NCBI GenBank assembly: GCA_015654985.1
Contig: JAATFW010000223.1
Location: forward strand, 1-35,286
Length of the DNA: 35,286 nt
DNA from: Sphingobacteriales bacterium
Lineage (GTDB): Bacteria > Bacteroidota > Bacteroidia > Sphingobacteriales > Sphingobacteriaceae
Direction: 5' to 3'
Shown here: piece after piece, positions 1 through 35,286 of the stretch
Layout of the letters: each line of letters begins with the position of its first letter
Numbering within the stretch: the stretch's first letter is position 1
The notes under the pieces: generated by a model
Seen by the model: the letters and a program-made list of their open reading frames with translations, nothing else
Database searches by the model: none
What the model was told of the DNA's origin: nothing
Program-made: the position numbers and the translations under genes

Positions 1-1
1 A

Positions 2-1357
2 TTATCTTTTGTTTTGTTCCATTCCAGATAACGAGATCACATCTTCTGGAATTGCCAAAGCACTTCTTAAGTCATTTGGGGGCAATGTATAAGATTGTCC
101 ATTAGTGGTTCTTGTTAAGGTAAGATTGGCTCCAAGTTTATTCAGCCTTTTAATATCAGCCCACCGCAGGCCACGCAACAATAACTCTTTCCTCCTTTCC
201 TGAAGTACAAGGCCAAGCGCTGTTGCTGGGTCAGCAGCGGTCATGGGCACAAATGTGCCGGTCTTCCATCTTTTGACAAGTATTGTATTCAAGTCATGTA
301 TCGCTTCAATAGCTTTTCCTAATCTGGCATTACATTCAGCACGGATCAGGTAGAGCTCATCGGTTGCAATGCCCGTAAATTTGCCCGAACTGCCTGAATA
401 ATTACCCTTAAATCTGATCGAACCATCGGTGTTGGTTCTGAAAAATATAGTTTTTCTTAAATCATTGCTGGAATACGATGAATAAACATCGGGGCTGATT
501 TTAGCGATCGTGCTAACCAATTGATATTCGGCATACATATAAGTACTAAAAATCACTTCCGAATTGAGGTCTGCAACAGGATATGAAGCACTTGCATTTA
601 AAGTGTTAAAATCCAATATACTACTTTTCAAAGCTAATGCTGAGTCCGCACTGGCCAATGCTTTATTATAATCGCCCATAAAAAGATAAGCACGTGCTAA
701 TAAGCCATATGCAGCTGGTTTTGAAGGCCGGGTAGCTTTAAGTGGAGTAACAGGCAATAAAGAGATAGCCGACAGTAAGTCCTGAATGATCTGATCATAC
801 GTTTGCTGTACACTGGCCCTTACCGACTTTGTGTTAAAATCAGGATCTAAACGCAATGGCAGACCTAAATCAGTTGAGGCGGTACCGGCGTCATAGGGTA
901 ATGCCCAAATCTGAACGGCATCCAGATATCTGCTTGCCCTGAAAACAAGCGCCTGTCCTTTGATATTACCAGATCCTGGTAATTCTTGCTTTGCAAGATC
1001 GTCCAATATGGAATTGGATACATAAATGGCACTATAGCAGCTTAGCCAATCGTTACCATTTGCAGCTGTTGCAAATACAGTGCCCGGTTGCCAGGTGTAC
1101 ATGCGTTTATCGCTTTCCTGGAATAGATTGCTAAAATCGGCATCGCTCAGATAAAAATCGTCCGAACTGACTTCGCCGGATCCGGCATAGCTGGTGTTCA
1201 TCGTGTTATAATTATCCAGTAAAGCCTGATAGTCCTGTGTCCCTGACGGAACAGCCAGCGTCTTGTCTGATTTCTCCTCGAGATATTTTTCACAACCGCT
1301 TAAAACGGTTGTAGCCGTAAGCAGGATTAAAACTATAAAATATTTATTTTTTTTCAT
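2..1357 (-). CDS. SusD/RagB-family outer-membrane nutrient-binding lipoprotein
   Basis: SusD-type surface lipoprotein that captures substrate and passes it to its SusC partner. I place the start at the ATG at 1355-1357 rather than nine codons upstream, because it opens a classic lipoprotein signal: MKKNK, a hydrophobic stretch, then LSGC with the lipidated Cys. The N-terminal part (CEKYLEEKSDKT, then a TQDYQALLDNYN segment) is typical of SusD_N, the TPR-like helices follow (AYGLLARAYLFMGDYNKALA), and the C-terminal part carries LYLIRAECNARLGK and ERRKELLLRGLRWADIKRL, which are family hallmarks. About 451 aa, at the short end for the family. It starts 10 bp after the SusC stop, so the two are co-transcribed. 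Substrate cannot be read from sequence; no glycosidase adjoins it on the visible side, and the TlpA-like partner makes peptide or metal-chelate uptake as likely as glycan uptake. Confidence 0.93.
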   Translation of the reverse strand: MKKNKYFIVLILLTATTVLSGCEKYLEEKSDKTLAVPSGTQDYQALLDNYNTMNTSYAGSGEVSSDDFYLSDADFSNLFQESDKRMYTWQPGTVFATAANGNDWLSCYSAIYVSNSILDDLAKQELPGSGNIKGQALVFRASRYLDAVQIWALPYDAGTASTDLGLPLRLDPDFNTKSVRASVQQTYDQIIQDLLSAISLLPVTPLKATRPSKPAAYGLLARAYLFMGDYNKALASADSALALKSSILDFNTLNASASYPVADLNSEVIFSTYMYAEYQLVSTIAKISPDVYSSYSSNDLRKTIFFRTNTDGSIRFKGNYSGSSGKFTGIATDELYLIRAECNARLGKAIEAIHDLNTILVKRWKTGTFVPMTAADPATALGLVLQERRKELLLRGLRWADIKRLNKLGANLTLTRTTNGQSYTLPPNDLRSALAIPEDVISLSGMEQNKR

Positions 1358-1367
1358 GGAATAGTTA

Positions 1368-4300
1368 TTAATTAAGATTTGCACGTAGACCGATTGAATA
1401 AGTTCTCGGGGTTAATAAAGGATATAACCCATAGTTATAATCAGGATCGATATGATCTTTATTTGCCCTCCAAAGGATACCGATATTATTAACGTTAGCG
1501 TAGATTTGAAGGCTTTTTACCGGCAGGATGTGCCATTGTTGCTTATTGATATCATAGCTTAAATTGATATATTGCAGCCTGATATGGTCACCTTTGTCGA
1601 CAAGTACACTGGAACCTGCATAAAAGTTATCCCTTGCAGAATTTGTCGTAAAATCTGTGGATGGAACATTTGTCGACGATTCGTCCCCCGGCTTTTGCCA
1701 TCTTTTTCCATAATCCGAATTACCCTGTGCACTGGTAAACAGATTGGTGTAGTTGATGGAATTTCTTCTGAAATAGTAACCCAATTTATAAACGACGCTA
1801 AAATTTAACGACAATCCTTTATAAGCGATGGTGTTAATAAAGGAGCCGAATTTGGTTGGCAGCACTGAACCAAAATATTGCAGATCTGTTAGCTGGGTGC
1901 CGGAACTTGTTATGGCGGTATAGTCCTTGCTAATTTGTCCGTTCAGATAACCTTGCGGATCACCCGTCTGCGGATCAAGACCTGCCCATTTATAGGCATA
2001 TATAGAATAGACCGGTTTTCCCGGCACGCCGGTAACAGGGTATGAGGATGTGTTGGTAATAAAGGCGCTGCCCTGGGTGAAGTTCAGATAGTAATCAGTT
2101 ACCTGATCTTTGTAATAACTAAAATTTAGTGTTGTGCTCCATACGATCGCTTTGTTTATGTTAATACTTTTAAGTTCTACATCTACTCCATTTCCTTTCA
2201 TGCTTGCAATATTTTTCAACGAAGTAGTTCCTATGCCTGTGGTATAATCAATAAGTGCAGTACCAAATAGGTTTTCCCCATTCTTTCTGAAATATTCAAT
2301 TGTTCCGGTCAGTCTCTCATTTGTTGTCTTAAGGTCAACGGCCAGATTCAGCATTTTCGAGGTTTCCCATCTCAGTGACGGATTGTAGTAATTATTAAAG
2401 CGGGCATAAGGAGTGGCCGTATAAGGAGATATTCCGGGATAATAGGCAATTGTGCTTACAGCAACCATAGATGGGTCAATATTTCCGCTAAAGCCGTAAG
2501 TTGCTCTAAATTTAAGGTACGGCAGGATTGTGCTGTGATAAAATGGTTCCTCTGATATATTCCAGCTCAACCCGCCAGACCAGAACGGGTTCCACTGGTC
2601 ATTTGTTTTCAATCCAAATAAGTTAGAGGCGTCTCTTCTGCCGCTTGCCGAAAGCGCGTACCTCCCTTTATAAGTATAAGCAGCATTTGCATAGTATGAC
2701 ACATATCTTGTTGTCTGATCCCCCATAGACTTATTGTCCTGGATGAAGGAACTGCTGCCGCTAACAAAGTCGGGGTATTGACGGGTATAATCAACGTTGC
2801 CAAAAGTCAGGTTATCATCGTTGTATCCGTATAGCCTGTTTCGGTTACCTATTGTATGTGCTGATCTTATTTCATTACCGGCAATAGCCGTGATATTATG
2901 CATCCCCCAACTATGATTAAAGTTTAGCTGACCTCTAAAATTACTGGATTGTAAAAGTGAATTATTTAAATCCAGAATACCTCCCTGCGGTACTATAAAA
3001 TTAGCATCACCCGAAGCATCTATCTGGGCATAACGGTTTACAAAATTACGGGCATAATAACTATCCTGGTCATTTAAGGTATTTGTGCTTCCTTGCTGCC
3101 TTTCATACTGGTATTTTAAATCAGCACTAAGCCCGTTCCATATTTGATAATTTACACCGGCACTGGCGATAATATCTGAAGATAAAGCAGTGGTGAGGGT
3201 ATGCTGATAATCGGTCAGCGGATAGTAATTCCAGTCAGCTAATTTACCATCACCGGCAGATTGTTTGTAATTCTGCTCATAATCTTTTACAACGATAAGT
3301 GCGTTCCCATCCGCATCAGCAAATTGGGTATAAGGATAGAATGTATTGGATTGCGATGTGATAGAACCGTAAGCTGGTTTGCCACTTGTATTTTTTGTTT
3401 GCGTGTAATATATCCCTGATGAGACTTGCAAGGATCTTATTGGCCTGTAAATGTTTTGGAAACGAAAGTTTAACCTGCTGTAACCCGCATCAAGATTAGA
3501 AATATTCTTATCATAACCAGCGGAAGTATTCCATGAAAATTGCGCAGAGCCTCCTTGCATGTTTAGGAAATATTGCTGATTGGTGGCTTTTTGATACATG
3601 TATTTAGCAAACTGGTCTCTGATGTCAATATTCCTTAAGTTATTGATCTGTACCTGGGCCTGTGATCCAGAAATAGTTCCGTTCTTTTGTTGTAACAATA
3701 GTTCAATTACCGGAGAAAGAACAGGGTGGTTAACAGAGCTGATCTGGCTGTCATAATAACCTTTGTTAAATAACATTTGCTCCACATCGATAAAGTCAGA
3801 TGAGGACATTTGCCGGATATAGGCCAAGTCGGGCTTTTTACCGATAGTGAGGTTTGAATTAAAATCAATACTTACCGGCTCATTATACTTACCCTTTTTA
3901 GTAGTAATTACAATCACTCCATTTCCTGCCCTTGCACCCCAAATGGAGGCTGCTGCCGCATCTTTTAAAATTGTTATATTTTCAACAATGTTGGGATTGA
4001 TGTTATTGATATCCCCATCATATGGAAAGTTGTCGACGATGATTAATGAGCTTTTAGGCCCCCGGATAGTGCTTAAGCCCCTTACCATAATCTGTCCATC
4101 ACTATTTGTTCCTCTGTCAACGGTAATGCCGTTGGCAATAGATGGGAGCCTGCTTAGAATGTCGGGGCTTACTTGCAGGTTAAACAGTTTCTTGTCAACA
4201 TAGCTAAACGATCCGGTTGCCCGCTCTTTATTTAGGGATTGATAACCGGTAGATACGACTACATCTGATAACTGTGCATTCTCATTTTCCAGATAAACTT

Positions 4301-4574
4301 TTAAACTGTCTTTAAACGGAAGTTTAATTGGGAATACTTGCTTTTTATAGCCGATAAAAGAACATTCAATGTTAACCTTACTTCCTGAAGCAGTAATGGC
4401 AAACCGACCATTTTTGTCGGCCAATGTAGAATATCCTGTTTCCTTTATAGTAACGGTTGTACCAGGAAGCACTTTTTTATCTATGGCCGAAAATATACGG
4501 CCGTTGACTATATGCTGCGCGTTGGCACTGAAGTAACTGGTAATTATAACTAGTAAAAGTATATGTTGTTTCAT
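1368..4574 (-). CDS. SusC/RagA-family TonB-dependent outer-membrane transporter
   Basis: Outer-membrane TonB-dependent transporter of 1068 aa, normal length for SusC. Signal peptide MKQHILLLVIITSYFSANAQ with likely cleavage after Ala-Gln. A carboxypeptidase-regulatory-like beta-sandwich follows (about residues 21-105, with LPGTTVTIKETGYSTLADKNGRF), then the plug domain (about 110-230). The plug ends in the SusC signature ILKDAAAASIWGARAGNGV followed by VITTKKGK. The rest is a beta-barrel with alternating aromatic strands, ending in YSIGLRANLN. It lies between the TlpA-like gene (64 bp upstream) and SusD (10 bp downstream), all on the minus strand. No sigma factor or anti-sigma (FecR) gene sits next to it in this window, and the N-terminus lacks an obvious extra signalling (STN) domain, so regulation is not apparent. 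Confidence 0.95.
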   Translation of the reverse strand: MKQHILLLVIITSYFSANAQHIVNGRIFSAIDKKVLPGTTVTIKETGYSTLADKNGRFAITASGSKVNIECSFIGYKKQVFPIKLPFKDSLKVYLENENAQLSDVVVSTGYQSLNKERATGSFSYVDKKLFNLQVSPDILSRLPSIANGITVDRGTNSDGQIMVRGLSTIRGPKSSLIIVDNFPYDGDINNINPNIVENITILKDAAAASIWGARAGNGVIVITTKKGKYNEPVSIDFNSNLTIGKKPDLAYIRQMSSSDFIDVEQMLFNKGYYDSQISSVNHPVLSPVIELLLQQKNGTISGSQAQVQINNLRNIDIRDQFAKYMYQKATNQQYFLNMQGGSAQFSWNTSAGYDKNISNLDAGYSRLNFRFQNIYRPIRSLQVSSGIYYTQTKNTSGKPAYGSITSQSNTFYPYTQFADADGNALIVVKDYEQNYKQSAGDGKLADWNYYPLTDYQHTLTTALSSDIIASAGVNYQIWNGLSADLKYQYERQQGSTNTLNDQDSYYARNFVNRYAQIDASGDANFIVPQGGILDLNNSLLQSSNFRGQLNFNHSWGMHNITAIAGNEIRSAHTIGNRNRLYGYNDDNLTFGNVDYTRQYPDFVSGSSSFIQDNKSMGDQTTRYVSYYANAAYTYKGRYALSASGRRDASNLFGLKTNDQWNPFWSGGLSWNISEEPFYHSTILPYLKFRATYGFSGNIDPSMVAVSTIAYYPGISPYTATPYARFNNYYNPSLRWETSKMLNLAVDLKTTNERLTGTIEYFRKNGENLFGTALIDYTTGIGTTSLKNIASMKGNGVDVELKSININKAIVWSTTLNFSYYKDQVTDYYLNFTQGSAFITNTSSYPVTGVPGKPVYSIYAYKWAGLDPQTGDPQGYLNGQISKDYTAITSSGTQLTDLQYFGSVLPTKFGSFINTIAYKGLSLNFSVVYKLGYYFRRNSINYTNLFTSAQGNSDYGKRWQKPGDESSTNVPSTDFTTNSARDNFYAGSSVLVDKGDHIRLQYINLSYDINKQQWHILPVKSLQIYANVNNIGILWRANKDHIDPDYNYGLYPLLTPRTYSIGLRANLN

Positions 4575-4637
4575 GTTTGCTTTTCCTTTAAATGGGTGTT
4601 GAAATATGATGGAAGCGTGTTTGTTCCAATAAAATAT

Positions 4638-5996
4638 CTATTCGGAAAGACTACTTTTGTCACGCAGGACAAAGATGTTCAGGTATCTTTCGGCTTCTGC
4701 TAAGTCGAGATCGTATTGCTTGAGTTCCTTTCTTAATGCTTGCAGTTCAAGATCTCCCGAGAGCCGTATATCAACATTGTCTATGTAATGTGTTTCGTCG
4801 ACAATCGGAAGTTTTATGGTAGCCTCTCCATTCAGGCGCATAACCAGATAAGAGATAGGGCCATTAATTAGCTTTGATGGTTTTGCAGGAATTGAATTTT
4901 CAAGATTCCCTCCCCGGGTTTTGATCTTATCAATTGCAGATGTTCGAACAAGTACAAGGCATTTGGTTAACCGCTTTTCGATCTTTCCGAAGTAATTTGT
5001 GTAGCGGTTAAGATCCTCTAACATATATTCATACAGAGAGTCGGCTTTACTCATTGGAACAATAAGATCATAATTGTACTCATTACCAACATCCCAATAC
5101 CCGTTCTCATTCCTGGTCATCGTTATTTTAGCTTTGTCCTTCACCTCCATCAGCAATCTTTTAGTACTATAGCTATCATTTAAAGCTGAAAATAAAGGAC
5201 TTATCGCGTCTTCATAGATTTGAAGCATGACTGAGTTTGTTACAGATCTGCCGTTAGTTATGTTGTTGGAAGTTCTGAACCGTGTACCGCTTGGCAGACC
5301 TGCGTAATGTCCTTTTGATAATATAGAATAGTGAGATAATTCTAAGTTACCGGGAAAGTTGTCAGACAGAAACAAGGGCTTTTGAGGATCAATGTCAATC
5401 TTAGAAATAAGTTTTTTACCGTGTCCTGCTAAAATAGCATTTATGTTGGATGACGTTACTTCGTCAGCGCCAGTGATCGCTGCAACTTCTCCGCCTGTGT
5501 TTACCCAGACACAATGAGGAATACCCCTGTGTGGGAAGATTTTTTTCAGAATGGTGTCACTTACCACTGATGTGATCTCATATTTTTTGACCGTTTTTGA
5601 TGCGAAGAAATCAGCGATTTTTTTCCTGTCCTCATAAGTGACAGCTATGATTTGGATTTTATCGCCAAACTCTTTTTCTAAGGCTTCCATTTTAGGAAAA
5701 TTTGCTATGCAGGAACTGCACCAGGTAGCCCAGAAATCCAGAATAATGAGTTTTCCCCGGTAGTCATTCAGGGTGATAAATTTCTTGCCTTGTGGATGAT
5801 TGACAACTTGAAGGGGCATATTCCGGAGATTGTAGGGAATACTGTCGCCAATGTTAAGGGGGGGTATTTCCTGCGCCTTTGCCGCAGAAAAAAGGCAAAG
5901 CATAGATAGTGCTATATATAGTGGCTTACAGGATTGCCGGAGCAAAGATTTGGGGCATAACAATCCCACCACGATGTATATCGTTGTTTTTTTCAT
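4638..5996 (-). CDS. TlpA-like thioredoxin-fold protein with long C-terminal domain
   Basis: Periplasmic or membrane-attached thiol-disulfide protein of about 452 aa. The thioredoxin fold shows the order GDSIP, LIILDFWATWC, SSC, AVTYED and a cis-Pro-like segment HRGIPHCVWV; the active site is CSSC (residues 93 and 96 counted from the ATG at 5994-5996). I chose this start because it gives MKKTTIYIVVG, but the N-terminus is odd: two hydrophobic stretches separated by CPKSLLRQSCK, the second ending FSAAKAQ like a signal-peptidase I site. A later start is therefore possible. The C-terminal ~230 residues are a helical domain I do not recognise. Such TlpA-like proteins often precede SusC/SusD pairs in Sphingobacteriales; it is 64 bp from SusC and probably heads the operon. 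Exact substrate unknown. Confidence 0.85.
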   Translation of the reverse strand: MKKTTIYIVVGLLCPKSLLRQSCKPLYIALSMLCLFSAAKAQEIPPLNIGDSIPYNLRNMPLQVVNHPQGKKFITLNDYRGKLIILDFWATWCSSCIANFPKMEALEKEFGDKIQIIAVTYEDRKKIADFFASKTVKKYEITSVVSDTILKKIFPHRGIPHCVWVNTGGEVAAITGADEVTSSNINAILAGHGKKLISKIDIDPQKPLFLSDNFPGNLELSHYSILSKGHYAGLPSGTRFRTSNNITNGRSVTNSVMLQIYEDAISPLFSALNDSYSTKRLLMEVKDKAKITMTRNENGYWDVGNEYNYDLIVPMSKADSLYEYMLEDLNRYTNYFGKIEKRLTKCLVLVRTSAIDKIKTRGGNLENSIPAKPSKLINGPISYLVMRLNGEATIKLPIVDETHYIDNVDIRLSGDLELQALRKELKQYDLDLAEAERYLNIFVLRDKSSLSE

Positions 5997-6095
5997 TGTA
6001 ATAAGCTTGGTTGATTTTAAAAATGGAATAGTAAATGGTAGTGGCAACTGTCATAGAAGATGCTGCTACACTACCGAAGATTAACAATCTGAAAC

Positions 6096-6452
6096 TTACT
6101 CGGGGGACTTGATTATGTTTTTAAAGAGGTTTTTAAGTGTTGTAGCGTTTCTGTTATTAAATGAAGTTACAACTGAATCAAGCTGTATAGTATTCCTCAT
6201 TCGGTAAGGACAAACCTCTATGGGAATCTTATTGGTCGTGCATATTAGAGCTGGCTTTGGTGACTTTACAAAATTATGGAAGAGCTGTTTATGAAAGTTT
6301 AAGTAGTTGAAGGACAAGCAAGCTCTCCGCTTATTATATATATAAGCTATTGACTTCCCTTGCCCCAAAAAAGGCACAGGCCTCTTTCCTTCATCACTGA
6401 GTCCTTTTGCTATTGAAACGTTTTCTCTGTTATTAGTTGTTTGTTTACTCAT
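6096..6452 (-). CDS. Uncharacterised 118-aa ORF
   Basis: I do not recognise this protein. It starts MSKQTTNNRENVSIAKGL, has a central basic/aromatic stretch (YIYNKRRACLSF) and ends LKNLFKNIIKSPE. It has no signal peptide or clear membrane segment and three or four scattered cysteines. Points for it being real: it fills an otherwise empty interval, is Asn/Lys-rich like nearby accessory genes, and lies directly downstream (minus strand) of the structured element at 6470-6669 and a good -7 box. Points against: no ribosome-binding site, no recognisable domain, and short length. It ends about 100 bp before the TlpA-like start. It could be a leader-controlled small protein, a gene remnant or chance. 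Confidence 0.3.
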   Translation of the reverse strand: MSKQTTNNRENVSIAKGLSDEGKRPVPFLGQGKSIAYIYNKRRACLSFNYLNFHKQLFHNFVKSPKPALICTTNKIPIEVCPYRMRNTIQLDSVVTSFNNRNATTLKNLFKNIIKSPE

Positions 6453-6469
6453 TATCGATATATCTCAAT

Positions 6470-6669
6470 AACAAGTCTTAGCAGGAGGCTTAAAGAACAA
6501 AAGGGTTGGAACCTACCCGCTATTTGATCCCAGGCTGTGACAAGCCTCCGCCGAAACGGACGAACCACAAATGCGTAAGTAGGCCCAACCCTTTTGGCTA
6601 TAGGGAATGGGCGCTTTAACTTACTCTTGCGGTTCTAAGAACTGTCACATTCGGGATGCAAGACTTGTT
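6470..6669 (-). ncRNA. Candidate structured RNA (~200 nt), possibly 6S-like or a long leader
   Basis: The interval is closed by a perfect 10-bp inverted repeat (6470-6479 with 6660-6669), extended by GCA/TGC (6481-6483 with 6657-6659) past one bulged base. Inside are AGAAC/GTTCT (6494-6498 with 6632-6636), an 11-bp perfect arm AAAAGGGTTGG/CCAACCCTTTT (6499-6509 with 6585-6595), then CCTAC/GTAGG (6512-6516 with 6579-6583), and small apical hairpins (6532-6547, 6547-6560). The whole forms one long rod with a large one-sided bubble (6596-6631), reminiscent of 6S RNA. I favour the minus strand because a perfect TAnnTTTG -7 box lies just upstream on that strand (6699-6706); no U-run terminator is visible on either strand. 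Family assignment is inference. It could instead be the 5' leader of the 118-aa ORF. Confidence 0.45.
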
Positions 6670-6698
6670 AAGCGCTAAACCTCTTTTACGAAGAAGCG

Positions 6699-6706
6699 CA
6701 AATGTA
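6699..6706 (-). promoter_or_regulatory. Bacteroidetes-type -7 box (TACATTTG)
   Basis: On the minus strand this reads TACATTTG, an exact match to the Bacteroidetes TAnnTTTG -7 consensus. It would start transcription around 6690, about 20 nt before the closing stem of the structured element. A convincing -33 TTG at the right distance is not seen. Confidence 0.35.
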
Positions 6707-6727
6707 AATAACTTTCGGAGTATTTAA

Positions 6728-6740
6728 TTACTCTGAGTAA
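6728..6740. promoter_or_regulatory. Palindromic operator candidate upstream of XRE gene
   Basis: TTACTCTGAGTAA is a perfect 6-1-6 inverted repeat 108 bp before the first XRE-type regulator and about 20 bp upstream of the divergent -7 box. It is a reasonable operator for autoregulation by the XRE protein or for control of the divergent transcript. Inference from position and symmetry only. Confidence 0.35.
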
Positions 6741-6848
6741 CCAAAGATACTTAGAACATTGCTTTTATTCAATGGAAATAAGTTGTTTTTATTTGTATTT
6801 TGGTTGTATTTTTACTTAATTTGTTTGTATTAAACAATAAATCGCTTC

Positions 6849-7247
6849 ATGGATAAAAAAGACAAGCAAAGAACAAAAGAGAAAATCGGCCCAAAAGTTA
6901 GGAGGCTACGACAAATTAAAGGAATGAGCCAAAAGGTTTTTGCTTCTGAATTGAATATTTCTCAACAAGCCGTATCTAAGATTGAACAAAGTGAAATTGT
7001 TAATGAGGAAACCTTGGATAAAATTGCAGAAGTATTAGGTGTTTCTATTGAAGCAATTATTAATTTTGACGAAGACGCTGCATTCAACAATTTTATCAGT
7101 AAAAATGAAATTATAAATCAGCGATGTGAGGTTACTAATAACTATGACTCTATTGATCAGGTCAAGGAGCTGTACGAGAGATTGCTTAATAGCGAGATTG
7201 AAAAAAATAATCTGTTAAGGGAGCTATTAGAATTAAGAAAGAGATAG
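6849..7247 (+). CDS. XRE-family helix-turn-helix transcriptional regulator
   Basis: Cytoplasmic DNA-binding protein of 132 aa. The HTH_3/Cro-C1 domain covers about residues 14-72: VRRLRQIKGMSQKVFASELN, then ISQQAVSKIEQSE as the recognition helix, ending LDKIAEVLGVSIEAIINF. A short linker (FNNFISKNEIINQ) and a charged C-terminal helix (QVKELYERLLNSEIEKNNLL) follow; this two-part layout is common in small Bacteroidetes XRE regulators and the helix may mediate oligomerisation. The upstream 120 bp are very AT-rich, with a near-consensus -7 (TTAATTTG) close to the ATG. The gene is followed 39 bp later by a diverged paralogue, so the two are probably one operon. Its targets are unknown; the palindrome at 6728-6740 is a candidate. 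Confidence 0.85.
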   Translation: MDKKDKQRTKEKIGPKVRRLRQIKGMSQKVFASELNISQQAVSKIEQSEIVNEETLDKIAEVLGVSIEAIINFDEDAAFNNFISKNEIINQRCEVTNNYDSIDQVKELYERLLNSEIEKNNLLRELLELRKR

Positions 7248-7286
7248 AAGTTGCAATTGTCGCCCCCTATCTATAATGTCATTTAT

Positions 7287-7664
7287 ATGGAACAGTCAAA
7301 TATTATTAAAAAACAAAGACATCAAGGACTTCAGGTCAAACATGTATTGGAGCTTTTTAACGTACCTGTTGAAACTCTTATAACTGGTTTAAATCTTACT
7401 CAGTCGGATATTTTAGGAATATTTTCCAGTTCTGTAGTAAAAGAGGAGCTTCTAAACAAAATTGCTTCTTTCCTAAACATCCCTGTTGATGTTATTAAAA
7501 ATCTCAATGATGAGGTCTCGTTTAGCACTACTATTCTTTCAGAAAACAATACAATTATTAATTACAATTATTGCATTAATCAGAATTCAATAGAAAATAT
7601 TTCTAAAATCTATGAAATTGTTAGGGATTTGGTAAAAAAAGAACAGGAGCCAAAATCTGATTGA
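7287..7664 (+). CDS. Diverged XRE-like paralogue of the preceding regulator
   Basis: About 125 aa from the ATG at 7287 (MEQSNIIKKQ); an upstream TTG at 7251 is in frame but less likely. It has the same layout as the gene before it: an N-terminal helical bundle where the HTH should be (VKHVLELFNVPVETLITGLN, then LTQSDILGIFSSSVVKEELL), a segment LNKIASFLNIPVDVIKNL that matches LDKIAEVLGVSIEAIINF of its neighbour, an NNTIINYNYCIN linker and a closing helix ISKIYEIVRDLVKK. The recognition-helix residues (SQQAVSKIEQ in the neighbour) are not conserved, so DNA binding may be altered or lost. It could act as a partner or antagonist of the first protein. Function inferred only from paralogy and tandem position. 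Confidence 0.7.
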   Translation: MEQSNIIKKQRHQGLQVKHVLELFNVPVETLITGLNLTQSDILGIFSSSVVKEELLNKIASFLNIPVDVIKNLNDEVSFSTTILSENNTIINYNYCINQNSIENISKIYEIVRDLVKKEQEPKSD

Positions 7665-7969
7665 TAAAATCCACTCACTTGTAGCTATTTATTCTATTCA
7701 GGCATAGGCCTTTAGTAATAAAAATCATGTTACCTATCCGCTTGTTTAATTCCATAACATACTTTCTTTGGGGAAAATAGGATGAGGTCGATATCTGGCT
7801 GCTTTCTAGTTTTACACAAAGACTAAGAGGTTGTAATATAAAATGCACATTCAATAAAAACAGGCAACGAAGAGCAACCGACGCAAATTAAACCAGACTG
7901 CAGTTTCAATCATATTCTGCAAATGTAATAGGGGTTGCTGTGACAACCTCTCGCCACCAAATGAAACGC
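7665..7969. other. Gene-free interval with a 9-bp inverted repeat
   Basis: I see no convincing gene here. A perfect 9-bp inverted repeat (AGAGGTTGT at 7826-7834, ACAACCTCT at 7943-7951) brackets about 108 bp, inside which lies a further GGTTG/CAACC hairpin (7933-7948) and, on the minus strand, a TACATTTG box (7920-7927). It could be a small decayed insertion. Nothing encoded between the arms is recognisable. Confidence 0.3.
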
Positions 7970-8015
7970 AACGAAAAAGGCTCCTTAACGTAGCTGTTGC
8001 CCCATTACAGGAGCC
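7970..8015 (-). terminator. Rho-independent terminator after Rpn remnant
   Basis: Read on the minus strand, GGCTCCT (8009-8015) pairs with AGGAGCC (7979-7985) and is followed at once by TTTTTCGTT. It lies about 30 bp downstream of the stop codon of the Rpn remnant at 8044, so it is the old terminator of that gene. Confidence 0.6.
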
Positions 8016-8043
8016 ATCATATTTTAAAGCGGGAGTGCAGAAA

Positions 8044-8332
8044 TTACAATCTCTGTATTTCATCAGGAGATAATCCTGTAAATTTGCTGATCTGAGCGAC
8101 TGGCAAACCATCGGCTTTCATTGCCCTGGCAATATTGCGTTTTTCCTCTTCCCGACCCTTCTTTTCCACATAGGCAAACGCATTTTGCGTATCCCATTTT
8201 TTCATATTGTCTGTTTTCATGGGTTCTCAAGAAATCGCTACCGCTAAGGTTGCCTTTAAACTTGCTCCATATGCCATACGTTCCTCCGTTGTTAATTCTG
8301 ATACCCCTGCTATACTGAAGATCTTCTGAAAA
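8044..8332 (-). pseudogene. C-terminal remnant of an Rpn-family (PD-(D/E)XK) nuclease gene
   Basis: Minus-strand translation gives a typical Rpn/PDDEXK_2 family tail: FQKIFSIAGVSELTTEER, MAYGASLK, then an in-frame TGA near 8236, then MKKWDTQNAF, YVEKKGREEEKRNIARAMK and the closing ADGLPVAQISKFTGLSPDEI before the stop at 8044-8046. Tails of the form GREEEKxxIAxxMxxxGxxxxxIxxxTGLSxEEI are characteristic of this family. The catalytic N-terminal part is missing and the reading frame holds a stop, so the gene is dead. The N-terminal fragment at 9628-9864 belongs to the same subfamily (KYIDPLTDYGF) and could be its lost front half. Rpn proteins are recombination-promoting nucleases often mis-annotated as transposases. 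Confidence 0.7.
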
Positions 8333-8350
8333 CCAGCTTGTCAGAACTGG

Positions 8351-8434
8351 TTACAACCCCTGTATTTCTTCAGAGGGCAAGCCGGTACCTTTTGCTATAT
8401 CCTCAATGGGAACACTCAAATTCTTAATTTTTAG
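8351..8434 (-). pseudogene. Second Rpn-type C-terminal tail remnant
   Basis: Minus-strand reading LKIKNLSVPIEDIAKGTGLP followed by SEEIQGL and a stop at 8351-8353 is another Rpn-family C-terminal tail, distinct from the tail at 8044. The frame cannot be followed upstream of 8434, where sequence matching the ATPase gene begins on the opposite strand. It is a fragment of under 30 codons, left by rearrangement. Confidence 0.55.
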
Positions 8435-8565
8435 GTTGAATGATCCCAAAGTTCTTAATCCTATTTATATCCCGGCAGAATGCGCACTTTTTCCTACGCT
8501 TTTTAGTCTATATCAACAGTGATATCTACTTGCCTAAGTGGCTAATTGCTTCCGGGGCGAAATTT
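8435..8565 (+). pseudogene. Decayed partial copy of the AAA ATPase gene at 10008
   Basis: The DNA aligns along its length with 10303-10443 inside the intact ATPase gene: shared blocks include TGAATGATCCCAA, ATTTATATCCCGGCAGAA, CAACAGTGATATCT and CCTAAGTGG. It corresponds to about residues 100-145 (NDPxVLNPIYIPAE and SLPKWLI in the intact protein). The copy has lost its frame, with small deletions (the TTTTTGGG segment) and a stop. It is joined directly to an Rpn tail at 8434 and stops matching near 8565. It shows that this locus, or a relative, was once present twice. Confidence 0.75.
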
Positions 8566-8675
8566 ATCACGTCGGCATAAGTATCCTAAACTTGCAACCG
8601 GCGAAGCTACATCGACAGGGAGGGAATCCCTGGTGAAGGTTGAAGAGAAGGCATTATAAACAGTAACAGATGTAT

Positions 8676-9491
8676 TTACAATCCAAGTACTATGTCGATA
8701 CTAAGCCCTGTTGTTTTTGCAATCGTTTCAACAGGAATTCCTTCTTTTTTTAGCGAACGGGCGATTGCTATTTTCTCCTGCTCTGCTTTTGCACGTTCTT
8801 CTCTTACCCCCCATTTATATAAAGGGTCACGCTCTACCTTAAAAAATGTTTTTACTGATTCCATAGCGGCCTCAAATTGATCTACTAAATTACGAATTTG
8901 TACTAATATCTGCAACTGGTTAAAATAACGGTTCTTCGAAAGGTCGCTGCTGGTTTCTGCGGTTACCGCCTTCAGAACCTGGGCAATCACCTCTTCTGCC
9001 GGATCTGCTCCAAAATTCCCCAATACGGCTAATACCTTTTCTTCCGGTCTGCTGGCCTTTAAGAAAACCTTGTAGTCGATTTCCGACAGGTTGATAATGT
9101 GGTACCAGTAATGAAGGTCTTCCTCGCACAGAGTATCTTTCATGCTGAGCTTCTCACTGCCCATATACAGCACATACTGTTTTACCGGCAGCTTATGCTT
9201 CTGCCAGGCCATTACCCGGTATTCAAGCATCCTTGCCAGCATATTCGGATCATTCTGCGACTGCCATTCTATGTTCAGAATATAGGTTTGTCCACTGCGG
9301 TCGGTTACCAAGGCAAGGCGGTCAACTTCCCGCTCTTTGGTATGCTGAAGCTTACTGGTCAGGATTTCCTTTTTTACAATCTCTATGCCCAGGATGTTTT
9401 TGATGATTCCAGGAAGGGCTTCGTCCTGATTTTCTTTTAGGATCTTATCGTACCGACCGGGCAGATCTGAAGGCCCCGAAGTTTCTGACAT
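8676..9491 (-). CDS. Rpn-family recombination-promoting nuclease / putative transposase
   Basis: About 271 aa, intact. PD-(D/E)XK fold: the N-terminal helix YDKILKENQDEALPGIIKNIL, then the catalytic core with EREVDRLALVTDRSG (Asp) and ILNIEWQSQND (Glu-x-Gln in place of the usual Glu-x-Lys, as is typical for Rpn proteins), followed by MLARMLEYRVMAWQKHKLPV. The C-terminal part has the family tail EEGIPVETIAKTTGLSIDI-like repeat preceded by AKAEQEKIAIARSLKK. I chose the ATG at 9489-9491 (MSETSG); an ATG eight codons upstream is possible. Family members (E. coli RpnA-E) are DNA endonucleases that raise RecA-independent recombination and have been linked to phage defence. It is the only undamaged Rpn gene in a zone full of Rpn fragments. 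Confidence 0.8.
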   Translation of the reverse strand: MSETSGPSDLPGRYDKILKENQDEALPGIIKNILGIEIVKKEILTSKLQHTKEREVDRLALVTDRSGQTYILNIEWQSQNDPNMLARMLEYRVMAWQKHKLPVKQYVLYMGSEKLSMKDTLCEEDLHYWYHIINLSEIDYKVFLKASRPEEKVLAVLGNFGADPAEEVIAQVLKAVTAETSSDLSKNRYFNQLQILVQIRNLVDQFEAAMESVKTFFKVERDPLYKWGVREERAKAEQEKIAIARSLKKEGIPVETIAKTTGLSIDIVLGL

Positions 9492-9627
9492 GGCTTTAGT
9501 TCGTGTTTTGTACATTCAAACTTTAAAAGTTGATGGTTTCATAAAATGATGCTGGTCACTTTCACAGGTCTGGTAATACAATAGTTAGTTCCTAACTCAG
9601 ATACCCAAATCCTAAAACTGATGAGTT

Positions 9628-9864
9628 TCATACATTGTATTTGAGCCCAAAAGCAGGAAAGACATCATGGAATACCTGGGATTCAGCAGCCAAACCAAAA
9701 ACTACCAAAGGTACATTGAACCTCTCCCCCTCAAACAGGTCGTTGAGAAATTCTATCAGGATCTCTTTTCGGGGTTCTGATAAGAAGTAGAAGCGGAACC
9801 CATAGTCAGTAAGAGGGTCTATATATTTGGTTGTCAGCGGTTGATTCAGATCGCTCATGTCCAT
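9628..9864 (-). pseudogene. N-terminal fragment of an Rpn-family (PDDEXK_2) gene
   Basis: The reading frame starts MDMSDLNQPLTTKYIDPLTD and continues YGFRFYFLSEPRKEILIEFL, NDLFEGERF, which is the hallmark N-terminus of the PDDEXK_2 subgroup of Rpn proteins. After about residue 52 it becomes VVFGLAAESQVFHDVFPAFG, which no longer looks like the family, and it stops at 78 aa, whereas complete members are about 280-310 aa. The catalytic residues are gone. Its most likely partner is the tail remnant at 8044-8332 of the same subfamily, with the intact Rpn gene and ATPase fragment now lying between. Confidence 0.65.
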
Positions 9865-9967
9865 AGTTACAAAATGCTGTCACTTTTAAAAAATCACAAA
9901 AACAAGTTCCTGTAATAAAGTTAATTTCATATTTAAGTTATTACAATACGATAAAGGAACACATCTT

Positions 9968-9975
9968 TATATTTG
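9968..9975 (+). promoter_or_regulatory. -7 box of the ATPase/nuclease operon (TATATTTG)
   Basis: TATATTTG is an exact TAnnTTTG -7 match 33 bp before the ATPase start codon. The -33 region around 9940-9948 has no clear TTTG, so the promoter is likely but not certain. Transcription would begin near 9982. Confidence 0.5.
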
Positions 9976-10007
9976 TTTAATTTCTTATAAGGTAAGTTAA
10001 AAATGTG

Positions 10008-11036
10008 ATGGAAAAAATTGCGATTAGAAACTTCGGGCCTATCACTCAGATAGAGATTGAAATTAAAGATATCAATCTCTATATAGGTACTGCCTCAAGC
10101 GGAAAAAGTACGGTAGCTAAACTGATAGCTATATTCAAAAGCGGACAGCTTTATCAGGCAGCAGATGCAATGGGCCAGTTTAGAAAAATGCTGGCCACCT
10201 ACAATATCGATTTTAATATTGGCATAAATACAAGCATCAGGTATGAACGCGACAGCCTTTACTACGAAATAAGGAGCGATTCCGTTGATACCAATTACGC
10301 GGCATTGAATGATCCCAACGTTCTCAATCCGATTTATATCCCGGCAGAACGCGTATTTTTCTCTACGCTTTCCCAATCGATTTTTGGGTTAATCAACAGT
10401 GATATCTCTTTACCTAAGTGGTTAATTGACTTCGGGGCAAAATTTGAAAAGGCCAGAAGCTCGATTAAACGTTTTACTATAGATTTCCTTGATGCCAGTT
10501 ATGAATTCCGTGACGGAACTGATTATATAGAGCTTTCAAATCAGACTACCATTAAAATGGCCCAGGCTTCCAGCGGGATACAATCGACGATACCGCTGTT
10601 ATTGGTCGTTCAGTATAATACTAAAAACACAAGACACAGTGACGATGTTTTCGTAATAGAAGAACCGGAACTCAATCTATACCCGTCCTCACAAAAAGAT
10701 CTGACTGAATTCATTATCCGCCGCATCAATCAATCGGGAGACAAGCTTATTATAACCACTCATAGTCCTTACCTGTTAACCACCATTGATAATCTGATAC
10801 AGGCGGAGAATGCGGCCCGGACGAATGACTTGCTTAAGGCTAAAGTAGAAAAACTGGTACCATCGTCATTGTGGATTAACTTTGACAATGTGTCCTGTTA
10901 TTATTTTAACGATGGAACAGCTAAATCTACCCTTGATCATGAGATCCGTTCTATTGGTCCATCTAATATTGACGATGTATCTGCTGAACTTGGCGAAACG
11001 TTTGAAAATCTGCTCACTCTAAAATACGCGGAATAG
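10008..11036 (+). CDS. OLD/ABC-type AAA ATPase, candidate defence protein
   Basis: ATP-binding protein of 342 aa in the AAA_15/AAA_21 (OLD/RecF-like) group. Residues 1-24 form the typical first strand pair (KIAIRNFGPITQIEIEIKDI). Walker A is GTASSGKST (Lys33), the ABC-signature-like loop is QASSGIQSTIPLLL (about 186-199), Walker B is VFVIEEPELNLYP (Glu218-Glu219), and the H-loop is LIITTHSPYLL (His252). There is no TOPRIM domain after it, unlike full OLD nucleases; the C-terminal ~80 residues are unassigned. An in-frame GTG lies at 10005, but I prefer the ATG at 10008. The next gene begins 3 bp after the stop and encodes a PD-(D/E)XK-like protein, so the pair resembles sensor-ATPase plus effector systems such as Septu or PARIS without matching either. 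Confidence 0.85.
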   Translation: MEKIAIRNFGPITQIEIEIKDINLYIGTASSGKSTVAKLIAIFKSGQLYQAADAMGQFRKMLATYNIDFNIGINTSIRYERDSLYYEIRSDSVDTNYAALNDPNVLNPIYIPAERVFFSTLSQSIFGLINSDISLPKWLIDFGAKFEKARSSIKRFTIDFLDASYEFRDGTDYIELSNQTTIKMAQASSGIQSTIPLLLVVQYNTKNTRHSDDVFVIEEPELNLYPSSQKDLTEFIIRRINQSGDKLIITTHSPYLLTTIDNLIQAENAARTNDLLKAKVEKLVPSSLWINFDNVSCYYFNDGTAKSTLDHEIRSIGPSNIDDVSAELGETFENLLTLKYAE

Positions 11037-11039
11037 ATA

Positions 11040-11486
11040 ATGGCGTGCGATAACCTTAGATCAATTTTGAACAGCGATGCCGCCTGCTTTTCCACTGCAG
11101 GCAGTGCAACCGAAAATGGTAAGAAGTTTTTCTTTAACAATCCCGCAAATAAAAAAATATGCCGGGTACATGTGGACAACTGCCTCATTAAGGATCAGTC
11201 AATAAAGAAATGCGACTATTTATTTGAAATTCAGGAAGACAGCAGATATTATCTGGTAGAGCTGAAAGGTAAATCTATTGACATTGCAATTGAACAGATT
11301 ACCAGTACTTTTGAATTTGTAAATAAAAAGATCAAGGCACCTGCGGCAAGTTATACCGGAATAATCGTCTCCAGTGCTGTTCCAAAAGCAGCAAATCAAA
11401 AATTCAAAAATCTTCAGGATAAACTATTTCGCGATAAAAAGCTACTGGTTAAAAGAAAGCAAAATCAGTATGAAGAAAGAATATAG
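11040..11486 (+). CDS. Small PD-(D/E)XK-like nuclease partner of the ATPase
   Basis: Protein of 148 aa. The centre reads CRVHVDNCLI, KKCDYLFEIQEDS and YYLVELKGKSIDIAIEQI: an Asp, then a beta-strand with Glu-x-Lys and a following helix, which is the PD-(D/E)XK nuclease pattern (Asp about 58, Glu about 75, Lys about 77). The second half (YTGIIVSSAVPK, then a basic tail FRDKKLLVKRKQNQ) could bind nucleic acid. It lies 3 bp downstream of the ATPase, with no intervening promoter, so the two are one translational unit. Small proteins with VDGC-CDYL-VELKG motifs next to such ATPases occur elsewhere in Bacteroidetes as far as I recall, but I know no named function. Nuclease activity is inferred from motif only. 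Confidence 0.65.
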   Translation: MACDNLRSILNSDAACFSTAGSATENGKKFFFNNPANKKICRVHVDNCLIKDQSIKKCDYLFEIQEDSRYYLVELKGKSIDIAIEQITSTFEFVNKKIKAPAASYTGIIVSSAVPKAANQKFKNLQDKLFRDKKLLVKRKQNQYEERI

Positions 11487-11686
11487 ATTTCATTATCCTT
11501 AAAAGGACAAGATAATTTCAAAAATTTGCACATCCTTCAAGATAAAGCAACGAAGATCTGCCCAAAACAAAAAAACAAGAAGATGATATATCTTTTTTAA
11601 GAGGTTCCGGTTCGCAATTGCCTAAACATGACAAGTAATTGGGCTATATAACCTGGAATTTGAGGCCCCATGCAAGGTACTATTTT

Positions 11687-11757
11687 GCCGGTTCTCCCGG
11701 CTTTCATTTCTTCTTCGCCTTGAGAGCGGCGCGTACTTTCCTGACGAAAGATAATGG
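11687..11757. repeat. Direct duplication, copy 1 (Rpn gene 3' end with hairpin)
   Basis: The stretch from about 11677 to 11757 matches 13295-13376 with few differences and one-base indels. Each copy starts with GTACTA, contains the perfect hairpin GCCGGTTCTCCCGGC (11687-11701 here, 13305-13319 in the other) and runs into the same Rpn C-terminal codons (FVRKVR). The plus strand carries a T-rich stretch after the hairpin, so it may act as a weak terminator for plus-strand transcripts. Confidence 0.6.
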
Positions 11758-12628
11758 AACTGTTGCTGCTTCGGCTGCTTGCTCGTCTGAAAAACCGAAT
11801 TTTACAATCAGGTTCTCTACAAAGAGATAGCTCTTTTTCTCTGCCCCCAGTTCAATCCCTTCCTGGCGGGTAAGTTCCTTTACTGTTTCAATAATACCCA
11901 TAACGTTTGTCCTTCCTGTTAAGCTGTCGATTTCACGATCAAAGTTACGATTTAATTCCGGATTTTTTACAAAGATCATGTTGGTTAAGAACCAGATAAA
12001 GCGTTCGATCTGTTCATGCGAATACCGCCCGCTGGTGATCATCGCACGGGCGATCAGCGTCCGCTCAGCGTTAAGCTGTTCCTCCGGCACCTTGCCTTCA
12101 AGCAGCGCCTTGCGGGCCGTTAAAACGATCAGGGCGAAGGGGTTGTCCATGGCAAGGAGTTCCTCTTCCGAATGATCGAAGATATGATACGTCCGGTACT
12201 TATAGATGATCTCTGTATCCAGTACCTTGCGGCGGTAATGGTCGGGCCGCTTCTGCTGCTTATCGCCTGTAAAGACAGCGATGGCTGCCACCGGGGCATT
12301 GAACCGGTCGAACAGGCGGAGCCCATACTCAAACATCCTGCGGCTGAAACCGGCTTTATTACCACCCTCGAATTCCAGATGGATGAGGATAAATTCAACG
12401 CCCCCTTTTTCAATACACTTTCACCAGCAGGTCGGCATTGCGGGTGCCGCCCTTCTTCTGCCGCTCCGGGAAAATCTCCCTAAGCTCTTTGTCCATTATT
12501 TCCAGAGGCTGGTCGAAATCGAAGATCTCATCGGCATCGGGATAGAAGAAGCGCAGCAGGTCGGGGAAGTTTTCTTCGCAGGCGCTCTTCATTAATATGT
12601 CCGTCTTTTTACGGGGATGATCAGCCAT
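11704..12628 (-). pseudogene. Rpn-family nuclease gene with one frameshift
   Basis: Two minus-strand frames make one Rpn-type protein of about 307 aa. The first (from the ATG at 12626-12628) reads MADHPRKKTDILMKSACEEN, NFPDLLRFFYPDADEI and TRNADLLVKVY, then stops at 12413. The second resumes at once as EKGGVEFILIHLEFEGGNKA, GFSRRMFEYGLRLFDRFNAP and continues to the tail FVRKVRAALKAKKK at 11704. One extra T at about 12415-12417 (GTG TAT T GAA AAA) explains the shift. The catalytic core is NADLLV (Asp) and HLEFEGG, where Glu-x-Glu replaces the usual Glu-x-Gln, so activity would be doubtful even if the frame were restored. A sequencing error near the A5G5 run cannot be excluded. Confidence 0.75.
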
Positions 12629-12701
12629 GACAGGATCAAAGCTAACATGCTTTGCAGAAATCGAAAATGACCTGCGTCACTTTTAGCGATTTACATCTGA
12701 C

Positions 12702-12718
12702 ATATGTTGGAAACATAT
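12702..12718. promoter_or_regulatory. Palindrome between antitoxin remnant and Rpn gene
   Basis: ATATGTT-GGA-AACATAT is a perfect 7-3-7 inverted repeat about 75 bp upstream of the frameshifted Rpn gene and touching the stop codon of the antitoxin remnant. It is operator-like; function unknown. Confidence 0.25.
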
Positions 12719-12860
12719 TAATCTTCCAACAATTCGTCAAAATCATCATGCATGATATCCCTGCCCCTGACACTTCCAAACTTCGGCTGGGAGATTCTTT
12801 CATTAAGAAGCCTGGCAGGACGGTTTACTTCCTTTTGTACCCCAACCCCAAGGAAATAGC
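12718..12860 (-). pseudogene. C-terminal remnant of a DUF2281-type antitoxin
   Basis: The minus strand encodes VQKEVNRPARLLNERISQPK then FGSVRGRDIMHDDFDELLED and a stop at 12718-12720. The pattern PKFGSxxGxxxMxxDFDEPLEDF is the C-terminal signature of DUF2281 antitoxins, which pair with PIN/VapC or RelE toxins. No start codon or N-terminal helix follows upstream, where the frame turns into unrelated sequence, and no toxin follows downstream. It is a dead fragment of about 40 codons. Confidence 0.5.
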
Positions 12861-12869
12861 CCGGCTTCC

Positions 12870-13016
12870 CTATACATGGTCAGTCTGGGCGGTTCCGTTT
12901 CCTTTTAGTATATCCAGGGTTTCCTGAAGGTACGCTATGTATCTGTTCTTTTGGACGTTTTCATCCAGCAACAGCTTTACCTGCTCGGCTCTTGCGTGAG
13001 TTAGAAAAACTGCATT
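12870..13016 (-). pseudogene. Short open stretch with coding look, unidentified
   Basis: Minus-strand frame reads LTHARAEQVKLLLDENVQKN then RYIAYLQETLDILKGNGT and stops at 12870-12872. The residue pattern is that of a charged helix and looks more coding than random, but there is no ATG, the stretch is under 50 codons and I cannot name the family. It overlaps the start of the plus-strand antitoxin remnant, so at most one of the two is correct over 12986-13016. Probably another fragment in this scrap region. Confidence 0.25.
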
Positions 13017-13138
13017 TAATTAAAGTCCTGAAAGAAGATATTACTCCCGCTAAAACCAAACTATCTGATAAATACAGGGGAACTATCAGTAAAGAGCAGG
13101 GAAAAAGCCTGCCCTTGCTGAGGCTTGTGAGACAATAG
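12986..13138 (+). pseudogene. Remnant of a type II antitoxin gene
   Basis: Plus-strand frame reads RLLRELEKLHLIKVLKEDIT then PAKTKLSDKYRGTISKEQGK and SLPLLRLVRQ before TAG at 13136-13138. The block KLSDKYRGxxSKEQGxS is typical of small Bacteroidetes antitoxins that precede PIN toxins. The N-terminus is missing and the last dozen residues look frame-shifted, since the family normally ends with an acidic/aromatic MRxEW-like tail. The PIN toxin remnant follows 20 bp later on the same strand, which supports the assignment. Confidence 0.5.
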
Positions 13139-13158
13139 ACGAAATAACCGGCAATAGT

Positions 13159-13294
13159 TGTTGACTGGATACCAATATTGTAATTGAGGTATTTTCCGGA
13201 AATAAAGACATCGCCGGTCAAACAAACAAACAAACTGGATGATTTTTATATATCCTCTGTGCGGTGCCGGGTGAACTGTATACAGTCATTAATA
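13159..13294 (+). pseudogene. Remnant of a PIN-domain (VapC-like) toxin gene
   Basis: Plus-strand translation gives LDTNIVIEVFSGNKDIAGQT then NKQTG at 13165-13233, the N-terminal strand and first catalytic Asp region of a VapC/PIN ribonuclease. After a frame change it continues FYISSV (about 13240-13257), and after another GELYTVINS (about 13270-13296), matching the next PIN motif, FYISSVVLGELY. So a toxin gene is recognisable over about 45 codons despite at least two frameshifts. It ends abruptly at 13294, exactly where the duplicated Rpn tail begins. With the antitoxin remnant before it, this was a vapBC-type module. Confidence 0.6.
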
Positions 13295-13439
13295 GTACTA
13301 CTTTGCCGGTTCTCCCGGCTTTTATTTCTTCTGCGCCCTTGAGTGCGGTCCGTACTTTCCTGACAAAGCTTACTGGTAGCCTATCTAAGCTAAAACCAGG
13401 AAGCTCCGTAGAGTCATCGGTATCAATATTACATTTCAT
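13295..13439 (-). pseudogene. Duplicated Rpn C-terminal tail
   Basis: Minus-strand reading from the ATG at 13437-13439 is MKCNIDTDDSTELPGFSLDR then LPVSFVRKVRTALKG. The part from LPVSFVRKVR on copies the end of the Rpn gene at 11704 (VPLSFVRKVRAALK) at DNA level (13295-13376 against 11677-11757). One inserted G shifts the frame, so the protein reads past the original stop into KAGRTGKVVLL. The upstream 30 codons are not clearly Rpn. It is a truncated copy, not a working gene. Confidence 0.6.
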
Positions 13440-13535
13440 CTATAAAACTGTTCTTCAAAGGAAGATGAGAGATCGACAACTTGTTTTATATGCAGCTTAT
13501 ATGAACTCGCATATAAAACAAGTTCATCTTAGTTT
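13431..13535. repeat. Interspersed palindromic repeat, copy A
   Basis: The left part (ACATTTCATCTATAAAACTG onward, about 45 bp) and the right part (AAAACAAGTTCATCTTAGTTT region) match 26533-26600 closely. Copy A carries an additional segment that forms a perfect 15-bp stem, AACTTGTTTTATATG (13478-13492) with CATATAAAACAAGTT (13510-13524), around a 17-nt loop. A further GTTCTTC/GAAGAAC pair (13450-13456, about 13542-13548) encloses it. Possibly a miniature mobile or REP-like element. Confidence 0.6.
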
Positions 13536-13626
13536 GTTTCGGAAGAACTAATTAGTGCGGAGTCCTGGGGCAGATGCTTTCTCCTTAACTAAAGGACATA
13601 GACGAGTACGATACCATGTTGCATCG

Positions 13627-16005
13627 TTATTCTGTCCTTAAACTTTTTGCCGGATTAGTCAGGGCAACCTTCATTGCCTGCGAACTAACGGTCAGGAGGG
13701 CCAGCACTAACGCAATAAATCCTGCCGCAACAAAGATCCACAAGCTGATCGTGGTCCTGTATACGAACTCCTCCATCCATTTATTCATAAAATACCAGGA
13801 TATGGGCCAGGATATACTATTTGCAAGAACTACCAGAACTATAAATTCCTTAGAGATGAGGCAGGATATACTTTTAACGCTTGCCCCTAATACTTTGCGG
13901 ATTCCAATTTCTTTTGTACGTCTCTGTGCTGTAAATACAGAAAGGCCGAATAAGCCCATGCAACTAAGGGCAACTGCAATTGAAGCAAAATACTGAAAGA
14001 GCACCGAAGTCTGGATTTCTCTCCTATACATGGCTTCAAAATCCTGGTCCATAAAACGGTATTCAAAAGGATAAAGACTATCAAATGATTTGCAGATCTT
14101 TTCAATAGCGGCAACCGCTTCCCTGGCAGTTTCCGATCTCATCTTCACATACAGTACCGCCCCGTTGTCTGCCGAACGTTTTATTCTGAATATCGCAGGC
14201 TGAACCTCAGCCTTCAGCGAATTACTGTTAAAGTCTTTAAGTACCCCTTTGATTTGTCCGGGGATCTCCCATAACAGAATAGTGGTACCTATTGGATTTT
14301 TTAAGCCCATCATCTTCACTGCTGCTTCATTTACAAGGTAACAGGTGCTGTCTGACGGCAATCCGGTAAAGCCGCTTCCGGCAACAAACTTCATCCCCAT
14401 CAGGTCTGTAAAGTTCCAGGCAACATTCATAGGGGCAATATGTGCCTGGTCGTTATGCTTGCCGGGCCAGCTAATGCTGCTTGTTGATGAAGAAAACCCA
14501 AGCAGATTATCCGATGCATAGGTAGCACCTGTAATGTTTTTATTTGCTGTCAATTCCTGTATAACAGCATCTATTTGCCTGCCCATTTTTGCGCTTATCC
14601 CGGCAACAAGAAGATTTTCCCTGTTGTATCCCATGTTCTTTTGCTGGATATAATTAAGCTGTTTGGTAACAATGATCGTGCAAATGATCAGTGATATAGA
14701 AAAGCCAAACTGAAAAATAACCAGAACCTTTCTGAATATTCCACCTTTAGGCCCCTTACTAAAATTTGTTTTCAGTACTTCACCGGGATTAAAAGACGAC
14801 AATATCCGGGCCGGGTAAACACTTGCCAGTATAATGGTCGACAATGCTACCGAGGCTACAATTTTAAGAGAAGACCACTGCCAGTAACCGATCGTATAAC
14901 TTTTTCCGCTGATGTTCTGATATATGGGAACAAGAGCAATTAACAAACCAACTGCAAGTACCAGTGCTATACAGAAGATTAAGATAAACTCGATGATAAA
15001 CTGCACCAGCAACTGTTTTCTTCCTGCTCCTGCTACACGACGGAGACCTACTTCTTTTGCTCTTTTAACCGCACGGGCAGTCGAAAGATTTACATAATTG
15101 ATTACAGCAATAACAATGATCAGAATACCCGTCAGGAGAAACATTTTTACCACTCTGATCCCCGACGGGCTCATGTCGGGGTTATACAGATGAAGCGAGT
15201 TTAATGGTTGTAAGATATAATTTACATCCCCGGGTTTTGTCCTGGGGCTGTTTTTAACATATGCTGCAGTAAGTTTTTTTTCAACGGAAGAGATATTTGT
15301 TCCTGGCCGTAGTTTGAAAAAGGTATTAAAGTTGAAATCTCCCCAATTTCCATCTACTGTTATCCTCCGGCCATTTTCTCTGAATATGTTACGCACATAG
15401 TCCATTGACAGAAGCATATCAAACCGCACTGAATTTTGCTGAGGCATATTTTCAATTACAGCAGATACGGTATAAGACTCCAGCTTCTCCCCTCCTTTTA
15501 AAATTTTACCGGTTGCATTTTGTACCGATCCAAAATACTTAACAGCAGCGTCACGGCTGAGAACCATACTGTACGGATCTTTCAGGGCCGTAAAAGCGTC
15601 TCCTTTAATAAACAAGATATGAAATAAGCTGAAAAAAGAGGGTTCGGTAAAGGCTGCATTTTTCTCCAAAATGGGATTGCTGTTATTTACAATGGACATT
15701 TGCCAGCTCTTGATCATTACAGCATTTTCAACCTCCGGAAAACTCTTTAAAGCCAGGGCAGATATCGGGGCCGGTGTTACGGTCCAGGTATCAAAAGAAT
15801 TATCTCCCGTTTTTATTTTTGCGTTAAGACGATAAATATTATCCGCGCCAGGCAAATCTCTGTTGCCGGTAAGTTCGTCATTTACCCCGCAAAATATCAG
15901 AATACTTACTGCCAGACCAATAGCCAATCCCAGAATGGAAATAATGGAGTATACTTTATTGACAGTTAAGTTACGCCATGCTATTTTTAAATAGTTGTTA
16001 AACAT
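13627..16005 (-). CDS. MacB/FtsX-type ABC transporter permease (no ATPase domain)
   Basis: Inner-membrane protein of 792 aa, normal for the duplicated FtsX permeases of Bacteroidetes. It begins MFNNYLKIAWRNLTVNKVYS, the standard opening, then TM1 (IISILGLAIGLAVSILIF), a MacB periplasmic core domain (about 45-275), a first FtsX block with three TMs (about 280-415, including INYVNLSTARAVKRAKEVGL), a second TM plus periplasmic domain (about 425-665) and a second FtsX block near the end (RRTKEIGIRKVLGASVKSI; last TMs in LWIFVAAGFIALVLALL). Such permeases are thought to couple to a separate LolD/MacB-type ATPase and act in peptide or drug export or signalling; none is encoded here. It is a single gene, with a possible regulatory palindrome about 190 bp upstream. 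Confidence 0.9.
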   Translation of the reverse strand: MFNNYLKIAWRNLTVNKVYSIISILGLAIGLAVSILIFCGVNDELTGNRDLPGADNIYRLNAKIKTGDNSFDTWTVTPAPISALALKSFPEVENAVMIKSWQMSIVNNSNPILEKNAAFTEPSFFSLFHILFIKGDAFTALKDPYSMVLSRDAAVKYFGSVQNATGKILKGGEKLESYTVSAVIENMPQQNSVRFDMLLSMDYVRNIFRENGRRITVDGNWGDFNFNTFFKLRPGTNISSVEKKLTAAYVKNSPRTKPGDVNYILQPLNSLHLYNPDMSPSGIRVVKMFLLTGILIIVIAVINYVNLSTARAVKRAKEVGLRRVAGAGRKQLLVQFIIEFILIFCIALVLAVGLLIALVPIYQNISGKSYTIGYWQWSSLKIVASVALSTIILASVYPARILSSFNPGEVLKTNFSKGPKGGIFRKVLVIFQFGFSISLIICTIIVTKQLNYIQQKNMGYNRENLLVAGISAKMGRQIDAVIQELTANKNITGATYASDNLLGFSSSTSSISWPGKHNDQAHIAPMNVAWNFTDLMGMKFVAGSGFTGLPSDSTCYLVNEAAVKMMGLKNPIGTTILLWEIPGQIKGVLKDFNSNSLKAEVQPAIFRIKRSADNGAVLYVKMRSETAREAVAAIEKICKSFDSLYPFEYRFMDQDFEAMYRREIQTSVLFQYFASIAVALSCMGLFGLSVFTAQRRTKEIGIRKVLGASVKSISCLISKEFIVLVVLANSISWPISWYFMNKWMEEFVYRTTISLWIFVAAGFIALVLALLTVSSQAMKVALTNPAKSLRTE

Positions 16006-16193
16006 TTCTCCAATGATTGTGTCACAAAATCTATTATAATAATCTTTTTTGCGCTGCCCCCTGTAGATCTGTAAGTCTTTATATTTTCATATAGAGCTCC
16101 CTTATCCAAAAAAGAGCCATTGATCTAAAGATCTTATTAATAGCGGTTTATTCTTTATGAGAGGATTAAAAATGTCCGTATTTGCACTTTTAC

Positions 16194-16209
16194 TGTTCAA
16201 AAGTGAACA
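16194..16209. promoter_or_regulatory. TGTTCA-N4-TGAACA palindrome upstream of the permease
   Basis: A perfect 6-4-6 inverted repeat about 190 bp before the permease ATG. The distance and form suit an upstream activator site. A -24/-12-like pair (TGGCTC, TTGG on the minus strand near 16110-16125) lies between, but its spacing is one base short of the sigma-54 rule, so I only suggest this. The rest of 16006-16251 shows no gene. Confidence 0.3.
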
Positions 16210-16251
16210 CTTAAAGACGCAGGCTTCTGCAACGCCACTGCTGATAATATA

Positions 16252-16497
16252 TTAATCGTTGTGCCTTTTTCCAAGGGTTAATTGCATGAAGCGGTCATTC
16301 TGTGCTCTGAACCGTAGCTTAAAATAGCCGTGCTCATCTGTAAGAGTAGCCTGAAGAAGTCTCTTTTCATACACACTCGCATTTACGATCCGTTCACCGG
16401 TACGGTCATCAACTACAAATCCGCTAAATGACCAAGGTTTCAGTAACCAGGGAGTTATCTTATTTTCAATGTATTTAAAGCCGTTTCTGATGGTCAT
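16252..16497 (-). pseudogene. Truncated carboxypeptidase-regulatory-like domain fragment
   Basis: 81 aa. After a short lead (TIRNGFKYIENKITPWLLKP) it reads WSFSGFVVDDRTGERIVNAS, VYEKRLLQATLTDEHGYF and KLRFRAQNDRFMQLTLGK. This is the transthyretin-like beta-sandwich (CarboxypepD_reg-like), with the usual V-D-xxTGExIxNASVYE and LTDExGYF motifs. In full Bacteroidetes proteins this domain follows a signal peptide or transmembrane anchor and is followed by a long extracellular part; here both are missing and the frame stops right after the domain. It sits just past the GH32 terminator. It is most likely a gene remnant, though a tiny cytosolic protein cannot be ruled out. Confidence 0.55.
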
Positions 16498-16506
16498 AAT
16501 CGCTGA

Positions 16507-16549
16507 CTAACCTAATAAAAACTCCGGCTAACCTAATAAAAAAACTCCG
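16507..16549. repeat. Tandem 21-22 bp repeat next to terminator
   Basis: CTAACCTAATAAAAACTCCGG occurs twice in a row (16507-16527 and 16528-16549, the second with two extra A). It copies the distal arm and T-run (minus strand) of the GH32 terminator, apparently by slippage. Confidence 0.7.
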
Positions 16550-16571
16550 CTTTGCAATTTGCAAAACGGAG
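16537..16571 (-). terminator. Rho-independent terminator of the fructan operon
   Basis: On the minus strand CTCCG (16567-16571) and TTTGCAA pair with TTGCAAA and CGGAG (16545-16549), followed by a run of seven to eight T. It lies 30 bp after the GH32 stop codon. Confidence 0.85.
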
Positions 16572-16601
16572 AAAGGCACGTTTGACTGAATTGTAAAACT
16601 A

Positions 16602-18125
16602 TTACTTGCGATCCAGATTCCAGATCTTTAAGCTTTTGATAATTGCACTTCCGTCTGAGAAAGCAGAAAGTCCGGTGGCATCCTTGTCGGGATAGATCAT
16701 GGTAGTGATCACTTTCCCGCCATCGTTACCAAACACCTCCAGGGATGATTTATCAAGCAGTACTTTGATCTTAACGATCCCGTTCACTGCTTTCAGAGGA
16801 GCCGTTTGAACAAGGTTTTCCGGCGATTTATTGCCCTTTTCAGAACCGGTGCAATCCACAAAAAGCTGCTCCTTTCCGGCATCGTAGCCAACAATTACTT
16901 TCTTTTCAGTACCCGCTTTCTCAGCCACGTTAAACGATACCCGCTTAGACCCTTTAAGATCAAACTCTGCATCAATCCACCAGGCGTTACTATTAACCGG
17001 TAATTTTAAGCCGGAGTTATCTATGCGGGTATTCTTTTTTTCAAGGGCACTTCCTTTAGAATATTTTGCCAGTGATGCCGTTACAAAGATGGAAGGCAAC
17101 TGATTAAGTACCAACCCGTCAGGACTTGTTTTTAATGAAAGATCACGCGGAATGGACATCTGCCCCTTCCATGGGTAAGTTTCGGGCCTCCCGTTTTGTA
17201 ACCAGCCTAAAAGTACCTTTTTATTTTTGGGTGCATCCCGCCAGGCAATTGCTGCATAAAATGCATCGCCATAATCCACCGTTAAAACCTTATTATTTTC
17301 ATTCGCGTTTTTAAAGCTGATACCGTCAAAATCACCAACAAAGTACTGCATCAAAGGGCCGTGTTCTCCGCCCGAGGAAACAAACAATACCCATTTGATA
17401 TTTGCAGGATTACCATCAACCACCAGGGGCAGCAGAGAGGGGCATTCCCAGCCATTTTTTGTATAGCCGGAAGGTCCGAAATCGCTCAGTTTAGTCCATT
17501 CCTTTAAATTTTTGGAACCATAGAAACGTACCATATGCTCATCAACCATTGCCACTGTCATGATCCATTGTTTAGCAGGTTCGTACCAGAACACGTTAGG
17601 GTCTCTGAAATCGCGCATGTTCAGATCGATCACCGGGTTATTTGTATACTGCTTAAAACTTATCCCCCCGTCGTTACTGTAAGCAATGTATTGCGACTCT
17701 TTCTTTTGCCTGGGCTGATCAGCAGTAAAAATAGCAACCAATGGCGCCTTACCATTGATACCAAAACCGCTGCTGTTGTTTTTATCAAGCACTGCCGATC
17801 CTGAATAGATCCAGGTAGTGGTATCTTTGGTGATGATCTCAGGAATAGCAACCGGCAGATTTTTCCAGGTAACGAGGTCTTTACTGGTTGCATGGCCCCA
17901 GCTCATATGGCCCCATTTATTTTCAAAAGGATTATGCTGGTAATACAAGTGAAATTCCCCGTTTAAAAAGATCAAACCATTTGGATCATTGGTCCAGTTG
18001 GCCGGAGGAGTAAAATGATATGCAGGCCGCCATTGCGGCGTTGGTACTGGCTTCTCCTGGGCAAACATGCTTCCTGTTACCAGAAGAAGTACTATGCTTA
18101 AAAATTTAGATCTGTTCATATTCAT
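16602..18125 (-). CDS. Secreted GH32 fructan hydrolase (levanase/inulinase/invertase type)
   Basis: Glycoside hydrolase family 32 protein of 507 aa that cleaves terminal or internal beta-fructosyl bonds. Signal peptide MNMNRSKFLSIVLLLVTGSM then FAQ; no lipobox, so probably periplasmic. The five-bladed propeller carries the nucleophile Asp47 in NWTNDPNG, the transition-state stabiliser Asp175 in FRDPN and the acid/base Glu227 in GWECPS, all intact. The C-terminal GH32C beta-sandwich runs from about 355 to the end (SSLEVFGNDG motif present). It is the last gene of the minus-strand set MFS-GH172-GH32, 23 bp after GH172, and ends at a strong terminator. Family members of this type act on levan, inulin, fructo-oligosaccharides or sucrose; which one cannot be told from sequence. 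Confidence 0.95.
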   Translation of the reverse strand: MNMNRSKFLSIVLLLVTGSMFAQEKPVPTPQWRPAYHFTPPANWTNDPNGLIFLNGEFHLYYQHNPFENKWGHMSWGHATSKDLVTWKNLPVAIPEIITKDTTTWIYSGSAVLDKNNSSGFGINGKAPLVAIFTADQPRQKKESQYIAYSNDGGISFKQYTNNPVIDLNMRDFRDPNVFWYEPAKQWIMTVAMVDEHMVRFYGSKNLKEWTKLSDFGPSGYTKNGWECPSLLPLVVDGNPANIKWVLFVSSGGEHGPLMQYFVGDFDGISFKNANENNKVLTVDYGDAFYAAIAWRDAPKNKKVLLGWLQNGRPETYPWKGQMSIPRDLSLKTSPDGLVLNQLPSIFVTASLAKYSKGSALEKKNTRIDNSGLKLPVNSNAWWIDAEFDLKGSKRVSFNVAEKAGTEKKVIVGYDAGKEQLFVDCTGSEKGNKSPENLVQTAPLKAVNGIVKIKVLLDKSSLEVFGNDGGKVITTMIYPDKDATGLSAFSDGSAIIKSLKIWNLDRK

Positions 18126-18148
18126 GCTATTTTAAAACGCTTTCTTAA

Positions 18149-19747
18149 TTATTTGTTAATTGGTGATAAGGCCGAAGGTATACTTTGATTTCCGGTTATA
18201 TCGCTTTTTGCATTTTTGAAACCGTACCAGTAAGTTGTCGCTGCGCAGTCTGCTGTTCCGTTTTCCCAGCCAAGCATTTCCAGGCTATAGCGAAATTTGC
18301 TTTTAAAAGGAACGGCGTCAAGGTTTCTGGTGCGTGTAAAGGTATTATGGCCGAATGAATCCTGATTATCTGCACGCGGGGCATTGGCAAAGGGAGTCTG
18401 GTATAATACCACCGGAGCCCATGAAGTATTGTAATAATCTTCGGTCCCCGTTCCGTATTCGTCGGGGAAGGCGGCGTTATCCACCCATAGCTTTTGATCA
18501 CCTTCGCCATACCATTTATGCATATGGTTATAAACAGAAAAAGTGTCTCCTATAAAAACCCCTCTTCCTGTTATAATGTTGAAGTCCCACTCAACAGGCT
18601 TATATTCCTCCGTTTGCCTGATGGCCACATTATTTTCACTTTTCCAGCCTGCATGAAAGTACATGCTGTTCTCACTCCACTTCCATGGACTGGTAATGGC
18701 CGATAACGATGCATTTACAGGCTTATCGCCCAGATTCAAAAGCGATATCCTGGCAGAAGTTTTATAGGGCATTACCCACCTGCTGATAAGGCTGCTGTCT
18801 TTACTTACCGACCGGTACCAGCTTTGTAATGGCCGGCTTCCTATGCCGCTGCCCGCAAAATCGCCTAAGGGGCACCACACGGTTTCTTCACCGTCAAATT
18901 GTATTTTAAGTATCGCTGACCGCAGCGCCTGTTCGTAATCATCGCGGTTCGCCGTTTTTATTTTAACAACTATATACCTGATGGCGGCAGCTCCTCCCGG
19001 AAGCTCTGCATTAACCTGCTTCTGCGGAAGTATTTCTTTTTCAATTTCCACGCTTTTGCCGCTTACAGGATCGCCGGGATGCAAAAGTCTTTCATTGACA
19101 GAGCTGGTCAGTTCAAACAGCGAATTAAGTTCCTTAAGGCTAAAAGTTCTGACTTTAGTCCCTGCTATATAGGTACGGTAATTCACCTGGTAATAACGCG
19201 GCTGGTTATCCGCGTCATTATCCTCGAAGGTAATCTTGCAATGCTTTGCGTATGGTATTGGCAGGTATAATGTACTTCCCCCTTTTTCTTTAGGCTCATA
19301 GCTGGAGTGCGGTTGAAGTAATGCGCGACCCAGGTTCAAGCCGATTTTCATCAGATCGTACGCCGGAATAATAATGGAAGGAGTTTTACTATTGTCAAAA
19401 TAGATCCTGATCTTTCCGTTTCGCTTAAACGTTGTTATCCAGAACCTGACGATGGCCCCCGGGCCTTCTGCATCCATCATCACTTCTTCTTTATGCCCGC
19501 CAGCGATTTCTGTTCTTATATACTGCGACCGGTCATCATTGGCAAACCACCCCGGTTTAGCAGGCGAAACCGATCTTCGGTCATAGCTGCTGGCCTGCGA
19601 TTCCTTATAAAAAGGCTCCGGCCACCGGGCAACCGTGGTATTATCGGCTAGATCCTCCAGTAAGGTCTTTAAGGTCACAACCTTTTGAGCAAAGCAATGA
19701 AGACTTGCGAGGCCTGAAAAGACGATCATTATAATCCTGAATTGCAT
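18149..19747 (-). CDS. GH172 (DUF2961) fructofuranosidase-type hydrolase
   Basis: About 532 aa from the ATG at 19745-19747. Signal peptide MQFRIIMIVFSGLASLHCFA then Q; a Cys near the end makes a lipoprotein possible but the context is not a lipobox. DUF2961 core: ARWPEPFYKESQASSYDRRS, AEGPGAIVRFWITTF (conserved GPGxIxR block), the strand YFDNSKTPSIIIP, and the C-terminal DEYGTGTEDYYNTSWAP and WYGEGDQKLWVD blocks. These are the family's conserved carboxylate-rich stretches. DUF2961 was recast as GH172 after characterisation of a difructose-dianhydride/alpha-D-fructofuranosidase from Bifidobacterium; some members act on arabinofuranosides. Beside GH32 and an HTCS with a sugar-binding sensor, a fructoside substrate is most likely. 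It lies between the MFS porter (173 bp upstream) and GH32 (23 bp downstream). Confidence 0.9.
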   Translation of the reverse strand: MQFRIIMIVFSGLASLHCFAQKVVTLKTLLEDLADNTTVARWPEPFYKESQASSYDRRSVSPAKPGWFANDDRSQYIRTEIAGGHKEEVMMDAEGPGAIVRFWITTFKRNGKIRIYFDNSKTPSIIIPAYDLMKIGLNLGRALLQPHSSYEPKEKGGSTLYLPIPYAKHCKITFEDNDADNQPRYYQVNYRTYIAGTKVRTFSLKELNSLFELTSSVNERLLHPGDPVSGKSVEIEKEILPQKQVNAELPGGAAAIRYIVVKIKTANRDDYEQALRSAILKIQFDGEETVWCPLGDFAGSGIGSRPLQSWYRSVSKDSSLISRWVMPYKTSARISLLNLGDKPVNASLSAITSPWKWSENSMYFHAGWKSENNVAIRQTEEYKPVEWDFNIITGRGVFIGDTFSVYNHMHKWYGEGDQKLWVDNAAFPDEYGTGTEDYYNTSWAPVVLYQTPFANAPRADNQDSFGHNTFTRTRNLDAVPFKSKFRYSLEMLGWENGTADCAATTYWYGFKNAKSDITGNQSIPSALSPINK

Positions 19748-19920
19748 ATGTTCTGTACAGTGTGTCAAATTAAGTATTATATATTCTTGTTACCAGCCTG
19801 TTCAGATAATAAGCAACGTTCAGCAGAGCGCCCGGTTGAGGGCCTTCTGGCAAAATATCCCGTAAAATCTCCCCGTAACATAGAACAGGGATAATTGATG
19901 CCGTTGTGTTATTGTTCATA

Positions 19921-21252
19921 TTAATGTACGATTAAATTGGATCCGATCTGTTCGAGGGTTTTTCCTTTTGTTTCGGGCATGAAGCGCCAGACAAATATCA
20001 ACTGAAGCACCATCATGACGCCGAAGAAGAAGAATGTGCTGCCTCCGCCCACTTTTTCAGACAAATAAGGAAAGCAAAAGGCAATGACAGCCGCCATGAT
20101 CCAGTGCGTGGAACTGCCGAGGGTTTGCCCTTTTGCCCTCACCTGGTTCGGAAAGATCTCCGAAATAAAAACCCATATTACAGCACCCTGCGAAAAGGCG
20201 AAAAAGGCAATGAATACCATCACATACACCGGTATGGCGAAGACGCTAAAACTTCCGGAGAAAAAAGTATAAGAAACCAGCGACAGGGAGATTATCAGGC
20301 CGAACGATCCAACCAGCATCAGTATCCTTCGCCCAACTTTATCAATAATGTTGATTCCAAGTAAGGTAAAGATGAAATTGATCAGGCCTATTCCTACCGT
20401 AGACAGCAGCGAGGAGTGCGCACCAAGTCCGGCCATTTCAAAAATTCGCGGTGCATAATATATAATGGCATTTATTCCCGATACCTGGTTGAAAAAGGCA
20501 AAAACAATAGCCAGTATCACCGGCGTTTTATAACGGCTGGAAAACAGGCTTTCATTTTTTTTCCTACCGGTATTCTTTATACCCGATCGTTGAATGGCCA
20601 CCAGCTCTTCATCACAATTTAAAGGGTCGATTATCCGGAGGATCTCCAGGGCACGGTTCGTTTCACCCCTCTTCAGGATGAGCCATCGCGGGCTTTCAGG
20701 GATAAAGTATATTAAAACCAGGAAAACCACCGATGGCACAGCCTGCACGCCAAGCATCAAACGCCATGAAGCATCACCCACCTGGCTTATCAGGTAATTA
20801 GACAGGTAAGAAATCAAAATACCCAGCACCACATTGAACTGGAATAATCCTACCAGCCTTCCGCGCTTATCTGCCGGGGATACTTCCGATATATAAACAG
20901 GGGCTGTTACAGACGATGCACCTACTCCTAAGCCGCCAAGAAATCTGAATACTAAGAAGATATACCAGTTATTCGTCAGCGATGTTCCTAACGAGGCAAG
21001 CAGATAGGCAACAGCAACAAAATAGAGTGTATTTTTGCGCCCGAAATAATCCGACGGTTTGGAGCCCAGGAGCGAACCGATAACCGTACCTATCAAAGCA
21101 ATGGAAATTGTTAAGCCATGTTCCAGAACAGAAAGGTGCCAGTAGTGCTGGATGGCCTTCTCTGCGCCCGAAATTACAGCAGTATCAAAACCAAACAGGA
21201 AACCTCCCAGGGCTACAACCATAGACCACGCCATGACGGAATTTTTACTCAT
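19921..21252 (-). CDS. MFS sugar porter (sugar:H+ symporter family)
   Basis: Twelve-TM inner-membrane transporter of 443 aa, somewhat short for the sugar-porter family. Diagnostic motifs are all there: GGFLFGFDTAVISGAEKAI in TM1, DYFGRKNTLY (RXGRR-type loop 2-3), PVYISEVSPADKRGRLVGLF, PESPRWLILKRG in the central loop, VSGINAIIYYAPRIF in TM7, DKVGRRILM and PETKGKTLEQI at the end. Its place at the head of a GH172-GH32 operon, opposite an HTCS regulator, suggests import of fructose or a small fructoside released in the periplasm. No fructokinase is encoded in the window, so the sugar must be phosphorylated by a gene elsewhere. Confidence 0.93.
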   Translation of the reverse strand: MSKNSVMAWSMVVALGGFLFGFDTAVISGAEKAIQHYWHLSVLEHGLTISIALIGTVIGSLLGSKPSDYFGRKNTLYFVAVAYLLASLGTSLTNNWYIFLVFRFLGGLGVGASSVTAPVYISEVSPADKRGRLVGLFQFNVVLGILISYLSNYLISQVGDASWRLMLGVQAVPSVVFLVLIYFIPESPRWLILKRGETNRALEILRIIDPLNCDEELVAIQRSGIKNTGRKKNESLFSSRYKTPVILAIVFAFFNQVSGINAIIYYAPRIFEMAGLGAHSSLLSTVGIGLINFIFTLLGINIIDKVGRRILMLVGSFGLIISLSLVSYTFFSGSFSVFAIPVYVMVFIAFFAFSQGAVIWVFISEIFPNQVRAKGQTLGSSTHWIMAAVIAFCFPYLSEKVGGGSTFFFFGVMMVLQLIFVWRFMPETKGKTLEQIGSNLIVH

Positions 21253-21569
21253 AATAAGTTTATAATTATAATTTAGTTTACCGCCTGCAAATTATCACGG
21301 ATGACGGGTTTGAGAGTACCGAAATGCTATCAAAAATCTTCAAAATTGTATATATATTCAAACCATTGATCGTCAAACAATTACATCATTTGTAAAATTA
21401 AATCTTCGATACTGTATCACCAATTCTTCGTTATTGTAACATGCCGGGCCTGCCGGAGGCAAAAATTATCACCGTGACTTTAGCTGAAATAAAAACATTA
21501 TTCCTAATTTTAGTCGCGGAAGCTCTTTTCCCTCCAATTATTGCCTGGTTAAAAATTATTTAACTCAAT
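21253..21569. promoter_or_regulatory. Divergent regulatory region of the fructan locus
   Basis: This 317-bp interval separates the MFS-GH172-GH32 operon from the HTCS gene and should hold both promoters and the HTCS operator. It is AT-rich, with a TGTATATATATTC tract near 21348-21361. I see no exact TAnnTTTG box and no clear operator repeat, so the sites are inferred from layout only. Confidence 0.4.
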
Positions 21570-24359
21570 ATGCGTCAGCAAAAGCCATTTATTTATATGT
21601 CGGGATTGACAGTTATTTTACTGCTGATAGCCGTATGCGGACTCAATTGCAGTAAGGAGTCCAAAAAGCAAACCTTCACTATTGCATTTTCACAATGTAC
21701 AGGCCTTGATTTATGGCGTAAAACCATGCTTAATGAAATGAAAACCGAGCTGTCCCTTCATCCCGGTGTTAATTTCATATATGCAGATGCACATGGCGAC
21801 AGTAAAACTCAGGTAAGGCAGGTTTCAAAGATGCTCCGCGAAAAAATAGACGTTCTGATTATTTCGCCGAACGAAGCCCAGCCGCTTACTGCAATAGTAG
21901 ATGAAGCATACCAGAATAATATCCCCGTAATTATTATCGACAGAAAAACGTCATCTTCCCTATACACCGCTTATATAGGGGCAGATAATTACGAATTGGG
22001 AAAGATGGCAGGGCACTATTTAGGTGCACTCTCTAAAGGACCGGTAAATTTAGTGGAGATAACGGGCCTGCCCGGATCGTCGCCTGCCATTGAGCGCGAC
22101 CGCGGTTTTACAGACGGCGTTCAACGATTTCCCAATATTCATATCAAAACCAAAATCCACGGCGATTGGCTAAAGCAAAACGCCGAAAAACAGCTATGGA
22201 AAATAAAAAGTCAGCTAAACGATATAAATGCCGTTTTTGCACATAACGACAATATGGCCCTGGGTGCACGCACTGTATTGAATGCCTTAAAATTAACCGG
22301 CAAAATAAAAGTGATCGGGGTAGATGCCCTGCCCGGCGAGGGCGGAGGCATGCAGATGGTTGATGATAAGCTGATTAACGCAAGCCTGGTTTATCCAACC
22401 TGCGGCAAAGAAGCTATCGCTACAGCGTTTAAAATACTGAATAAGGAACCTTTTGCACGCGAAAACATATTGAAATCACTGGTGGTCGATTCAACAAATG
22501 TGCAGTTGATGAAAATGCAGGTAAATAAAATAAACAGCCAGCAAAGCGACATCATTAAACAGCAAAGCCTGCTGGAAGATCTGCAAATGGTATATAAAGG
22601 CCAGCAGATGATCCTGAACATTATCGTGATCTTATTGGTGCTGGCCATTATTTTCGGAGGCCTGGCATTTTTCTCACTGATGGAAAACAGGAAGATCAAC
22701 AAAAGCCTCGAAGCCAAAAACAATGAGATACAATCGCAGCGGAATCAGTTGATTGAAATGTCGGCAAAGGCAGAAGCAGCTACAGAAGCCCGGCTAAACT
22801 TTTTCACCAACGTTACGCATGAGTTCCGTACCCCGCTTACCCTGATGCTGTCGCCTTTAAATGATATGCTTTGCAACGAAAAACTTACCGGTCTGGCAGG
22901 AAATGCACTGGGAATGGTCAATCAGAATGCTTACAGGTTATTAAAACTGGTGAATCAACTGATAGATTACCGCAAAATCGAAATTGATAAGCATAGCGTT
23001 AAAGCGTCGGAAAATAATATTGTAGAATACGTCAGGGATATTGTAGAAAGTTTCAGGTTCCATGCTAAGAAATTAAAAGTTCAGCTATACCTTATTCCAA
23101 CAGAAAGGGAAATCATAGTATGGTTTGATGTAAATATGCTCGATAAGGTATTTTTCAACCTGCTTTCCAACGCTATAAAATTCATTCCCGGAGAAGGCAG
23201 TGTTAAAGTTTATCTCCGTAAAGATGCCGGTTATGTTTATATAGATATACAGGATAACGGAAGCGGCATGTCTGAAGAAGACGCCTCGCTGATATTCGAT
23301 CAGTTTTACCAGGCCGATAATGCGCCCCGGCTGGGTTCGGGCATCGGACTTTCGCTGTCAAAGGAAATTATCGGGTTTCATCACGGACAAATATCCGTAC
23401 AGACCAAAAAGTGGGAAGGAACAACCTTTACCATTTCGCTTCCTTTAGGAGAAAGCCACTTCGATGCGGCAGAAAAAATACCAAACAAAAATGAGTGGCC
23501 GGATATGGATGAGCAGTCGAGGCCCTACCAGGAGGATATCGCAGATCTGCATCAACCGATAGAAACAGACTTTACGTGCACACCAAAAGAGCTGTCGGTT
23601 TTAATTATTGAAGATAATAATGACCTGCTTCAATACCTGACCCAAAAGTTTAGCGGGCATTTCGAAGTTTATAGTGCAAATAACGGGAATGAAGCAATTA
23701 CCCAGGCCTACGAAAAAGTTCCTGATATCATCATCACAGACATCGTATTACCGGGCTTCTCAGGCAAAGAAATTACCCGGCGTTTAAAGACAGACCTGAG
23801 AACCTCCCATATACCCATTATCCTGCTTACAGCACAAAACAGTAATGACCAGAAAATCTCCGGAATGCAATCGCTCGCAGACATCTATATTTCCAAACCC
23901 TTCAATTTTGATTATTTGCTTGCAAGCGTTCAAAATGTTCTGAAGAACAGGGAAATTTTAAAGGACCATTTTACAAGCGATATTACAGGCCCTGAAAAAT
24001 TAACGGTTTCAAAATCGCTTGACAAGAAGTTTATAAATGATTTTGCCGGCATCGTTGAAAAAAACCTGTCGAACGAAAATCTGAGCGTTGACGACCTTTG
24101 TAAACTGATCGGTATTTCGAGGGTCCAGTTATACCGGAAAGTAAAGGCCCTGTTAGGCTGCACTGTTAATGACTATATCTTAAGCAGGAGATTGAAAAAA
24201 GCCGCCTATTTATTGAATAACGAAAGCATGAGTATTGCCGAAATAACCTATGCCGTGGGGTTTTCAAGTCCGAATTATTTCTCAACAGCCTTTAAAGCTA
24301 AGTATGGCAGTTCGCCAACCCATTACCGTCCTCCCGGGGGACAGTGCTCTTTCAGATAA
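21570..24359 (+). CDS. Hybrid two-component system regulator with periplasmic sugar-binding sensor
   Basis: HTCS protein of 929 aa that senses sugar outside and activates transcription inside. N-terminal TM/signal (YMSGLTVILLLIAVCGLNC), type I periplasmic-binding domain (about 34-320; FTIAFSQCTGLDLWRKTM, VLIISPNEAQP, YIGADNYELGKMAG, FAHNDNMALGAR), second TM (about 347-370). Then HisKA with THEFRTPL (His417), HATPase (LLSNAIKF, DNGSGM, GSGIGLSLS), receiver (LIIEDNND; phospho-acceptor Asp724 in ITDIVLPG; Lys in YISKPF) and an AraC HTH pair (about 825-925, FSSPNYFSTAFKAKYG). The architecture is that of B. thetaiotaomicron BT1754, which binds fructose and controls a fructan locus; with GH32 next door, fructose is the likely signal. 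Its last 37 bp overlap the convergent peptidase gene. Confidence 0.95.
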   Translation: MRQQKPFIYMSGLTVILLLIAVCGLNCSKESKKQTFTIAFSQCTGLDLWRKTMLNEMKTELSLHPGVNFIYADAHGDSKTQVRQVSKMLREKIDVLIISPNEAQPLTAIVDEAYQNNIPVIIIDRKTSSSLYTAYIGADNYELGKMAGHYLGALSKGPVNLVEITGLPGSSPAIERDRGFTDGVQRFPNIHIKTKIHGDWLKQNAEKQLWKIKSQLNDINAVFAHNDNMALGARTVLNALKLTGKIKVIGVDALPGEGGGMQMVDDKLINASLVYPTCGKEAIATAFKILNKEPFARENILKSLVVDSTNVQLMKMQVNKINSQQSDIIKQQSLLEDLQMVYKGQQMILNIIVILLVLAIIFGGLAFFSLMENRKINKSLEAKNNEIQSQRNQLIEMSAKAEAATEARLNFFTNVTHEFRTPLTLMLSPLNDMLCNEKLTGLAGNALGMVNQNAYRLLKLVNQLIDYRKIEIDKHSVKASENNIVEYVRDIVESFRFHAKKLKVQLYLIPTEREIIVWFDVNMLDKVFFNLLSNAIKFIPGEGSVKVYLRKDAGYVYIDIQDNGSGMSEEDASLIFDQFYQADNAPRLGSGIGLSLSKEIIGFHHGQISVQTKKWEGTTFTISLPLGESHFDAAEKIPNKNEWPDMDEQSRPYQEDIADLHQPIETDFTCTPKELSVLIIEDNNDLLQYLTQKFSGHFEVYSANNGNEAITQAYEKVPDIIITDIVLPGFSGKEITRRLKTDLRTSHIPIILLTAQNSNDQKISGMQSLADIYISKPFNFDYLLASVQNVLKNREILKDHFTSDITGPEKLTVSKSLDKKFINDFAGIVEKNLSNENLSVDDLCKLIGISRVQLYRKVKALLGCTVNDYILSRRLKKAAYLLNNESMSIAEITYAVGFSSPNYFSTAFKAKYGSSPTHYRPPGGQCSFR

Positions 24360-26536
24360 TTTGTAAAGAGCGTAGAAAGATGTGTACTTGTACCCTCTTT
24401 TTCCGAAATAGAGTGAGTGCGGTTGGGATACGACATTAGTTGAAACTGTTTATTGTATCTGATCAGCTCGTTAATCAGAAGTTCAGCATTCTGATAATGC
24501 ACATTATCGTCTCCCGTCCCATGGATATATAACAGATTTCCCTGAAGATTTTTAGCGTAATAAACAGGAGAACCTTTTATAAAGGGCTGAATATCCTCAC
24601 GCGGATTTCCCATATACCTTTCCTGATAGATGTTATCATAGCTCTGCTGGTTAGCAACAGCAGCTACAGCAATACCGGTTTTATAGATCTCCGGATACTG
24701 GAACAAGAGATTCAGAGTTGAAGAACCTCCGCCGCTCCAACCCCACACAGCTATTCTTGATGTATCAACAAAGGGCCATTTCAGGATTTCCCTCGCAGCC
24801 ATTGCCTGATCTCTGATGTTGAGGATTCCGATATTTTTATAGATAGATTTACGCCATTCTCTCCCTTTAGGGGCCGGAGTTCCGCGGTTATCTACAGAAA
24901 TGTAGATGTAACCGTCTTCCGCCAGGTTTTTATAGAGTGCGTTTCTGCCCCTGCCGAAAGCATCAGTTACTGTTTGAGAAGCAGGTTCGCCATACACAAA
25001 AAACAGCACCGGATATTTCTTCTTTGCGTCAAAATTCATGGGTTTCGACATCCATCCGTCCAGCTCAATTCCATCAGCAGTGGTAACCTTAAAGAACTCA
25101 ACAGGAGGAACCCCGGGATTCAATACAGCATTATGACTGGTGCCTTTTTGTAATATTGTATATTTCGGAAGGCCCACAACCTGTCCCTGTAACATAGTGT
25201 TCGTATTACTATAAGAATGAAGAGCAATTTTCCCGTTTGGAGAGATCCTGTAGGTATGGGTACCAGGCTCGGATGAAGGGGTTACTCTTGTTGCTTGTCC
25301 TCCCTTAATACTTACCCTGTAAAGATATTTCTGAGTAGCATTTTCAGGTGAAGCCATAAAATAAATAAAACCAGCTTTCTCGTCAATAAGATTAACACTG
25401 ATGATATCATAACTGCCTTTGGTGATCAGGGATGCTCTTCCCGCACGGCTGATCCTGTAAATATGCCGCCATCCATCCTTCTCGCTAACCCATAAAAAGT
25501 CTTTATTCCCCGAAAGCCATTCCCATCCGGAGGGATCATCTTCATTCCAGGACGATTTAATATCTATCCAGGCATCATCTTTTTCAGTATATACCGGCTT
25601 TACGGTTCCTGCTGAAGCATTACATAACATAATCCTGCTCTCATTTTGTTTCCGGTTCAATTGCTGAATGATGAGTTCATCTGAGTTGGCCGCCCACTCC
25701 ATCCTGGGGATATAATGCTGTACAGGATCGCCAGGTACATCCATCCAGGTAACTTTAGTATTATCTACTGCAACTACTGCAATTTTGCAGGAGCTCGGAT
25801 CTTCACCAGCTTTTGGATATTCAACAGGCACGGTAAAGGAATACAAAGAATCGGTAGTATTCAGCATCAGATAATTACGGATCTTTCTGGCATCAATCTG
25901 CCAGAACGCAATTTTCCTACTGTCTGGCGACCACCTGAATCCATCTCTGCAGCCAAACTCTTCTTCGTACACCCAGTCAAAGGTACCGTTGATAACACGA
26001 TCAGTCCCATCGTTTGTTAATTTAGTGATCTTGTTAGTCGAAAGATCCTCCGCATACAGATTATGCATACTTACATAAGCAACCTTTGTACCGTCGGGAG
26101 AGATTTTTGCAAACATCAGCGATGAGGGCGGCAGAGTCTTTCCCAACTGCTTAAGAGACCCCGTATTCCGGTCATATAAAAAATAATCGCCCTTTGTATC
26201 ATACCGCCACACACGTTGGGTATTGTTCATAATAACAAGTTTCCGGCGGTCGTCAGAAAACAAAAACCGTTTTATAGTTATAGGGCCATTGCTTCCCTGC
26301 ATGGTAAGCATTTGTTTGCTTATCACAACCGACCTTGAGCCCGTGCGGCAGTCATTGCTTATAACTTCGCCATCTTCCACACTATAAAAAGAATAACCAT
26401 CTTCGGACCACTGATTCTCCTGCCTGAACTGAGCAAAAATTGAAGAGCTGCCCGTAAGCAACAGAATAAGAGTAAACCACAGGACAGCCAAACTTCTGAA
26501 GCAGCCCTTTTTAATTGTTCCTGAATTTAAATACAT
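24323..26536 (-). CDS. DPP IV-type prolyl dipeptidyl peptidase (S9 family)
   Basis: Secreted serine peptidase of 737 aa, removing X-Pro (or X-Hyp-like) dipeptides from peptide N-termini. N-terminal signal anchor (LAVLWFTLILLLTGSSSIFA, then Q). A DPPIV_N beta-propeller (about 90-500) includes the VYEEEFG double-Glu motif that fixes the substrate N-terminus. The alpha/beta-hydrolase domain has the triad Ser601 in WGWSGGGSS, Asp676 in GTGDDNVH and His708 in YPNRTHSIS. It lies downstream of an AraC regulator and near a hydroxyproline operon, which suggests use of proline/hydroxyproline-rich peptides; close relatives have wider substrate ranges. The start codon falls inside an interspersed repeat (26533-26600), and the stop overlaps the end of the HTCS gene on the other strand. 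Confidence 0.93.
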   Translation of the reverse strand: MYLNSGTIKKGCFRSLAVLWFTLILLLTGSSSIFAQFRQENQWSEDGYSFYSVEDGEVISNDCRTGSRSVVISKQMLTMQGSNGPITIKRFLFSDDRRKLVIMNNTQRVWRYDTKGDYFLYDRNTGSLKQLGKTLPPSSLMFAKISPDGTKVAYVSMHNLYAEDLSTNKITKLTNDGTDRVINGTFDWVYEEEFGCRDGFRWSPDSRKIAFWQIDARKIRNYLMLNTTDSLYSFTVPVEYPKAGEDPSSCKIAVVAVDNTKVTWMDVPGDPVQHYIPRMEWAANSDELIIQQLNRKQNESRIMLCNASAGTVKPVYTEKDDAWIDIKSSWNEDDPSGWEWLSGNKDFLWVSEKDGWRHIYRISRAGRASLITKGSYDIISVNLIDEKAGFIYFMASPENATQKYLYRVSIKGGQATRVTPSSEPGTHTYRISPNGKIALHSYSNTNTMLQGQVVGLPKYTILQKGTSHNAVLNPGVPPVEFFKVTTADGIELDGWMSKPMNFDAKKKYPVLFFVYGEPASQTVTDAFGRGRNALYKNLAEDGYIYISVDNRGTPAPKGREWRKSIYKNIGILNIRDQAMAAREILKWPFVDTSRIAVWGWSGGGSSTLNLLFQYPEIYKTGIAVAAVANQQSYDNIYQERYMGNPREDIQPFIKGSPVYYAKNLQGNLLYIHGTGDDNVHYQNAELLINELIRYNKQFQLMSYPNRTHSISEKEGTSTHLSTLFTNYLKEHCPPGGR

Positions 26537-26600
26537 TTCATCTATAAAACTGTTCTTCAGAGAAAGATGAGAGACCGGTAAAACAAGTTTATCTTAGTTT
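26533..26600. repeat. Interspersed palindromic repeat, copy B
   Basis: Second copy of the element at 13431-13535, lacking the inner hairpin segment. It includes the peptidase start codon and its whole 5' leader, so any promoter of the peptidase lies in or beyond it. Confidence 0.6.
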
Positions 26601-26615
26601 AAATGACGAGTGCTG

Positions 26616-27497
26616 TTAGCTTACATTTTTTAGATAACTATCAATGTATTCGCGGGGAGAATTTCCTATTATACTCTTAAACACCCTGTTAAAATTAGTA
26701 ATGCTGTTAAATCCGCAATTATAGGCAACAGTAGAAATACTCTCATACATGCCTGCCGTGAGCTTCTTACACGCTTCATTGATCCGTGTTTCATTAAGGA
26801 AAGAGATAAAAGTATGCCCGGTATGCTTCTTAAAGTACCGGCAAAATGCCTGGGGCGTCATATGTGCCGCATCCGCTACATGTTCAAGAGTGATATCAGC
26901 CTGATATCGCTGTAAAATAAAATTATATATATTACTGATCCGGATGCCCTCGCTTTCGCTGAAAGTAGCCGAATGCCCAAAAGAAGAAAGAGGGTCAAGC
27001 TTAATTTTCATTTTACTAAGAAACTTCAGTAATAAAAAAAACTGCATAAGCTGATCTGGACCGGCTGAACGTTTTACATCAACCATGAGTTGAGTAACCT
27101 CTTCGCTATACATGGCAGGAAGTTTAAAACCCTGCGCATGCTGATCTATAAATGCTTTTAGAGATTTCATCTCCGGAAGACCAAAAAGTGAAGCCAGAGG
27201 CCCGCCCGGATTAAAGAACAGCATGAGTGCTTTTATTCTTTTATCACTATGGACATCAAAATACTCAGGATTGCTTTTAAACAAATGCGGCTGATTGGCT
27301 CCCAGGAAATAAATATCGCCCGGTTTGAAGCTATGCATATTATTTCCAGCTACCAGTGTGCCCTCTCCTTTTTGTATCCACGCTATCTGAGCTTCAGTAT
27401 GACGGTGGAGATAAGGATAAAAATGCGGAAGATTGTCTTGCTGAACAATTACGCTCTTGTCGTGAGCTATTGGGATTGTAAACTGTAATACTTTCAT
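26616..27497 (-). CDS. AraC-family regulator with cupin sensor domain
   Basis: DNA-binding activator of 293 aa. The N-terminal cupin (about 15-100) has the metal/ligand-barrel pattern HRHTEAQIAWIQKGEGTLVA then FKPGDIYFLGANQPHLF. The C-terminal AraC pair of helix-turn-helices (about 190-288) reads ITLEHVADAAHMTPQAFCRYF and STVAYNCGFNSITNFNRVFK, ending GNSPREY. An unusually good Shine-Dalgarno (AAGGAGGT) lies only 3 nt before the ATG, closer than is usual. It lies 80 bp upstream of the peptidase gene and 380 bp downstream of the hydroxyproline operon, all on the minus strand, so it likely responds to hydroxyproline or a related catabolite and controls one or both. That role is inferred from position. 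Confidence 0.9.
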   Translation of the reverse strand: MKVLQFTIPIAHDKSVIVQQDNLPHFYPYLHRHTEAQIAWIQKGEGTLVAGNNMHSFKPGDIYFLGANQPHLFKSNPEYFDVHSDKRIKALMLFFNPGGPLASLFGLPEMKSLKAFIDQHAQGFKLPAMYSEEVTQLMVDVKRSAGPDQLMQFFLLLKFLSKMKIKLDPLSSFGHSATFSESEGIRISNIYNFILQRYQADITLEHVADAAHMTPQAFCRYFKKHTGHTFISFLNETRINEACKKLTAGMYESISTVAYNCGFNSITNFNRVFKSIIGNSPREYIDSYLKNVS

Positions 27498-27877
27498 GAG
27501 ACCTCCTTTTTGATGAACTGAATATACAAATATTAACTCAATATTAAAAGACTGTTATCTTATAGGGTTAAAATATAAGAATCATCTGCTAATTTAAGAC
27601 TAAAACAGCCCTAATGACATTTAACAAATCCAATTATCAGTTTATTAATTACACAATTAACATAAAACACTTAGTCACTATAAAAAAAAAAAAGAATCAA
27701 TAATAAAAATACCAATTATTAAAATAAACACTTTATAAAATTCCAGCATTAAGATCAAAAACAAATAAAATCAATTATTACCTGTTTTTGATTAAATATT
27801 TCAGATAAAAACGGCAGCACAAAAAAAAAGGAGCCCCCGTATACCGGAAACCCCTTCATTAATCAGAAAGAACACGC
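27498..27877. other. AT-rich intergenic region, AraC promoter and operon terminator
   Basis: No gene found. The interval is extremely AT-rich, with long A-tracts (about 27681-27693). Its upper end holds the terminator of the hydroxyproline operon; its lower end must hold the promoter of the AraC gene, where a TAATATTTG sequence close to the -7 consensus lies near 27530. Confidence 0.5.
27821..27857 (-). terminator. Rho-independent terminator of the hydroxyproline operon
   Basis: On the minus strand AAGGGG pairs with CTCCTT, UUU with GGG (wobble) and CCG with CGG around a GTATA loop, followed by nine T. It lies about 20 bp after the stop of the FAD oxidoreductase. Confidence 0.75.
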
Positions 27878-29125
27878 TTAGCTAAAACGATCAGGCAAAA
27901 AAGCAGCAATATCTATATCTGTTTTTTCCTCATTGATAACCTGGCTTACCAGTTTACCGGAAGCAGGCCCGAGGCTTAACCCCATCATACCATGCCCTGT
28001 TGCTATGATCATATTACTATATTTTCTGCTCCTGCCTATATATGGAAGTCCGTCCGGAGAGGATGGCCTGAACCCAAACCAAATATCTTTTTCTGCAGGA
28101 ACGTCAATATTTAATTCCGGAAAATAAGCGGGCACCGCTTCAACTATGCCTCTTACCCTGTTCATATTTATCCGGTTGTTAATTTTATCAATTTCCATAG
28201 TGCCCCCATAACGGAGACTTCCGTTCATCGGTGTGATAGCCACTCTTGCTTCAGCCAGCAAAGCAGGGATATGCATTCGCTTTTCAGGCTCTTTCACCAT
28301 AAAAGAATACCCTTTGCCGGGTAATAGAGGGATCTTCAGACCAGCCAGCCTGGCCAGAGAAGGCGACCAGGAGCCTCCCGAAATAATATAATGATCTCCG
28401 CTCCATTTCTCATTGCCGGAGTAAACGGCTGAAATCCTGTTTCCAGCAGTTTCAATCCGGCTCACTTCATGGCCTCTCACAATCTTTACTCCCCTGCTTT
28501 CCAGAACGTTTACAAGTCCTGTTATTAGCTGATTCGGATAAACATGGGCATCACATTTGTAATGTACCGCCCCGAGAACGTCAAGTTTTAGTCCCGGCTG
28601 CAGTTCCCTGCATTGTTCAGGAGAAAGCACGGCCATGTCGAGGCCCAATTCTTTCGCCTTAGTTGCCAGATGAGCTTCTTCTTCACCTGCCTTTTCCGTT
28701 TTGTAAAACATCAATATTCCCTTTTTCTCCAGCCCAAATTCAAACCCGCCGTTGCTGTCAAGATCTTCATAAAGCCTTTTACTTAAAAGTGAAATATCCC
28801 TCAGCGGAACAGCCGAACGTTCTGCATGTTTCGCGTTGGCGTGTTTCAGAAATTTGATCCCCCATGAAAAAAGATCTGCACTTAACGAAGGTTTAACATA
28901 AAAAGGGCTTTTACTGTTAAACATCCACTTTATCCCCTGCTGTACCATACCAGGGGCCGCCAACGGTATAAAATGGCTCGGCACGATCATGCCGGCATTA
29001 CCAAAAGAACAACCGTCTGTTAAATCTCCTTTTTCAAGGATGGTGACGTCAAACCCTGCTTCATTCAAGAACTTCGCAGAACACAGACCTATAATTCCGC
29101 CACCTGTTATAATTACACTTGCCAT
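27878..29125 (-). CDS. DadA-like FAD oxidoreductase, probable D-hydroxyproline dehydrogenase
   Basis: Flavoprotein of 415 aa in the DAO/DadA family. The FAD-binding motif is at the N-terminus (VIITGGGIIGLCSAKFLNEA, then GFDVTILEKGD), followed by GCSFGNAGMIVPSHF, typical of DadA, and a C-terminal FAD block (IIATGHGMMGLSLGPASGK). It is the last gene of the four-gene operon, 27 bp after the epimerase. In trans-4-hydroxy-L-proline breakdown the epimerase product, cis-4-hydroxy-D-proline, is oxidised by such an enzyme to 1-pyrroline-4-hydroxy-2-carboxylate, the substrate of the DapA-family deaminase encoded here. D-proline or general D-amino acid oxidation is an alternative, but the gene context argues for the hydroxyproline role. 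Electrons probably pass to the respiratory chain. Confidence 0.88.
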   Translation of the reverse strand: MASVIITGGGIIGLCSAKFLNEAGFDVTILEKGDLTDGCSFGNAGMIVPSHFIPLAAPGMVQQGIKWMFNSKSPFYVKPSLSADLFSWGIKFLKHANAKHAERSAVPLRDISLLSKRLYEDLDSNGGFEFGLEKKGILMFYKTEKAGEEEAHLATKAKELGLDMAVLSPEQCRELQPGLKLDVLGAVHYKCDAHVYPNQLITGLVNVLESRGVKIVRGHEVSRIETAGNRISAVYSGNEKWSGDHYIISGGSWSPSLARLAGLKIPLLPGKGYSFMVKEPEKRMHIPALLAEARVAITPMNGSLRYGGTMEIDKINNRINMNRVRGIVEAVPAYFPELNIDVPAEKDIWFGFRPSSPDGLPYIGRSRKYSNMIIATGHGMMGLSLGPASGKLVSQVINEEKTDIDIAAFLPDRFS

Positions 29126-29152
29126 TTTTTATAATTAGTAAAGATCGCCAGG

Positions 29153-30154
29153 TTAAAGCACCTGGAAACCGTGAGCATAAGGATCATCATCGTCGATCCT
29201 GATCGTATTGTAACCATATATTTTTGCCCAGCCCTCAACACTGGGTATAATCGCCTGATACTCTCCCAATGTAATGGTATCTTCCACTCTTCCTGTAAAT
29301 TTACTTCCGATAATACTCTCATGAATAAAGGCTTCTCCTTTTTTTAATTTACCCCTGGCAAACCACTGTGCCATCCGGGCTGAAGTTCCGGTTCCGCATG
29401 GAGAGCGGTCTATCGCTTTTTCTCCGTAAAATACAGCATTTCTTGCCGTTGCTTCATCAGAAAGAGTAGCACCTGCCCAGAGAATATGTGTACAGGTATT
29501 GATAGTTGGATCAAGAGGATGAATAAAGGTATACTTTTCATTGATCCTCTTCCTTAATTCCCGGCTCCATGCTATCAGTTGGCCGGCACTATAGTTTTCC
29601 AGTCCCTTAAAATTTGGCTGCGGGTCAACAATAGCATAATAGTTCCCTCCATATGCCACATCCATGGTCAGCACACCAAGATCCGGGCATTCTGCTTCAA
29701 TATCCTTAGCAGCAAGGTAAGCAGGCACGTTCCGTAATTTAACAGAAACAACCTTTTGTCCCTCCTGCCTGTATTCAATAACTACCAATCCAGCCGGCGC
29801 TTCCATTCTCACAATACCCGGCACCTTTGGCTGGATCAGCCCTTCTTCAATAGCAATAGTAATAGTCCCGATAGTCCCATGTCCGCACATCGGAAGGCAG
29901 CCGCTGGTCTCGATAAACAAAACCGCCACATCATTTTCCGGATCATGCGGAGGATAAAGGATGCTTCCCGACATCATGTCATGCCCGCGGGGTTCAAACA
30001 TCAGGCCTGTTCTTATCCAGTCGTACTCCTTCAAAAAATGCTGCCGTTTCTGGCTCATTGTTTCTCCCGCAAGGGTTGGCCCCCCTCCGGCAACCAGCCT
30101 CACCGGATTACCGCAGGTATGAGCATCTATACAAAAAAATATTTTACTTGCCAT
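29153..30154 (-). CDS. 4-hydroxyproline 2-epimerase (proline racemase family)
   Basis: 333 aa, standard length. It interconverts trans-4-hydroxy-L-proline and cis-4-hydroxy-D-proline without a cofactor. Both catalytic cysteines are present: Cys90 in PMCGHGTIG and Cys253 in DRSPCGTGTS. In the related trans-3-hydroxyproline dehydratases the first Cys is Ser or Thr, so this is an epimerase/racemase. IDAHTCGNPVRLV near the N-terminus and the GLMFEPRGHDMMSG block also match hydroxyproline epimerases more than proline racemases. It follows the aldehyde dehydrogenase with no gap (stop and ATG adjoin) and precedes the FAD enzyme by 27 bp, so translation is probably coupled. Confidence 0.93.
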   Translation of the reverse strand: MASKIFFCIDAHTCGNPVRLVAGGGPTLAGETMSQKRQHFLKEYDWIRTGLMFEPRGHDMMSGSILYPPHDPENDVAVLFIETSGCLPMCGHGTIGTITIAIEEGLIQPKVPGIVRMEAPAGLVVIEYRQEGQKVVSVKLRNVPAYLAAKDIEAECPDLGVLTMDVAYGGNYYAIVDPQPNFKGLENYSAGQLIAWSRELRKRINEKYTFIHPLDPTINTCTHILWAGATLSDEATARNAVFYGEKAIDRSPCGTGTSARMAQWFARGKLKKGEAFIHESIIGSKFTGRVEDTITLGEYQAIIPSVEGWAKIYGYNTIRIDDDDPYAHGFQVL

Positions 30155-31735
30155 TCAATCTTTAGTCCATTTATTATTAACTTTTCGCCAGATATTAAGT
30201 GGATTCCCATCCTGCAACTCTGCCGGAAGCAGATCATTTCGCCAGTCCTGCCAGGCCAGAGGCCTCACAAAACGGTAAACCGCGTCAGCGCCGACAGAAG
30301 TAAAACGACTGTCGTTAGTTGCCGGGAAAGGCCCTCCATGTTGCATAGCATGATTCACTTCTACTCCGGTTGGCACACCGTTCAGTACTATTCTTCCGGT
30401 TTTACGGCAAAGAGAATCAATCAGACCGGCATAATGATCCAGCTCTTCCTCTTCGGCCATTACCGTTACGGTTAACTGCCCGTCCAGGCAATTTACAACC
30501 TGTTCCATCTCCCGTTCATTTTCGGCAACTACGAGCAGGGAATAGGGGCCGAAAATTTCTTCCTTTAACTTTTTATTTGCAATAAAATCAGATGCCGGAA
30601 CACTCGCAAGAATGGCCACCGACTGGTTGAAACGAAAAGGGCCTTCCCTTTCGGAACGGGCAAGCAGCGAAACTCCTTTTTCCTGTAATATCTCATTCGA
30701 TAATGTATGAAAATTTCTGCAGATCCCGGCGGTAAGCATCGTAGCCGAAGGAACTTCCGTAAACAATTTTACCAGCTCAGAAATAAAAAGATCAAGTGAA
30801 GGATCTTTTACAGCGATCATTAACCCGGGATTCGTACAAAACTGACCTGCACCAACGGTAATTGAAGCAGCATATTTTGCAGCCAGACTGGCAGAGTTCT
30901 TTTTTATCGCCTCAGGAAGAAATACTACCGGATTGATACTTCCCATTTCAGCGAAAACCGGAATAGGAATACTCCTCTCTAAAGCCATCTTAGAAAGGGC
31001 CATTCCTCCTCTGTAAGAACCTGTGAAAGTTACTGCCTTTGTTAAGGGATGCTTTACGAGATTCTCTCCGACAGAATAACCCGTATCATACAGCAGGGAA
31101 AAAACTCCCTCCGGCATTCCTGTAGCTAAAGCGGCTTTCATAATCGCTTCACCAACAAGAGCGCTGGTACCGGGATGTGCTGGATGAGCCTTCACAACTA
31201 CAGGGCACCCCGCAGCCAGAGCGGAAGCGGTGTCTCCGCCGGCAACCGAAAATGCAAGTGGAAAATTGCTTGCCCCAAATACAACTACCGGCCCCAGTGG
31301 AATGAACATTTTTCTTAAATCCGGTCCCGGAACCGGACTGCGGTCGGGCAAGGCGGTATCAATTACCGCATTTACCCATGAGCCTTCTTCTACAAGCCCC
31401 GCAAACAGATTAAGCTGCCCTGTTGTCCTCCCTGTTTCACCGTTAATCCGGCCTTCCGGAAGTCCGCTTTCGGCAACCGCCCTCTCTGTTAAAGAAGGCC
31501 CAAGAGCTTTTATTTCCGCAGCAATAGCTCTTAAGAATGCCGCTTTCCGGGTTCTGTCAAGAAGACTGTACGGTTTAAATGCTTTTTGAGCTGCAGCTAA
31601 AGCGGCTTCTGCCTGTTGCTCTCCTGCCGGATAAAACATGCCGGGCAATTCCCCGCCAGTGGAAGCATTAACAGCTTTAAATCCCTCTTTATCAGAAGAA
31701 ACAAACTGACTACCGATTATATTTCGTCCGTCCAT
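30155..31735 (-). CDS. Alpha-ketoglutaric semialdehyde dehydrogenase (2,5-dioxovalerate dehydrogenase)
   Basis: NADP-type aldehyde dehydrogenase of 526 aa, matching the length of the KGSADH group. Motifs: FGASNFPLAFSVAGGDTASA for cofactor binding, TGSYRGG, general base Glu263 in FAEMGSINP and nucleophile Cys300 in GQFCTNPG. It oxidises alpha-ketoglutaric semialdehyde to alpha-ketoglutarate, the final step of hydroxyproline breakdown (also of L-arabinose and D-glucarate routes). In this operon, flanked by the deaminase and the epimerase, the hydroxyproline route is the natural reading; the arabinosidase beyond the operon keeps the non-phosphorylative arabinose route open as an alternative, but no arabinose dehydrogenase or dehydratase is seen. 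Confidence 0.92.
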   Translation of the reverse strand: MDGRNIIGSQFVSSDKEGFKAVNASTGGELPGMFYPAGEQQAEAALAAAQKAFKPYSLLDRTRKAAFLRAIAAEIKALGPSLTERAVAESGLPEGRINGETGRTTGQLNLFAGLVEEGSWVNAVIDTALPDRSPVPGPDLRKMFIPLGPVVVFGASNFPLAFSVAGGDTASALAAGCPVVVKAHPAHPGTSALVGEAIMKAALATGMPEGVFSLLYDTGYSVGENLVKHPLTKAVTFTGSYRGGMALSKMALERSIPIPVFAEMGSINPVVFLPEAIKKNSASLAAKYAASITVGAGQFCTNPGLMIAVKDPSLDLFISELVKLFTEVPSATMLTAGICRNFHTLSNEILQEKGVSLLARSEREGPFRFNQSVAILASVPASDFIANKKLKEEIFGPYSLLVVAENEREMEQVVNCLDGQLTVTVMAEEEELDHYAGLIDSLCRKTGRIVLNGVPTGVEVNHAMQHGGPFPATNDSRFTSVGADAVYRFVRPLAWQDWRNDLLPAELQDGNPLNIWRKVNNKWTKD

Positions 31736-31832
31736 GTGTGTTAAGTGATACCTCGTAAGTTAATAAGTCACTAAGCGTAAAACTCTGAATATAATTAAAA
31801 GAATTTTATACTTACCTCCCTGTATTTGCATG

Positions 31833-32765
31833 TTAAACTGTAACAGTAAGCCTGCCCCAACTACCTTCAGGTAATTCAGGACGTACAGCAAGTGCATCAT
31901 TAATGATCTTAAGTACCTTTTCTCTCTCCACACCTTCAATCACCAAACGCGGGCTTCTAACAGTCTCTGTGCCTATTCCGGTCATTACTTCGGCTAATTT
32001 GATATACTGAACCAGTTTCGGATGAATATCTAATTCAAGTACCGGGTGAAACCAGCGGTAGATAGCCAGCGCCTCATCATGTCTGCCTGCTTTCACAAGC
32101 CGGTAAATAGATACCGTTTCTCTTGGAAAAGCATCTACCAGACCCGCAACCCATCCGTCAGCTCCCATCACCAGGCTTTCCATGGCAAGAGGATCTACAC
32201 CACACATAATTTTAAACCGGTCGCCAAACCTGTTTTTCATCCTGGTAATATTAGCTACATCTCTTGTAGATTCTTTTACTGCCCGGATATTGTCCAGTTC
32301 AGCAAGCGCAGAAAACATATCAAGAGTAACCTCTATTTTATAATCTACCGGATTATTATAGATCATTACGGGCAGAGAGGTTGATTTCGCAATTTCTTTA
32401 AAGAACGTTACCGTTTCGCTGTCATCCGCTTTATATCTCATAGGCGGCAGCAACATTAGTCCATCAGCGCCCAGCCTTTCTGCCCGCTGAGCAATAGAAA
32501 TAGCAGTTTTAGTAGATTGTTCAGCAATATTCAGCACCAAAGGGATTTTTCCTTCAACCACATCTATTGTATGTTCCAATAATACAAATTTTTCTTCTTC
32601 ACTCAATACACTGGCTTCGCCCAAAGAGCCGCCAAGGATAAGGCCATCTACTCCGGCTTCAAGCTGCGCCAGAATGTTCTTGTCGTAAGCGATAAGGTCA
32701 AGTTCATCGTTCACGGTAAATTTAGTAGTAATTGCAGGATAAACTCCTTTCCATTCAACTTTCAT
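31833..32765 (-). CDS. DapA-family lyase, probable 1-pyrroline-4-hydroxy-2-carboxylate deaminase
   Basis: TIM-barrel class I aldolase-type enzyme of about 310 aa (ATG at 32763-32765; an ATG three codons upstream is possible). Schiff-base Lys167 in IRAVKESTRD and Tyr139 in MIYNNPVDY are in place. The substrate loop reads GGSLGEAS, not GTTGE as in true dihydrodipicolinate synthases, so lysine synthesis is unlikely. In bacterial hydroxyproline pathways a DapA-family member (LhpC type) converts 1-pyrroline-4-hydroxy-2-carboxylate to alpha-ketoglutaric semialdehyde plus ammonia. It is the first gene of the operon, 97 bp before the dehydrogenase, with the divergent arabinofuranosidase on the other side. 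Confidence 0.9.
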   Translation of the reverse strand: MKVEWKGVYPAITTKFTVNDELDLIAYDKNILAQLEAGVDGLILGGSLGEASVLSEEEKFVLLEHTIDVVEGKIPLVLNIAEQSTKTAISIAQRAERLGADGLMLLPPMRYKADDSETVTFFKEIAKSTSLPVMIYNNPVDYKIEVTLDMFSALAELDNIRAVKESTRDVANITRMKNRFGDRFKIMCGVDPLAMESLVMGADGWVAGLVDAFPRETVSIYRLVKAGRHDEALAIYRWFHPVLELDIHPKLVQYIKLAEVMTGIGTETVRSPRLVIEGVEREKVLKIINDALAVRPELPEGSWGRLTVTV

Positions 32766-32910
32766 ATTGTACATTTTTATTTCCTCAAAATTACGGACAG
32801 CGCAAATTGACTTTTACATTAAAATTAGCAGGTACTTACTCATTTTTAACTAAAATACAGAAATGTTACCTGATAAAATACTGCCAATACTTGCAAAAAA
32901 ACTTTTAGAA

Positions 32911-32924
32911 GGATCGGGTGATCC
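32911..32924. promoter_or_regulatory. Palindrome in the divergent hydroxyproline/arabinosidase promoter region
   Basis: GGATC-GGGT-GATCC is a perfect inverted repeat midway between the divergent deaminase and arabinofuranosidase genes. A TATCTTTA box close to the -7 consensus follows at 32930-32937 on the plus strand. It could be a shared operator for both transcripts, perhaps for the AraC protein; inference only. Confidence 0.35.
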
Positions 32925-32995
32925 TGTCCTATCTTTATACTTTCAGATAACACACATACATCAATAGACTCAATTCATAAATTAAAGCAGAAGAA

Positions 32996-35286
32996 ATGAA
33001 AAGTTGGATCGTTTACTCAATCCCGGTATTATGTTTATTTTCCTTTACCGCAGCATTAAGCCAATCTTACGTTCCTGAATGGAATGATCAGAAAATGAAG
33101 ATAAAACCTTATGTTCCGGTAAATGCATACTCTTTTAATCTTAAAGACATACAACTTCTCGAAAGCCCGTTTACCCGGGCAATGAAAGCAGACGAAGCTT
33201 ATCTCTTATCTATAGAGCCCGACCGTTTACTTTCTCAGTTCCGCACACATTCGGGCCTGAAAGCCAAAGGTGAAAAATATGGGGGATGGGAGGACTCCGG
33301 GTTGGCCGGCCATACGCTGGGACACTACCTCTCGGCTATTTCCATGCAATATGCATCTACCAGAAATCCGGAATTTCTGAAACGGGTAAACTATATTGCA
33401 GACGAACTGGATGAATGTCAGGAAGCCAGAAAGACTGGCTACATTGGAGCTATTCCAGGAGAAGATACACTTTGGGCGGAAGTTAAAGCAGGAAATATAA
33501 GATCAAGAGGGTTCGACCTTAATGGAGCATGGTCTCCCTGGTATACCGTTCATAAAGTATTCGCAGGACTTTTGGACGCTAACCTCTATTGCGAAAACAC
33601 CAGGGCTATTAAAATTGCTGAAGGACTTGCCGGCTGGACAGGAGATATTCTCGGGGGCCTGAATGATGAACAATTGCAAAGAATGCTTCTGTGCGAATAC
33701 GGCGGCATGAATGATGCTTTAGTTAACTTATATGCTTTAACAGGCAATAAAAAGTACCTCGACCTATCCTATAAATTTTACGATAAACGCATCCTTGACC
33801 CTCTGGCTGCAGAAAAAGACAGTCTCGCAGGAAAACACTCCAACACCCAAATCCCTAAAGTAATAGGAAGCGCGCGGCGCTATGAATTAACCGGCGATAA
33901 ACGGGATGCGGTCATCGCAAAATTTTTCTGGGAAACCATAACAAAAGATCACTCCTACGCAACAGGTGGAAACAGCAATTATGAATATCTGGGCGAACCC
34001 CGAAAGCTGAATGATAAACTGACTGACAACACCACAGAAACCTGCAATACCTATAACATGCTGAAGTTAACCCGCCACCTATTTGCCCTGGAACCTTCAG
34101 CAGAATTGATGGACTACTATGAAAAGGCGCTGTATAACCACATTCTTGCTTCTCAAAATCATGACGATGGAATGATGTGTTACTTCGTTCCATTGCGTAT
34201 GGGTGGCCGGAAAGAATTTAGCGATCCCTTTCATACCTTCACCTGCTGTGTCGGTTCGGGTATGGAAAATCATGTAAAATATAACGAAAGTATCTACAGC
34301 CGCGGAAAAGACGGAAGTCTGTATGTTAACCTGTTTATACCTTCTACACTCTCATGGAGCGAAAAGCGGATCACGATCAGGCAGGAGGGCTATATTCCGT
34401 CTGACCAAACCGTATTATTCACACTCTCAACATCAAAAGCCATAAGTTTTCCTCTTAGGATCAGAAAACCTAAATGGGCAAAAAACTATACTCTTTCAGT
34501 AAACGGGCAAGCTATAAACCTCCGGCCAGATAGTGAGGGATACCTTGTGTTGAACAGAAAATGGAAAAACAACGACCTGATCAGCTTTACCCCCGCTGCA
34601 GATCTTTATACAGAGGCAATGCCTGATAATCCCAGCCGCAAGGCGGTATTTTACGGACCTGTACTGCTGGCAGGAATATTGGGAAAGACAGAACCTGATC
34701 CTTCAGAAATCCCCGTTTTTGTAACCAACGAAACAAACGTCAATAACTGGTTAAAGCAAACGGATAAAAAAAATTTAATCTTCCGGACTGCCAGTTTTAC
34801 CATTCCTCAAAATATAGAGATGAAACCATTTAACCAAATAGAGGATGATCATTACACGGTATACTGGGATGTTTTCACTCCCGAAACATGGGCCGTTCAG
34901 CAAAAAATATATGAAGAGGAAAAAAGAAAACAACGCGAGCTGGAAGCCCGTACTGTCGACATCCTTCGGGTAGGTGAAATGCAACCTGAACGCGACCATA
35001 GCTTTACCGGTGAAAAGGCATTTACAGGAGAAGATCATAACCGAAAATTCCGTTCAACCAGAGGTAACGGCGGGTACATGTCATTTGAGATGAAAACAGC
35101 AGCCGCTTCCAGGAACACCCTCATCCTTACCTATTGGGGTATGGATAACAGGGGTCGCATCTTTGATATTTTAGTCAACGACAAAGTAATAGTTACCGAG
35201 GATTTAAATAAATATAAAGAAAGCCGCTTTTACGATATATCCTATGCTATTCCCGAAGAATTAACGAAAGGCAAAGACAAGGTAAC
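32996..35286 (+). CDS. GH127/GH146 (DUF1680) beta-L-arabinofuranosidase, 3' end outside the window
   Basis: Open from the ATG at 32996 to the window edge without a stop (763 codons visible; relatives of this type are about 780-800 aa, so little is missing). Signal peptide MKSWIVYSIPVLCLFSFTAA then LSQ. The (alpha/alpha)6 barrel shows GHTLGHYLSAISM, WYTVHKVFAGLLDA and NTQIPKVIGSARRYEL. The zinc/catalytic set is complete: Glu348 and Cys350 in TETCNTYNMLKL, Cys417-Cys418 in TCCVGSGMENH; in Bifidobacterium HypBA1 the equivalent Cys is the nucleophile. Beta-sandwich domains follow, then a coiled linker (KIYEEEKRKQRELEAR) and a C-terminal domain. It releases beta-L-arabinofuranose from hydroxyproline-linked arabino-oligosaccharides (GH127) or from pectic arabinan side chains (GH146). 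Sequence style is nearer the Bacteroides GH146-like type. It is divergent from the hydroxyproline operon, 230 bp away. Confidence 0.92.
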   Translation, partial: MKSWIVYSIPVLCLFSFTAALSQSYVPEWNDQKMKIKPYVPVNAYSFNLKDIQLLESPFTRAMKADEAYLLSIEPDRLLSQFRTHSGLKAKGEKYGGWEDSGLAGHTLGHYLSAISMQYASTRNPEFLKRVNYIADELDECQEARKTGYIGAIPGEDTLWAEVKAGNIRSRGFDLNGAWSPWYTVHKVFAGLLDANLYCENTRAIKIAEGLAGWTGDILGGLNDEQLQRMLLCEYGGMNDALVNLYALTGNKKYLDLSYKFYDKRILDPLAAEKDSLAGKHSNTQIPKVIGSARRYELTGDKRDAVIAKFFWETITKDHSYATGGNSNYEYLGEPRKLNDKLTDNTTETCNTYNMLKLTRHLFALEPSAELMDYYEKALYNHILASQNHDDGMMCYFVPLRMGGRKEFSDPFHTFTCCVGSGMENHVKYNESIYSRGKDGSLYVNLFIPSTLSWSEKRITIRQEGYIPSDQTVLFTLSTSKAISFPLRIRKPKWAKNYTLSVNGQAINLRPDSEGYLVLNRKWKNNDLISFTPAADLYTEAMPDNPSRKAVFYGPVLLAGILGKTEPDPSEIPVFVTNETNVNNWLKQTDKKNLIFRTASFTIPQNIEMKPFNQIEDDHYTVYWDVFTPETWAVQQKIYEEEKRKQRELEARTVDILRVGEMQPERDHSFTGEKAFTGEDHNRKFRSTRGNGGYMSFEMKTAAASRNTLILTYWGMDNRGRIFDILVNDKVIVTEDLNKYKESRFYDISYAIPEELTKGKDKV

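Follow-up and report, generated by a model that had tools for sequence, protein, structure and literature searches.

A Bacteroidota locus coupling a GH146-type beta-L-arabinofuranosidase gene with hydroxyproline catabolism, probably for the use of plant hydroxyproline-rich glycoproteins

Genes in the window

The window analysed here, 35,286 nucleotides from a Sphingobacteriales bacterium, is an entire contig (C73), and it ends at position 35286 inside an arabinosidase gene. Positions 24323-32774 hold a trans-4-hydroxyproline (Hyp) operon together with genes for an AraC regulator and a secreted-looking DPP IV-type peptidase, and the gaps from gene to gene, up to the arabinosidase gene, are 79, 380, 27, 0, 97 and 221 bp from left to right. 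The Hyp operon lies on the minus strand. Its first gene (31833..32774, minus) encodes a DHDPS-superfamily lyase (PF00701, VKES and IYNNP motifs), predicted to be a 1-pyrroline-4-hydroxy-2-carboxylate deaminase, which scores 163 bits, below the dapA NCBIfam cut-off of 206. It is followed by an aldehyde dehydrogenase gene (ALDH; 30155..31735, minus; PF00171, GQFC and FAEMG motifs), a predicted alpha-ketoglutarate semialdehyde dehydrogenase, for which the best NCBIfam name is 2,5-dioxovalerate dehydrogenase at 96.5 bits, far under the cut-off of 750. The next gene (29153..30154, minus) encodes a 4-hydroxyproline 2-epimerase, which scores 595 bits on NF010578 (cut-off 376) and has both catalytic Cys motifs, MCGH and SPCGT. 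The last (27878..29125, minus) encodes an FAD D-amino-acid-dehydrogenase-like protein (DAO; PF01266, GGGIIG), the predicted cis-4-hydroxy-D-proline dehydrogenase, with 258.5 bits on NF001933, under the cut-off of 383. Since the lyase, ALDH and DAO all fall under the curated NCBIfam cut-offs, their pathway roles are assigned from operon context, i.e., from co-operonic placement with the epimerase gene across gaps of 27, 0 and 97 bp. The four Hyp-pathway activities are thus predicted ones.

The peptidase gene (24323..26536, minus; PF00930 and PF00326) encodes a dipeptidyl peptidase of the S9B, DPP IV type, with a DPPIV_N domain, DWVYEEE at residue 187, GWSGG at 599, and the DDNVH and RTHS motifs that complete the Ser/Asp/His set. 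The DW.YEEE motif is a hallmark of DPP IV, and the closest PDB chains are bacterial, 5olj first and then btDPP4. A hydrophobic N-terminus, judged by eye, is the predicted signal peptide. DPP IV accepts Hyp at P1, and the enzyme would be expected to release X-Pro or X-Hyp dipeptides. In the S9 cluster of the relatives (c11), the glutamate motif as written occurs in 0 of 8 proteins, so the window peptidase looks analogous, rather than orthologous, to theirs. The AraC-family regulator (26616..27497, minus; PF02311 and PF12833) probably governs the locus.

The arabinosidase gene (32996..35286, plus) is cut at residue 763 by the contig end. Its secreted-looking product carries PF07944 (411 bits), PF20736, DUF6805 and, weakly, DUF4986. 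The best PDB match is 5opj (520 bits over residues 46-760), which we take to be BT0349, in agreement with PMC10850190; Bll3HypBA1 (8k7x) scores 209 bits, GH127 chains score at most 80 bits, and the match to GH127 HypBA1 (3wkw) is partial, at 52 bits. An ETC motif at 348 and a TCC motif at 416 align with the ETC and CC of 5opj and 8k7x. In GH146, residues of this type are the Zn-binding Glu/Cys and the Cys nucleophile (PMC10850190), and both are conserved here. An identity as a HypBA1-like GH127 enzyme was rejected, given that the closest relatives are GH146 and 3wkw scores just 52 bits. In a tree, the window enzyme falls within a clade of 17 (support 100/98), distinct from most other GH146 enzymes of the family; L068, the GH146 of another Hyp locus, is placed outside this clade.

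The original prediction, made from the letters of the DNA, named a four-enzyme Hyp pathway, an AraC regulator and a DPP IV-type peptidase, all of which are found in the block, with the epimerase above its curated cut-off and the other three enzymes below theirs. It also called the last gene a divergent GH127/146 beta-L-arabinofuranosidase: the divergent orientation and the GH127/146 catalytic domain hold and the type is GH146, whereas the GH127 side of the call, and with it the analogy to HypBA1, was wrong for this gene.

Because the GH146 gene and the Hyp operon have opposite orientations, they are separate transcripts. No SusCD, GH43 or GH51 gene lies beside GH146 on the side that the contig end leaves visible, and the window, which stops at GH146, has no SusC/SusD pair beside this glycosidase that would mark a polysaccharide utilisation locus (PUL). 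No amino-acid permease was found among the scanned window ORFs, and no GH43 among those given to Pfam; GH43 genes occur in two separate GH127+GH43+GH51-like clusters of the same genome, on contigs C56 and C208. Each of these contigs terminates within a GH127 gene of the cluster that adjoins GH146 in some relatives, and either could neighbour the window.

Linkage in relatives

Conservation was surveyed in 61 and in 301 family genomes, both samples including that of the window, and in 80 named epimerase loci. In the 61-genome sample, 7 of the 20 genomes with an epimerase have a PF07944 gene no more than 10 kb away from it, against 0.26 expected from random placement; a GH3 control gives 0/20 within 10 kb and 1/20 within 15 kb. 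Close GH146 orthologues occur in 41 of the 301 genomes, every one of which has the epimerase, so that the two units do travel together, contrary to what the original prediction had named as evidence against itself. Among 42 GH146 places, window included, 30 are within 8 kb of the epimerase, all 30 divergent, and 12 are unlinked; the conserved adjacency that the prediction had proposed surveying is therefore found. The 29 other linked places are confined to two genera, so P values overstate independence. The co-occurrence of GH146 and epimerase (40/40, P 5e-13) is likewise inflated by phylogeny, since the epimerase is already present in 3/4 g12 and 4/4 g13 genomes of the 61-genome sample. With this reservation, the linkage exceeds chance.

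In the 29 other linked contexts, the neighbour of GH146 on the Hyp side is M24B in 11, SusC in 10 and DHDPS in 5, and more rarely GH127, AraC or M1 (one each); because this neighbour varies, the linkage survives rearrangement. The AraC cluster is found in all 29 of these contexts, and SusC adjoins GH146 in 13 of 40 contexts of relatives. At least one of AraC, SusC, DUF885, GH127 and GH27 also stands beside GH146 in 9 of the 11 unlinked contexts that were fetched, with none of these partners in the other two.

A GH127/146 gene is absent from the fetched stretch in 52 of the 80 named epimerase loci, so Hyp operons often stand alone; of the 54 loci whose fetched stretch extends 8 kb or more in both directions, 32 have none. 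Other families have GH146 or GH127 placed within the run of Hyp genes and on their strand. Of the 28 named loci with such a gene, 17 have it co-directional with the Hyp genes; in L039, L043 and L064, for example, it lies between epimerase and DAO, and in L050 it overlaps DUF885 as called. The relatives' cluster c7 is of the GH127 type. In relatives, the locus frequently also includes genes for SusCD, peptidases and DUF885, along with an amino-acid permease; the SusCD and peptidase genes that the prediction had suggested looking for nearby are thus present in many of their loci. DUF885 proteins lack HExxH (0/22), while an 18-row alignment conserves H411-E412-L413 and G416-H417; their relatives in the PDB carry names of lipoproteins or are uncharacterised, and a peptidase function is a guess. 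DUF5695 has no PDB sequence relatives up to E 0.1, and its AlphaFold model is poor (mean pLDDT 46).

Promoter motif

A 24-bp motif was found by EM with the window outside the training set, and PWMs were trained separately on the GH146, araC and DHDPS promoters of relatives. In the 221-bp divergent Hyp operon/GH146 promoter, a predicted regulatory site at 32870..32894 (minus) is rank 1 for the GH146 PWM (19.7) and rank 2 in the whole window for the araC PWM (21.4). A further predicted site, 32827..32850 (minus), shares its ATTTTA core, lies closer to the DHDPS gene and is the best window match of the DHDPS PWM (16.1 bits). Upstream of araC, a predicted site at 27565..27590 (minus) is the best araC PWM match in the window (22.5 bits), and ranks third with the GH146 PWM (12.8) and second with the DHDPS PWM (15.4). 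The top two window matches of the araC matrix are thus the two expected promoters; one window match, at 15.3 bits, falls within the DHDPS gene.

Counting promoters that share no intergenic region with GH146, the GH146-trained matrix scores 15 of 28 araC promoters and 6 of 24 DHDPS promoters above 99% of 408 control promoters. Independent matches occur in 3/16 SusC promoters, and in 0/20 DUF885 and 0/3 M24B promoters; EM on the SusC upstream regions gave a different motif. In Chitinophagaceae/Flavobacteriaceae GH146 loci, the motif is found in 0/4 GH146, 0/3 DHDPS and 0/3 araC promoters. MAFFT footprinting of direct GH146/DHDPS intergenic regions was unconvincing alone. No convincing motif was found on C56 or C208, where the best scores are 9.4 and 8.4 with the GH146 PWM and 12.1 and 14.1 bits with the araC PWM. 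A search for an own-genome regulon allowing two mismatches was set aside as too loose (61 matches against 30 in the reversed control).

Interpretation and known systems

The coupling of beta-L-arabinofuranosidase with Hyp catabolism appears well supported by the family linkage, the GH146/GH127 genes among Hyp genes elsewhere, the peptidases and SusCD of relatives, and the common promoter motif. On the gene content and its conservation, we consider it probable (roughly 0.7) that the locus is one regulon, recurrent in Bacteroidota, consuming both the sugar and the peptide of plant Hyp-rich glycoprotein (HRGP), i.e., extensins and possibly arabinogalactan proteins (AGPs). The earlier reading as a utilisation locus thus stands in its coupling of arabinosidase and Hyp genes, through linkage and motif, and falls in its analogy to HypBA1. 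The substrate, the localisation, the match of regulator to site and the enzyme specificities beyond the epimerase family are what we infer from sequence. The exported GH146 would take beta-L-arabinofuranose off Hyp-arabinosides or derived arabino-oligosaccharides, and DPP IV would trim the exposed Pro/Hyp-rich peptides, as other S9, aminopeptidase P-like M24B, M1 and perhaps DUF885 proteins may do in relatives. Free trans-4-Hyp would then enter the cell to be epimerised, oxidised, deaminated and oxidised to alpha-ketoglutarate. AraC probably binds the common motif at two places, upstream of its own gene and between the divergent GH146 and Hyp genes, and one signal would then reach both arms.

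The nearest solved relative bears on two alternatives. BT0349 is reported to act on arabinan-derived oligosaccharides, and its gene lies in a rhamnogalacturonan-I (RG-I) PUL (PMC10850190), which would suit a general plant-debris regulon with GH146 acting on pectic arabinan/RG-I and Hyp coming from any source; adjacency and shared control would then reflect that each is a sign of plant cell wall, and not that they act on one molecule. The clusters on C56 and C208, being without a convincing motif, fit this too. We nevertheless regard it as unlikely: the window GH146 clade is distinct and in the 301 genomes is seen only alongside the epimerase, AraC and peptidases recur as neighbours, GH146/GH127 sits among one-strand Hyp genes in other families, and pectin enzymes are absent from the recurrent neighbour clusters annotated, many single neighbours lying outside that annotation. 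GH146 enzymes that cleave Hyp-linked Araf have been characterised, namely XeHypBA1 and Bll4HypBA1, and a further one, Bll3HypBA1, acts on AGP and Araf-beta1,3-Araf (PMC10850190). The latter activity, with GH27 in 13 of the 80 named loci (one a short fragment), would favour AGP rather than extensin as the true substrate, a reading that overlaps the preferred one and that we hold to be doubtful, as galactanase families are absent from the neighbour clusters annotated (again with many single neighbours outside annotation) and the window enzyme is nearer BT0349 than Bll3HypBA1. Taken by themselves, DPP IV and the Hyp pathway would fit collagen peptides, and the 52 epimerase loci without GH127/146 in the fetched stretch agree with a locus for collagen/gelatin or free-Hyp peptides, made up of Hyp operon, AraC and DPP IV, to which GH146 is a coincidental neighbour; this is highly improbable in view of the linkage over expectation, the GH3 control, the uniform divergence of linked places and the motif common to both arms.

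Beyond the HRGP regulon itself, a previously undescribed Bacteroidota locus class may be proposed tentatively, at less than even odds, in which glycan, peptide and amino-acid arms are united in a single regulon under AraC that dispenses with the GH121 route, and DUF5695 and DUF885 are unrecognised HRGP enzymes. The arms would be GH146/GH127 (sometimes GH27); DPP IV, aminopeptidase P, M1 and DUF885; and Hyp to alpha-ketoglutarate. The GH121 route is that of bifidobacteria and Xanthomonas.

Extensins and their HRGP relatives are wall proteins joined by cross-links, and knowledge of the genes and organisms behind their breakdown is scarce (PMC4454575). The linkage and the probable common control site point to dedicated use of a tough plant cell-wall protein, and if such a regulon recurs in Mucilaginibacter, Pedobacter and Chitinophaga, common genera that can be cultured, the question of HRGP breakdown would become testable. 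The locus offers candidate enzymes, among them two uncharacterised families with a predicted substrate (DUF5695, DUF885), and the motif may be used to seek further members.

Among the matches listed from open-licence PMC, judged by title and abstract start, none joined an arabinose arm to Hyp catabolism, and the sugar-arm clusters on record there are those of Bifidobacterium and Xanthomonas. The hypBA1/hypBA2/hypAA cluster of Bifidobacterium longum JCM 1217 (GH127, GH121, GH43 and a transporter) likewise directs a beta-L-arabinofuranosidase against Hyp-linked arabino-oligosaccharides of HRGPs (PMC7263609, PMC10850190); as described there, its three enzymes and transporter form a sugar arm only, with GH127 and GH121 where the window has GH146. 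In Xanthomonas euvesicatoria, of another phylum, the genes XCV2724/2728/2729 together encode GH146 XeHypBA1, a GH43 and a GH121 enzyme. The GH146 acts on Araf-beta-Hyp (PMC10850190), and a putative prolyl oligopeptidase gene adjoins xehypAA (PMC6085000); that peptidase gene, however, is frameshifted, and the portions of the two papers drawn on here do not mention a Hyp catabolic operon. The neighbourhood study of the proline racemase superfamily describes the same four Hyp enzyme families (eLife 03275/PMC4113996), and its main text has 0 occurrences of 'glycoside hydrolase', 'arabino' or 'Bacteroidetes'. For 'Latescibacteria' (WS3), an in-silico proposal invoked GH127 for extensin use; it concerns genome-wide sugar release, peptidases and transport, whereas a linked Hyp operon goes unmentioned in the portion drawn on (PMC4454575). 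Bacteroides thetaiotaomicron BT0349, the closest solved relative of the window GH146, is set in a pectic PUL, as far as the source consulted describes it, whereas the orthologue clade of the window enzyme lies mostly beside Hyp operons.

The hydroxyproline operon and its divergent arabinosidase

Contig C73, which is the entire window, belongs to a 4.73-Mb assembly of 355 contigs (completeness about 88%). The minus strand of its right third (within 24323-35286) carries, in transcription order, genes for a DHDPS-family lyase (DHDPS), an aldehyde dehydrogenase (ALDH), a 4-hydroxyproline (Hyp) epimerase, an FAD D-amino-acid-dehydrogenase-like enzyme (DAO), an AraC regulator and a DPP IV, separated by 97, 0, 27, 380 and 79 bp, respectively. 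The epimerase (NF010578, 595 bits vs. a cut-off of 376) provides a secure sequence-based anchor for the Hyp-pathway assignment; the lyase, ALDH and DAO match the correct superfamilies, all three under the curated cut-offs. The DPP IV gene encodes DWVYEEE, and the solved structures that its product matches best are those of bacterial DPP IV enzymes.

Divergent from the operon by 221 bp lies a gene for a secreted-looking arabinosidase, which leaves the contig at residue 763. The original prediction of an extensin-like utilisation locus described this gene block as observed, with corrections: the arabinosidase, called GH127/146 and likened to GH127 HypBA1, scores 520 bits against BT0349 (5opj), 209 against Bll3HypBA1 (8k7x) and 52 against HypBA1 (3wkw), which by sequence comparison makes it GH146-type. 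The ETC and CC residues are conserved.

Two further groups of genes lie elsewhere on the contig. Genes for GH32, DUF2961 (which we take to be GH172), an MFS sugar porter and a hybrid two-component sensor whose periplasmic domain is of a sugar-binding type lie together at 16602-24359, abutting the Hyp locus; the group is probably for use of fructan or fructose anhydride. At the opposite end, 2-6047 encodes a SusD/SusC pair and a thioredoxin-like protein, a separate, unexplained uptake locus.

Linkage of GH146 and hydroxyproline genes among genomes

That the arabinosidase and Hyp units never travel together in related genomes would contradict the predicted locus, and this was examined in three overlapping surveys (at least 4 genomes of the largest are also in the first), which the hypothesis survives. 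In the first, on epimerase loci of named genomes (the best 80 out of at least 586), GH146 was present in 15, GH127 in 16 and either in 28, and neither was found in the fetched stretch at the other 52. With at least 8 kb on each side, the fraction was 22/54, a subset omitting L061, whose epimerase was missed by ORF calling. The arabinosidase gene is co-directional with the Hyp genes in 17 of the 28 loci and opposite in 11. Mucilaginibacter and further Bacteroidota loci contain GH127-GH27-DHDPS-ALDH-epimerase runs; Chitinophaga oryziterrae (L050) has epimerase-DAO-DUF885-GH146, with genes overlapping as called, and Sinomicrobium (L068) has epimerase-DAO-S9-GH146. In three loci (L039, L043, L064), GH127 or GH146 separates the epimerase from DAO.

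The second survey covered 61 family genomes, including the window's, with PF07944 places counted at ≥ 90 bits (n = 67). The epimerase exceeded the cut-off in 20 genomes, and PF07944 lay within 10 kb of it in 7 of these vs. 0.26 expected by random placement (6/19 when the window's genome is removed). A GH3 control in the same 20 genomes (130 places, 66 evaluated by script and the remainder by eye) gave 0/20 within 10 kb and 1/20 within 15 kb.

The third survey covered 301 family genomes. A search at E 1e-200 returned 48 places in 47 genomes, and acceptance at ≥ 63% identity, which excluded 6 places of 46-55%, left close GH146 at 42 places in 41 genomes. The epimerase occurs in 159/301 genomes and in 41/41 with close GH146; 30 of the 42 places lie within 8 kb of it, divergent in all 30, and 12 are unlinked. 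The window is counted among the 41 genomes and the 30 places; the other 29 all come from two genera (17 + 12), and the P values of this survey take no account of phylogeny.

A tree was built from 44 GH146-type proteins, omitting the incomplete copy from L010. In it, the window's enzyme falls in a 17-member clade (ultrafast bootstrap 100, SH-aLRT 98) of 14 Hyp-locus rows, the window included, plus L094 (G032), which is linked, L092 (G012), whose GH146 lies at the end of a contig, and L093 (G057), in which the neighbour of the Hyp operon is a GH127 rather than GH146. L068 is the one Hyp-locus row outside it, and two GH146s beyond the clade, L110 (G048) and L116 (G032), are also within 10 kb of an epimerase. 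The Hyp-locus label requires 5 changes vs. 12.8 for shuffles (0/500 as low); because these rows were picked via the epimerase, linkage is built in, and the 301-genome survey is less biased.

Around the 29 other linked places, DHDPS, epimerase, DAO and AraC are each present in all 29 contexts and ALDH in 27, accompanied by SusC (20), an amino-acid permease (17), SusD (11), aminopeptidase P-like M24B (14), M1 (14), S9 (11), M24 (11), DUF5695 (19), DUF885 (16), GH127 (8) and GH27 (3). These counts, named from Pfam, cover as much as 40 kb at each locus, and some of the SusC copies in them do not adjoin GH146. The immediate Hyp-side neighbour of GH146 is M24B in 11, SusC in 10, DHDPS in 5, and GH127, AraC and M1 in one each. 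Of the 12 unlinked contexts, 11 were fetched, and in 9 of these GH146 has one or more of AraC, SusC, DUF885, GH127 and GH27 beside it (in L152 GH27 alone); none of the five is present in L156 or in L157, which is a 12-kb contig.

Several side observations were made in these contexts. DUF5695 (about 917 aa, secreted-looking; e.g., L011:13737-16490) is common beside GH146/Hyp loci, and its low-confidence model suggests a helical middle flanked by beta regions, a layout shared by (alpha/alpha)6-barrel glycosidases. A glutaminase A-like six-hairpin protein adjoins GH127 beside Hyp genes in L064 and L075, and a similar one lies by a GH127-like gene in the window's own genome (L090 4597-9165), a stretch with no Hyp genes recognised. 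Bacteroidota-like Hyp operons (epimerase identity 74%) are present in L077 and L078, which are labelled Williamsia and Thalassovita; these bins may be mislabelled. On two other contigs of the window's genome, C208 (L089) 130-11865 encodes ECF sigma/FecR, SusC-like, SusD-like (by position), GH43, GH51-like and a GH127 ended by the contig edge, and C56 (L088) 1-8504 encodes another cut GH127, GH51-like, GH43 and a hybrid-sensor-like gene. Both are possible second arabinan or hydroxyproline-rich glycoprotein (HRGP) loci, and perhaps adjacent to C73.

A shared promoter motif

EM on 40 GH146 upstream regions, the window excluded, returned GC.g.T..Ta.cCagATTTTA.C (log-likelihood 468 vs. 70 for one shuffle). 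The araC upstreams (n = 33) gave Ca.at..T..c.gtATTTTAaC (300 vs. 63), and 29 DHDPS upstreams gave that core on the opposite strand (214 vs. 61); the three sets are partly dependent, since the intergenic region of GH146 is also the upstream region of some araC and DHDPS genes. A different motif was obtained from SusC upstreams. The GH146 matrix places 39/40 of its training promoters above 99% of 408 control promoters and, outside the GH146 intergenic region, 15/28 araC, 6/24 DHDPS, 3/16 SusC, 0/3 M24B and 0/20 DUF885 promoters.

At named loci without GH146, with the threshold at the 99% level of 409 controls (maxima 23.4 for the GH146 matrix and 26.0 for the araC matrix), this level was exceeded with the GH146 and araC matrices by 3 and 4 of 12 GH127, 3 and 11 of 27 araC, 2 and 5 of 49 DHDPS and 2 and 1 of 6 M24B upstreams, respectively, and by 0/10 GH27, 0/12 DUF885 and 0/2 SusC upstreams with either. 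In Chitinophagaceae/Flavobacteriaceae GH146 loci the motif was found in 0/4 GH146, 0/3 DHDPS and 0/3 araC promoters.

The window, which lies outside all training sets, has a predicted site upstream of araC from 27565 (27565-27567 by matrix; araC matrix rank 1, 22.5; GH146 matrix rank 3, 12.8) and another in the GH146/Hyp intergenic region from 32870/32871 (araC matrix rank 2, 21.4; GH146 matrix rank 1, 19.7). The two best DHDPS-matrix matches are at 32827 and 27567, in that order. The third-best araC-matrix match reaches 12.3, and the second-ranked GH146-matrix match (15.3) falls within the DHDPS gene; in 51.9 kb of other DNA from the same genome, the maxima are 18.7 (GH146) and 15.5 (araC). 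We infer that the AraC protein binds this motif.

Candidate substrate and relation to described systems

Extensin Hyp carries beta-L-Araf chains, Araf-beta1,2-Araf-beta1,2-Araf-beta1-Hyp, according to two reports (PMC10850190, PMC6085000), which also describe cleavage of Araf-beta-Hyp by the GH146 enzymes XeHypBA1 and Bll4HypBA1, and beta1,2-arabinobiose and an arabinan-derived arabinotetraose as substrates of BT0349. The proposed regulon would comprise GH146, peptidases, in many relatives an amino-acid permease, and the pathway from Hyp to alpha-ketoglutarate; because it joins these functions, an HRGP is the simplest common substrate, and we assign a probability of roughly 70% to the locus being an HRGP regulon. 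Within this class, extensin would fit the beta1,2 chemistry; arabinogalactan protein, to which we give a modest probability, could take its place under the same scheme.

GH127-GH27-Hyp operon runs on one strand occur in L016, L018, L019, L027, L028, L029 and L036. Ser-linked alpha-galactose occurs on extensin, and GH27 in such runs could remove it; if so, this would add one more specific connection.

Among the matches listed in the open-licence literature, no description of a combined glycosidase and Hyp-catabolism locus was found, which is weak evidence of absence, and the main text of a proline-racemase neighbourhood study (PMC4113996) does not mention glycoside hydrolases. The Hyp pathway genes themselves are described in that study, and the sugar arm of HRGP use has been described in Bifidobacterium and Xanthomonas (PMC7263609, PMC10850190, PMC6085000). 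Since GH121 members are reported to be mostly restricted to these two genera (PMC7263609), Bacteroidota presumably use a non-GH121 route.
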